Shown one piece after another: positions 1-64,000 of a stretch of 64,000 nt of DNA. Each line of letters begins with the position of its first letter. Position 1 is the first letter of the stretch. The position numbers and the translations under genes were made by a program. The notes under the pieces were generated by a model. That model made no database searches and was not told the DNA's origin. It worked only from the letters and a program-made list of their open reading frames with translations. Origin of the DNA: Cliona cf. orientalis (taxonomy: Eukaryota; Porifera; Demospongiae; Clionaida; Clionaidae); the NCBI GenBank assembly GCA_963930775.1, contig OZ005689.1, forward strand, positions 20,837,262-20,901,261, in the 5' to 3' direction.

Positions 1-3000
1 GCTGCGAGGCGGACTGCTGTAGCTGGGAGGGCGGAGCTGGAGCTGGCTGCGAGGCGGACTGCTTTAGCTGGGAGGGCGGAGCTGGAGCTGGCTGCGAGGC
101 GGACAGCTGTAGCTGGGAGGGCGGAGCTGGCTGCGACGCGGACTGCTGTAGCTGGGAGGGCGGAGCTGGCTGCGAGGCGGACTGCTGTAGCTGGGAGGGC
201 GGAGCTGGAGCTGGCTGCGAGGCGGACTGCTGTAGCTGGGAGGGCGGAGCTGGAGCTGGCTGCGAGGCGGACTGCTGTAGCTGGGAGGGCGGAGCTGGAG
301 CTGGCTGCGAGGCGGACTGCTGTAGCTGGGAGGGCGGAGCTGGCTGCGAGGCGGACTGCTGTAGCTGGGAGGGCGGAGCTGGCTGCGAGGCGGACTGCTG
401 TAGCTGGGAGGGCGGAGCTGGAGCTGGCTGCGAGGCGGACTGCTGTAGCTGGGAGGGCGGAGCTGGAGCTGGCTGCGAGGCGGACTGCTTTAGCTGGGAG
501 GGCGGAGCTGGAGCTGGCTGCGAGGCGGACTGCTGTAGCTGGGAGGGCGGAGCTGGAGCTGGCTGCGAGGCGGACTGCTGTAGCTGGGAGGGCGGAGCTG
601 GAGCTGGCTGCGAGGCGGACTGCTTTAGCTGGGAGGGCGGAGCTGGAGCTGGCTGCGAAGCGGACAGCTGGAGCTGGCTGCGAGGCGGACTGCTGTAGCT
701 GGGAGGGCGGAGCTGGAGCTGGCTGCGAGGCGGACTGCTTTAGCTGGGAGGGCGGAGCTGGAGCTGGCTGCGAAGCGGACAGCTGGAGCTGGCTGCGAGG
801 CGGACTGCTGTAGCTGGGAGGGCGGAGCTGGAGCTGGCTGCGAGGCGGACAGCTGGAGCTGGCTGCGAGGCGGACTGCTTTAGCTGGGAGGGCGGAGCTG
901 GCTGCGAGGCGGACTGCTTTAGCTGGGAGGGCGGAGCTGGAGCTGGCTGCGAGGTGGACTGCTGGAGCTGGCTGCGAGGCGGACTGCTGTAGCTGGGAGG
1001 GCGGAGCTGGAGCTGGCTGCGAGGCGGACTGCTGTAGCTGGGAGGGCGGAGCTGGCTGCGAGGCGGACTGCTTTAGCTGGGAGGGCGGAGCTGGAGCTGG
1101 CTGCGAGGCGGACTGCTGTAGCTGGGAGGGCGGAGCTGGAGCTGGCTGCGAGGCGGACAGCTGGAGCTGGCTGCGAGGCGGACTGCTTTAGCTGGGAGGG
1201 CGGAGCTGGAGCTGGCTGCGAGGCGGACAGCTGTAGCTGGGAGTGCGGAGCTGGCTGCGACGCGGACTGCTGTAGCTGGGAGGGCGGAGCTGGCTGCGAG
1301 GCGGACTGCTGTAGCTGGGAGGGCGGAGCTGGAGCTGGCTGCGAGGCGGACTGCTGTAGCTGGGAGGGCGGAGCTGGAGCTGGCTGCGAGGCGGACAGCT
1401 GGAGCTGGCTGCGAGGCGGACTGCTTTAGCTGGGAGGGCGGAGCTGGAGCTGGCTGCGAGGCGGACAGCTGTAGCTGGGAGTGCGGAGCTGGCTGCGACG
1501 CGGACTGCTGTAGCTGGGAGGGCGGAGCTGGCTGCGACGCGGACTGCTGTAGCTGGGAGGGCGGAGCTGGCTGCGAGGCGGACTGCTTTAGCTGGGAGGG
1601 CGGAGCTGGAGCTGGCTGCGAGGCGGACTGCTGTAGCTGGGAGGGCGGAGCTGGAGCTGGCTGCGAGGCGGACTGCTGTAGCTGGGAGGGCGGAGCTGGA
1701 GCTGGCTGCGAGGCGGACTGCTGTAGCTGGGAGGGCGGAGCTGGCTGCGAGGCGGACTGCTGTAGCTGGGAGGGCGGAGCTGGCTGCGAGGCGGACTGCT
1801 GTAGCTGGGAGGGCGGAGCTGGCTGCGAGGCGGACTGCTGTAGCTGGGAGGGCGGAGCTGGCTGCGAGGCGGACTGCTGTAGCTGGGAGGGCGGAGCTGG
1901 AGCTGGCTGCGAGGCGGACAGCTGGAGCTGGCTGCGAGGCGGACTGCTGTAGCTGGGAGGGCGGAGCTGGAGCTGGCTGCGAGGCGGACTGCTTTAGCTG
2001 GGAGGGCGGAGCTGGAGCTGGCTGCGAGGCGGACTGCTGTAGCTGGGAGGGCGGAGCTGGAGCTGGCTGCGAGGCGGACTGCTTTAGCTGGGAGGGCGGA
2101 GCTGGAGCTGGCTGCGAGGCGGACAGCTGTAGCTGGGAGGGCGGAGCTGGCTGCGACGCGGACTGCTGTAGCTGGGAGGGCGGAGCTGGCTGCGAGGCGG
2201 ACTGCTGTAGCTGGGAGGGCGGAGCTGGAGCTGGCTGCGAGGCGGACAGCTGGAGCTGGCTGCGAGGCGGACTGCTGTAGCTGGGAGGGCGGAGCTGGAG
2301 CTGGCTGCGAGGCGGACTGCTTTAGCTGGGAGGGCGGAGCTGGAGCTGGCTGCGAAGCGGACAGCTGGAGCTGGCTGCGAGGCGGACTGCTGTAGCTGGG
2401 AGGGCGGAGCTGGAGCTGGCTGCGAGGCGGACTGCTTTAGCTGGGAGGGCGGAGCTGGAGCTGGCTGCGAAGCGGACAGCTGGAGCTGGCTGCGAGGCAG
2501 ACTGCTGTAGCTGGGAGGGCGGAGCTGGAGCTGGCTGCGAGGCGGAGAGCTGGAGCTGGCTGCGAGGCGGACTGCTGTAGCTGGGAGGGCGGAGCTGGCT
2601 GCGAGGCGGACTGCTTTAGCTGGGAGGGCGGAGCTGGAGCTGGCTGCGAGGCGGACTGCTGTAGCTGGGAGGGCGGAGCTGGAGCTGGCTGCGAGGCGGA
2701 CAGCTGGAGCTGGCTGCGAGGCGGACTGCTGTAGCTGGGAGGGCGGAGCTGGAGCTGGCTGCGAGGCGGACTGCTGTAGCTGGGAGGGCGGAGCTGGAGC
2801 TGGCTGCGAGGCGGACTGCTGTAGCTGGGAGGGCGGAGCTGGCTGCGAGGCGGACTGCTGTAGCTGGGAGGGCGGAGCTGGAGCTGGCTGCGAGGCGGAC
2901 AGCTGGAGCTGGCTGCGAGGCGGACTGCTGTAGCTGGGAGGGCGGAGCTGGAGCTGGCTGCGAGGCGGACAGCTGGAGCTGGCTGCGAGGCGGACTGCTG

Positions 3001-5420
3001 TAGCTGGGAGGGCGGAGCTGGAGCTGGCTGCGAGGCGGAGAGCTGGAGCTGGCTGCGAGGCGGACTGCTGTAGCTGGGAGGGCGGAGCTGGCTGCGAGGC
3101 GGACTGCTTTAGCTGGGAGGGCGGAGCTGGCTGCGAGGCGGACTGCTTTAGCTGGGAGGGCGGAGCTGGAGCTGGCTGCGAGGTGGACTGCTGGAGCTGG
3201 CTGCGAGGCGGACTGCTGTAGCTGGGAGGGCGGAGCTGGAGCTGGCTGCGAGGCGGACTGCTGTAGCTGGGAGGGCGGAGCTGGCTGCGAGGCGGACTGC
3301 TTTAGCTGGGAGGGCGGAGCTGGCTGCGAGGCGGACTGCTTTAGCTGGGAGGGCGGAGCTGGAGCTGGCTGCGAGGTGGACTGCTGGAGCTGGCTGCGAG
3401 GCGGACTGCTGTAGCTGGGAGGGCGGAGCTGGCTGCGACGCGGACTGCTGTAGCTGGGAGGGCGGAGCTGGCTGCGAGGCGGACTGCTTTAGCTGGGAGG
3501 GCGGAGCTGGAGCTGGCTGCGAGGCGGACTGCTGTAGCTGGGAGGGCGGAGCTGGAGCTGGCTGCGAGGCGGACTGCTGTAGCTGGGAGGGCGGAGCTGG
3601 AGCTGGCTGCGAGGCGGACTGCTGTAGCTGGGAGGGCGGAGCTGGCTGCGAGGCGGACTGCTGTAGCTGGGAGGGCGGAGCTGGCTGCGAGGCGGACTGC
3701 TGTAGCTGGGAGGGCGGAGCTGGAGCTGGCTGCGAGGCGGACAGCTGGAGCTGGCTGCGAGGCGGACTGCTGTAGCTGGGAGGGCGGAGCTGGAGCTGGC
3801 TGCGAGGCGGACTGCTTTAGCTGGGAGGGCGGAACTGGAGCTGGCTGCGAGGCGGACTGCTGTAGCTGGGAGGGCGGAGCTGGAGCTGGCTGCGAGGCGG
3901 ACTGCTTTAGCTGGGAGGGCGGAGCTGGAGCTGGCTGCGAGGCGGACAGCTGTAGCTGGGAGGGCGGAGCTGGCTGCGACGCGGACTGCTGTAGCTGGGA
4001 GGGCGGAGCTGGCTGCGAGGCGGACTGCTGTAGCTGGGAGGGCGGAGCTGGAGCTGGCTGCGAGGCGGACTGCTGTAGCTGGGAGGGCGGAGCTGGAGCT
4101 GGCTGCGAGGCGGACTGCTGTAGCTGGGAGGGCGGAGCTGGCTGCGAGGCGGACTGCTGTAGCTGGGAGGGCGGAGCTGGAGCTGGCTGCGAGGCGGACT
4201 GCTGTAGCTGGGAGGGCGGAGCTGGAGCTGGCTGCGAGGCGGACTGCTGTAGCTGGGAGGGCGGAGCTGGCTGCGAGGCGGACTGCTGTAGCTGGGAGGG
4301 CGGAGCTGGCTGCGAGGCGGACTGCTGTAGCTGGGAGGGCGGAGCTGGAGCTGGCTGCGAGGCGGACTGCTGTAGCTGGGAGGGCGGAGCTGGAGCTGGC
4401 TGCGAGGCGGACTGCTTTAGCTGGGAGGGCGGAGCTGGAGCTGGCTGCGAGGCGGACTGCTGTAGCTGGGAGGGCGGAGCTGGAGCTGGCTGCGAGGCGG
4501 ACTGCTTTAGCTGGGAGGGCGGAGCTGGAGCTGGCTGCGAGGCGGACAGCTGTAGCTGGGAGGGCGGAGCTGGCTGCGACGCGGACTGCTGTAGCTGGGA
4601 GGGCGGAGCTGGCTGCGAGGCGGACTGCTGTAGCTGGGAGGGCGGAGCTGGAGCTGGCTGCGAGGCGGACTGCTGTAGCTGGGAGGGCGGAGCTGGAGCT
4701 GGCTGCGAGGCGGACTGCTGTAGCTGGGAGGGCGGAGCTGGCTGCGAGGCGGACTGCTGTAGCTGGGAGGGCGGAGCTGGAGCTGGCTGCGAGGCGGACT
4801 GCTGTAGCTGGGAGGGCGGAGCTGGAGCTGGCTGCGAGGCGGACTGCTGTAGCTGGGAGGGCGGAGCTGGCTGCGAGGCGGACTGCTGTAGCTGGGAGGG
4901 CGGAGCTGGCTGCGAGGCGGACTGCTGTAGCTGGGAGGGCGGAGCTGGAGCTGGCTGCGAGGCGGACTGCTGTAGCTGGGAGGGCGGAGCTGGAGCTGGC
5001 TGCGAGGCGGACAGCTGTAGCTGGGAGGGCGGAGCTGGAGCTGGCTGCGAGGCGGACTGCTGTAGCTGGGAGGGCGGAGCTGGAGCTGGCTGCGACGCGG
5101 ACTGCTGTAGCTGGGAGGGCGGAGCTGGAGCTGGCTGCGAGGCGGACTGCTGTAGCTGGGAGGGGGGAGCTGGCTGCGAGGCGGACTGCTGTAGCTTGGA
5201 GGCCGGAGGTGGAGCTGGCTGCAAGGCGGACTGCTGTAGCTGGGAGGGCGGAGCTGGAGCTGACTGTAAGGTGGACAGCTTTAGCTGGGAGGGCGGAGCT
5301 GGAGCTGGCTGCAAGGCGGACTGCTTTAGCTGGGAGGGCGGAGCTGGAGCTGACTGTACAGTGGACTGCTGTAGCTGGGAGGGCGGAGCTGGCTGCAAAG
5401 TGGACTGCTGTATGGTACCC
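1..5420. repeat. GC-rich minisatellite, 45/39/25-bp units
   Basis: Over 100 tandem units run from the left window edge to about 5420, so the array probably continues outside. Three unit lengths recur: 45 bp (ending GGAGCTGGAGCTG), 39 bp (one GAGCTG fewer) and 25 bp (GCGGACAGCTGGAGCTG form). The 45 and 39 units are multiples of three and the 25 unit is not. Blocks of units repeat as groups, which suggests higher-order duplication. Units right of about 5180 are more diverged and grade into unique coding sequence. Confidence 0.97.
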
Positions 5421-6127
5421 TTTATAGCTGTTGGCTGCACATAGGATTGTTGCTGTGGTGCTGGTAACTGCGGTGTGACTGTAAACTGCTGCAGTTGGGA
5501 CGGTGGTGCGGGCGACTGCTGCAGCAAGGAGGAGCTACCAGGGGTTGGCTGAGACAGAAGCATGTTAACTGACTGTGGTTGCTGAATGCGATTGAGTGAT
5601 GGCTGCTGCACTACTGATTGCTGTGGGTTGATAGGTGGTTGTAGAGATGAACGTTGTGGCTCTGAAGGTTGGATTGGCTGCTGCATAGCAGAACGCAGCT
5701 GATGAGAGGAGTGGCTTGATGGCTGCACAACTGATTGCGACTGGAAGGTTGACTGCTTTGATAGGTAAACTGGCAGGTGTGCTGACTGCTGCTGTTCAGA
5801 GAGGATTGGTTGTTCTTGTGGGTATTGTAAGGGATGAAAATTGTGCTGCATCAAAAGTTGAGAGCAAGGTTGTGATGAGCGGTGTTGTTTAGATTGAGAA
5901 GATGATGGCCGTAAGGGGCTACACGATGACTGCATAGATTGCTGCCAAAGATGTGGCTTGGAAGGGCTAAATGAGGGCTGCATTGTAGATTGCGAGTTCT
6001 GAACAAGATTGGTTAATAAACTGATTATTTGGCCCTGTTGTTCAATAAGCCGAGAAACTGCAAAATAAAGAATATTAGAAGCAGTGATTAAGAAAATTAA
6101 TATGAGCTTTTTATTGGGATATTCCAT
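3341..6127 (-). CDS. Gln/Pro-rich repeat protein with N-terminal hydrophobic segment
   Basis: A 928-codon open frame. Residues about 8-26 form a hydrophobic stretch (LILIFLITASNILYF) that could be a signal anchor. It is followed by about 230 residues of non-repetitive Gln/Ser/Pro-rich sequence, then repeats of SASQPAPAPPSQLQQ (15 aa) and SASQPAPPSQLQQ (13 aa). At about 3750 a 25-bp unit shifts the frame and the protein becomes VRLAASSSSALPATA repeats until a stop. The Met start is at the only non-repetitive end, which favours a real N terminus, though an upstream exon cannot be excluded. I do not recognise the family; the composition suggests a secreted or membrane-tethered low-complexity protein. 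The opposite-strand ORFs in the repeat are shadows. Confidence 0.55.
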   Translation of the reverse strand: MEYPNKKLILIFLITASNILYFAVSRLIEQQGQIISLLTNLVQNSQSTMQPSFSPSKPHLWQQSMQSSCSPLRPSSSQSKQHRSSQPCSQLLMQHNFHPLQYPQEQPILSEQQQSAHLPVYLSKQSTFQSQSVVQPSSHSSHQLRSAMQQPIQPSEPQRSSLQPPINPQQSVVQQPSLNRIQQPQSVNMLLSQPTPGSSSLLQQSPAPPSQLQQFTVTPQLPAPQQQSYVQPTAIKGTIQQSTLQPAPPSQLQQSTVQSAPAPPSQLKQSALQPAPAPPSQLKLSTLQSAPAPPSQLQQSALQPAPPPASKLQQSASQPAPPSQLQQSASQPAPAPPSQLQQSASQPAPAPPSQLQQSASQPAPAPPSQLQLSASQPAPAPPSQLQQSASQPAPAPPSQLQQSASQPAPPSQLQQSASQPAPPSQLQQSASQPAPAPPSQLQQSASQPAPAPPSQLQQSASQPAPPSQLQQSASQPAPAPPSQLQQSASQPAPAPPSQLQQSASQPAPPSQLQQSASQPAPPSQLQLSASQPAPAPPSQLKQSASQPAPAPPSQLQQSASQPAPAPPSQLKQSASQPAPAPPSQLQQSASQPAPAPPSQLQQSASQPAPPSQLQQSASQPAPPSQLQQSASQPAPAPPSQLQQSASQPAPAPPSQLQQSASQPAPPSQLQQSASQPAPAPPSQLQQSASQPAPAPPSQLQQSASQPAPPSQLQQSASQPAPPSQLQLSASQPAPAPPSQLKQSASQPAPAPPSQLQQSASQPAPVPPSQLKQSASQPAPAPPSQLQQSASQPAPAVRLAASSSSALPATAVRLAASSALPATAVRLAASSALPATAVRLAASSSSALPATAVRLAASSSSALPATAVRLAASSSSALPAKAVRLAASSALPATAVRVAASSALPATAVRLAASSSSPPRSQLQLRPPS

Positions 6128-6527
6128 TTAGTATATAACTATACATCCCCTATGGATGACTATAGTATTGTCTCCTGATCCCATCCCAAAAGGAGGAAAG
6201 ATTCAGGTGACATTTGAGCGCTTTCGTAAGCTCAGCAGTCTTGTCTTTGTACAAGCCAATCAGATTGCAGCTTATCATGCAGCTCTAAGATTTTTTATCC
6301 TGTTACGTATCAACATGCACACTGGTGCATAAAAGTCATTCTGACCTAGTAGAAGCAGGAACCCAGTCAAAATTTAGTGTCACTAGACTCTTCCGACGTG
6401 GAGATTGGGGACTGGAAACAAGACTAAGATGACCAGTAAGGAAAAATAATTATTAACCCCTGGATCAACTGGCAATACCTTTGGTAATACCGTTAACCCA
6501 GGCACAATCAAATTTATGTATAACTTA

Positions 6528-6791
6528 GGCCCCCCTTGGAAATTGGTTTTCCTTATAATAATAATAATAATTATGATTATGAGAGTTGCTCCCCCCCCCC
6601 CCCCCCCCCCCAATTTGCTACTATGTATTTTGTGAGCTGGTCAAAGGCCAATTTTAATGAATACTCCCCTTCCCTTCATTAGAATTGCCCCTTAACCTTT
6701 CTGGGCAAGCTCACAAAATATACATAACAGCAAATCTTAAGGGGGGAGGAGCAACTCTCATAATCATAATTTCCAAGGCCCCCCCCCCCCC
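6528..6791. mobile_element. Foldback (palindromic) MITE-like element
   Basis: The two arms are inverted copies along almost their whole length. GGCCCCCCTTGGAAATT at the left pairs with AATTTCCAAGGCCCCCC at the right, and TTATGATTATGAGAGTTGCTC pairs with its complement. The centre lies near 6665. The left arm carries an ATA microsatellite and a run of about 22 C. No coding sequence. Confidence 0.75.
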
Positions 6792-6795
6792 GAAA

Positions 6796-7734
6796 TGAAC
6801 ACTTTTGACAGAACGGCAGATAAACAAAATTTACTCCTTAATTGTGTATGCATGCATGGGACAGCTAATAAAAGAATAAGATTAGTTGTGCATTGCCTAA
6901 ATAATAGACACAGCATATGGCAGGCATCCAGTTAGGAATTTAATTAGTACCTATTCATTTACATTGAGCATGTTGCCCAGTGTCACTGTGTACACTAACA
7001 TGAACCTGTTTGAGACTATAATATTGATGTTTCTCTGTATTGGAGAATATTATTCTGTCACTAGTTACCTCGGTAACATCTATCAAATATGAATATCTGA
7101 TTCAGTGTCCTTGAGACTGTTACAGTAGTATTGCGTAAGTTATTGTTGGCCAAAATTTAATATATGGACATAGTAATGTTGCAATGTCAATTATTACAAC
7201 CATGGGAGAGGCACCTGGCTATGTCACTGTATAAACTGAAATCCTTTGTGCAGTGTAAGTTAAAAGTCAATTAAGCACCAGAGAGCCACTGCTTGTTTAC
7301 CCAAATCCATTGGGCAACTAAGTAAAAGCACATCCAAGGCAGAAATTAAAGGCAGCCACATAAAACCATAAGGCATTACCTGCACTGCTACACAAGGTGG
7401 TATGCCAAATTAGCTGCCTGCAGCTATTACAGAAGTATCACATACCTTCACCAGATAAGGGGTTGGAGATTTTGGAGGACCCTACAGTAGAATGGTCAGA
7501 GGCAACATCAATAACAGCACCTACAGAAAGAACAAGAGTTGATGATATCAGAGATAGCAGCACTGGTTCAATTATTATAGTCCAACGACAATAAGTGTTG
7601 ACAACTGATTTACTTAGAATGTACCTGCTGTTTTAACAGATGTTGAACACACTCCACCACCAACACAGAATTTTCCCTTTTGGCTTTTCAGTTTTACCTA
7701 CAATTTCATAATAATAATTATAATAAGTACTATA
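6796..7734. other. Stretch without recognisable features
   Basis: AT-rich sequence. Only short unconvincing ORFs (for example 7397-7594) and no repeat structure that I could recognise. Confidence 0.5.
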
Positions 7735-8372
7735 CTATGAGGCAAGTACAAACATGTGTGAAAGTAAGAAAGTACGAGAGGGAGAGAGAGAGAGGGGGGG
7801 AGTATAGTGGTAAGAGACAGGTAATACTATATAAACAGTTCTTACTTTTTTCTGTTTTTTGATTTGTGGAGCATTTTTTTTCTTGATGTTACTGGGGGTC
7901 TTGGATTTCCTTTTCTGTGTAGTTCCGGATGGAGTATCAGAGCATGCCACAGTGTTCAGTTTGGGATCAACGAAAACAGCATTCCAATATTTTTCCTCTC
8001 CTCCCTTTTCAGGCCAAGGTAGGTGAAGCTGCTTGCCTCCTGTCAATTCTTTTGGATCATAAAGGCTTTCGAGCCACTCTTCGTCTACACTATCTCCCTA
8101 CCATCCCTTTTTTTTGAATTGTTTCCTTCAAACCTCACAATATACTTCTTGGAGCTCGATACACACGACGGAAACTCAGGGAGGGTAGCGGCGCGAGTTT
8201 CAATTCGAGAGTCAGAAATGACCAGATCCTGAGCCTTGCTAGGCTTCGGTTCTTCTTCATCACCATCTTTATTTATTGGGAGCCTCGAGCTCTGAATCAT
8301 TTTGAGTGGCAAGACTCTGTAGCTGAGCCGCTGCCTGAGGCAGAGCCTCGCCGGTGCTTGGATCACCTTCAA
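7735..8372 (-). CDS. Possible exons of an unrecognised gene
   Basis: Two overlapping open stretches on the minus strand look like coding exons. One (8372-8085) holds an acidic/basic tract and the piece KKYIVRFEG. The other (about 8096-7790) reads DEEWLESLYDPKELTGGKQ and then a tryptophan- and lysine-rich tail. They lie in different frames. A 44-bp GT-AG intron (about 8142-8099, GTTTG...GATAG) would join them in frame, giving VS at the junction; a frameshift in the run of eight T is the alternative. The pattern resembles a chromo/Tudor-like reader fold only loosely. Family unknown. Confidence 0.35.
7770..7802. repeat. GA/G-rich microsatellite
   Basis: Short purine-only tract of GAGAGA and G runs. 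Confidence 0.8.
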
Positions 8373-8619
8373 GTTCGCTCATGAACCACTGTGTACATTC
8401 TTAGGACGAGGCTAGTATATATTATGTTCGTTTGGACTACACGTGGCCTAACGTCGCGACATGCCCCGCCTACGTTGCGCGTACGCGACGTGAACGAACT
8501 TAGGTACGCGACTCGACCTCGCGAACTTAGGTTCGTAACATCGCGAGGTTGGAGGTCTCGCGAAACTTCGCAAATACTTGGCGACAAGGTCGCAAAGTTT
8601 TTTTTGCAACGTACCGTAG

Positions 8620-8745
8620 GGCTGAGACATCAGGGGATCCTACCACTATGAAGAGATATCAACTAGATGGCACCCAAGTGGATGTTGAATGTCCACCACT
8701 CTTACCCGACTACCAAGCGTTCATGCGGGGTGTTGATCGCTCTGC
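8620..8745 (+). pseudogene. piggyBac transposase relic
   Basis: About 40 codons read KRYQLDGTQVDVECP, a gap, then YQAFMRGVDRS. This matches the C-terminal part of the piggyBac catalytic core, where the third catalytic Asp sits in GGVD followed by D/N-Q-L; here it is RGVDRS. Nothing else of the transposase is present nearby, and the frame ends soon after. A short degenerate fragment. Confidence 0.6.
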
Positions 8746-8860
8746 ACACCAGATAACAACCACTACCATGCATACTCTACGTCAAGGCAGGGTCTAGGTC
8801 ACGATCGTGGCCATAAATGTGGGCGTGGTTTAACCAAAATGGGTGTAGTAAAAAGTGGTT

Positions 8861-8890
8861 ACATTGGTAAGCGCGCGTGCTTACCAATGT
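8861..8890. other. Perfect 12-bp stem hairpin
   Basis: ACATTGGTAAGC and its exact complement GCTTACCAATGT flank a 6-base GCGCGT centre. Possibly the end or centre of a small element; function not evident. Confidence 0.7.
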
Positions 8891-8904
8891 ATCCTGCCTA
8901 CACC

Positions 8905-9385
8905 CCTGACAAGTATGTTTGATGTTACAATCATGGGATGTGACTGAACACTACTAACAGCATGCAGGCCAACGAGCCTCGAGAGGTTATGTCTGCTCTT
9001 TGTCATTGTCTGGTGGTAGATTCGACATTCGAGCAGAGTAAAAACGTCGCCATTACACGGTGAGTTGAGCAGCTACTCTTGGCCTGCAGTGAGGGGTGTG
9101 GTCTTCGTCTGCGCATGCGCGCTGTACTAACCGGTACAATGTCCGAGCAGGCCTGTCGAAACGCGTGGCGCTTGCGCTGCTCGCTCGAGCTCGAGCGAGA
9201 ATGATGCATCTCTATGGCCCCTAGGCCCTGGCAACCTTGTTTGCGCACACGACACAATTCTGACCAATCGTGAGTCTGAACTTGTAGGAGAGCGTATTTT
9301 ATGCCCTCCAGGTTAGGACACGGACTATAATTATTATAAGAAAATTGATCGTCTGAAAACTATTTTTTGTTGCATATCATAGTAT
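8905..9385. mobile_element. MITE family A, copy 1
   Basis: It shares several hundred bases with 55885-56365. The left terminal part (GTATGTTTGATGTTACAATC) and right terminal part (CCTCCAGGTTAGGACAC) match that copy in inverted orientation, while the core from ATGTCTGCTCTTTGTCAT to GCGCATGCGCGCT matches in direct orientation. GC-rich and noncoding. Boundaries are approximate. Confidence 0.65.
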
Positions 9386-9389
9386 AATA

Positions 9390-9829
9390 AGGCCACACAG
9401 GTCATCATTTATGTATTGTATTATACAGAATCAAACCATGTATGCATAAAACAATGATATTCACGAACTTGTAATTGGTTGCTAGGCAACACCAAGCAAT
9501 GAATAATAAACTTCAATACTTGGGCTAGCATGTGGACTATGGTTACTAATTTATACTCTAGTACTAACTCCCCATGCATGTGTGCACTAGTGCCAGCTTC
9601 ACCTGGCTTCCAGGAATGCAGCAGTGAACAGGTTGGTATGAGAAACTTGCAGTAATATACTGTAAATCACGAATATTACATGTGATAAATTTTCATGTTA
9701 AATCATTTTTGGATAAACGAACCCTGTACCGCATTATCGTTAATATTGCGTATATATTTCTTGCGTTTAATCTTCGCACAAGCCAGGCTGTCCGAAAATA
9801 TTTTAACAACCAAATATTCACGATTTACG
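9390..9829. other. Stretch without recognisable features
   Basis: AT-rich sequence with no convincing ORF or repeat. Confidence 0.5.
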
Positions 9830-9950
9830 GTACTACTAATCATAGAGTCGGTAGACTCTATAAGTAGGGATGACCCGGACACTCCATATACATAATACAT
9901 TACAAATACCCAAATATCTCAAAACAGGTAACTTTATATTATTATGGTGT
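9830..9950. repeat. Dispersed repeat shared with 53757-53870
   Basis: The segment begins CATAGAGTCGGTAGACTCTA, a small hairpin, and continues through GTAGGGATGACCCGG to ATCTCAAAACAGGTAA. The same order with about 80-85% identity by eye is found at 53757. In that place it forms one end of an insertion into a gene relic, so this is probably a transposon end. Confidence 0.6.
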
Positions 9951-10329
9951 GATTTTTTTCCTAATTGCATGTACATGTATGATATATACTATGATAATTT
10001 TATAGAATATTTCTGTACAAATGGCTGAGATGAAGCAGTTGCTAGTGTCAAGTCTAAGTCAAGTCTAAGCGCTATGCAATCAGAAATTCACACTCTCAAG
10101 ACCAACACACTGGAGCCCAAGAAGAGTAAGGTATGTTTTATCCTTTTATGAAACACTCAACTATATCCCCAGTAGTTGCATAATTGCACTATTATCATAG
10201 ATTAATGTTTCATAGAGGGGAAAAGTCTAGTATATATACCCAAACTAGGGAGTATGAAGGCATGCTCTCCCACAAAATCTTACTATACTGTAGAGACTTT
10301 CTGGTGGCTCAATAATGATTATTGTATAT

Positions 10330-10337
10330 TTAATCTT
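10330..10337. repeat. Left target-site duplication of the 13.5-kb element
   Basis: TTAATCTT, identical to the 8-mer at 23852-23859 immediately outside the right end. Confidence 0.85.
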
Positions 10338-10432
10338 CAGGGTGGTCCAGGATTGCCATAAACTGTCAAAGTTGTACTGAGTATATCCCAGGAATCAAGG
10401 ATACCCTTAGGCCTTCCTATATGTCCCGTGTT
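10338..10432 (+). repeat. Left terminal inverted repeat
   Basis: Begins CAGGGTGGTCCAGGATTGCC. Pairs with the complement of 23757-23851 over about 95 bp with scattered mismatches. Its inner part is also the first unit of the 100-bp tandem repeat. Confidence 0.85.
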
Positions 10433-10655
10433 CAACTAGTTAAGTGTTGATGTCAGTATCATAAGAGTAAGAGTACTTAGTATATCCCAGGAATCAAGGA
10501 TACCCTCAGGCCTTCCTATATGTCCCGTGTTCAACTACTTGAGTGTTGATGTCAGTATCATAAGAGTAAGAGTACTTAGTATATCCCAGGAATCAAGGAT
10601 ACCCTTAGGCCTTCCTATACGTCCCACTACTTGAGTGTTGATGTCAGTATCAGAA
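10378..10655. repeat. About three 100-bp tandem units, left subterminal
   Basis: Units begin at about 10380, 10478 and 10578 with AGTATATCCCAGGAATCAAG and include CCTTCCTATATGTCCCGTG and GATGTCAGTATCATAAGAG. The third is shortened. Confidence 0.9.
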
Positions 10656-10745
10656 GAGTAAGAGTGATTTCAGTGGAATGCCTTGATGGGATGATTTGGG
10701 GGGGATCTCTTGTGGACAAAAGATAGTAACTCTAAGGAGGCAGAA

Positions 10746-11548
10746 TTCAAGGTCCGAGTTGACCCCTCTGTCCTGTCAACCGGCTACCAGGGCTGTTCGC
10801 TGCCGGCATGCATCACTGCTGTGAGTCCCAGGTCCGAGTTGGCCCTTCTGTCCCGGACAACCCGGGACAGTCCCGGGTTGTCCTGCTGCCGGCATGCATC
10901 GCTGCTGTGAGTCCCAGGTCCGAGTTGGCCCTTCTGTCCCGGACAACCCGGGACAGTCCCGGGTTGTCCTGTTGCCGGCATGCATCACTGCTGTGAGTCC
11001 CAGGTCCGAGTTGGCCCTTCTGTCCCGGACAACCCGGGACAGTCCCGGGTTGTCCTGCTGCCGGCATGCATCTCTGCTGTGAGTCCCAGGTCCGAGTTGG
11101 CCCTTCTGTCCCGGACAACCCGGGACAGTCCCGGGTTGTCCTGCTGCCGGCATGCATCACTGCTGTGAGTCCCAGGTCCGAGTTGGCCCTTCTGTCCCGG
11201 ACAACCCGGGACGGGTTGTCCTGCTGCCGGCATGCATCTCTGCTGTGAGTCCCAGGTCCGAGTTGGCCCTTCTGTCCCGGACAACCCGGGACAGTCCCGG
11301 GTTGTCCTGCTGCCGGCATGCATCTCTGCTGTGAGTCCCAGGTCCGAGTTGGCCCTACTGTCCCGGACAACCCGGGACAGTCCCGGGTTGTCCTGCTGCC
11401 GGCATGCATCTCTGCTGTGAGTCCCAGGTCCGAGTTGGCCCTTCTGTCCCGGACAACCCGGGACAGTCCCGGGTTGTCCTGCTGCCGGCATGCATCACTG
11501 TTGTGAGTCCCACGTCCGAGTTGTCCTTTCTGTCCCGGACAACCCTTG
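10746..11548. repeat. 86-bp minisatellite, about 9 units
   Basis: Each unit contains GGCATGCATC, GTCCGAGTTGGCCCTTCTG and the palindrome CCCGGGACAGTCCCGGG. One unit (about 11152-11231) has a 6-bp deletion, and the ends are degenerate. Because 86 is not a multiple of three, the long ORFs in several frames here are repeat artefacts. Confidence 0.95.
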
Positions 11549-11569
11549 TTCCGCTGCCATCCTGTACTA

Positions 11570-12041
11570 GTGATTATGAATATTAATGTATAACAGGAAA
11601 AAAAAATTTGTAATCAACAGTAATAATCACGAAGGTAATGTCAAATCAAAATATCAGATCATCAGTGACTGAAGTATGATGATTACATGAGGAGGTGAAG
11701 TACGATGAGTGAGTGATGAGGGAGAAATGTAGCTATGATGAGTATATGATGAGTAAGTATGATGAGTACGAGAGTAAGTGAACAACAATGACTTCGTGAG
11801 TGATTAAAGAATACAATACAGTACTGAGTTAGCACTCCATCACTGGCTGTTTCCTTGGACTTGTCCTCCGAGGGGAAGCAGTGGGATGGTCAGGACTTGT
11901 TCTCGGTATTTTGGTAGGGGTTCTATGCTCAGAAGTGCTGGCTGGTCTTTTCATATTGACAGGAGAACTTCTGCATACCAAAACATGTTCAATCAATACC
12001 ATCCCAAAACGGCAATCCTGTATGGTATTGTCTAATTTGAC
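11570..12041. other. 3' flank of the DUF3987 gene
   Basis: Contains short irregular GATGAGTA repeats around 11690-11790. No convincing coding sequence. Confidence 0.5.
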
Positions 12042-15000
12042 TTACGGTTTAATTTCCTTTTGGGCAAGAGTTTTGCTGTACTGGATCAGTGACATGTTAT
12101 ACTTATTCAGCTTCCTTGAAAGCTCCAACTTTTGCTCCGTAACGGATGGTATTCCTACCTTTTCAAATTCATACTGCTGCAAGTGAATCACATTTTAAGT
12201 ACTGTCAATGAAGCGAGGGTGGGTATCAACATAATAATTATTATTTTCCTGAGATAGCTATGTTTGTTTTTAGTTGCTAATGGCCCTACATGCACTTGTA
12301 CATGCATTCTCTCCCTAGGCCTATGAAGTACTTACACGCACTTCTAAACATGGAAAACTTACAATAGATGTTCCTTTCGTACACCCCACTTCCATCACTT
12401 TCCCAAGACCTTCAGTTTCGAGCTGATAGAATGCCCTTATGGCGCCATCTTTGTTACCTCGCTTTCTAAATTTTTTCTGTGCAAGCAATGGAGATAAGTA
12501 TAGGATTTTCCCGGGCAGATGTAAGCAGAACGCAGCTGTAGCATCGTCATCACTCAGATTTTCTGTCATACCATCACCTATAAACAAAAGCAGTTTGTTC
12601 AGTTCGTAAGTCAACATTTAGTATTAAATTTTAAACTAATCACATAAACGTTTGCGATCAGCTTGCTAAAATCCAACACCCATGTAACTGCTGCAAGAGT
12701 AGTTCAAACAATATTATGTGCAAGGCCGTCCACGAGAAAACCAAGCACATTGTGCAATGAAAATCACCAAGGGTGCAATGCCTCAATGCATGACTAAAGA
12801 ACTAAAGAAAAAAGTTAAAAAACGAGGCAACAAAGATGGCACCATAAGGGCAATTATGTACTGTATGGGTGTGATACAATAAACTTTACTTATTGTGTTG
12901 TTACTTATGTTGAGTTGCTTTTGTGTTGCGTTTTGTAATAGGCTAGGAACAGCTGGTTAGGATTAGTGTTTTCATGTGTATGGCTATGTGTTAATAGGTG
13001 TTAATTGGGGCGAGCCTGAGCGAGCCCCACATAAACGGTACAGCTGTGCGCGAATCCTATATATATATTATTATGGTACGTCCGTCACACGAAATTTATG
13101 GTGGATGCATATGGCTCTATGGACATAACCGCGAAGTATTCTTGTGCGCATTCTCATGCCTGGGCGACCAGCCACTCTAATTTAGAGTGATGTCCAGTGT
13201 TGCCTTCAACTGTCTAGGATAGACTTAGGATGTCCGGGATAATTCACAGAGCCTATAGACCCAAGATTCATAGGAAGTACTAGGCTAATCCTGGGCCTCC
13301 TTCACATGCATGTATTCACCCTAAAGTTAGAGGATCCTACTAGGGAGAACATACCTACATGCCTGGAGGATCCCCATAGATAGTCCCAGGATCATCTTAG
13401 CTCACATCCGCGGAAGGACCCCAATAGCAAGTCCCAGGATTGTCCTGGGACACACCACATAATACATGCACCTATAGCTCACATCCGGAGGATCCCACTA
13501 CGCAGTCCCTGGGACACCCTACATATTACCTAGACCTCACGTCCGGAGGATCCCACTAGGAAGTCCCAGGATCCTCCTGGGACACCCCACATATTACACC
13601 TATAGCACGCGTCCGGAGGATCCCACTAGGAAGTCCCAGGATCCTCCTGGGACACCCCACATATTACATCTATAGCACACGTCCAGAGGATCCTCCTGGG
13701 ATACCCCACATATTACACCTCTAGCACGTGTCCGGAGGATCCCACTAGGAAGTCCCAGGATCCTCCTGGGACACCCCACATATTACATCTATAGCATACG
13801 TCCAGAGGATACCACTAGGAAGTCCCAGGATCCTCCCGGGACACCCTACATATTACATCTATAGCACACGTCCAGAGGATCCTCCTGGGATACCCCACAT
13901 ATTACACCTCTAGCACGTGTCCGGAGGATCCCACTAGGAAGTCCCAGGATCCTCCTGGGACACCCCACATATTACATCTATAGCATACGTCCAGAGGATA
14001 CCACTAGGAAGTCCCAGGATCCTCCCGGGACACCCTACATATTACATCTATAGCACACGTCCAGAGGATCCTCCTGGGATACCCCACATATTACACCTCT
14101 AGCACGTGTCCGGAGGATCCCACTAGGAAGTCCCAGGATCCTCCTGGGACACCCCACATATTACATCTATAGCAAACGTCCGGAGGATCCCACTAGGAAG
14201 TCCCAGGATCCTCCTGGGACACCCCACATATTACATCTATAGCACACGTCCGGAGGATCCCACTAGGAAGTCCCAGGATCCTCCTGGGACACCCCACATA
14301 TTACATCTATAGCACACGTCCGGAGGATCCCACTAGGAAGTCCCAGGATCCTCCTGGGACACCCCACATATTACATCTATAGCACACGTCCGGAGGATCC
14401 CACTAGGAAGTCCCAGGATCCTCCTGGGACACCCCACATATTACATCTATAGCACACGTCCGGAGGATCCCACTAGGAAGTTCCAGGATCTTCTTGGGAT
14501 ACCTCACATACTATCTATGTGTGATCACATTATGAAGGCTCTGGATAGCAAGACTTCGTCGCATACAACCCAGGACTGATATCCAAAGAATTCCACATAC
14601 CGGTAATACTCTCACATACAACCTCTATGTGACAGCCCCATCTCGCTCAAATAGCTACTACCCACTGCTGGAGTGAAGTGTTGGGATCATACCAAGATAA
14701 TCATCACTCGATGATCATGTAAGTATATTGCCGGGATAAATAATACTGTAACTACAGCTATAGTTAATTCAGTCATAGGGGGTTAATAAATATATGATCT
14801 TGCCGGCTGCTGAGTAAGTGTTGATTGGGAAAAATGGTTAAATAGGTGATCATCTGTGTTGTAGCAAATTCTAATTACGATAAATGTTGACTCATTGTGG
14901 CTGGTTTTTCCTGGGTGATCTTCGTAGTTGCCTGCAGTGTATTACTTTAACATCACAGTGCTAGTATACTAATACACCATTACCATGGATGGTTGCCGTC

Positions 15001-18000
15001 TTCAAATGCAGCTACGTATTCTGGGTATGGCACACTATATAAGTGAATGGTCATGTTTTTATTTCATTTTATATTTCCATTATAAAGTTTATTTGTTATG
15101 ATGATGGATGCCATCTCAGGAAATATGCAAGAAATCCATTACGACAAGGCTTAACACCAACAGCTACTTTGTTGTCATCACTAGAAATAGTGGTTGACAA
15201 AATGCACATTAAGGGGCATGTCGACCCATGGTGCTTAAGGACGTGTGATGCCCGGAAGTTTAAAGCTCTAGAACAGGTATACTGATCAGTCAAGCATAAT
15301 AATTATCGTATGTAAACATAATCTATTATTATTATTATTAGGTTGATACGCAAGTTTGCGAGCAAACCTTTTCATGGCTGTCAAGGTATGCCAAAATCAC
15401 CAGGCACATGAAACAAGAGCACTTCCTCTTTTTTATTATCTACTTATGTGACCTACACAATAGACGGCTAGAGAAAAAGCTTCATTAATTATTTGAATAT
15501 TATGATAAGATTACTGTATACCACAAATTATTATTATGTCAGAAATTCTTGGAAACATACAGATACTATAATAAATAAATGTATTTTATAGGACATCCCA
15601 GGACCATCCTGGGATGTCCATAGGGAATCCTCCGGAATACAGATAACTGGAATGTAAGGACATCCCAGGACTGTCCTGGGACGTCTACAGGGAATCCTCC
15701 GGAATACAGATAGCTGGAACGTAAGGACATCCCAGGACGGTCCTGGGATGTATACAGGGAATTCTCCGGACCACAGGTAACTGGAATGTATAAGCTAGGA
15801 CATCCCAGGACCATTCTCGGATGTCTACAGGGAATCCTCTGGAATACAGATAGCAAGGACATCCCAGGACTATCCAGGGATGTACATAGGGAATCCTGCA
15901 GACTATAGGTAACAGGATGTCCCAGGAGCATCCTGGAATGTCTACATGCAGGGAATCCTCCGGAACACAGGTACATGTACATGTAACCGGAATGTAAGGA
16001 TATCCTAGGACCGTCCTGGGACAGTCATCCCAGGAGTGTCCTGAAACTTCAGATCAGCAGCCAGAGTATAATATGATCATCCCAGGACAGTCTTAGGATG
16101 TACAAAGGAAGTAATTAGTGGCATAAAGAATATCCCAGACAGATCCTGATACAGGGTACTGAGGACTATCTTGAGACCATCCTAGACAGTTGAAGGCAAC
16201 ACTGGACATGAGTGCTAATTTAACGAACTCTAAATTTACACTCGTGTAGCAGTCGCGATGAGGAGGAAAGAGAAAGCGAGAGAGAAAGAAACTACGCAAG
16301 GGCAGCGAGACGTGCAGCTCCAGTCCATAGGCATAGTTGTACAGAGGCAACACTGCACGAAGGCGTTATCCTGAGTACAGAGTGAGGCTAGGCTATACCT
16401 AAGGCCGGCACATGAGCTCGTGATAGACAGGTCTGTCTCTCTCACGTCAGGATCAGCTAAAGAAAGGGAGGCTGGGCTAACTAATTGACTTCGTTTGTGA
16501 AAGTACAGAAAGTATAAGCTAAATCTTTACTCAGCAGGCAAACTGCGCGATGATGCTGTGAGCTCGGCTCCAACACTGAACGAAGGCATTATTCTGAGTA
16601 GAGAGTAAGGCTGGGCTATACCTAAGGCACATGAGCTCGTGATAGACAGGCCACGGGGCCTGTCCCTCTTAATACGACTTCATGTCAGAGTCAGCTAAAG
16701 AAAGGGAGGCCAGGCTAGCTAGTTGGCTTCGTTTGCGAAAAGCTAAAGCTATCCAAGGTCGGCAAACTGTGTGATGATGCTGTGAGCTCAGGCTCGCCCC
16801 AAACAGGCCCTGCATGTCACTAGTATTATTAAGTTTGAGTTTTGTGACACTGAGGATAGAAGGACCTTTTGTTCAAAGGGGGGCCCCAGAGCCTCGCTCT
16901 AGCTAGTTAATAATCTTGGTTTTGTTATACTTGAATAATCTTTGTACTTTCTTTGTTAGTATTCTATATAAGCCAGCATTTTTAGTTGCATTGTGTCTAC
17001 CGTTCAATCTCAAAAAAAAATTTAAGAAGAAACCACAAATACTTCCTGTTTGCATCACAATTGGGCTTGGGCTATTTGTGCATCATTAATCGATGGAAAA
17101 TGTAGCACGATGCAAGCTTAGTGGTGGAACATATCACATGAACTATAGATCTCAACAATCATGCAGATGTGCATACATCTGTACATTTCATTAAAACATA
17201 CCAGAACTACATCTCTGCAACGCTTCCTCAATGCTTCCTTTGCCTGCAATCACGGACGTCTGCTGGCAGGACACCTTGGCGAAGTTGATTGCAGCAGCAA
17301 TTGAATCTTCACTCACAACATCTGGGACATCACCATCCTTGCCAAGATGAAAAAGCACATGGAGCACAGGAGCAATCCGTAACACTTGGCTTCGGCTTTT
17401 GCTGAGCATACCTGTATAAATCAAGTGACAATAGAACTCCCAACTAAGGTGTCAAGTGATGTAAATGTATAGTAGCTCAATATACCGTATTTCCTCGAAA
17501 TCTCGCCGCGGCGAGATTTTATTTCAAGGCTCCGTTTGGTGCGGCGACAATTCGAGGGCGGCTAGATTTCGAGGGCGGCGTCTACAGAGATCGATGCGCA
17601 TGCACGTACAGAGCTTCAATAATAATGTATGCACGTAAAATGTCCGTGCGCATACGGAAATTGCTGTCGATCCCTTACCATGCGGCGAGATTTCGAGGGC
17701 GGCGTTTATTGGGACGAGTTAGTAGATAGATGCGGCGACATTTCGAGGGCGGCGAGATTTCGAGGTGCGGCGAGATTTCGAGGAAATACGGTACATGTGT
17801 ACATGTACTTGCACAACTTATACATGCACTTGCCTGCCATCAACTCATCCATCCCTGCAAGCGTTCTGAGTCCTTCCTGAACATGGTCATAATACTCCCC
17901 AAAAGCTGTGCTATCCCTAGCAATCCTGAATATCTTGACAGGTAGTGAGGTCTGGGTCGATGGACATGACTTCCACTGATCAGCAAGTAGTTTAGCTACA

Positions 18001-19385
18001 CGTATATAGACACAGAAATAAAAAGACATGGAACACATTTCATGTATAAAGCAGTTGCTTTTACCGATATCACGCTGAAAGCTTTTATCCACTTCTTTGA
18101 GAGACGAAAACTTTCCAAATAGGGGAGACGGAAAAAGCCACAAGAATCGGTGGGATAAACCCTTCTCGGCGTTGCTAGGCAACTCGATTAGTGATCTTGC
18201 TACACCAGGCTGTGTAAAACCTCCAACTGTTAGCCTCGTAAAAGGCATGGCAAAATTGGTGTCACCCGTCACTGGATTAAGATAAAAGAAAGTTGGTATC
18301 TATGTACATGTACAGTAAGCCGAGAATCAGATATAAAGTACATGTTCACATTGCATTCAAAGACATCATGCAGGTACACAAGCAATAGTTGTACTATGGT
18401 TTTCTAGGGTGTATGGATATTGTACCCTGAGTGTGTTATAATGGTATTCCGAGGGCGAACTATATCACCCATGTGACATGGGATTTATCACATACTAGTT
18501 GCCATAGTAACATAGTATATAGTCTAATACACCCTAGGGTGTATGAGACTACATGGGTTTTGTACTAGCTGTTTTTCCTTTGAAGTATGGCTTTATCATA
18601 GTACAAGGGTTTTTGACTAGCTGTTTTTCCTTTGAATTAAGTATGGCTTCATCATAGTACAAATCCTAATACTCTAACAATAAAGCAGGAAATAAGCAGG
18701 TTACTCACGAATTATATATATACCTGTGTCTCGTCGCCAAGGATGGCCGTTGAATAGCTGTAGAAAGAGCGAAAATTCATGCGAGTCGCTGAGTCCCCTT
18801 CCACGGTAGAGGTTGATTTGGGTCAGAAATGAAGCCAGTTCATCGTAGAGCCCTAACAACCTTGCAGAATTTTGACTCATTAACACCCCCATCTTCTCAA
18901 ATGTAGCATCATCAATAGCCCACACTGGGTCGTTCTCATCTTGCTTGCAAAGCTCTCTGATGTACTGAAGGAGACTGTACAGATGCTTGAATAACGTCGA
19001 TTTTCCACTCCCTGTCGGCATGCACACTGTCATCCACAGCAGGACAGGTTCGCACCAATCGGTTTCAGGCACTTGAACAGAAGCTGGTGACAATACAAAG
19101 CTCCCCAGTATCAGGTAGCCACTGAGCACAGCAGTAGGTGGGAGGTTTAGGGCAGTGCCTATCTTGTGAAAACCCTGTACAATGTTTACAGCACGGGAAT
19201 AGCTTTAACTTTTTTAATGATAAAGACATGGCTAGCTAAGTGATAAAATGTCGCTCATAGCTAAAATTAATTTCATGACTCACCTCTTTCAAAGCAGGCG
19301 GATACAAACTCCAGTCTATATCAGTTTCCCAGGCCTTCTCTAAGCGCAGCCGAGTTTCTTTTAGCTTCGCCCACGATTCTGCCAT
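12042..19385 (-). CDS. DUF3987-type P-loop ATPase, seven exons
   Basis: Exons: 19385-19284, 19174-18724, 18271-18065, 17995-17834, 17411-17202, 12577-12363, 12176-12042. All junctions keep frame and give 493 aa. Splice sites are GT-AG except a GC donor after exon 4. The P-loop PTGSGKST is at residues 87-94, a Walker B-like RLLGLYDE at 139-146, and GRGLSDSHE and GHPWRRDTG follow. TVGGFTQPGVARSLIE in exon 3 is also typical of DUF3987, a primase-helicase-related ATPase family known mainly from bacterial plasmids and phages. The start MAESWAKLKETR is the first Met of the frame, 275 bp from the divergent transposase start. The 4.6-kb intron between exons 5 and 6 carries nested elements. Inside a transposon, a role as accessory helicase or ATPase in transposition is inference. 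Confidence 0.85.
12740..12878 (+). pseudogene. Plus-strand fragment resembling DUF3987 exon 6
   Basis: A short open stretch ends KKKVKKRGNKDGTIRAIMY and then stops at TAA within an AATAAA. The part RGNKDG-x-IRA matches RGNKDGAIRA in exon 6 of the minus-strand ATPase gene, but it lies on the opposite strand inside that gene's large intron. It is probably a 3' end fragment of a related element copy. Confidence 0.45.
13400..14510. repeat. 70-bp minisatellite, left subterminal of nested element
   Basis: About 15 units, each with CCGGAGGATCCCACTAGGAA, the near-palindrome TCCCAGGATCCTCCTGGGA and CACATATTACATCTATAGC. Some units are shortened to a half form, and three-unit groups are repeated. Units to the left of 13400 are more degenerate. 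Confidence 0.95.
15088..15488 (+). pseudogene. KDZ transposase, last two exons only
   Basis: Exon 15088-15276 reads ICYDDGCHLRKYA, then DKMHIKGHVDPWC. A GT-AG intron (15277-15341) leads to exon 15342-15488 with VDTQVCEQTFSWLSRYAKI and a stop. These align one-to-one with exons 8 and 9 of the full gene at 19661-22861, including the Asp pair in YDDGCH and the Glu in VCEQ. Upstream exons are absent within the nested element. Confidence 0.85.
15585..16190. repeat. About 67-bp degenerate minisatellite, right subterminal of nested element
   Basis: Six or so units contain GGACATCCCAGGACCATCCT with GGGATGTCCA, then GGGAATCCTCCGGAATACAG. The CCCAGGA/TCCTGGG palindrome theme is the same as in the left array. 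Confidence 0.9.
16340..16745. repeat. Two-copy 230-bp duplication
   Basis: GCACGAAGGCGTTATCCTGA through GGCTATACCTAAGG and AGCTAAAGAAAGGGAGGC occurs twice, starting at about 16340 and 16568. The repeat lies in the right half of the MITE that hosts the KDZ insertion. Confidence 0.85.
17485..17791. mobile_element. TA-flanked MITE in DUF3987 intron 4
   Basis: Starts CCGTATTTCCTCGAAATCTC and ends with the complement, flanked by TA on both sides. The interior has more copies of GGCGAGATTTCGAGG. The terminal pattern and TA duplication fit a Tc1/mariner-type MITE. Confidence 0.85.
18540..18665. repeat. Two-unit 65-bp repeat in DUF3987 intron 2
   Basis: CTAGCTGTTTTTCCTTTGAA through ATCATAGTACAA is repeated once. 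Confidence 0.8.
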
Positions 19386-19660
19386 GACTTTGTAGAATAG
19401 CGGCTTTTAGGAGTGCACGCAAGGCGAGTGTACATGAGCGTGAGCGTGGAGCGCGAGCACGTTTTTTTTTTTCAAGCATGCGCGTGCATGTATAGCCTCG
19501 TCCCAGGCCACTCCCACTTTTTTCCAGGCCAGGCCACGTGAACGTGTTCAGTGTGTTGGGCGTGGTTTAGTACTCGACGCTAGCTCAGGTGAGTAAACGA
19601 GCGCGAGAACAGAGACGGTGGTGCGAAAAAAGCTGGAAGTCGAGCAGCACATCCGCGATC
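19386..19660. promoter_or_regulatory. Divergent promoter region between ATPase and transposase genes
   Basis: 275 bp separate the two opposing ATG codons. The stretch is CpG-rich compared with its surroundings and contains GAGCGTGAGCG-type repeats. No TATA box is obvious. Just upstream of the transposase ATG, CTCAGGTGAGTAA looks like a strong splice donor, so a 5' non-coding exon is possible. Shared control of both genes is inference from position. Confidence 0.5.
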
Positions 19661-22600
19661 ATGTGGCAAGACATCGGCGACATAGTTCCAAATCCATCGA
19701 CTTTCAGAAGGTTATTGTTCGCGGCAAGTCAGTTACCAAAGGCGACTCCAGGATACTGCAGAATCGTGACCGACTTCGCTTTTGATCAGTGTGAAAAAAA
19801 ACCCAAGCCTGAGGATACGCTACTTCTTCTAGAGAACATGGAGTTTCTCAGCGAGCAAGCATTCCTTACTGACAAAGAACTTGTAAAGGACTTGTTCGGT
19901 TACAAAGGATTCAAAGCTCACCCGCTTGGAGTAGTTTTAGTCCCAACTAATAACACTTGCAAGTCATGCCAGGGAGACCTGAAGATCAGAGGAGACAGAC
20001 CCAGTTACCTCACATTATACACAGATAATTTGGGTACTGTGCCAGCGACGTTATTTCGGAAGTACTGCAGCAACAGCCACAGGTACACTTTTATATGTAC
20101 TGTACCCATTCTAATTAATGCGCCTGAAAAAAATAATTACGAGTGCTGGGTGCCGCGCTATTAGAGCGTGGAAATTGGCGTTTGCGACAAGAATTTGTAC
20201 ACGAAAGTATAGGGACGCGTGGGTGGGCGCATTTAAATAGAGCGTGAAAATTGCACTTCAGGCCTAGGTGGCGCATCTATTAGAGAGGCGCGTTAATTAG
20301 ATCGGCTACGGTAAATCAGCTAGGACCTGCATGGTAAGCTAAAACTGATTTTTGTAATAATTTTACACACAGAATTTCCTGTTGAAACCTAAAAATTTAT
20401 GTAGTATCTATATACAGGGGGTGTACATTCACACAACATTACGGTTTTCACACCTTCAATGAAACGCAAAATCAAGAGCTCATTGCAGACAGTGACTGGG
20501 ACAAGCTGCCATATTTTGTGTCAACAAGCAAGACGGGCTTTTCTTTGTCATTGTTGGAGAAGTTTGATTGTGAGCTACTTCTGGGACAATTGTCGTACAA
20601 GCAAAAATGCGACATTTACAATTGTTTCCATAAGTATGACACCACTCAAAAAAAAACAACATCCACTCTTCCATCCTATTATGATGAGTGCACTCTCTTT
20701 GAGTCAGAAAACACTCTTCAGCCTTCACTACAGTACGGCTAACTCCTATCCAAGCATGGCATGCCACACCATAACTCATTGTCTAATGTTTATGCATACA
20801 GGGACTCGAGTACATCAAACAACCTACTTGAGAGAGCATGCTTGGATCGAAGAAGACTCGAAGAAGGTCATCTCAAATACACCATCCTCAGAATGTACCA
20901 AAGGTATCCAACGCACTTTCCAAAGTGGTCCATTTCGTCCTCTTTAACAGCAGCATTTGAGACCGTTACACCCAAATTTTACCAAGCATTTACATCGCGC
21001 TATGCAGGTATGTTCAGGTTACTTCCTTGAATGTACATCCCTTTAACAACATGCATAAATAGCTGTATCAAAATTAATTATGGTGCCATGTAGCTAAATA
21101 CTATTATCATGTGTTACCTTCATAGACCATCGGTGCAACTACCCTGGGTGTGGTCAAGTTCTAGTCCTAGATGGCAACCTCAAAAATAGATGGGATGTAT
21201 GTGCAGCTATCGAAGCAGGCTATATCCAGTATCCAAGCTTACCCGATTCGGTGATCAAGACGGGTTGCCAACTTTCACCACTCCAGACATCTAGTTATTG
21301 CTATTGTCATGCTCCAAGAGTAAGTAAGAGGTGCTCCACATCTGGCACAGGTGAAGAAGAATCAGAAACTCCATCTTCACAGGATGGTGTGGTACATGTG
21401 ATAGTAGGGAAGAAGACAACCAGGAACATCACCTACTATAAGGTACACATGATACATACACGTAACTGCGGTGACATCATGTGCTCCAAGTTCTTCCTTT
21501 CATACAGGTTGCTTGGATCGGCACCCAAAGTAATTTGTCTTGGGAACCAGCATCTTCACTTCCCAGTTCACTTGTGAAAGAGTTTGAGGACGGCATAAAA
21601 TTGTCGATGGAGACAGTACAGTATGGTGTTATCACTCATACTTTGATGAACTCACCCAACCCAATTGCAACAATTGAAGCACCTCCTGAGAAACGACCGA
21701 GAATTGTCCCGCAAAGCTTCAAACCAGGGTATGGCAAAGTATTCCTTGGTATACTTCCATGTCTAAACTAATCTGTGTGTTACAGGGTTTTCGAAGATAC
21801 CCGAGAAGACTCTACCCCTTTGACTTGCAATACTGAAAAAGGCAAAGGATTCCATCTACATCGCCGTAGTGCAGGTATATGCTATCACAACTAAGCATAG
21901 GCAAGAAAAACAAATAATAGCTACCAATACATCATGTCATTATCTACAGGAATTGAATGTATACTATTAGCCATCTCTAGTCTCTTATTATCGTAAATTA
22001 CCTATACAAATTGTCAAGTCAAGATTGTGGCTTACTGTTATTTACATGTGGCGGGACAGTGTTTACAGTGTGATTTAGTACTGTACAATGATTTGCACTT
22101 TCTGTTAGGCTACAATCTCGTAAGGGTAGACTGTGAATGTTGCAGTATGTTCATGCACTATAATGTTGGTATGTTCATGTTGCTAAACTTGTTTTTAACT
22201 GCAGGTGTATTGGCTGGGATGTGGCCATGTGGTGTAGTAATCATGCTTACTGAGTTATTCACTGCTGAAAGTTTATCACAAGTGTATGCAGCCATACATG
22301 AACTTTTCACTAACCACTCCACCATTACAGAGAATCTCAGTGAGTAACAGTTGTGTTGAAAATTATAACACCTACATGTACAGACTGAACTACATTTTAC
22401 TACAAGAATTGCATCCACTCAGAAATCATCTGTTACGACGATGGATGTCACCTAAAAAGATATGCCAATAACGCCACTAGAAAGGATGTTACACCACAGT
22501 CATTGAAAATAGCAAACACAAATATTGTCGTTGACAAACTTCACTTCGCTGGGCACACAGATAAGTGGTGTCGGGAACACTGCGACCCAAGATCTTTCAA

Positions 22601-22861
22601 GGAGTTGGATAATGTACATATATATTGTGTATTGGGTATACATGTATAACTGCAATATTTATTTTAATAGACATTTATTGTAAACCTGTGCAGGTCGATA
22701 CAGAGGTGTGTGAACAGCACTTCTCTTGGCTTTCAAGATATGCTAGGATGACCAGACGCATGAGCCGCAATGTTTTCATTTTCTTTCTTTTGCACATTGT
22801 GGACATGCATAACAGGCGGGAAGAATGCAAGCTGAGGAGAGCAGGATTCTTCAAGTCTTAA
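19661..22861 (+). CDS. KDZ-type transposase with chromodomain-like segment, nine exons
   Basis: Exons: 19661-20082, 20418-20732, 20802-21007, 21126-21442, 21508-21728, 21786-21874, 22205-22339, 22423-22613, 22694-22861. All introns are GT-AG and all junctions keep frame, giving 687 aa. A zinc-cluster-like set is C100-x2-C103, C136 and C143 with FTQHYG after it. A second is C318-x4-C323 and C340 around LDGNLKNRWDVC. Residues about 402-440 (ITYYKVAWIG, then LSWEP) resemble a chromodomain, split by intron 4. The C-terminal core has YDDGCH (573-578), DKLHFAGHTDKWC and VCEQHFSWLSRY (637-648), the usual KDZ pattern. D330, D574/D575 and E639 are candidate catalytic acids; that assignment is inference. 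The start is the first ATG of the open frame. Confidence 0.88.
20100..20311. mobile_element. TA-flanked MITE in KDZ intron 1
   Basis: The left end CTGTACCCATTCTAATTAAT pairs with the complement of the right end (CCGTAGCCGATCTAATTAAC), with TA on each side. Noncoding and diverged. Confidence 0.7.
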
Positions 22862-23089
22862 AGATAATACTGCTTGTGTCCTGGTTACCGTACTAAACAA
22901 TTGATTTATATACTATTCAAGATGTGCAATAATGTTAATGTAAAGTATGCAATAATTTAAAATGATGCTATTATAAAGACACACAATGTTGTTAAGTATA
23001 CAATAATTTTGTATACAGGGAAATTATGACCTAACATTTGACATACAGCACTAGTGGTACCGTATGGTAACTTGGGACCCAGACACCCA

Positions 23090-23730
23090 GGACCTTGAAC
23101 TACATGCAAGGGGGGGGGGGGGTTGATGGAGTATCCTGGGATGTCCTAAGTTGCCCTATGGTAACTTAGGACGCCCAGGACCTGGGACTTCAAGGCTGGG
23201 GAAGGTTTGGGGGAATTCCAAATTTGACAGTTGACCTGGACACCCAGGACCTTGGACTTCAGGCTGGGGGGGGGGGGGGGGGGGGGGGGGTTGAGGGAGT
23301 ATCCTGGGATGTCCTAAGTTGCCCTATGGTAACTTAGGATGCCTGGACCTGGGACTTCAAGGCTGGGGAAGGTTGGGGGGGGGATTCCTGGGATGTTCTA
23401 AGTTGACCTAGACACCCAGGACCTTGGACTTCAGGCTGGGGGGTTGAGGGAGTATCCTGGGATGTCCTAAGTTGCCCTATGGTAACTTAGGATGCCTGGA
23501 CCTGGGACTTCAAGGCTGGGGAAGGTTGGGGGGAATTCCTGGGATGTCCTAAGTTGACCTAGACACCCAGGACCTTGGACTTCAGGCTGGGGGGGTTGAG
23601 GGAGTATCCTGGGATGTCCTAAGTTGCCCTATGGTAACTTAGGATGCCTGTACCTGGGACTTCAAGGCTGGGGAAGATTGGGGGGAATTCCTGGGATGTC
23701 ACAAGTTGACATAATGGTAACTTGGGACAC
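23090..23730. repeat. About 176-bp tandem repeat with G runs, right subterminal
   Basis: About four units contain GTATCCTGGGATGTCCTAAG, TTGCCCTATGGTAACTTAGG and CAAGGCTGGGGAAGG. Homopolymer G runs reach about 30 bases near 23261-23290. Confidence 0.9.
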
Positions 23731-23756
23731 TAGCAAGGACCTTCATACCATGTAAT

Positions 23757-23851
23757 TGAACATGGGACATAGGATAGCCTAGGAGTATCCTTGATTCCCG
23801 GGATATACTAAGTTGAAGTTTGACAATTTATGGCAATCCTGGACAGTAGTG
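23757..23851 (-). repeat. Right terminal inverted repeat
   Basis: Complement begins CACTACTGTCCAGGATTGCC and matches 10338-10432. Followed directly by TTAATCTT. Confidence 0.85.
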
Positions 23852-24146
23852 TTAATCTTGCCGAAGGATCCTTATCTCTGGGTGGGAAACTTCCCTGTGC
23901 GTGTACAAACCTATGTGAATCATTTAAGGGGGTATATCCAAAGACATGAATCTACAATCCCTGCTAAGGCTTGTGCACAATAGTGCTTCATTCTGTTATG
24001 ATCATGACACTGTGTGGATGATATTATGATAAATTTACCATGGTGAAACTAGCATCACTTATTGGCTTCTAAAAATATAGGTACATGCACTATGTTAATT
24101 TCATCATAATTATTATTGCTGTTGAAGGGATGCGAGTTTCATAATA

Positions 24147-24810
24147 TGTGACCGGATTTGGGAAAACCCTCCGTAAGGGATCCACAATGCACGTTTTTAG
24201 TAGCTCAGATCGAAATTTGTCATAGTCCAGATTTTGTCATATACATGTCGAACAACCCTTCTTCTAACTGTTGCCGTCGTCTACGGAGGCTAGTCAATCT
24301 ATACAAAGGAAATAAGCCTTCATTTTGACCCACCTAGTCGGCCCAGCTGCCGTACCCGGAGCCCGTTGCTATGGGTGGTAATTAGAATTCTCTACCTAGA
24401 TAAGCTAGGCTAGATTCATCGAACTACTGTACGTTCGCTCACCTTTTTAGCTTCTTGGGCATCTAAGAACAATCGTACGTCGTCAACAACGAAATTCAAC
24501 TCTTGCTTGATCTTTGCGTTCATTTCGAACAGCTCCGCCCAGGTGCATTTAATTGATTTCCAGGTCACTCGTTAGCGTAGTATGCGGAAACACCATACGC
24601 GTGCATAGCAACGCCTTTAGACCGTAATTTTTTCGATTATTGGGGGTGTGGCGCAATCGCAAACAAAGCGCTGTATCTCCACAACGAAGCGCACAATCGG
24701 CCTAAGACTTGAACGCGGGTTAGCTCTATGCTAGAGCTTATCAACCATGCATCAAACTCAATTTTCAGAAAAAAAATCCCATACGAAGGGTTCTCCCAAA
24801 TCCGGTCACA
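24147..24810. mobile_element. TGTGACCGG MITE, copy 1
   Basis: Begins TGTGACCGGATTTGGGAAAA and ends with the complement, flanked by TA. Related full-length copies lie at 34450-35095 and 50971-51633. No coding capacity. The first 14 bases also form the ends of the 5.6-kb element at 39014. Confidence 0.93.
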
Positions 24811-25285
24811 TATTGTAGCTATAAGTGTAAAAATTAATGTTATGTAAGAGTTATGTTCATCCACATTAATTTGACAGCGGAGTCGGGAACAATCCTCTGC
24901 AGGACAGTCAGACAGTGAGCACTCGGAGATAAGTATAAGATCACCACCACCAGCTGTTCCTGGTAAATTTGGAATAATTAACGACATGACTAAATACAGT
25001 ACAGTTGCCTAGGTATAATTAATCATGATGCAGATTAGTCCCTGAAAAGGAAAGACCTCGAGAAATACACTTGTTTTCACTTTTCATCCATTGTTGCGGC
25101 CTTGGCATGCATGCTAATCCTCAGCTACATTTACTACTCATCCCTCCTACCATTTAATTAATGCCCACTGTTCCGCATGCTTCCTGTTAGCTACTTGCTG
25201 CCACAAGGAGAAAGTGCATGTACTTAACATACAGTGCTAGTTTTTTTATCGTAACGATAATCTATAATTATATATTGAGTGCTAT
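24811..25285. other. Stretch without recognisable features
   Basis: AT-rich, no convincing ORF. Confidence 0.4.
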
Positions 25286-25660
25286 TAGGGGACCCTCATG
25301 GTGAAAACCAATTTGTATCACATTCTTCAGTGAAACAACGGGATATAACAGCTATTGAGGCAGTGTGCAGGGATGGGAAGAAATTTGTACTGGCAGCATT
25401 GGATATCTTCTTCACTAAAGGCACTCTGGTAAGGTCCCTTGTAACTAGAAAGGAGGGGCGAGATCAGCTGATATTATCGAGGGATTAAGATGTAAGCTTA
25501 TAAAAGTGGTGTTATTTCACGTGTCTCTCTTTATGATAATCATCTCTACCCTTCTACATATATACAGTGCACACTAATTACAGATACCCTACTGAAGAAC
25601 CAATCGAGAGGTGGAAGAGTATACAGAGGTCTGTGAATGACAAGTGTAGAAATATAAAAA
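25286..25660 (+). pseudogene. BEN-domain-like gene fragment
   Basis: An open stretch reads RDITAIEAVCRDGKKFVLAA, then LDIFFTKGTLVRSLV, followed after an apparent one-base shift by SADIIEGLR. About 90 bp further on, after a GT-AG-like gap, comes RYPTEEPIERWKSIQRSVND. This order (hydrophobic helix with L-x-x-FF, S-L-x-T-x-K-G, then P...W...I...C) fits the C-terminal half of BEN domains, which bind DNA or protein partners in chromatin. The shift and missing N-terminal part indicate a broken or partial copy. The family call is inference. Confidence 0.4.
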
Positions 25661-25793
25661 GTAGAAGCAAGGAATAACTGAAGACTTCAACTGATCATAC
25701 GTATTGGGGAAGGGGGAGCCTGGAAAAAGACTATAATATATCCGTATGGCACGCATATTATACTCGGAACCAGAGTGGCCCAAACCTTTGTCC

Positions 25794-25815
25794 CCCCCCC
25801 CCCCCCCCCCCCCAA
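25794..25815. repeat. Poly-C tract
   Basis: About 22 consecutive C. Confidence 0.9.
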
Positions 25816-25999
25816 AGATGAAAATAGGGGGCAAAGCTTAACGCACTCTCTGGCTTTTACTTTTTGATCAGTATCCGAATTATTGTTTTTTTGCTAAGTA
25901 CAAAGGGTGATGAAAGGGTGAGCCTTTGCTCACAATACTGTGACATAATGATAGTAGTGGAGGATTGTGTCACCACCTATGCTCTGCTTATATGCACAT

Positions 26000-27190
26000 G
26001 CATGATTGTTTGGTGAGCTCTATTTAAACCGCGATCAAAGTCGTCGATTTTTACATTGGTGTTCATGGAACAAGTGCTCGAAGAATTGGCAGGTCATGAT
26101 CATCCTACAAACAGCCGGGCTGAAAACTATGTCAAAGAAAAACGAAAATACTATTCAAGTTACGTCCACAATAGATCACCACGGCGCCCGGTGTGCACGA
26201 GTTTATATACGAGCCTGAAGACAGCATGGGCGATATCTTCAGTCAGAATATGCTGAAGAGAAGATTGACTTGAAATAGCGGCTCGCCTGCATGCATGCAT
26301 AGGCGTGTGCTCTTACCTACAAAAGTGCTTCGAGCGCGCTTAAAGCCTAAGGTCCTACTCGGGGTGATGTGAACTGCGTCGACTCATGTCGAGCAATGTC
26401 GCTTTCGTTGCGAACAACGCCATTATACGATCTTAAAATTATTTTAGCGATCTCGCTATCATTATGTTTCGAATAATCGCTCAAACGCTAACGACCACAA
26501 TCGTCCGCGAACAATCACTGGGAAAACATTGGCGAACGTTCACCTTCACCGGTGATTGAATGCCAATTGTGTTTCACGGGCTCTATATTACTGATGTGTA
26601 TGTGCAACAATAATGCAGACCACTTGGTTCTGACAAAGATGAAGAGACCAGCCACTCTAGAAGAAAGAAGAGGAGTGCTCCGGAAGGAGATGGCACAACT
26701 GCCAAGAAGTCCAAGTCTCTTTCAGTGTTCATGCCACGGTGCTACTAACCAGCAGAATATCAGGCTACCATATTCAATATATCTGTTTTAAGGCTCGAAT
26801 ATGGGGACCAGCAGTGTCTGGCTGAAGTGTATGGGTGCCCCTCTTTCTACATCGTCAGCTAAGCCACGCACTTCTTCATAGGCATGTACTTCCAAGGGCA
26901 CAGATGACAGTGAAAGTGTTGTTTTAGTGAGTTCATAGAGTTAGCAGTAGGTACATAAAATGATTGAATAAACTTATCACAGGCATACAGACGTGGGAGG
27001 GGTGGCACCTACTCAGGGCAGGAAGTGGAGTCCATACAGAACTGATTCTCCAGTTACATCGAGAGAGCCGAACATCCCCCTCGCCATGAGTGTGACTGGT
27101 ACCTCAGGGAGAACAGCGACCCAGACAAGGGGTGCACGGCAAAGGACATACAGGACAAACTGTGGCACCCGAGGCACAAGTAAACCCGTT
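26000..27190 (+). other. Unassigned, possibly coding fragments
   Basis: Several short open pieces on the plus strand, such as HPTNSRAENYVKEKRKYYSS near 26100 and HPPRHECDWYLRENSDPDKG near 27080, have a coding-like composition but do not join into one frame. I do not recognise a family. They may be decayed exons. Confidence 0.25.
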
Positions 27191-27240
27191 TGATACTTTA
27201 AAAGTTATATCTATTCACTCTAATCACATGTTGCTGTATA

Positions 27241-27508
27241 AATCGCTAGTATAGGCTTTTATAAAGGTTTTTAGAGAATATCGTTGTGATTTTCGAACTC
27301 AGCGCTATTGATTTAGTGGGGAAGCCCCTCTTTGTTAGCACTGTAGAGCAATTTTTAGGTCTTTGGAATGTTAATCAAAGCACATTCCAAAGACCTAAAA
27401 ATTGCTCTATAGTGCTAAGAGGGGCTCCCCCACTAAATCAATAGCGCTGAGTTCGAAAATCACAATGATATCCTCTTAAAATCTTCATGAAAGCCTATAA
27501 TAGCGATT
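27241..27508. mobile_element. Near-perfect hairpin MITE
   Basis: Two arms of about 125 bp are almost exact inverted copies around a short AATGTTAATCAAAGCAC loop near 27375. Ends AATCGCTAGTATAGGC and its complement are flanked by TA. Noncoding. Confidence 0.92.
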
Positions 27509-27510
27509 TA

Positions 27511-28174
27511 ATTAGTGAACTATTAGCCAAAGGTCAAGCGTGTCCTACCTCCTCTGCTTCATAACTTGCTGAAAGGTTATGGTTGGGAGTCCAGGTCGAT
27601 TCCACAGTGATGAGCGTTCAACAAAGAAGCGATCTATGCCAAGAAATCATCCCAAAGACGAACGGAGACGAACAGCGCGATCGACAAGGTAAGAAGCGAG
27701 TGTGTGAGAGTGAGACTGAGATCATGAATAACGATCATATACGATCGGGTAGACTAATAGCTAAGATCCTATAAGCCTACAAGAAGGCACTGATACTGAA
27801 GCGTCATCGCTGGAGTGTTCTGCCAGCCATAGCTCTTAGTTTGCATGTGAATTTTTTTATAAATGTTTTGTACATGCTGTCACATTTTTGTGGTTACATG
27901 TACAATCCTATCCTATCCTATTGTAAGTGTCATGTACAGCATGCATGCAACGTTTTCAAAATTTCCATGTGCCTGTGGCACTAAGATTATTCCTGAAAGC
28001 AAGTCAGTGATACAGGTACACACAGAGAGAGAGAGAGATTTTGGGGGGGGGGGGGGGGGGGGTTGGTGGGTGTGGGAGAGAATAACGCAAGTAACAGGGG
28101 TTGGGAGAGAATAATAATAATAAAAGCAAATAACAGGTGCATGCATGAAAATGATAGTACAAATAATACATAAG
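27511..28174. other. Spacer with microsatellite
   Basis: Contains GA repeats followed by about 20 G at 28023-28062. No supported gene; the left end of the piggyBac element beside it could not be located. Confidence 0.4.
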
Positions 28175-30160
28175 TTAGTCAGTGGTTGATTGAACATGCC
28201 TTCTGTGGTATTGTAAAAAGCAATCACTGTCTTTGCCATTATGGCATAAAAACAGCTTACAATCAGTACAGTACCAAAACGTATCATATCTCTCGTTCCT
28301 GTAGTGACTGCAGTTATGGCACCGATGCCTTTTGTCGGAGCCTCGCACCGGAAAATGGGAGCTGCAGAATGTCTTAGGTGGGGGTGTTGACAGTGATGGC
28401 CGACCAGGACGCTTTCGAGAGTTGTAACTGCCGATGAGATTCTTTGCCAGCTGTGTACGGAAGGTCTTCAGGTCTCAAATGCCAAGGTGGGTAAAATGCT
28501 TACATAAAATAAAACTATATACTATGGCTACATCAAATAAAAACCAAAATATATACTTATAAAATTTCCTACACTTAAGTCGTACATGGTAGTAACCTCT
28601 TAGCTGATCGTTATTGTCTACACCTCCCATGTAGTTGTTGTAGAGCACAATGGACTGGGGACAACTCACAGCAATACTGGATCCGTCTCGCTGTTTCCTG
28701 GATACCCTCTCCTCCACTATTGGATCGCTGTTGGTGGCTACTACTGTAACAGGCTTGTTATCCTGCCACACTGAAACAGTAAGGTTCTTTGACTGCACTG
28801 ACTGCAATGTCTTGCTTTCACCTCTTTCTTTCATCCCCTTCTTTACGATAGGTTTCAGTTCGGAGGGAAAGCCCTTCCTATTGGTCCTCACTGTACCACA
28901 CCCGTAAAGATGGGATTTCTGAAGGTCAAGGAGAAGATCGACACCCGTGAAAAAATTGTCGAAGTAGACGTGTCGGCAACTATTCACGTAAGGTGCTGTA
29001 AGGGTCTTCACAAGTTTAGCTCCCAGTCCTTTCTCAGTACTGTCTCCCTGTTTCCCAGTGTACACCTGGAAGTTGGCTATGTATCCGTTCTCTGAGTCGG
29101 CCTGTGCCCACACCTTTATCCCCCTTCTTACTGGTTTTTTGGGCATGTACTGCTTTAGTGACGACCGACCCTTGAACGGAATCATAGCCTCATTCACGCT
29201 CACATTCTTTCCAGGACTGTACACCTCTTGAAAGGACTGGGAGAGGCTGTCGATGATGGGCTGAACCTTGCCGAGCTTATTGTACTCCGGGCTACCTGGT
29301 GGCGCAAGTGTACTGTTGTCGGCGAAGTGAAGGTACCGGTGGAGTTCAAAAAATCTGTCCCTGGTGATCCTGGATGCGATTGGTGAGTAATGATAAGTAT
29401 CATCCTTCTTCCAGTAATCGTAGATGCTAGGAAGCTTCACAAGCCCCATCAAAATCATGAACCCCATGTAGGCTTGTAGCTCCTCCACGGTGATCTGGGT
29501 CCAGGTGGCAAACTTTTCGGCTCCCATGCACTCAAGGGCGAACTGGTTGCTCTGCTCGACAATGAATGCCAAGAGAGCTGGTGTAAAGAATAGGGAAAAG
29601 ATACCTAATGGTGAGGGAGGGACGGGAACACTAGGACCAGCTGTGTCGGTGAATGGTGGGACGTTGATACATTCTAGTGTCGACGACCATTGTACGTTTG
29701 CACTATTATGTATAAAAATAAAGATTATAGACACTTTCAGGTGAGAAATACAGGCACTTGCACATACCTGGTGACACTTGGTTCATCGATGGTTGGTCTG
29801 CTTCGACTGTATGAAAAAAAATTGACACTGTGGTAAGGTATTTTTATGTGAATACTTCTCATGTTCACTAGATTATATTATACTGTACCCAGAGCTGCTG
29901 TCGTTACCATGTTCATCTCCACTGCCATCATCATCACTGCAATGTGCACAAATGTAAGCTGCTTGGTCTATATTATAGTTAGAATTGTTACTGACTAACC
30001 TTCCTTCATCCTCTATTTCTTCCTCTGCAAATCCCAGCTCATCATCACTTCCAGGGAAGAACACTTCATCCATCCCATCATCAAAATCCTCAATATCACT
30101 GTCTATGAGATCCAGCACTTGCTCTCCAGTGAATAGAGTCCTAGATGGGCCTTCTGCCAT
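28175..30160 (-). pseudogene. piggyBac-like transposase, one stop codon
   Basis: Exons 30160-30000, 29936-29889, 29806-29768 and 29702-28175 join in frame. The N terminus is acidic (SDIEDFDDGMDEVFF). The core has ITRDRFFELHRYLHF, then VNEAMIPFKGRSS, VYFDNFFTG and YMGGVDNNDQLRGYY. The C-terminal cysteine-rich domain has CHNCSHY, FWYCTDC, LFLCHNG and CFLQYH. The first catalytic position, Asp in the family (DE-x-M), is Asn here. A TGA at 28475-28477 interrupts the frame just before the cysteine domain (LGI-stop-DLKTF), consistent with a CGA codon changed by deamination. The copy looks recently inactivated. It is one of four piggyBac sequences in the window. Confidence 0.85.
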
Positions 30161-30424
30161 TCTAGCTATTGTATTATTTCATTTATAATCACAGTATCGC
30201 GATGATAATAATGGAACGCTAGCGCTGTACTTACCGTTTGTCTTTGCGGGTTCGTAGGTTCAATTAGGTGGGCGGTCACTTCCAAAGGACGGTGATAATT
30301 CGTTCTGGTACGCTTGTCAGGGAGACGTGCACTTGACTTTGACCACAGAAACACTCGAGGGTAAGACCGCAGGTGCCGAGGGTAGCCTTGACAGCTGCTG
30401 TATGCAAGTACCTTTGCGCGTAGC

Positions 30425-30516
30425 GAGGTAAGAGTTGCCATGACGCCTAAACGCGTCACTCGTCATTAGCATATACCATTGTACTGACGCTTATATGCGT
30501 CACTCGCGTATAAAGG
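30425..30516 (-). repeat. Probable piggyBac terminal and subterminal repeats
   Basis: On the minus strand the end reads CCCTTTATACGCGAGTGACG, preceded by ATAA where TTAA would be expected. GACGC(C/T)-x-GCGTCACTCG palindromes occur twice inside. Position 5' of the transposase supports its being the element end. Confidence 0.5.
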
Positions 30517-30929
30517 GTTATGGCTTTACCTGTTTTCACTCACACATACACACATTAGACATATTTGCAAAACAATGGTGTTGACCTGGTCTTGTGTTCA
30601 AGTCAAGAGACAAGGACCTGCACTTCATTAGTGCTATTGGATGTACAGGGTGCTCTTGGAACAATCTACTGCAGTTGATTAGTGCTATTGGAAGGAACTA
30701 CTGAGGATTATAGAGGTGTTTCACCCCTTGATGTTTTTTTGATAGGGCCGACCTCGTGAGGTTTGAGGATGGGATCAGGGGTAATTTGATATGGAGATTC
30801 TAAAAAACCACAAACCACATCCATATCTTAATTACTTTTGTAGTAATGATCATTAATTTTGGTATTTCCGTTAACGGAGTCGAGACCGTCGGCGATGTGG
30901 TCACTTACATATCAGGATGTGGTCAGAGC
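30517..30929. other. Stretch without recognisable features
   Basis: Contains a short imperfect repeat of TTAGTGCTATTGGA (30628 and 30678). No gene supported. Confidence 0.4.
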
Positions 30930-31080
30930 TGTAACAGCGTGGCTAGCATGAGTTAGATTATAATTGAGATTATTGCACATGCGCAGTACAGCAACACATT
31001 ACATCATTGCATACAGTACATACGTGCATATAATAGTTATTATTCAGTCTAAGTTCATGCTCAAAGTTCACTATATTACA
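30930..31080 (-). repeat. 3' LTR (left copy)
   Basis: TGTAACAGCG...ATATTACA; matches 37587-37741 with few differences. A purine-rich GGGGCGGAGGTGA lies just inside on the minus strand and may be the polypurine tract. Confidence 0.92.
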
Positions 31081-32541
31081 TCACCTCCGCCCCAGTTAAG
31101 CTCGTCCCGAGCTGACACTATTGAAGTCTCTGGGGGGTCAATCCGAGCCCTCAAGGGATAATGAGAGGACTGGTGATTTCGTACGGCACCACCTGATTCG
31201 GTTTCAGTTGCACTCGTATCATCAATGGCAGGAACCAGGTCTTCGGAATCGGAATCAGGTTCAGAGTCACTCTGATCGGAAGATATTTCATTCTCCTGAC
31301 TTTGTGTGTCATCTGGTTGCTGCTTCGGATCTTCGAGTAACCTTTGGACCCAACTGGGCACTCTTCCGGAGCTCTTCCTCCTGCCTCCATACCAGTAAAC
31401 TCCAATGGGCAGTGCACTAGGGCACGGGCACACCCTACTTTGATGTATCTGTAGCGGCCCTTCCTCAGGAAAGTACTACAGTCACATCTGGATCATCACG
31501 GCTGACGATGCGGAAGGGGCCTCTCCAAGGTCGCGATAGTTTCCGTAGCTTTCCCATCTCTTCTTAAGGGAAACGAACAAAAGTCCAGTCACCAACTCGC
31601 ATGTCCATGATCTTCGATCTCTTATCGTACTGTTTCTTGTAGCGGCTTTGAGCAGCTTTGATGCTTTTGGTCGCCAGCTCCCGGGCAGTAGAGAGTGACA
31701 AAACTAACTCTTCTCGATAGTCTGTGAGGTCGGTACACTCACTGGCTTGTGGGGTAGTAGTGCTGCTTCCGTGGGTGATTTCAAGTCGATCCCAAAGAGT
31801 AGAAACGATGGCTTCTCCTTGGTGGATTCGTGGGGTGTGTTTCGATAGGCCCACAGCACACCAGACAGGAAACAATCCCACTGTTGACCAAATTTGGCAC
31901 AGGTCTTGCGAAGCATAGACTTGAGTGTACGGTTCAGCCTCTCCACGATGCCATTGCACTGCGGGTGGTAAGCCGTGGTGTTTAGCTTGGTGACGCTGAG
32001 TAATTTGCAGACATCTTGCATGAGGTGTGACAGTAGATTCGTACCTCGATCAGACAGCAGGGCGTCCGGTACTCCAAATAGTGGCACTATCTCTTCAGCT
32101 AATAAGCGAGCAATCCTAGCGGTCTTTTGATCAGGGGCTGGAAACACCATTGGCCACTTCATCAAGAAATCCTGGAACACAATGACATACATACTTGTTC
32201 CCTCCCTCCGTCACTGGAAGCTCCATGTTGTCGACTCCCATTATCTGGAAAGGTTTCTGAACAGGGATGGGATGAAGAGGAGGCCGCTGTACTCGTCCTG
32301 AACCGGATACCATCACACACTCAGCACAATTCTTACAGAATGCGATACAGTCACGATAGAGCATCTCCCACCACCAATGTCGGCTCAAGGTGGTGAACAG
32401 TCGATGCCCGAGAAGTGTCCAGCCATCAACCCTCCATGCGCTTCCTGCATGATTTCTCTCGAAGGTGAATTGGAACAACGGCTCTTTTCTGGTTACCACT
32501 CTTGTGGTCCAGAAAATATAGGATACCACCAACCAGAGCAA
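31071..32541 (-). pseudogene. gypsy integrase and pol C terminus
   Basis: Zinc-binding part: CIAFCKNCAECV. Core acids: Asp in MGVDNMELP, Asp in LLSDRGTNLL, Glu in NGIVERLNRTLK. HPQCNGIVERLNR is typical of Ty3/gypsy. Frames shift at about 32190 and 31700. An acidic tail (SSDQSDSEPDSDSEDLVPA) ends close to the 3' LTR. Confidence 0.88.
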
Positions 32542-33172
32542 ACTGAGGTGCTTGAGCAGCTATCTTCTTGGCCTGGGGGCTATCTTCTGGCAATAGTCCA
32601 TCTTCCAGGTAACGAATCATTCCGAGCAAAGTCTGATCTTTCCTCTGCTCTCCACTGAAATCTCCTGAGCCTGTCTCCAGGGGTGGGGCTTCCAAAAGCT
32701 GAGAAATATCCGCGTAGCAACTGACTTGGCTTACTTGCGTCTCAGGCTCCTCTCCTTGAGTGGTTACCGGGTTACGTGAGAGAGCATCAGCTTTACCGTT
32801 CTCTCTACCAGGTTGATACACAATCGTCACTTTTCCAATCCCACTGGAGAAGACTTTGAGCCACCATCGGGCATGCTTTCCGCTGGGACTAGGAGTTTCT
32901 AGCACTGCACGTACTGCCGAATGATCCGTGATCACTGTGACTTCATGGCTGTAGAGATAGGCATAAAAATGTTGGATGGCCCAGACAACTGCTAGAGTTT
33001 CTAGTTCCGTGATTGCACAGTTCTTTTCTGGGGCTGAGAGAGCGCGGCTAGCATATGCTACAGGATGGAGCGACTGATCAGACTGCTTCTGCGACAAGAG
33101 TGCTCCTAAATCTCTCACACTAGCATCCGTTTCAAGTACGAAAGGGCGATCAAAACTGCAATACAGGAGCAT
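32426..33172 (-). pseudogene. gypsy RNase H
   Basis: LETDASVRDLGALLSQ, ELETLAVVWAIQHF and ITDHSAVRAVL give the Asp-Glu-Asp positions of RNase H, and GRENGKADALSRNPV ends the domain. It continues to about 32426, where the frame shifts into integrase. Confidence 0.88.
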
Positions 33173-34449
33173 TCACCAACTTTCTTTCAGTGCTTCGAAT
33201 GCCGACTGGCACGCTGGAGTCCATTGGAATTCAGCATTCTTACGGGTTAGACCATGAAGTGGTGCAGCTGTGTCAGCAAACTTGTTGATAAAACGACGAT
33301 AATAGGATGTGAGACCAATGAATCATCGCACTTGTGAGCCATTCTCAGGTACAGGGAAGACTTGGACTGCGGCTACTTGCTTTGGGTTAGGGTTAGGTTA
33401 GGTTAGGTTAGGGTTAGGTTGCAATCCTTGTGGGGTAATTACGTGTCCCAAGTACTCAATAGAGAGCCGGAGGAAGTGACACTTCAGCGGCTTTAGCTTC
33501 AAGTTAGCATCCCTGATTCTCGCAAATACTTGTCGAAGGTGAGCTACATGCTCCTCAATGGTGCAGGAAAAGATGCGGATATCATCAATATACATGTCCA
33601 CGAATCCGGGACCCTCTTCTGGATTTAACCTACAGAGAACTTGCTGCATCAGTCTCTGAAACACTGCTGGTGCATTTGTAAGCCCGAAGGGCATTACCCG
33701 GAATTCAAACAGCCCTCTGTGTGTACTAAAAGCTGTTTTCTCTCTAGAGGCATCATCAACTTTGATCTGCCAGTAGCCGGCTGCAAGATCGAGTGTTGTA
33801 AAGAACTGTGCTTGGTCCAATTGATCCAGGAGATTATCGATCCGCGGGATAGGGAATTTATCTTGCTTCGTGACTGAATTCAGAGAACGATAATCAATAC
33901 AAAAGCGTAAAGAGCCGTCCTTCTTCCGGACCAAAACAATGGGGCTTGCCCATGGACTCTTTGAAGGTTGAATAACACCATTTGTCTGCATCTGTCGTAG
34001 TTGGCGTGCAATCTTTTGTCGAACAGCAAACGGAATGCGTCGAGGCGGCTTAGACTTGGGGTGAGCATCCCCCGTGTCAATATGCAGCTCTACTACATCA
34101 CTTTCTCCTCTCTCACCCTCCTCGAGACTGAACACGTCATGATACTCCTCTATGAGAGACATCAGCATTGTACCCGATAGGGGGGAGTCTTTAAACTCTC
34201 CCTCCAAGGTCTTTCTTAACTGTTGCTTCCTCCCCTCCTCATTCTCATTCGACCCCTCACACACTCGACTGACTATTGGGGCCATCTGTTCAGAAGCGCT
34301 GTCGCTATGGACATTATCCGAGTTTGTTGGGAGGTCAACTAACTCTGCAGGTACGGCAGTCCCCACCTCCACACCAGCTTCAACTTTCTGTACTACATTC
34401 GAGCAGTTTGTGAGTACTACTTTAACTGTGCCTTCATCACAAGTTGATA
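33173..34449 (-). pseudogene. gypsy reverse transcriptase
   Basis: An open stretch to 33398 holds the palm motifs: KKDGSLRFCIDYRSLNS, FFTTLDLAAGYWQI, MPFGLTNAPAVFQRLM and the active site FVDMYIDDI (YIDD). KCHFLRLSIEYLGHVIT follows. The thumb region is interrupted by a telomere-like repeat and then resumes with RRFINKFADTAAPLHG before RNase H. The 5' part is separated from the protease by a MITE. Confidence 0.9.
33384..33420 (+). repeat. Telomere-like TTAGG(G) tract inside reverse transcriptase
   Basis: 37 bp of GGGTTA and GGTTA units in tandem within the coding strand of the RT thumb. On the coding (minus) strand it reads CCCTAA/CCTAA and introduces a stop. Confidence 0.95.
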
Positions 34450-35095
34450 TGTGGCCGGATTTGGGAAAACCCTCCGTATGGGATTCGCGCAATGCGCGTT
34501 TTTAGTAGCTCAGGTCCAAATTTGTCAAAGTCCAGATTTTGTCATATACATGTCGAACAACCCTTCTTCTAACTGTTGCCGTCTTCTACGGAGGTTAGTC
34601 GTGCTATATGAAGGCAAAATAAGTAACCCACCTAGTCGGCACAGCCACTGTACATGGAGCCCGTTGCTATGGGCGGTAATTAGAATTCTCTACCTAGATA
34701 CAGCTAGATTCATCGATCTACTGTACGTTCGCTCACCTTTTTAGCTTCTTGGGCATCTAAGAACAATTGGCTGTTGTCAACAACGAAATACAACTCTTGC
34801 TCGATCTTTACGTTCATTTCGAATGGCTCCGCCCAGGTCCATTTAATTGATTTCCAGGTCACGCGTAGTATGCGGAAACGCCGAACGCGTGCATAGCAAT
34901 GCCTTTAGATCGTAATTTCTCGATTATTGGGCGTGTGGCGCGATCGCAAATAAAGCGCTGTATCTCCACAACAAAGTACACGATCGGCCTAAGACTTAAA
35001 CGCGGGTTAGCTCTATGGTAGAGCTTATCAACCATGCATCAAACTCAATTTTCTGAAAAAATCCCATATGGAGGATTTTCCCAAATCCGGTCACA
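34450..35095. mobile_element. TGTGACCGG MITE, copy 2, in the gypsy element
   Basis: Ends TGTGGCCGGATTTGGG and its complement, flanked by TA. Closely similar to copies at 24147 and 50971. It splits the gypsy pol gene between protease and RT, so it is younger than the retrotransposon. Confidence 0.93.
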
Positions 35096-35103
35096 TAATA
35101 TAA

Positions 35104-35769
35104 GCAAATCAATAATCTGAATTCCTCGCTCTCTCTTGATCGGTTCGTGTGCTTCGATAAGCAGGGGGCCGCCATGCCCATCACTATCGGGGTTAGGCGT
35201 GCTTCAGCTACAACACTGGTTTGACGGCAAGCGTGCGCTCTGCACGAGCTTTACTCTCACGGTAGGTACACGTGCAGTCCCCTCAGCGCCAGGCTGGTCT
35301 CCTTTGGTTATTTTATGAGGCTTCACATCAGGGTGATAACTAAGTATACCCAACTGACGACAAACTCCTGATAGGAGTAGTTGCTCTTTTGCATTCATTT
35401 TAACATACACTGGGGTAGTCTGGTTTTATCCTGAAAACTGACATCAAGATCAAGGCGGCCATCCAGTCGGAATGGCTGTTGGTCATAATTACGAGGGACC
35501 TTATCTGGGGGTTTGAAATTCCATAGCTTAGCAACTTTGGTCACACGCTTGAACAAATCCCCTCCCATAATTGTAATATCAGCCCCACTATCCACCACTC
35601 CATCCACTGGGACACCTTTTACATTAACTTTAGTACAATGAGGCTGACTACCCATATCTTGTACACGTACCTGACGAATCTCGTCTGAGCTGTCCGAGTC
35701 AGAAAGGAGATACTGCATGGGGTCGTCAGGTACTTCCGTAGTCGCTAATTGGGGGTCAATCGTCACCAT
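35104..35769 (-). pseudogene. gypsy protease region
   Basis: VDGVVDSGADITIMGG is the aspartic protease active site (DSGA) with its flanking beta strand. The frame stops near 35395, and further protease-RT linker sequence continues in another frame until the MITE at 34450-35095 cuts it. Confidence 0.8.
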
Positions 35770-37213
35770 TTTGGCTGATGCTGCCGTTGAGTTGTTCCGA
35801 CCAGTACTCTCTCTTTGGCTCGGTATTCGGCTGTTTTATGCCCAATTTTCCGACAGTTGAAACGCTTGATACCACTGGAAGCCTTCCTTGGAGGACACGT
35901 CTCAGCTGGTTGAGGGCTGACATCGGGAGCCTTTTCAGTACGCTTTGCTTCCTGGCTAGACTGGTATTGCTTCCGTTTGTGCAACTCCATTTGTCGGTGC
36001 TCTTCACTTCTGGCAGCCAAGCACAGAGAGGAGTAGTCCATCGCTCCAGATACTGCTGGCGCTTCCATTAAACGGTATAGAAGGCCTTCATGCAGCTGCC
36101 CATAGAGTAGTGCATTGCGGGTCTCCTGAGTAAGAGCCTCTCGTCCATATGCCACACGGAAAGTCTTCTCGAGCCACCGGATATAGTCAGCCACCCATGC
36201 ACTATCCATCTGCGAACAGTGTCGAAACTCCTGGGCTGCCATCGCTTTGCTTCCTTGCTCTAATCGAGAGTGCAACGCTCCCACGGCTATGTCCAGCTTT
36301 GATCTTTCAGTCTCACCGAGAAGGTTCCATTCTTGTAATGCCCTCCCTCTGAGATGACCCGCCAGCTGCATTAGGGTCTCCACCTCAGACCAGTCATTCC
36401 AAGACACTGCTCGCTTCAGAGCGGGTAGCCAGTCGTCCATTCTCACTTCTGGATCCTCTTCTGTGTATGGATCTATGGGTGGGGCCTTTCCCCTATGCAT
36501 GCTTCACAGGGAACTTCTCTGATAGGTGTCCGCTCAGCGAGGGTGACAGTCTGGACGAGTGTTTGCTGGGCGCATACTCACTGTGGGAGGGTGCCACAGG
36601 TCCTGGAGGGGTAGTGATCCGTGTCCTTTCGCGTGCTTTTAAACGATCAATTTCTTTCTGCTGTGCAGCCAATAACTCTTCCTGCTCTCGGCTTTGTTCG
36701 CACGTTATCTGCCACATTTTCTTGTGCCTCCCCTTAGCGACTCGCAATTCCTCTTTGAGTCTTGTTCTCTTTCTCCAAGGCTGATGCAGTCTCCTTGTGT
36801 CAGTGGGCACACGAGAAAGCTGGTCAGTCAGTCTGGCAGTTTCGGCTTTTTCTTCCTCCAATTTCTGAGTTGTGTCCGCCAACTTCTCCATCAGCTCGGA
36901 GTTCTGTTGAATAGCTTCCTCTAGAGCGTCTTGCAAGGTTTCTCGCTCCGACTCAGCTTCACTCCTACACTGCACCAACGGTTTCGTCTCCAAAAAGATG
37001 CCGCCCTCATCCAATAGAGAGTTTCATTTCGATACGCTGCTCCTCCTGCAGGATGACTTGGACGTTGGCTGCCTCTTTATGTCTAGCTGACTCCAACTTC
37101 CCCTCAATTAGTTGGCGAAGCTGGTTGGTGGCCCCTGTCACAGGCAACTCAAGCGCCTCTGGTATTCGTTTCAAGTGGGCCGCTGTCAGCCTCCTCGAAT
37201 TCAGAGGTACCAC
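35763..37213 (-). pseudogene. gypsy gag region with SAP-like and coiled-coil parts
   Basis: Three frames follow each other. 37213-37007 has LTAAHLKRIPEALELPVTGA, a SAP-like DNA-binding fold. 37014-36493 is a coiled coil rich in Glu/Lys (SEAESERETLQDALEEAIQQ). 36500-35763 is the capsid-like part (DPEVRMDDWLPALKRAVSWN, then WVADYIRWLEKTFRVAYG). A zinc knuckle is present only as a remnant: FNCRKIGHKTAEYR has lost two of the cysteines. The frame changes between the parts show decay. Confidence 0.8.
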
Positions 37214-37586
37214 TCTGCCAATTGGGACCTCAGATCGCAGGTCTCCTCTCCTTTACTTGCAATCAATCCCGACTTAGAAAGGGTGGCACTGGCCTCCTCA
37301 TCAGCCATCTTACTCGGAGTCTCTAACGGGTTTATATGTGATACTCTGGAGTGGACTAGGGGTATTAACTCACAGGCCCTCTAATTGCTGCCTTCAGCAA
37401 CCGGGCCGTTTCCCCCTATCACCACTTTTAATACACAGTTTCTTACCCGACTCCTCGGCCCATCGTGTTTGTCTTTCGCTATATAGCACTTGAAAGGGCG
37501 GTCTACCACGTCTTTTCCGCCACCTCCACTCAGTTTTAGCTCATTCTTGACCCGGATTACTTCAGGTCTCGGCAAAGGACCTTCAC

Positions 37587-37741
37587 TGTAACAGCGTGGC
37601 TAGCACAAGTTAGAAGATTGTAATTGAGATTATTGCACATGCGCAGTACAGCAACACATTACATCATTGCATACAGTACATACGTGCATATAATAGTTAT
37701 TATTCAGTCTAAGTTCACTGTTCAAAGTTCACTATATTACA
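37587..37741 (-). repeat. 5' LTR (right copy)
   Basis: Same sequence as the left copy, a few bases longer. No standard tRNA primer site is obvious just inside. Confidence 0.92.
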
Positions 37742-38224
37742 GAGCTAACTTGCATTGATGTGGGGATTTTAAAAACCACAAACTCGGCAGCATTAAGGCC
37801 TTGGTCAAGTTTTTCTCATTAAATAACTCAGCATTACTTTCATTATCTTTAAATTCATTTTGTATCAACTACCCCTTGTTAAAATAATCAGTTAATTAAA
37901 TCATGTGACTGGTCAATTAATCACAGTATCAGTATTTATGGATCGTCTCGATTATTAAAAATTTATCTGGGGGGATTTTAGATTTTAATTCATGTTTATA
38001 CAAAATAAATTTAGACCAGTTAATCCTAAATATGCATATTTAATAAGACTGACCCGAGCCTCAATGTTGCTGAGAACCACACCCCTAGGTATGACTACTA
38101 TCCTCTAATATATGTAAATAACCTTCATGGATGTATTGCCTTCTGTATGGGGTGATGTGCTAATGGAGAGGACTTGAGGAAACCTTTCTAGTACCCATTG
38201 ATGAAAGGAATTTTGCATTAGGCA
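37742..38224. other. Stretch without recognisable features
   Basis: AT-rich spacer between the gypsy element and a piggyBac end. Confidence 0.45.
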
Positions 38225-38924
38225 TTAACCCTTTAGGGCCGAGAGCGAATATTTCCGCGTGCACTAAATGACGAGAGCGGAAATATCCGCCGCGCGTGCG
38301 CATTACTGTACTAATTATTAGCTACACCCCTCCTTACTTGCATGAACACCCACTCGATCTCGATCTTAGATAGCGCAAGAGGCAGCCTACGCGTTAGCAG
38401 TAAAGTAGCAGCTGCTTCCAGTCCCAGTTTACACTGTGGTTAGCGTTCAAGTGGCTACTTATCAACCATGGCTAGCAGCAGAAGAATGAACATCTCTGAG
38501 GTCATTGACAATCTGGACAGTGGAGACTTCGATGATCTCATGGTAGAAGGCAGTGATGACGATTTAGACATGGATGTAGATTATGATTATGACTCAGATA
38601 TTTCAGGAGGTATTATTGAACAAATAATTTTTTATAAAAATTATTGAAGCTATAACTTCTACGTAGAACCGAAGACTTGGACGCTGAAGACCCTTCCTCT
38701 GATGTAACCAGCCGTTCCAGTGAGCCATCCATGAGCTAACCTGCTTGGCAGTGATATGTGTGCATGATAATTGCAATAATATAATATTTAGTTGGAGGCA
38801 TGACTTGGCACCAGCACGCATGTGGATTAGCCTCGTCCCCATTCTCTTCACAACTCTCAAACATGAGCAGTTTTCACACACAAAATGATACACAACAAAG
38901 TATGTGTGAATGTGTGTGCGTACG

Positions 38925-39000
38925 TGTGCATGTGTGTGTGCATGTGTGTGTGTGTGTGCGTGTGTGTGTGTGTGTGTATGTGTGTGTGTGCATGTATGTA
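38925..39000. repeat. (TG)n microsatellite
   Basis: TGTG runs with occasional CATG and CG, just left of the 5.6-kb element. Confidence 0.95.
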
Positions 39001-39838
39001 CATTACAATAATATGTGACCGGATTTGAGAAAAGGGGGCACTTTGCGCATAATACAATTTTACAGTATGGGCAAAAATAGTCGCGCGGGTCATACGTAAG
39101 GCCAACTAAGATTATTACATCATAGACATATTTGGTCTTTCCCCTACCTGCTGCCCGAGTTTGAATCCCCGAGACCGCTTCCTTCCCCTCGAGCAAAGCG
39201 TTCCAAAGCGCGCCCTCTCGATCTCTCTTAGCTTTGTACCGCGTGTAACGGAATCACCCGGATGTGTAACACGGACAATATACGATAGTGTATACGGACT
39301 TCCAGGAAAACCCCTAGTTTACTTAGCGCGGGCTATGAATAGTTGCTTAGTAACCACAAAGCAATGAGCGCTTCAGGGATGGCTCGCAGGGCTACAGAGG
39401 TTGCGAAAGCTGTGAATGCTCTTTTGGACTTCACCTGTGACAACCAAGAGGCACTGTTGGATGATGTCATCCAGGACTATTTTTGTGAGCCTGATCCTCA
39501 GGATGAAGATGAGGAAGACAACCCTGAAGAGAGCTTGGAACTTGAAGATGGACAAGCAACTTTAGAACTAGAAGGTACATTACAGCATCAATAATAAACA
39601 TATTGAATACAAGAAGACTGACTGCATTCTAAGTGGGAAAAAGTGTGTTCATTTAGCAAGAAAAACATCTGCATTAGGAGGAACAAACTGATTTTAACAA
39701 GTTTAGATGTTATCTAGAGCATGAAGCAGCCAATGACGATCTTTACCTAACTTTGCTTCACTCCAGTATTTAGCTATGGTAAATATTGTCATTGGCCTAA
39801 ACTGTGTATTGATGATGATGCATCAGTATACATATATA

Positions 39839-40500
39839 CAGTGGACTCTCCGAATAACGGACACCTTGGTACATAGGCTTCTGTCCTTTATTCGGGGTAT
39901 GTCCTTTATTGGGGTGTTTTATTTTAGTCACCCCCACTTCATCTAATATTAATTTTATAGCCAATAGTTCATTGTTGTAAAGAAATTCATGAAGTACTCA
40001 AGTATTTTCATGACATTGTATTGCACTATTCAGTCTGTTTCAAGGAAGCCTGCAGTGATTGACTAGACGAGTGTCAATTGCATCATGGTGGACGAATGGC
40101 TAGATACTTGCCATTTGAGCAATTAAGTAAAGCAGTGGCTGTTGTCATTACTATAGCTAGACAAAGTACTACCGTTTTTTAGTGTCTACATATAATATTA
40201 TTGCCGTATTATTATTTTTGTACAGATTGTTAATAATGCCAGAACTGCATTGTAAGAAGGTCGACGTCGTGGGCGGGGTTAGCCACACCCACCGCCGTCC
40301 GTTAGTCGGAACGTTTTTTATACAGTACTGTATTACTTCGTGCAAGCTGCTGTGTCCGTTATCCGGAATTCAGAGGTTGTCCGCTATTCAGGTGCTGCTA
40401 CTGTATCAAACATATGGAGATATCGGTTGGTACATATAGCAGTGTCCGTTATTCGGTAGAGGTCCGTTATTGGGAGTGTCCGTTAATAGAGAGTCCACTG
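39839..40500. mobile_element. pogo/Tigger-like MITE
   Basis: Ends CAGTGGACTCTCCGAATAAC and the complement of GTCCGTTAATAGAGAGTCC(ACTG), flanked by TA. Several internal GTCC(T/G)TTATTCGG motifs. Lies in the intron of the DUF7869-type gene. The termini match the CAGT...ATAACGGAC style of pogo-like elements. Confidence 0.85.
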
Positions 40501-40559
40501 TACTAGTATTTAATCTTTATTATCCATTATACATATAAGACAACCTTTCCCGGCATCAT

Positions 40560-40682
40560 TGGCTGTTAAAAAGAGTTGGAAAAAAATCGGCCCTAATGAA
40601 ATTTGAACCGGGGCACGCATTTCACACTGCCTGGCAGACTCAGAGATTAACCATTAGACCATCTGGACAGTAGTATAGTTGT
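40560..40682 (-). repeat. tRNA-derived SINE fragment or tRNA pseudogene
   Basis: On the minus strand, TGGTCTAATGGTTAA fits the pol III A box and GGTTCAAATTTC fits the B box, about 50 bp apart. Acceptor and T stems do not pair properly, so a functional tRNA is unlikely. Confidence 0.5.
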
Positions 40683-43264
40683 GGCGTTTGTGTTTTGACA
40701 AGGACATTTTCGCTTATAACTCGACAATGAAAGTGAAATTGAAAATTCTGGAATGTATAAATAAATTTTTTTTTTATGCTCTATCTGCTGGTCTTTGAAT
40801 TATCTTCGTAGCATGTTCTGGGGCTGAGTTTACTTATATTACATTACATTACATTAGATTGATTTTATTTTTCTTCCCACTTAGGATGTAATTATTGCTA
40901 TTATCATCATTATCGAAACAGTAATAATACAATAACTAACACTACATTAACACTACACAGACTACACTGGTGAACTAGGCAGTGAAAATGACGATGATGA
41001 ACTGCCAGACACTGAAGAGCGTGTAAGAGAGGCGCTCCGTGCTCTCGAGAATGTTGCCGATAAGGTCACCATTGCTGACCTCCCCACCGACAAAAAGGAA
41101 GAGCGCTTCCTGTCGACTTTCATAGCTACAGGGTGTGGGTGCACTAAAGCCAAGGGGAAGCCATGCTACCTCCAGTTTTCATCGGAGTACATAAAATCTG
41201 TTAGAGCCTCATGTGCATGTGCCAGGCTTTCACATGGTGAGCTTGATATGGTGATATTCGATCAGATTATGGGCTGCATCAATGACAGCTCATCTGTATC
41301 GGTTGTTTCACGACATCACGAGAGTGAGCGTGTAAAGTCGTATGCATCCTTTCTTCATAGGGGTAAACCAGTGTGCCGTCGGATGGATGTTTCTTGCTTT
41401 ACATGGGATCCGCAGGAAACGTCTTGATAACATCTCCAAAATTTTGAAAGAGAATGGCCTTGCTGCTCGAGTTCATGGCAACACACAAAGAAAGCCGAAG
41501 CATGCCCTTTCATTTTCTTCCACAGAGTATGTTGTGAAGATTTCTATTAACGTACTCTTAAGAGCATTCCCTGCTACTTCTGGGAAGGATTCCCGGATAC
41601 AAGCGATCGGATATTCAGCTTCTGCCATCGAGTACAACTAAGAGGGCAGTTTGGAGGGTGTATTGTAGTGCTGCTGAAGCTGTGAGTACGGTTCACGTTG
41701 TCGCCTATTCAACCTGCTATCTTTGGAGGACACTGGTACCATCGATAGTTGTCTTGAAGCCGCGATCGGATCTTTGTTGGCAATGTCAGCAAAATAGCGC
41801 TTCGATCGTCTGTACCGCGAATTCTTTGGAGGCAGAGAAATCCACTGCTATTAGGGATGCACTTGAACATCTTTGGATAGTAAAGTTGGAGCAATCTTAC
41901 TATAAGAGTGTGTGTGATGAATGTAAAGAATGTGTGCGTGCACATTATGTTACAGATGGCAAATTTGCACCCCCCCCCCCCCAACCAGGCAGTCGAACAC
42001 CATGCAATTCCAAGGATATCAAGGCCCACTACTCGTTCGACTATGCTCAACAAGTACACTACCCCTCCAATCCATTGCAGCCAGGTCCCATATACTTCCT
42101 GACACCTAGGAAGTGCACCATATTTGGTGTTAATTGTGAGGCCCTCCCCTGATAAATCAACTTCCTGACAGATGAAGCTGGAGATTGTGGGAAAGGAGCC
42201 AATGCGGCAGTTAGCCGACTGCACTACTTCTTTGAGAATCATGGTCTTGGAGAGAAGGAAGTACACTTACACGCAGATAACTGCTGTGGTCAAAATAAAA
42301 ATAATTGTATGATGCAGTATCCTATCTGGCGGGTACTTACTGGCAGGCATACATCCATCACTCTTTCTTTTCTTGTTGTTGGGCATACAAAGTTCGCCCC
42401 TGATTGGTGTTTTGGGCTGTTCAAACGACGATTTCGGAGAACGAAAGTGGACAGTCTTCAATCCATTGCACAAGTAGTCAACGATTCGGCCGAATGCAAT
42501 TTTGCACAATTGGTAGCTCGAGAAGATGGAAGCATGATAGTTCAGACATTCAACTGGACCGACTTCTTTGTTCCATACTTGAAGAGGATAGCAGCAATCA
42601 AGAAGTATCACCACTTCAGGGTAACCTCGTTGGCACCTGGGTGTGTGTTTTTGAAGGAACACTCTGACTCACCAGAGATTCAGCTTGACCTCCGCAAAGC
42701 AGAATGGAATCTAAGGGAAGCTGACTTACCAGCTGTTATTCCACCAAAGGGCTTGAGTGTGGAGCGACAGTGGTACGTCCATAAACAGATTCGTCCCTTT
42801 TGTGCCGACGAATTCCAAGATACGGTTTGCCCATTGCCTTCAGTCCCGAAACCAGGTAGCAGACAGGGGACTCCGAATCCTGAGAACGAGCCACCACAAC
42901 CTAAACGTCGCCGGCTCTGCGGCATCTGCAAGCAGGAAGGTCACGATAAGCGGTCATGCCCAGACAAGTACACTACTGCAACATGAACACTCTGATTTAT
43001 ACTATAATCCCTCTTTCTGTTGTATACAAACATATGCCCTCTCACACCTTTTATTGTCCTGTATATTATTTGCTGTATAAAATGTACTGTATTAAAACTT
43101 ACCTTAATGCCACTTTCTAAACGAAACACATCTCGATTTACTTTCCTCTTGGCTGGACTGCAAGTTGTTCTACTTTCTGACGGTTTGCGTAGGAATTTGT
43201 TCTTTGAAATCAACTCTTTCATGGTAGTTGACTAGCTCGTCAGCCGAGGACTCTCACAAATGGG

Positions 43265-43710
43265 TGATACTTGTACACACACACACATGTACACTCTCAC
43301 GCCATCCACATACTCCCTCACATTCACATGCATGTACACACACTCTCACACATATACATGTACACGTGGTCTCCTTCACACACACTTGCATACACACTCT
43401 GTGCCTGTGCGCGCACACATACATGTACACATGCTCTTTTTCACTCCCACACGCTCTGTGTGCCTGTGCACACACACATACATGTACACATGCTTTCTTT
43501 CACTCGCACACACACATACATGTACACATGCTCTCTTTCACACGCACATGCTCTATGTGCCTGTGTACACACACATACATGTACACATGCTCTCTTTCAC
43601 TCGCACACGCTCTGTGTGCCTGTGCACACACACACTCTCTTTCGCATACACTCACACTCTGCCTACGCACACACGCACTCTCATACATGCACACTCTCAC
43701 ACACAAGTAA
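43265..43710. repeat. CA-rich minisatellite
   Basis: Units of about 60 bp contain ACACATACATGTACACATGC, TCTCTTTCACTCGCACACG and CTCTGTGTGCCTGTG. The Cys/His/Thr-rich ORFs in all three frames are products of this composition. Confidence 0.93.
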
Positions 43711-43789
43711 GCATAGGTGATGATTTTTAGGGGTACTCGTGGTGAGAGAGGTAGCATTGTGGAGTGGGGTCAGAACCTAGAGGCCAAGG

Positions 43790-44170
43790 AGCTTGTTGGT
43801 GCCGACCACCTGAATATTAAAGTCATCATCTGTAAGCAGGAAGGTCATCATAAGCAGTCATGCCCGGAAAGACACCACTTGTACATAAGCAATGCTATCT
43901 CTCTCTTGTACACATGCACACTCACACACACCTTCATTGCTGTGATATTTATTTATAACCTTGTTATGCTATGGTTGTACACAAAGTAGGCTATACTTAA
44001 TAACTATCAGGGCATATCGACTTATTTATAACGAAGTACAGATAAAAATTACCTGGGCCACATACATGTCAGTGACTTTCTAAATAAAGCGCATGTCCAT
44101 TTTAACTGCCCTTCTTGTTATCTTGACAAGTGATTGCTGGTTTGTTGTACGCAGTTACGATGTCTCGCAG
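43790..44170 (+). pseudogene. Second copy of the 3' end of the DUF7869-type gene
   Basis: ATCTGTAAGCAGGAAGGTCA encodes CKQEGHHKQSCP, a repeat of the CCHC-like end at 42920-42965. The following 3' sequence (for example TTTCTAAA then GCGCATGTCCATTTTA) also resembles 43110-43145. The CA minisatellite lies between the copies. Confidence 0.7.
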
Positions 44171-46592
44171 TTATACAAAAATTCTTCTTTAATGCCTCTT
44201 GTTAAAGTTCACGGTAGTTGACTTGAACTTGTGTCAGCTGGGCTCTGCTCATCTCATCAAAGAAGCATCGCAACGTTTCTTGATCTTCGGCCGTTGTCTA
44301 AACTTGGTAGAGTAGAAACTTTTACTGAGCGCTATCTACCTCGAGTCCTTCCAACAAGCACCGTTTAAGATTATTCAACTGCAAGTATGCAAGCGTGTAC
44401 GTGATACGGACAGTATGCGGAATTACGTGATTGAACCCGGAAGTCAACGTTCGGACCCCGTTTTCCATAAATCAATGTTTCAGCGAGTCAGCACTTAAAA
44501 CGCTCATAATTCCGTAACGGAAGCAGCTATCAACACAGAACAAAGATCGATGGATAGATCGCGAGCAGCGCTTCAGCCTCATATCAAATAATGCAATTTT
44601 TTTTTGGTGCGAAGTGCCCCCTTTCCTCAAATCCGGTCACATATACATACCTGAGAATGGATAGCAGGAGAGGAAGACTGCATATGAAGTAAATCTGTAT
44701 GTGCGTGTGCATACATACATACATGCATGTATGCATGTGTGAAGATATTCCAACATAGACATACACATGCACATGCACAATTTCATTGCAATTTATGACC
44801 CTCACCTTACAGCTTCAAACGACTCCCAGCCCCAGGCACAACGGTCCAACAGCAACCGCATACCTGCAATTATTAGTAAGAGTGTGTGTGTTGAGTAGAG
44901 AGCTATGCTTATGTCAGTAATTTCTAACTACAGACTGGTCGACACAAGCAAGTCCCATTACAGTTACTGAATGGTCGAAACAAGCAGGTCCACAAGTACC
45001 ACTACCACATGATCCCTTAGGACTTTTTTCTCTCTTTTTTGACAACAGTCTGGTAAGCCATATTGTGGATGAGACCAACAGGTATGCTGAGCAATCACTT
45101 TAAGGCACAGGTAAAGAGTGGTCTACCAATGCAGAAGAGATCAGGGCATACTTTGGCTTTATGATACTCACGGGTATCAATAGGCTACCAGAGATCAGGG
45201 ATTACTGGTGTAACAGAGTACCTGCACTACTCTCCAATTGCTGACAGAATCACTAGGGATCGATTTGAGCAAATCACTCGATATTTGCACTTTGCAGATA
45301 ATGATACCCTGCCAGCGAGAGGAGAAGGTTATTCTAGGGTCCAAAAAGTAGACCCTGTCATCTCTACTATACTCTCAAAGAGAATTTTCGAGTGGTATAC
45401 TACCCCAACCGTGAAGTAAATATCGACGAGGCCATGATCCCATTCAAAGGTCGGTCCTCCATGAAACAGTACGTACCCCTAAAACCAGTCAAGCGTGGTT
45501 TCAAGGTGTGAGCAATGGCCGATTCTTTGAATGGGTACCTTTACGATTTCAACGTATATACTGGGGCCAGTGGGGGTGATAGAGAGACAGGATTGGGGGG
45601 AAAGGTTGTGTTACAGTTAGCGGAGTCAATCAAAGGTGACAATTATCACCTATACTTTGATAACTACTTCTCAATAAGTCTGCTATCAAAGCTTTTGGAA
45701 GATGGTACATATGCATGTGGAACCATACGTACCAATCGGAAGCAGTATCCCACCGAGATCAGTGATGAGGCCAAACAATCAGTCCACCTTCCGCCAGTGT
45801 GGTAACATCGTAGCGACTGCCTGAAAGGATAATAAAGTAGTGAATGTGGTATCCACACTAGCTAGTCCTACTGACATTACCTCAGTAAATAGACATCAGA
45901 AGGATGGGACAAGGGTGGCAGTTGAGTGCCCCTTGTGTATAGCCCTGTACAACCAGTACATGGGGGGGTGTTGATGTGGGGGATCAGCTAAGGGGGTACT
46001 ATTATGTCCTTCTGAAATGTACCAAGAACTACAAGTATATATTTTGATTCTTGGTTGACGTGTCCATCACGAATGCCTTCATCCTGTACTCGTTTGATGT
46101 TCAGACAGGAACTCCGATGACACACACAGTTCAGGATGAAGTTAGCTGAGCAGCTGATAGGGACCTATAGGTCAAGAAAGCGTATAGGCCGACCACGGAA
46201 ACGCCCTTGCCCAACCTCCAACCCCAACCCCACCAGTCAAACCATTCACTTACCTACTCACTCCAGCAGTAGTGTACGTTGTGTGTACTGCAGGCAGGTA
46301 CGCTCCCCTCCACGTCGGAAGCACACAGTGTGGGTTTATGCTGACTGTGATGGCAGCCCTCCACTTTGCCTCACAGGCAGAAATGATGGCAGTGACTGCT
46401 TTAGACGCTGGCACCAGCAGTAGACTTTAGCTCATGTACTCATATTATCTGTATGATTACAAAGACTTACTTTAGAAACCCTTTTTTGTGTCAACTGTAC
46501 AAGTCACGTCTATTTTGTCTCAACCATGCATACCAAGTCAATAAACTTTTTGCATGTACATCAGACAAGATCCTAGCTTATGTCGTCTTCCA

Positions 46593-46672
46593 AAGCCTTT
46601 CGCTTGAAGCCAACGCTTCTATTAGTGACGCCAAAAGCGTCCACAAAGTGTTAGCTTCAAGCGAAAAGCTTA
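46593..46672. other. Inverted repeat with 28-base stem
   Basis: CCTTTCGCTTGAAGCCAAC pairs with GTTAGCTTCAAGCGAAAAG around a loop of about 25 bases. Position just after the piggyBac coding end suggests a subterminal repeat of that element. Confidence 0.7.
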
Positions 46673-46952
46673 GGAAGCTCATAGTCCCTAGGTTATTGTA
46701 TACTAAATACTCATGCATGAATTAGTTTAGACTTACCAGGTAGCGCTTCGAAGTTGATGATGGTTAGGGCTGCTGAAGATATACTACTAACATCGTAGAA
46801 GCTTAGTGCTGTACAGATTCTCCTTCGCAGTCAATCTTTCAAGAAGTACAAGTGTCACAAAACATGGACCTTCACCCCTCCATTAATCCGCTCGCGTTGT
46901 GTAAAAAAGTCAGGCGGGGCGGGGCGGGCGGAATAATACGTGTAGGCCCTAA

Positions 46953-47507
46953 GGCCAAACAAACTTAATTACTAGTTTCTCAGGCTTTCAAATTTCAAAA
47001 CCCATGCGGGAGGCGGCTTTTTATTTTATTTTTTAATGAAAAATGGGCGTGGCGATAGTGACCACGCCCATTTTCGCTAGTCCTTGCGCGTGGTTGACAC
47101 GCAAGCTAGTGCTGAAATACAAGTATTAAAGTCCAACCAGAGAGAATATCTAGCCTAACAATCAAGTTTAGCTTTCTCTTTAGTAGAGAAAAGTTTTATC
47201 AGTCGTACTAACCTTGTAAGATGACAAGATTTAGCCTGCACCAGATGACGTCATCATCTTTGAAGAAAATAGCTAGCTAGATGCTGGCTAAATACCACTT
47301 TCACGGAGACTTCAGTTGTGAGATGTCAACTAAACTGTCTCGAGATGCCAGAAAACAGTTAGTTTCATGAACTCTTTACCAATTTTTGTCTGTTAATTAA
47401 ATTAATTAGCACGTGACTGCTCACGTGAAAAATAAATAAAAAAGTCTTGCTTTCTCAAAATTTGATGCGGGCGGGCCTGAGAAACTATTAATTAACTTTG
47501 CTTGGCC
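46953..47507. mobile_element. Harbinger-like MITE inside a piggyBac end
   Basis: Ends GGCCAAACAAACTTAATTAC and its complement (33 bp, few mismatches through GTTTCTCAGGC), flanked by TAA on both sides. A 3-bp TAA duplication and GG-starting ends fit PIF/Harbinger. Removing it rejoins GGCCCTAAAGGG, the right end of the piggyBac element. Confidence 0.85.
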
Positions 47508-47516
47508 TAAAGGGTT

Positions 47517-50463
47517 TTAATGTAGGGGGGAAGCTTAGGATTGGAGTCGTCGCCAAACGTGTAATGGAACATGGGGAGGAACTCTTTTGGAACTATGGCT
47601 TTGATAGAAAGAATGGAGAGCTCCCTCCTTGGTTCACAGGAAAACCCAATCCTCAGGCTGAAAGTACATCCCCACCTCCCTCAATAATCCCTCCTGCCAG
47701 TGACTCCACCACCCAGCAGCAGCACTCTGGAACAACTTCGTCCGTTGTTCCTTCACCATCAAGGACAAAGCTATATGGGAGGAGTGAAGTCATATGCATG
47801 GTACCAGGATGTGGACAGCGGGTGAAGAAGATTTAGAATCACCTGTACCAAACCAAGCAGCAAAACGATTTAGAAAATGAGTATGTTTATTACAAACTAG
47901 TTATGCAAAATCCGGAAGGGTCTGGGTTTGGGACCTGAGGGCTATGTTAATTATTTAGCATTGCAGAGAAAGATTAGGACTACTATATCGCCCTCTCACA
48001 TGCGGCAGAACCCAAGATCCCCAGTGCATCCAACGTAAAGAAGACTTCGGTTTCCATTGAGGAGAAACTTACGGATGGGGCCACACTGAACCAACAAACC
48101 CTTACGATCAGGTCCATTGGGAGACAGATGTATGGGTCAACACTCTCAATGGGCACCCACTCCCTCCAATCCTCTGAGTTAACAGGGTTTTGTGAGTAAG
48201 TAGATATTAATGTGGTTCCACTTCAATGAGACAGTCCATTGTTTAGTATCAACATGATATGCAGATACCTTCAGGGAGATGAAGGAGGGAGGAAGAGTGC
48301 AACTATTGCAAAAGAAATGGCTAAGGATGTCTCCAAGTTTATATACTTCATTGATAAAGACAATGTAAGACATTTATATACTTTAAAGTTGATACATAGT
48401 ATGCATCTAGCTACACTTTATATATACACACAACTAGATCGATTTTAAACATGTTACTAAGGCAGACAACATCGCAAAGTACCTCAAGGAATTGTGAACC
48501 TTAAACATTGGGCCCAGTGGACAGGCAACGAAACTCCAAACGCTCATCATGGCATCGATTATGTCATGTCCCGTATTCCTGAATCTGGAGCCTCAGATGA
48601 GGATAGAGAGGTAGCCCACTCCTCCACAATAACACGACACAAAGTGCAAGGATGGAAGAAAAGCATAACCCGGGAGAAGTTGGCACATGCTGTGCGGAAG
48701 GAGTACGTCAGCGAGAACCTCCAATCTCCAGCGGAAGTTCACACTTTTCTCAAAAGTGATGAGGTTAAAAGAAAGATGGAGGAACTAGCAGATGGACAGG
48801 AAGCAGATGCTGAATCAACCTTGAGAAGGTATATTAGAGGAGTAAAGTAAATCTTAATCTGTTTTGAATCCTACAATATAGCTAGGTAATATTCAAACTG
48901 TTCTAATACACCTTAATCCGCTAATGCTGTATTATGCCGTGCATACAAATGCTCACCGCCAGGATAGAGTTCTGAACATGACAGTTGGTGAAGTAAGAAA
49001 GTCGACAGTGTTCATGAAAGGTTTCACAACTTTCCATATGATTTCTGTGTGGGAAAACACAAAGGTGACGGAAGGATTGGGCAAGGTGGTGCTGCCAGAA
49101 TGGGTTTTTGCCCTGCTGAAGAAGTATAATATATCGAAGTTTAAAGTTGGATGTGCAAATGAAGACCTGGTATTCATCTCCAGCTCAGGTGAACAGATTG
49201 CACATGATTCGGGAGAGATAGAGCAACTATCCTCACAATTTGGAAAGAAGGTAGAGGATAATACCTAAATGTAGCATTAGTGACCGTATTATTAGAGTAC
49301 CTTACTCTCGCGAAAGAGGGCTCACTAAAAACGTACTTAAAAACTGAGCCTAGCTAGCTTTATGTCATGTATAGATAGCATGGGTAACTTACCTGGGTGC
49401 TCTTTCGCGTATACCGTAGTCTCCCGGGCAAGCGCCCACTCCCGGGTAAGCGCCCAGGTAACTGTTTTGCCCAGTCGAATGGTAAGCGCCCACTCCCGGG
49501 TAAGCGCCCAGGTAGGCTGCGCCTAGATCAACATGGCAAGCGCCCATCAAGATAAAATTTACAAGATCACTGCCTCTACACAGCAATATCAAACATATAA
49601 CAATGTCTAACATCTAACACAGTCTATGGGTCCGAAGATCACTTCATTCGAGAATAAATCCTGAGGGATCTCGAGGACGGCGACGTTGAAGCCAATCACT
49701 GGGAGGGTGCTGGTGAAGATGACGATATCGACGATCTCGATCCCTTCTCTGATTCAAATGACTGGCTAACTTTCTCTGGCAGCTTGTGTAGTTTAAACCT
49801 TTCTCCTTTTATGCATCTCATGGAACATAGTATACCTGCATGTAGTCGCTTCCTGGCAAAAATGCGAAGCGTGCGCTCTATATAGAGCGCTTACCACGAG
49901 TCTAGCTTACTGCCACGCCCACAAAACTGGCCCCGCATATTTCGATTTTTGCACATGGTAAGCACCCAGTACACCAGGTAAGTGCCCAGTATGGCGAAAT
50001 CAGCATTTTATGGTAGAGTGCCCATGGGCGCTTACCCGGGAGACTACAGTAAATGCGATACTGATACCTCGAATGTCGGCCCACCCCCAATATTGGCCCA
50101 GTGTAAGGTGCACCGCCCATTAATTTATAAATGTATGCATAAATTCATGCAGATATCCAGTACACCCACTGCACACCAAACAGCAGCTGCTAACCAGGAT
50201 GAAAGTGAGATACCCAAGGCCCAAACCGGTAACACTGAGAGCAGCAGCAGTGATGATCGCGAGGGAGTGGTGGCAGAGGAACCACCGAATAAAAGGAGAA
50301 AGGGGCTATTCTCAACAGAAGAAAGTGATCTCATAGTGACGTATTTTGATCTCAGGACAGCACTCAAGGCGCCAAGTATGGAGGAGTGCCGTGAGTTCCT
50401 GCGAACAGATGGAAAAGACATGGCAGATGACTGGACAGGGAAGAACATTCAGGACAAAGTATA
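47517..50463 (+). pseudogene. SET-domain/tyrosine-recombinase gene, copy 1
   Basis: It starts inside a SET domain cut by a piggyBac end: GKLRIGVVAKRVMEHGEELF then WNYGFDRK, the C-terminal motif of KMT5A-like SET domains. A zinc-finger-like CMVPGCGQRVKK follows. Then come exons 47967-48193, 48265-48364 (YLQGDEGGRKSATIAKEMAK), about 48463-48850 and about 48922-49268. The last has HRQDRVLNMTVGEV, VVLPEWVFALLKKY and EDLVFISSSGEQIAH, which resemble the catalytic domain of Crypton-like tyrosine recombinases. After a MITE, FSTEESDLIVTYFDL, MEECREFLRT and GKNIQDKV form the C-terminal DNA-binding-like part. A TGA at 48496, a frameshift near 48550 and a TAG at 47834 break it. Confidence 0.65.
49414..50049. 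mobile_element. TA-flanked MITE with acidic ORF
   Basis: Ends CCGTAGTCTCCCGGG(C)AAGC and the complement of the same, flanked by TA. Several copies of GGTAAGCGCCCA inside. The inverted partner locus (about 53500) has CGCGTATAAATGCG, the empty site. The middle holds a 60-codon acidic stretch (DLEDGDVEANHWEGAGEDDD), perhaps a remnant of a parent transposase. Confidence 0.9.
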
Positions 50464-50469
50464 GTCTCT

Positions 50470-50930
50470 ATGGTTTGTCTATGAAAAGAATAAAATAATG
50501 ATCAATAATTATTGCCCATGGTAAAATCAATACACAACTCCTGTAGGAAGGGGTAATTACGGCGATTTTCCTGTAATTTTGTCCAAGGGTGCGGAGACTT
50601 TGAACTTTATGGGTATCAAACCCCCTATTATTATTATTATTGATTTCATAAACACTCCACCATATGTGCAGCATAAAATTAAGTATAAAGGTAATAAGTA
50701 AAGAAAGAAAATGGAATATTAAGCTGTACAGATAGAGATTATTATCTTGAGAGTTCTCATCTGGTGCAGGTCTGATGTCTCGAATGGTGATGTACTGTAT
50801 GCCAACCTGCTCCAGGTTGTGCTTCTGTACGCACTTGACTTTATCCTGTTCCACTTTTTGCTGATGTCGACAGCAGTGCTGGAAAGCTTGTCCTTGCTCA
50901 TAAATGGGGGTAGTGGGGCTGGACAATCAT
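50470..50930. repeat. Duplicated block, partner of 52430-52870
   Basis: The first part (to about 50650, including the ATT microsatellite) is the inverse of 52435-52620. The second part (50765-50910) matches 52693-52810 in direct orientation. On the minus strand the second part reads IYEQGQAFQHCCRHQQKVEQ, a frame conserved in both copies with a 6-bp length difference, so it may have been coding. Confidence 0.75.
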
Positions 50931-50970
50931 AGGTGCATAATGATTGGACGACCGACCACGCCCTTAAACA

Positions 50971-51633
50971 TGTGACCGGATTTGGGAAAACCCTCCGTAT
51001 GGGATCCGCGCGCGATTCGCGCAATGCGCGTTTTTAGTAGCTCAGGTCCAAATTTGTCAAAGTCCAGATTTTGTCATATATATGTCGAACAACCCTTCTA
51101 ACTGTTACCGTCTTCTACGGAGGCTAGTCGTGCTATACGAAGGCGAAATAAGCCTTCATTTTGACCCACCTAGTCGGCACAGCCACCATACACGGAGCCC
51201 GTTGCTATGGGCGGTAATTAGAATTCTCTACCTAGATACAGCTAGATTCATCGATCTACTGTATGTTCGCTCACCTTTTTAGCTTCTTGGGCATCTAAGA
51301 ACAATCGGCTGTCGTCAACAACGAAATTCAACTCTTGCTTGATCTTTACGTTCATTTCGAATGACTCCGCCCAGGTCCATTTAATTGATTTCCGGGTCAC
51401 GCGTAGTATGCGGAAACGTCATACGCGTGCATAGCAACGCCTTTAGACCGTAATTTCTCGATTATTGGGGGTGTGGCGCGATCACAAACAAAGCGCTGTA
51501 TCTCCACAACGAAGCACGCGATCGGCCTAAGACTTGAACGCGGGTTAGCTCTATGCTAGAGCTTATCAACCATGCATGAAACTCAATTTTCTGAAAAAAT
51601 CCCATACGGAGGGTTTTCCCAAATCCGGTCACA
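50971..51633. mobile_element. TGTGACCGG MITE, copy 3
   Basis: Ends TGTGACCGGATTTGGGAAAA and its complement. TA follows the right end; the left flank is CA. Located between the arms of the inverted duplication. Confidence 0.93.
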
Positions 51634-51726
51634 TATGTCCACGGGTGTATAGCGTGTTTTATTTGTATACAACCACTGAATATCACTGATGAAAACGAAC
51701 ATTAAATTAATATTTTAACACAAACT

Positions 51727-52030
51727 TTATAACATACAATGCCTTCTTTTTCTACGTTTACTAAAAATATCAGTTAAGTTCACAGTAAATTTTTTTGTTC
51801 CCGAAAATGGTCTCCGGATCTGTATATTCTTGCTCTTGTAGTTGAGCTTTCAGCTCTTCCTCGTGGCACCAACGTGGCAATGGAAGCATACACTCTACAG
51901 CCTGTTCACAGTCTGCTTTTAAGTAGGATGGCGATACCGTTTTGATGTTCGCCTCCGCTTTGAACAGCACCATACTAATAAGTTCTTCAACCTCTTCATC
52001 AATATCGTCACGTTTAGCTATGTCCAACAA
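51727..52030 (-). CDS. Short ORF ending in an INCENP IN-box-like sequence
   Basis: The ORF starts MLDIAKRDDIDEEVEELIS and reaches LPRWCHEEELKAQLQEQEYT, then DPETIFG. After a run of seven A the frame gives a stop four residues on, but the next frame continues VNLTDIFSKRRKRR. W...L...Q...P-x-x-IFG...L-x-DIF is the pattern of the INCENP IN-box, which binds and activates Aurora B/C kinase at the C terminus of INCENP. Normal INCENP is far longer. This is either the last exon of a gene, a fragment, or a mini-protein with a one-base shift in the A run. An acceptor-like ACATAG lies just before CTAAACG at about 52018. A further copy of the very end lies inverted at 52355-52430. Confidence 0.5.
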
Positions 52031-52193
52031 TTATAACCTCGCTCCCCTCCAAGTATGGCGTGAGAATGTGTACCAGGCACAGGGACCATCGACCTTCATT
52101 CCTATTCAGAGAATTGCAAACCTCTTCGTATTTTGTGAAGAGGATGCAGAGGAAATGATTGTCCCCTCATTTCTAGATCATGTTCATGACTAA
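52018..52193 (+). other. Possible plus-strand exon
   Basis: NNYNLAPLQVWRENVYQAQG and FIPIQRIANLFVFCEE, then a stop. The composition is coding-like and similar tails with V/I-P-x-x-R-I occur at the ends of transposon proteins I know from sponges and cnidarians, but I cannot name the family. Confidence 0.35.
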
Positions 52194-52429
52194 TAGTTCC
52201 ATTTTGTATTATAGCAACTAAAAATGGTCTCAGCTCAGTAATAAACTTGATACATATAATAATTATATACAGTGATTCATAATACGAATGTATATAGCAT
52301 ACAGTAATATTATAATAAATAATTATTATTCAAGTCCAACTTCTGCAGTGAACATGCATATCTTGAACGAAAAATTTACTTTGAACTTAAGTGATATTTT
52401 TAGTAAAGGTAGAAAAAGAAGGCGTTTAT

Positions 52430-52870
52430 CAAATCAATAATAATAATAATAATGGGGGGTTTGATACCCATACAGTTCAGTCTCCGCACCCTTGGACAAA
52501 ATTACAGGAAAATCCCCATAAATACCCCTTCTACAGGAGCTACAGGAGCTGTGTATTGATTTTGCCATGGGCAATCATTATTGATCATTATTTTACTCTT
52601 TTCATAGACAAACCATAGAGACTATAGCTAATAAATCCTGCTACCATATGTCAATCCCGGGGATCGTGATATCCCCCTGTAAATATCATTCGAAATGGTG
52701 ATGTACTGTATGCCAAACTGCTCCTGGTTGTGCTTCTGTACGCACTTGACTTTATCCTGTTCCACTTTTTGCCGACAGCAGCGCTGGAAAGCTTGTCCTT
52801 GCTCATAAATGTCTTTGTTTTTGTTCGCTCTCTTCCTGCCTTTTGAATCGGGGATGGTCATCAATTAGAA
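52430..52870. repeat. Duplicated block, partner of 50470-50930
   Basis: Carries an ATA microsatellite, GGGGGGTTTGATACCCATA and the minus-strand frame IYEQGQAFQRCCRQKVEQDK. The function of that frame is unknown. Confidence 0.75.
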
Positions 52871-53756
52871 TCTCTGTACACAACAATTTCACTCATGCAT
52901 GTCCCTCCCTCACTATATCCCCAAGTGCTCCGCTACCAACTATGTATACATTATTTAACTTTTGCTATTTAAAGTATGCAATCTGTCTAAAAATTGAAAT
53001 GGACATGACATTAAAGTTTTGAATAATAGGGGTAACTCATTGTAGCTAGGTCAATTGAAGCTTTTAAATAAGCTTGCAGCTTTGTCCTGAATGTTCTTTC
53101 CTGTCCGGTCATCTGCCATGTCCTTTCCATGTGTTCGCAGGAACTCACGGCACTCTCCCATACTTGGCGGCCTGGATGCTGTGCTGAGATTAAAATACGT
53201 CACTATGAGGTCACTTTCTTCAGTTTAGAATAGCCTCTTTCTCCTTTTCTTCGGTGGTTCCTCGGCCACCACTATCATCACTGCTGCTGATCTCAGTGTT
53301 AACGGTTTGGGTCTTGAGTGTCTCAGTTTCATCCTTGGTTAGCAGCTGCTGTTGTTTGGTGTGCAGTGGGTGTACTGGATATCTGCATGAATTTATGCAT
53401 ACATTTATAAAATTAATGGGCGGTGCACCTTACATTGGGCCAACATTGGGGGTGGGCCGACATTTGAGGTATCAGTATCGCATTTATACGCGAAAGAGCA
53501 CCCAGGTAAGTTGCCCACGCTATCATAAAGCTAGCTAGGCTTAGTTTTTAAGTACATTTTTAGTGGGCCCTCTTTCGTGAGAGTACGGTACTCTAATAAT
53601 ACTGTCACTAATGCTACGTTTAGGTATTATCCTCTACCTTCTTTCCAAACTGAGGATAGTTGCTCTATCTCTCCCAAAATATGTGCAATCCATTCATCTG
53701 AGCTGGAGACGAATACCAGGTCTTCATTTGCACATCCAACTTTAAACTTCGGTATC

Positions 53757-55131
53757 ATAGAGTTGGTAGACTCTTTAACTAGGGATGGCTCGGATATGCC
53801 ATATATGTAATACATTAAATACCCAAAAAATCTCAAAATAGGTAATTTTGTGAAATTTCTAAGTGTGAAAATCAGAATCTCCAGCAGATTGTGCATCTAA
53901 CAAGACCAAGATCATTCATCAAAACAATTGTACACGTCAGAACCAGACGTTAAAAAAATAGGCCATTAATTTTGTCAATCTTTCTTCTTTCTTTATTTTT
54001 CATTATCAGGGCTAACTCAAGACTGCCTCCACCGCTCATCTTTCTTTGAGTATAAATCCACTCTATTTTGTAGCACGCAGTGCAGTGGCACGCTAGTTTG
54101 GCATTATCTCCCCAGTTACGTAATAGTGGGTGTGTACGGCGCATTATCGAATGTGTGTGTCTAATACGCCATTTTGTGATATAATGCGCATGCTCGGAAT
54201 ATGTTGCCATGGTGAAGTCATGTGACAGCGCCTGGCCCTAGGCGCTTGGCGCTAGGCGAGCTAGCTATTACTACATCGCTAGCGCGTGCAACGGTGCATT
54301 GGGCCGATCATGGATATGGAAGTTCAAGGCTCGAAGAGCGGTAAGGCGCTAGGTATAGGCGAGCTACTCGCTAGCGCTTGCAGCACTAGTGCTATGCTGG
54401 ATCAGTCATAGATATGAAGGAACAAGGCTCGAGCAGCGGTATTAAAACGTACTCAAAACGTAGTACAGATCATAAATTATGCCGGGTAGCTAGCTGCTGC
54501 CAACAGTAAAACAGAACTTGGTTTTCTCCCTAAGCAGAAAAGTCTCATCACTACTTGAGCCGCCTAAAGCAGCCTTCTTTGTTTTCCTCTTCATCGTCAT
54601 CATAATATTAATATTATGAATGCAAGTTAATGAGGGGCGTGGCAAAGAATTTTGCGCACCTCCCATCTTCAGAATTTATGAGCAAACCATGTAAGATGGC
54701 ATTGATAAATTACACTAAGTGCAATAAAAAAGAACAGAAACAAGTATAAAAACAACTGAATAAACTTGAAGAATGAAGTAGGGATGGCAGGATCAAAAAG
54801 CACACAAATAAGAGATAATCACATCTACTATACATCCTTATGCTTGCTTTTTGAGGGGTGCAAAAATAGCCTGTAATAACTATGATGCGATTGAATCAAA
54901 ACTGATAAACAACCATCGTGACAACTAGGAAACAACCTGCATGAATGTCTCCCACATACCGCACTCAACACGTCAACCATGATTAATAGGTGCACAACAG
55001 TCGAGAGAAGCAAGCGTAGGGATGTATAGTAGATGTGATAATCTCGTTTGTGTACTTTTTGATCCTGCCATCCCTACTTTATTATTCAATTTTATTCAAT
55101 TGTTTTTATACTTGTATACTTGTTCAGCAGG
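53757..55131. mobile_element. 1.4-kb insertion in recombinase exon, with inner palindromic MITE
   Basis: Relative to copy 1 the recombinase exon is interrupted between KKY and SKFKVG. The left end is the CATAGAGT repeat also found at 9841. The right part (54730-55131) is a palindrome: CAAGTATAAAAACAA...GTAGGGATGGCAGGATCAAA and its complement, arms about 100 bp. The relation of the two parts is unclear; there may be two insertions. Confidence 0.6.
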
Positions 55132-55884
55132 GCAAAAACCCATTCTGGCAGCACCACTTTGCCCAATCCTTGCGTCACCTTCGTGTTTTCCCACACAAAT
55201 CATACGGAAAGTTGTGAAACCTATCATGAAGACTGTCGACTTTTTTACTTCACCAACTGTCATGTTCAGAACTCTATCCTGGCGTTGGGCATTTGTATGC
55301 ACGGCATAACACATCAGGAACCTGCATTAGCGGATTAGGATGTATTAAAACAGTTTGAATATTACCTATATTGTAGAATTCAAAACAGATTAAGATTTAA
55401 TTTACTCCTCTTATATACCTCCACAAGGTTGATTCAGCTTCTGCTTCTTGTCCATCTGCTAGTTCCTCCATCTTTCTTTGAACCTCATCACTGCGGAGAA
55501 ATGTGTGAACTTCTGCTGGAGATTGGAGGTTCTCGCTGATGTACTCCTTCCGCACAGCATGTGCCAACTTCTCCCGGGATATGCTTTTCTTCCATCGTGT
55601 CGTGTCATTGTGGTGGAGTGGGCTACCTCTCTATCCTCATCTGAGGCTCCAGATTCTGGAATATGGGACATGACATAATCGATTGCTGTGATGAGCGTTT
55701 GGAGTTTCGTTGCCTGTCCGCTGGGCGCGAAGTTTAAGGTTCGCAATTCCTTGAGGTACTTTGCGATGTTATCTGCCTTAGTAACATGTTTAAGATCGAT
55801 CTAGTTATGTGTGTATATAATATTATATTAAAGCTAGATGCATACTATGTATCAACTTTAAAGTATATAAATATCCTGCGTTGT

Positions 55885-56365
55885 GTTTCTATATATACAA
55901 CGAAAAATATTTTTCAGAGCGACAATTTTCTTATATAGTCTGTGTCCTAACCTGGAGGGCATAAAATATGCGCTCTCCTACAAGTTCAGAAGACTCACGA
56001 TTGGTCAGAATTGTTGTGCCGTGTGCACAAATGAGGTTGCCAGGGCCTAGGGGCCATAGAGATGCGTTCTCGAGCTTGAGCGAGTGGCGCAAGCGCCGCG
56101 CGTTTCGACAGGCCTGCTTGGCAAGCCACCGAGCCTCGAGCGAAGCGAGAGGTGATGTCTGCTCTTTGTCATGGTCTGGTGGTAGATTCGACGTTCTCAC
56201 TCTGCTCGAACGTCGCCATTACACGGTGAGTTTGATCAGCTACTCTTGGCCTGCAGTGAGGGGTGTGGTCTTCATCTGCGCATGCGCGCTATACTAACTG
56301 GCAACTCGTGTTAGTAGTGTTCAGTCACATTATCCCATGATTGTGACATCAAACATACTTGTTAT
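55885..56365. mobile_element. MITE family A, copy 2
   Basis: Homologous to 8905-9385; flanks inverted, core in the same orientation (see finding). It lies in copy 2 of the SET/recombinase gene between an exon and the recombinase part. GC-rich with a GCGCATGCGCGCT core. Confidence 0.65.
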
Positions 56366-57790
56366 CAATGAAGTATATAAACTTGGAGACATCCTTAGTT
56401 ATTTCTTTTGCAATAATTGCACTTTTCCTCCCTCCATCTCCCTGAAGGTATGTACATATCATATTGATACTAAACAATGGACTGTCTCATTGAAGTGGAA
56501 CCTCATTGATATCTACTTACTCACAAAACCCTGTTAACTCAGAGGATTGGAGGGAATGGGCGCCCATCGAGAGTGTTGACCCATACATTTGTCTCCCAAT
56601 GGACCTAATCGTAAGGGTTTGTTGGTTCAGTGTGGCCCCATCCATAAGTTTCTCCTCAATGGAAACCGATGTCTTCTTATCGTTGGATGCATTGTCTTTA
56701 TCAATGAAGTATATAAACTTGGAGATATCCTTAGCCATTTCTTTTGCAATAGTTGCATTCTTCCTCCCTCCATCTCCCTGAAGGTATCTGCATATTTTTG
56801 TTACATACTGATACCAAACAATGGACTGTCTCATTGAAGTGGAACTGCATTAATATTTATTTACTCACAAAACCCTGTTAACTCAGAGGATTGGAGGGAG
56901 TGGGCGCCCATCGAGAGTGTTGACCCATACATTTGTCTCCCAATGGACCTGATCGTAAGGGTTTGTTGATTCCAAATCTTCACCCGCTGTCCACATCCTG
57001 GTACCATGCATGTGACTTCCCTCCTCCCATGTGGCTTTGACCTTGATGGTCTAGGAACAACAGACGAAGTTCCAGAGTGCTGCTGCTGGGTGGTGGAGTC
57101 ACTGGCAGGAGGGATTATGGAAGGAGGTGGGGATGTACTTTCAGCCTGAGGATTGGGTTTTCCTGTGAACCAAGAATGGAGCTCTCCATTCTTTCTATCA
57201 AAGCCATAGTTCCAAAAGAGTTCCTCCCCAGGTTCGATTGTATGTTTGGCGATGAATCCAATCCTAAGCTTCCCCCGTACATTAAGTGGCTTCATCAATT
57301 GGAGGCTTGGATGATGTGAGTGGTTGATGTACCTCCCTATACTATTGACACTCGGGAAGGCATCAAATATATAACCTCCCTATTCTCATGCCATGTCTAT
57401 AATATATATTATGGTTTAATACCTTAATTAACAATACTACTCTACTACTTCTACCTGGAGCAGATAGATTGGCTCATTCGCTTTCTTGTAAACCTCCTCA
57501 AGCGCCTTGGCTTCACTTGGTGTCACTACATTACCTTCGTACTCACAGACAAACTCATTCTGGTGGATACGTTGCTTGCTTGTCACTCCCCTCTCTCCAT
57601 CTGTCCTTTCGAATACTTCAATTCGTTCTGTAGTGCATGTTTCCAATAATTAAATAACTGCATCAATTCTAATTAGCTAATTTAGTAACAAATTCTTACC
57701 CTTATATTTCTCTTTCTTCTCAGTCGTCTCAAGGATGTATGCCTCCTTTTGTGTTATCTATTTCTCATGTGGCCATCTCACCTGGTGAAG

Positions 57791-58140
57791 CAGTCGCATA
57801 CAGCATGTTAAGTGCTTGCACATATGCTATTGGAGATCCAGTGGATTGTAATTCCAATTCTGGCAACGTTTGGGGGTAGAAATTAGTTGCAACTTAATGC
57901 AGCTTGAGAAGGGAAATTGTGTGAGTCTTTGTATGTCTCAACTGAATCATCCATCAGCAATGATGTGAAGATATCTGAGAAGCAGAACTTGGTCCTTCAA
58001 TGTCTGGGAGTCTCGGAGATTAGCAGAGTTCTTGAAATTGTGATCCTGTCAGGCTTTTTTATATCCACTTTTATGCATGCAGGCACAATCTGATTGGTTG
58101 AATGGATCACATGATGTTTTTCTTGAATTTGATTGGACAA
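57791..58140. other. Stretch without recognisable features
   Basis: No supported gene. Confidence 0.35.
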
Positions 58141-58530
58141 GCCGAAGATTCTAAATAAGGGAATAACAATGTATTTAATTTGATCCCCCAGTGAAAAATT
58201 CCACATGGTAGGACCTTCAAGGTGTATTAAGTAAGTATTTGATTTGACCCTCATGTGATTGTAGCACCATTCTGGTGTACATGCATGCGATATATGTCTC
58301 ACATATATTGAATAATACCCCTAGGATAATAATTTTTTGTGCTTCTAAATGATGCCATCCCTCAGATGAATGGCCATTTATCCCTTCACATTCATAGACC
58401 ATTCCGGACTAAAACAATGCCTGAGGTTCATAAATATCATGTGATCCACGAGTCAGGCCCAGGAGGTCATGTGTCCCTTGACCATACTATTAGCTATTAT
58501 CTCAGGGACATTAGGCCACTCCAAATTAAA
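58141..58530. repeat. Dispersed 370-bp repeat, copy 1
   Basis: AAGGGAATAACAATGT, GGTAGGACCTTCAAGGTGTA, AATACCCCTAGGATAA, ATCCCTTCACATTCATAGAC and GTGTCCCTTGACCATA appear in the same order at 60905-61270. Confidence 0.88.
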
Positions 58531-58770
58531 TCATTGTTTCTCATCCCCCCACAGGTGGAAGTCCATGCGGGCGGGCGGGACCGGAAGTACTAATTAATTA
58601 ATTATGACATCACATCCTGAAAGTTAAAAATTATTTGTACAATGATCATAACACAATACTACATAAATACAATACTCTTATTTCTTTATTTCTTCTTTTC
58701 CTGCACAGTCTGCACGCTATGGAAGGTAACCAGTGTCACATATATCCAAGTTGTCTGTTGAGGCACAATA

Positions 58771-59050
58771 GCATAGTTGCCAAGTTTATGAGAGGAGAGA
58801 CTGGGACAATGTACAATATAGAATTAACGCGCGCTGAGCGCGCGCACGAAATTTTATTGACCATGCCCACTTTTGGGCGATAATGTATTGCCACACCCAC
58901 TAAACATCGAGATATACAGGCTGAAATTCAATTGTATACTGAGTTGTGCAATCGAGCTGGATTCCGTGACAATGCAAAATCAGGTAAACCGGGACATAGG
59001 GCAAAAAACCGGGACTGTCCCGGCCAAACCGGGACACTTGGCAACTATGC
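58771..59050. mobile_element. Small MITE with GCATAGTTGCCAAGT ends
   Basis: GCATAGTTGCCAAGT and its exact complement bound 280 bp, flanked by AATA on both sides. Near the right end CCGGGAC/GTCCCGG motifs repeat. Confidence 0.8.
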
Positions 59051-59255
59051 AATAGACACAAATAGGTTCATACCCTGCACTGTATTACTGCTTCTCAGTT
59101 GGTTCGTAGCAGTTGAATGCCCTCTGTGGAGGCTTGCGTATTCCTGTAACAAACTGACTAATGAAGAGCGACAGAAAGTTCAAGACCTACTGGATGGTGT
59201 TTTGTTAACATGTGGAGCTCCCATTGAAGATTTTGATGCTGCTTTGCCTGTTTAC
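59051..59255 (+). other. Possible exon
   Basis: LTNEERQKVQDLLDGVLLTC followed by GAPIEDFDAALPVYTRTL reads like a helical coding segment, but no start, partner exon or family is recognisable. Confidence 0.25.
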
Positions 59256-59264
59256 ACACGGACC

Positions 59265-59320
59265 TTGATCACACATACATACATACATACATACATATAC
59301 ATACATACCATACATACACA
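59265..59320. repeat. (CATA)n microsatellite
   Basis: ACATACATACATA tract. Confidence 0.9.
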
Positions 59321-59344
59321 TGATAATATTTGCATTCTTTACAT

Positions 59345-60902
59345 GTTTCAGTATAAACTTCCTTCCTCCATCCTTCGATTTCTGTGCAGATTGTCCTTTT
59401 CCGTGGTAGTCGTACCGAATACTTTCTCGAAAGGTAGGTAGGTAGTGATGGTCATCACCAATAACTGGATCAGGTAGATGATGCAGCTTATTGAACTCTT
59501 CTTCAGGTAGACATGGAGGCTTGCAGAATGTACAACCCGATGAGCCACACTTCAGGATGTCAAATGAGTAGTGCCTGCACTGGCAGCAATGCTCCATGAA
59601 CTCCAGCAGGTCTTGCTTGCTTTGAATATTGGCTTTACTGTATCGCAGCATCGGATGCTGCAAAAAAGGTCTGTACAGCTTCATCTTTCAATGGAGACCA
59701 AGATTCAACAGTAACATCACTCGTTCTACAGGATTTCGCCAGGAATGGCATGGGGCAGTCCTAGCTACGCAGAGATAATCCAAATCGTGATGGAGGTACA
59801 AGGCAATCAGTGATATCTGAACTGACACGTATGTCAATCTATGGTCAGGTCCCCCCTCAGAATATATAAACAATATAGGAGGAACTGGGGAGTAATATTT
59901 CTTTAAAATGGTAGTGACTTCCATAGCATGACGAATGGGAGAGGACAACAATCGGGAGGCTTTTTGTGAAGTCTTCCTTTTCAACTCCTGAAACTCTCCA
60001 AATAAAAATTAATTCAGATTGCCCACATTACCCCCAGCTGAATAAGTAAGCAAACAGCATGGAACACATAGGCAACCCATCACTTTTTGAATGTATTTGT
60101 ACTTTTTGTGAGCATCAGAGGGGCAAAATTCACCCACATAGACATACTGAAACTCTTCCACAGACGATAACATTGTATTCAGCCTCTCAAGCTTTGATGG
60201 ACGTAAATCTGTTACAGGTAGAAATGAAATCGAAAGGTTTGTTGCGGGATGGAACTATAGCTAGGTGATGTTGCTTCATTTTCTTGTTACTTTCACTGAG
60301 ATATTCAGAATAGTCCAGCAGACACTTGGCCAATCTCTCCACATGGACCTTAAATGTAAGCCATTGAGGCTGCTTCCAAAATGGACACAGTAATACTGTA
60401 AACAAATCAGAAGACAAAGTTTTTAGTTCTGATGAGTTCATGTTGGAGTGATCGCGTTTTCTCTGTTTTGACATTTCCGGTACATTGTACCCCTGAAACT
60501 TGGAGAAAATTAGGGGAATTTTGCAAGATCGTTCCTCGAGAGTCTCATGACGACCATCAATGTACGACAACGCATTTGTTACAGCCTTGAGAAGATGCTT
60601 TCCATTCACATTATCCCCAGGAAGTTTGAGATTCTCTTGCTCCATCAGTTGTACCAAATTGTAGAGTATATCTTTCTTTGTACGTTCAGGTACTTTACTT
60701 GGAACCACAGGAACAGACAAAGTCCTTTGGGCCAACATCATAACATCAAACACATTACGAACCAGTGCACGCGGGGCTGGATCTAAATCAGCATCAGAAA
60801 ATGACACAAAAAACTTAACATATGGCCCAAATGTACGGACGACATCAGACATTGGAAATGATGCATCTAGACAGTGCTTTTCTTTCCCAACAATTGGAGA
60901 AG
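59345..60902 (-). pseudogene. Gene relic with transposase-like GGPDH and NPVER motifs
   Basis: The exon from about 60902 (after ATTATTTCAG) gives about 230 residues: FPMSDVVRTFGPYVKFFVSF, DILYNLVQLMEQENLKLPGD, then a TGA at about 60187. After a further acceptor (GAGTTTCAG) the frame from about 59996 reads FIYSEGGPDHRLTYVSVQIS, then DYLCVARTAPCHSWRNPVER. A one-base shift near 59690 leads into RPFLQHPMLRYSKANIQSKQ and a cysteine cluster (CCQCRHYSF, CGSSGCTFCKPPC). I know this protein type from sponge and cnidarian genomes as multi-copy and unnamed. D in GGPDH and E in NPVER would suit an RNase H-like DDE enzyme; that is inference. The stop and the shift make it a relic. Confidence 0.55.
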
Positions 60903-60904
60903 CT

Positions 60905-61270
60905 GAAATAATAAGGGAATAACAATGTGTTTCATATGACACCCTCCCCCCTCCCCCCGGGTGAAAAATTGCACACGGTAGGACCTTAATTCAAGGTGTA
61001 GCTATTCAATTAAGTATTTGATTTAACCATTGAGTGATTATTTGTAGCACCGCCTCTGGTGTACATATGATGTATATCTCACATATATCGAGTAATACCC
61101 CTAGGATAACTTTTAATGCCATCCCTCAGGTGAAGCACATCCATGAACATGTATCCCTTCACATTCATAGACCATTCCTAATTAAAATAATTATATGATT
61201 CACGAGAGTAAGGCCAGGAGGCCATGTGTCCCTTGACCATAATGTTAGCTATATTATCTCAGGGACATTA
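60905..61270. repeat. Dispersed 370-bp repeat, copy 2
   Basis: Direct copy of 58141-58530 with about 85% identity by eye. It starts next to the splice acceptor of the gene relic at 59345-60902. Confidence 0.88.
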
Positions 61271-61643
61271 GCTATGTTATATGCAGAAGAAATTGTTCCA
61301 GATAAAGCACACAATGGTAACCCCACTACTTCTTTGTACTCTTTTAAGTCTAGCCTATGGGCGCATATGTTTTATTAGCATGTATATATTGCTATTTTTG
61401 TGTCCTTTGCTCTGCAAGAATTGTTATAGACAAAAAAAACGGGAGGGACTCTGACGGGACCCAGCTATGAAACAGCCAAAGCTACATTGCTTACACGGAG
61501 GTCCGTGCACGGCAGAAAGACAAAAGATGACTACAGAGACAGTCCCTTGTACATCAGGCAGGCTGATCTGAGAAGAAAGTAGCAACATTATGATGTAAGT
61601 TATTTTATGTAATTCTTTACAATAATTACAAATACAAACAAAA

Positions 61644-61915
61644 CTAAGTTTCACTAATGGATTGTTTCTCTGCGGCAAAACACTTTAACTTATCCCGTAA
61701 TCCGACATTCACATCAACAGCCTTGTTATTGTTCATATATGAAATCTTAGCAATGCCTTGCAAAAACTCATCACTTCTAGCATTGTATATCTTAGTCAGC
61801 ATCAGACTGTGGACGTGCTGAACAATTTCTTCTGGTGCAGCAGAATGTAGCTCTTTTGCCGCTTCACAAAATTTCTCCAAGAGTGTTGAATCTCTTATAA
61901 CACTGTCCTTAGTTA
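61644..61915 (-). other. Probable exon upstream of the preceding relic
   Basis: LEKFCEAAKELHSAAPEEIV and SDEFLQGIAKISYMNNNKAV, then GLRDKLKCFAAEKQSISET. Amphipathic and coding-like, same strand as the relic to its left. It may be an N-terminal exon of the same gene. Confidence 0.4.
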
Positions 61916-61919
61916 TCTG

Positions 61920-63390
61920 TACACAAAATGCAGTAGTATGAGCATAACAAATTTAATAGTCGAAGGCATGTATTACTTTGTGTACCCGCTCTGGCACAAG
62001 TGCAACTTCATGCTTGCCTCCACCGCATTCAACCATGGCAAGAGGTGGGGTTGTACAAATGTCAACCCATCACGATCCAAGTATTGAGCTCCCAGTGGTA
62101 GGGAATCCTTGGTAGAATTAGGTCTTTGTAACAATAATAGGTCTAGTTGTTGTTGGACATGTGTGCCTGTATTTTCTTACATTATCAATACAAGACTTCA
62201 GAGCCCAACCACATATGTGATATAAAGCTGTATCGTCAGCATGTAGCTCAGATACACAAGGTGCTACCTCTAGTTCTATTTTGGCTGCCATCTGTGATTG
62301 AATGTCTTCCTATGTGGCATGAAGTATGGCAGCGACAATGGTCCTCTTAGTTTCCGGTAAAGCTGTTAAATTATTACTAAAAGTAGAGCAAGACTGGCAA
62401 GCGAAGCCAGGGTTTGTTTTGTCCAACATGTGAAACAACGTATGTAGTCTAGCCAAGCGAGGTATAGATTTGCATACTTATCTTTTCTTTTGCTATTTAC
62501 TTCATATAGTGATACATATTTGTCCACAGCTGAGTAATCGAAACCTTTAGCCCATCCATGTCCTGTATTGACTCCCAAAGTGCCTGTCTGTCAGGGTACA
62601 GACTCGATACAAGACTATTTGCTACAGTATTTTGTACATACAACACTACACTACAGTTACTTTGTTTATTTCTTGTATCTCAGGCTGTTCCTGAGCCTTT
62701 AACCAATTATGGGCGGAGTTCGCGTATCACGCGAGTGAGCACAGGACGAGATTAATCGTTAATATTAAAGTCATGTGATAAAACTGACCACAACACCTCA
62801 TGTGTAAAACATTGGTATAGAAAAGTAGTTACCAGAACAACGAGCGGTTCTTGAGCTTTCCGTTGGTGCCAAGATCGCGTCTGCAGCGTTGAATTCGGCG
62901 AAGTTACGGCGAATAATCGGGAAGGTAAGCTATTTTATTGTACATCGCTCGTTGTCAGTGATTACCTGCTTCTGTTAACCTCGTCGCTGTCGACCAGATT
63001 GACTGTCAGTGTCACTACGAGTTGTTCTGGAGGTGGTTTGATCACATTGAGCGAGGTACGCGACTAAAATAAGTAAAAAGAGAGGACACTGAATGTCAAT
63101 TTCGATTATAGGAAGTATGCGAATGATCCACTGCCAAATTCGAAGGGGTAAGTCTTAGTTACAGTAGATAAATAAGTCTAAAAATATGTACACTGCTTGC
63201 GTAGTGTTAGCTTAGTGAAAAAGATAGCTAGAACTTACTAACATTGCTTTAGGATAGTTTTGTATTGTATATAGATTCAAGAATAGGTATAAAAAAACCG
63301 CCCATTTTGTCAGTCAAGTGTATGGGTTCCCACATACAATGGCACCTGTGAAATCTCATCTTTTATCATCTAGCAAGGTTACTATACAAC
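61920..63390. other. Stretch without recognisable features
   Basis: Only short ORFs. No repeat with a second copy in the window was noticed. Confidence 0.4.
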
Positions 63391-63391
63391 A

Positions 63392-64000
63392 TTATTGGTG
63401 TAGGTCCATGTTCTTGTGCCACTGAAGGAAACAATCCATCGATGGTTTGCCAGTATGGCAAAGAGGAACAGCACACTCCTGGCAAAACCACTGGGTGTCC
63501 GTACGCTTGCCATACTTATCTAGACACCGGGTACGCCGGTGTCGGTTGCGACGGGTGGCGTCCGCTGATTCCAGCTTCACTGGGAAGTGGCGAAGCGGCA
63601 GATTCTTCAGAAAGGACCCCTGCCGACCAACCCTCCAACAACTGCAGTAGTTGCCGAATAGCTCCTTCGCCAACTGCACACGAAAATCTCTGATGTTCTT
63701 GAACTTGGAGCAGGTAGCATAGTGCTTGTACAATACAAATGCATTAGTAATCGCAACATCGAGTAGGAAGTAGAATATATACTTATAAAATTTTCTACTT
63801 TTTGTGCGGCAGCTGTAGTACCCTCTGAGCTGGACGCTGCGATCCACCCCTCCCATGAACTCATTATAAGAGATGATGGCTTCTGGACATGGCACTGGAA
63901 TTCGGGATCCATCCTTTTGCCTCCGAAGGACTGTGCCAGTTGCTGTGGGCTGTGTGGTGGTAGATAACACCGGTGACCACTTTTCTGTCCTTCCAGGCTG
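63392..64000 (-). CDS. piggyBac-like transposase, C-terminal part, runs off window
   Basis: Open from the right window edge to a stop at 63392. LRRQKDGSRIPVPCPEAIIS, YNEFMGGVDRSVQLRGYY (third catalytic Asp in GGVD) and KFYKYIFYFLLDVAITNAFV are core motifs. The cysteine-rich end is RTRCLDKYGKRTDTQWFCQE then CAVPLCHTGKPSMDCFLQWH. No stop or shift is seen in the visible 200 residues, so this copy is better kept than the two upstream, but the N-terminal half is outside. Confidence 0.88.
   Translation of the reverse strand, partial: QPGRTEKWSPVLSTTTQPTATGTVLRRQKDGSRIPVPCPEAIISYNEFMGGVDRSVQLRGYYSCRTKSRKFYKYIFYFLLDVAITNAFVLYKHYATCSKFKNIRDFRVQLAKELFGNYCSCWRVGRQGSFLKNLPLRHFPVKLESADATRRNRHRRTRCLDKYGKRTDTQWFCQECAVPLCHTGKPSMDCFLQWHKNMDLHQ

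Follow-up and report, generated by a model that had tools for sequence, protein, structure and literature searches.

In the common view, a eukaryotic cut-and-paste element moves by means of one transposase, or of a transposase together with a DNA-binding partner. In Tn7, Mu and IS21, a DDE enzyme and an ATPase (TnsC, MuB and IstB, respectively) are found in one element, and Academ and Helitron are eukaryotic transposons that encode a helicase-type motor. Among the Zisupton/Dileera/Kyakuja (KDZ) elements, Zisupton has inverted repeats and 8-bp duplications and Dileera has 8-bp duplications, while Kyakuja has 7-bp duplications and lacks inverted repeats (excerpts of PMC12730594). KDZ elements of brown algae carry nested insertions, and KDZ transposases can exceed 1300 aa (excerpts of PMC12477816). 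Neither a DUF3987 partner nor an embedded chromodomain appears in these excerpts of the two KDZ descriptions. DUF3987 itself has been predicted to comprise helicases involved in the replication of mobile elements (excerpt of PMC5862659). The open-licence PMC literature returned no description of a transposon combining KDZ and DUF3987, of a KDZ element in a sponge or of DUF3987 in a sponge (Repbase and subscription journals may differ), and its one match for DUF3987 with a transposon in eukaryotes concerns Bacteroidetes.

The window analyzed here (the whole stretch of 64,000 nucleotides from Cliona cf. orientalis) contains, at positions 10338-23851 (~13.5 kb), a DNA transposon whose inverted repeats are ~95 bp long and whose 8-bp duplication is perfect. 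With a probability of roughly 0.55, we read it as an autonomous two-gene KDZ transposon in which a DUF3987 protein would be a helicase-like motor acting with the transposase. The target-site duplication TTAATCTT occupies 10330..10337 on the left and 23852..23859 on the right. The left end of the element at 10338 reads CAGGGTGGTCCAGG; the left terminal inverted repeat (10338..10432, plus strand, ~95 bp) starts with CAGGGTGGTCCAGGATTGCC, an end shared with a second copy, and the right one, obtained by repeat alignment (23757..23851, minus strand), gives CACTACTGTCCAGGATTGCC when read inwards from the right end at 23851. The repeats align inward from both element ends over ~95 bp, and their 76-bp core (10345-10420 and 23769-23844) is 87% complementary. 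A repeat search also returned subterminal tandem repeats, which on the left have a period of 99 in three copies (10374..10665) and a period of 86 in an array of ~9 copies (10799..11545), and on the right have periods of 70-168 (23110..23727).

The host genome contains a second copy (copy 2) at C1:24641185-24651243, 3.8 Mb away, which ends exactly as the element in the window does and has different flanks. The boundaries proposed in the preliminary description, imperfect inverted repeats of ~95 bp and a perfect 8-bp duplication, were thus upheld by the same ends in copy 2 and by TTAATCTT on both sides. That the same ends recur in two copies at separate sites marks this as a real mobile element in an animal genome. 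The duplication of copy 2 is AGGTACCA, with one extra A separating the left duplication from the left end. In a diverged pair of loci (c4 and c5), c5 carries a perfect 8-bp duplication, CGAGTTAG, and no target-site duplication was found at the element ends of c4. The window copy and copy 2 differ at 8 of the 3,684 coding bases compared, which indicates that transposition was recent; the copies are too similar for a selection test (8/3,684 coding versus 18/4,391 non-coding differences; Fisher p=0.17). The empty-site comparison suggested earlier did not yield such a site for the 13.5-kb insertion, the joined flanks matching just their own two places.

The ends of the 13.5-kb span had been placed correctly, but the element proper is only ~10.1 kb long, because ~3.3 kb of the span consists of two later insertions (3,030 bp and ~307 bp), both missing from copy 2. 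The larger (13185..16214, plus strand) is a KDZ-type element, a deletion derivative identified by its KDZ C-terminal exons and by the empty site in copy 2. Its 8-bp duplication CTAATTTA (13177..13184, second copy 16215-16222) is single in copy 2, and no DUF3987 match above chance was found within it. The smaller insertion (17485..17791) lies in an intron of the ATPase gene, has a TA target and has the ends CCGTATTTCC.

The KDZ transposase gene (19661..22861, plus strand) comprises nine exons encoding 687 aa, the length predicted earlier. Its KDZ domain (PF18758) scored 42.5 bits in a Pfam scan (cut-off, 26.6; E value, 7.9e-11), and the blocks VLDGN (D330), CYDDxCH (D574/D575) and DTExCE (E636/E639), which we take to be the D, D and E catalytic blocks of KDZ, were invariant in three aligned relatives. 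The CxC cysteine cluster N-terminal to KDZ remained below its cut-off of 26.9 bits in the window (14.9 bits) and exceeded it in the relatives P0031 (41.2 bits) and L014 (37.3 bits). All 15 introns of the sequence-only models of both genes are GT-AG save one GC-AG. A homology search with the catalytic core found two relatives among 139 candidates; a whole-protein search found none among 8000 scored candidates, probably an effect of the choice of query words. The new feature of this transposase, absent from the preliminary description, is a predicted HP1-type chromodomain between catalytic residues, D330 and D574. It spans aa ~404-448 (21392..21591, plus strand; Pfam and PDB profile search) and is split by an intron (21443-21507). 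In a PDB search, a profile of four sequences matched HP1 at 8.3e-7. Against the PF00385 cut-off of 25.1 bits, c3 (28.9) and c4 (31.6) scored above and the window (19.9) and P0031 (23.3) below. By eye, one of the three aromatics at the positions that we took to be the HP1 cage is retained in the HP1 alignment; this and the subthreshold score in the window count against our reading of the element.

The gene on the opposite strand (11829..19385, minus strand) encodes a DUF3987 P-loop ATPase. In place of the 493 aa of the preliminary description, we arrived at 539 aa in eight exons (19385-19284, 19174-18724, 18271-18065, 17995-17834, 17411-17202, 12577-12363, 12176-12046 and 11970-11829). The last three (12577-11829) lie beyond the nested 3-kb element and by eye resemble the C-terminus of the Dysidea avara homologues, which are 534-536 aa long. 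A Pfam scan of the first model of 380 aa gave 115.4 bits for DUF3987 (PF13148; cut-off, 27; E value, 4.4e-33); hence, both proteins exceed their family cut-offs in the HMM check. The exon at 18724..19174 (minus strand) contains the sequences MPTGSGKS and LLGLYDEL, presumably Walker A and Walker B. The closest homologues are recorded from D. avara, a sponge, and Tubulanus polymorphus, a nemertean. When five relatives (the window protein excluded) were scanned, they matched the phage family phrog_2373, called "DNA helicase", at up to 2.7e-24. No primase domain was detected by Pfam in the proteins scanned (the 380-aa first model, which lacks the last exons, Dysidea P0001 and Tubulanus P0007), and this absence counts against a motor function. 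Two further observations do so as well: some lineages have a changed Walker A (c3 and Dysidea P0002 read TKS instead of GKS, and a further clade reads KGQKKT/S), and Y144, beside the Walker B acids, differs between the window copy and copy 2.

The altered Walker A motifs would be easier to reconcile with an ATP-gated switch than with a processive helicase; such a switch would be expected of a target-selection regulator which, like TnsC, MuB or IstB, coats target DNA with ATP and recruits the transposase. Tn7 and Mu likewise combine a DDE transposase and a partner ATPase, and DUF3987 loci crowd on contig C1 (43 of 56), though matches to the terminal motif are not concentrated there (9 of 60). 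We nevertheless regard such a regulator as unlikely. No TnsC, MuB or IstB chain was among the 10 sequences listed (E values up to 10) in a PDB search with a 29-member profile of the ATPase family, the top-matching phage family carries a helicase name, and chromatin targeting would already be offered by the chromodomain. The analogy to Tn7 and Mu drawn in the preliminary description is therefore without sequence support. Sequence searches did not convincingly match the ATPase to any solved structure.

The start codons of the two genes are separated by 275 bp (19386..19660 in our gene models), as previously described, and this gap is presumably a divergent promoter. In this genome, a KDZ gene stands head-to-head with DUF3987 at 43 of 56 DUF3987 loci; where KDZ lies within 15 kb, the orientation is head-to-head in 43 of 44 cases. 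Such pairs occur on contigs C1, C18, C14, C4 and others. Of random points on C1, 1.1% had a head-to-head KDZ gene no more than 15 kb away. Compared with this rate, pairing at the first 36 DUF3987 loci found gave a binomial p of about 5e-57, which is overstated since the 56 loci are not independent (transposition copies the arrangement). Stronger support comes from the correlation of distances: KDZ and DUF3987 protein distances correlated with r=0.92 (p=0.0001) across 12 loci and with r=0.67 (p=0.0009) across the seven loci of the window clade without near-duplicates. In both genes, non-synonymous differences were far below synonymous ones, and synonymous sites were saturated. A chance neighbourhood or an assembly artefact has next to no probability and is ruled out at the sequence level by copy 2 and the genome-wide pairing; in addition, the element sits inside a 37.5-Mb contig. 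Within this genome, we did not encounter copies lacking the DUF3987 gene with that gene at a single-copy locus. Capture of a host DUF3987 gene by a KDZ element in this genome was rejected because most DUF3987 loci are KDZ-paired. A viral origin was likewise rejected: when viral contigs were scanned twice, using the alignments of the ATPase and the transposase, patterns matched in 26 and 70 stretches and no relative was confirmed.

The claim that DUF3987 is a fixed partner holds in that the pairing is recurrent and co-diverging, and fails as a general rule, since no DUF3987 was found within 15 kb of nine related KDZ places and 42 KDZ loci known from Pfam only. KDZ transposition as such thus seems independent of DUF3987 in cis. 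The nine related places would also fit a captured accessory gene, one that lies outside the transposition machinery and aids persistence (by anti-silencing or replication) as proposed for fungal TET/JBP. Fungal KDZ elements with accessory genes and giant KDZ elements in brown algae (excerpts of PMC12730594 and PMC12477816) provide precedents, and at 2 of the 56 DUF3987 loci the head-to-head neighbour is a different transposase-like gene, which would fit a mobile cassette. We consider this explanation improbable in view of the constant head-to-head placement and a co-divergence that extends over distances at which synonymous sites are saturated.

Taken together, these data suggest that the two-gene elements form a family in this animal and that the two proteins may move the element together. 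In the motor reading, the transposase would bind the inverted repeats, probably also the subterminal arrays, excise the element by cut-and-paste chemistry and insert it elsewhere with an 8-bp duplication. The chromodomain in its catalytic region would probably direct it to particular chromatin. From the divergent control region common to both genes, the DUF3987 protein would be expressed as well; it would open or remodel DNA in the transposition complex by a helicase activity or aid element copying. More tentatively, and with less than even odds, this may be a eukaryotic two-component system in which a chromodomain KDZ transposase depends on a dedicated DUF3987 motor, with the divergent pair kept very long (related ATPases are recorded from Dysidea and Tubulanus) and with at least one exchange with an unrelated transposase-like gene. 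If true, such a system would be a counterpart of Tn7 or Mu in logic, not descent. Given the recurrent, co-diverging ATPase, whether eukaryotic DDE transposition can use a dedicated motor becomes open to direct test, for which one genome offers two near-identical copies. The chromodomain offers a testable targeting hypothesis, which may bear on the crowding of DUF3987 elements on one contig.

With known KDZ elements, the transposon shares a KDZ domain over the Pfam cut-off, a multi-exon transposase, inverted repeats and 8-bp duplications as in Zisupton, the latter also as in Dileera, and nested insertions as in brown algae. At 687 aa, its transposase is on the short side, given that KDZ transposases can exceed 1300 aa. 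Fungal KDZ elements with a TET/JBP dioxygenase likewise have a second, non-transposase gene; here, this gene encodes an ATPase, the host is an animal and the head-to-head order is conserved. The helicase-like DUF3987 proteins that phages and prokaryotic mobile elements encode belong to the same Pfam family, whereas here no fused primase was seen, the partner is a DDE transposase and the host is an animal. At the sequence level, the PDB profile search related the DUF3987 ATPase to none of the Tn7, Mu and IS21 ATPases, and Academ and Helitron differ in transposase type and helicase family. From the KDZ transposons described in the excerpts, the element differs by the head-to-head DUF3987 ATPase and the chromodomain predicted inside the transposase.

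The window lies at C1:20837262-20901261 of the 217-Mb host genome (G000, 149 contigs), and the transposon occupies window positions 10338-23851, with inverted repeats of ~95 bp and the duplication TTAATCTT flanking each side; the boundaries, repeats and duplication in the preliminary description proved exact. The search for further copies with these ends that it had proposed yielded copy 2 (C1:24641185-24651243), in which both ends are as in the window element and the flanks are different. Its duplication is AGGTACCA, and one extra A precedes the left end. In the stretches compared, 8/3,684 coding and 18/4,391 non-coding positions differed between the copies; transposition was therefore recent. 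No premature stops were seen in the exons of copy 2 that were compared (one KDZ exon with 12 extra bases was masked), and residue 144 of the DUF3987 protein, just before the Walker B acids, is Y in the window and N in copy 2. The 13.5 kb originally reported is correct as a span but is inflated by two insertions absent from copy 2, and the ancestral element size is ~10.1 kb. The larger insertion (window 13185-16214, 3,030 bp) is a nested KDZ-type element with the duplication CTAATTTA; copy 2 lacks it together with one of its 8-bp repeats and preserves the empty site as a single CTAATTTA. Its ends carry TGTCCAGTGTTGCC, close to the ends of the host element, and it contains KDZ C-terminal exons (51-62% identity); no DUF3987 match above chance was found within it. 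The short insertion (window 17485-17791; TA target, ends CCGTATTTCC) lies in an ATPase intron and is missing, along with a TA, from copy 2. Elsewhere in the window, 28475-29782 holds a 435-aa transposase frame (Pfam DDE_Tnp_1_7, 9.5e-88, which we take to be of piggyBac type), and open frames in a row at 31071-36503 resemble, by eye, a Gypsy-type retrotransposon polyprotein with breaks. A long tandem array of a 45-bp unit with several frames open (1-5392) is joined to an open frame starting near 6127 on the minus strand.

The start codons of the divergent genes are 275 bp apart, as first noted. The KDZ transposase gene (9 exons) encodes the 687 aa previously predicted, while the 493 aa given for the DUF3987 protein were too few: its gene has 8 exons and encodes 539 aa. 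The suggested Pfam searches returned KDZ at 7.9e-11 and DUF3987 at 4.4e-33, the latter for a 380-aa first model. By eye, two Dysidea avara proteins have a C-terminus similar to the product of the last three DUF3987 exons. Scoring of the 8000 best candidates out of 5.8 billion proteins gave 30 ATPase matches; the organisms named for these were Dysidea avara, with identities of 46 and 50%, and Tubulanus polymorphus, with 37%. A protein search with the KDZ catalytic core gave two. In P0031, a relative of the transposase, scanning showed a chromodomain match (23.3 bits, just below the cut-off of 25.1) located after the first catalytic block and before the second. The corresponding stretch scored 19.9 bits in the window, below the cut-off, and 28.9 and 31.6 bits, above it, in the diverged relatives c3 and c4. 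A four-sequence profile matched HP1 in PDB (8.3e-7). Because only the tryptophan (1/3, by eye) of the three aromatic positions that we take to form the HP1 cage is in place, methyl-lysine binding is putative.

DUF3987 loci were collected with Pfam at E up to 10; the 134 exon-level matches, a lower bound since 112/133 candidates were scored, resolved into 56 loci. KDZ was sought with Pfam, the window protein and a second-clade KDZ, plus the flanking sequence of the loci. At 43 of the 56 loci a KDZ gene lay head-to-head, ≤15 kb upstream; one further locus had KDZ in another arrangement, adjoining a second DUF3987 locus, and 12 had no KDZ within 15 kb. At two of these 12 (C8:9094348, C1:10672233; L050 and L057 below) the head-to-head partner is another gene, nothing was found in ~4.5 kb upstream of DUF3987 at C1:18190243, C2:3047056 and C1:33135269, and the other seven are weak DUF3987 matches (17-36 bits), the upstream reading having covered the other five. 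In trials with random C1 points, 1.1% had a KDZ gene head-to-head at ≤15 kb; for the 36 pairs known before the second-clade search this corresponds to a binomial p of ~5e-57, a value that overstates the case because the loci are not independent, their layout being inherited by copies. The pairing is not universal. DUF3987 as a fixed partner, the earlier proposal, agrees with the 43 head-to-head loci but not with 9 places of the two KDZ clades (three further weak matches left out) and 42 Pfam-only KDZ loci, all without DUF3987 within 15 kb.

C1, with 17% of the genome, carried 43/56 DUF3987 loci (p 3e-22; mostly at 17.8-36.0 Mb), 20/49 KDZ loci without DUF3987 (p 9e-5) and only 9/60 terminal-motif matches. 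This contig may retain large elements, perhaps through low recombination or as a sex-linked region. At L050 (C8:9089649-9094348) and L057 (C1:10673700-10678700), 2/56 loci, DUF3987 is head-to-head with a non-KDZ gene; these partner genes are 48-74% alike, by piece. Pfam placed an OTU protease domain above and an MSL2-type CXC stretch below cut-off in the L050 partner. A DDE-like piece recognized by eye in the non-KDZ partner (DNCCSW, LDLFHAVKRI, NEALH) had 22 matches genome-wide. Transposases of different types may have exchanged DUF3987. One subclade (L017, L051 (L019), L016 (L026)) has a third open frame between KDZ and DUF3987, 33-51% alike, on the DUF3987 strand in L017 and L051 and on the opposite strand in L016; Pfam gave no match for it in L017, L019 and L051.

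For 12 of the 18 loci with both proteins read, the distances between pairs of KDZ N-terminal regions correlated with those between the DUF3987 proteins (r=0.92, p=0.0001); L015, L016, L020, L023 and L025 (thin KDZ coverage) and c5 (near-identical to c4) were dropped. Removal of one more near-identical locus gave r=0.94 (11 loci), and the correlation was also seen inside each clade, with r=0.67 (p=0.0009, 7 loci) for that of the window and r=0.63 (p=0.04, 4 loci) for the second. The KDZ-DUF3987 partnership is, on these sequences, long-standing. Between the window and c3, c4 and c5, synonymous sites are saturated and non-synonymous differences amount to 0.31-0.37 for DUF3987 and 0.36-0.41 for KDZ, which places both genes under purifying selection, at least as strict on DUF3987. 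The relatives c4 (C18) and c5 (C1) are 97-99% alike across long stretches and have the ends CATCCATGTCTAG and CAGGGTAGTCCAG; c5 has a perfect duplication, CGAGTTAG, and none is visible for c4. The inverted repeats of c3 (55 bp, 94.5% alike) start TGTCCAGTATTGCC. The end motif TGTCCAGKATTGCC occurred 60 times in the genome (reversed control, 0). Six inverted TGTCCAGKATTGCC pairs of 113-135 bp were read, and by eye the 8-bp duplication was perfect in 3/6, 7 of 8 in one and absent in two; these pairs are short relatives sharing the end motif, not exact derivatives.

At the sequence level, then, the element moves, duplicates 8 bp and has two conserved genes. Judging from their families, the KDZ protein would cut and join DNA, the chromodomain may choose chromatin and the DUF3987 protein would be a motor. 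PMC5862659 predicts that DUF3987 is a family of helicases serving in the replication of mobile elements, since it replaces known helicases beside primases. For the five ATPase relatives scanned, the best phage family was phrog_2373 'DNA helicase' (Tubulanus protein, 2.7e-24; the Dysidea avara homologue P0002, 1.1e-17; a second-clade protein, down to 1.2e-5), followed by a primase family (3.2e-7, Tubulanus protein). Pfam showed no primase domain in the 380-aa first model, Dysidea P0001 or Tubulanus P0007. A regulator or target selector is kept as an alternative, as Walker A motifs are altered in some lineages, which weakens a processive-helicase reading. A sequence-profile search of PDB with the ATPase family listed none of TnsC, MuB and IstB, the target-selection ATPases of Tn7, Mu and IS21. 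Given this result, the phrog_2373 matches and the prediction in PMC5862659, we tentatively prefer a helicase-like motor, acting either in transposition or in copying, to a target selector. As in the preliminary description, which knew of no such report, no literature linking KDZ with DUF3987 was found in a scope that excludes Repbase and most subscription journals. KDZ transposons are already known from PMC12730594 and PMC12477816, as are their nested insertions, their giant size, their 8-bp duplications and the accessory genes that they carry, TET/JBP in the case of fungi.
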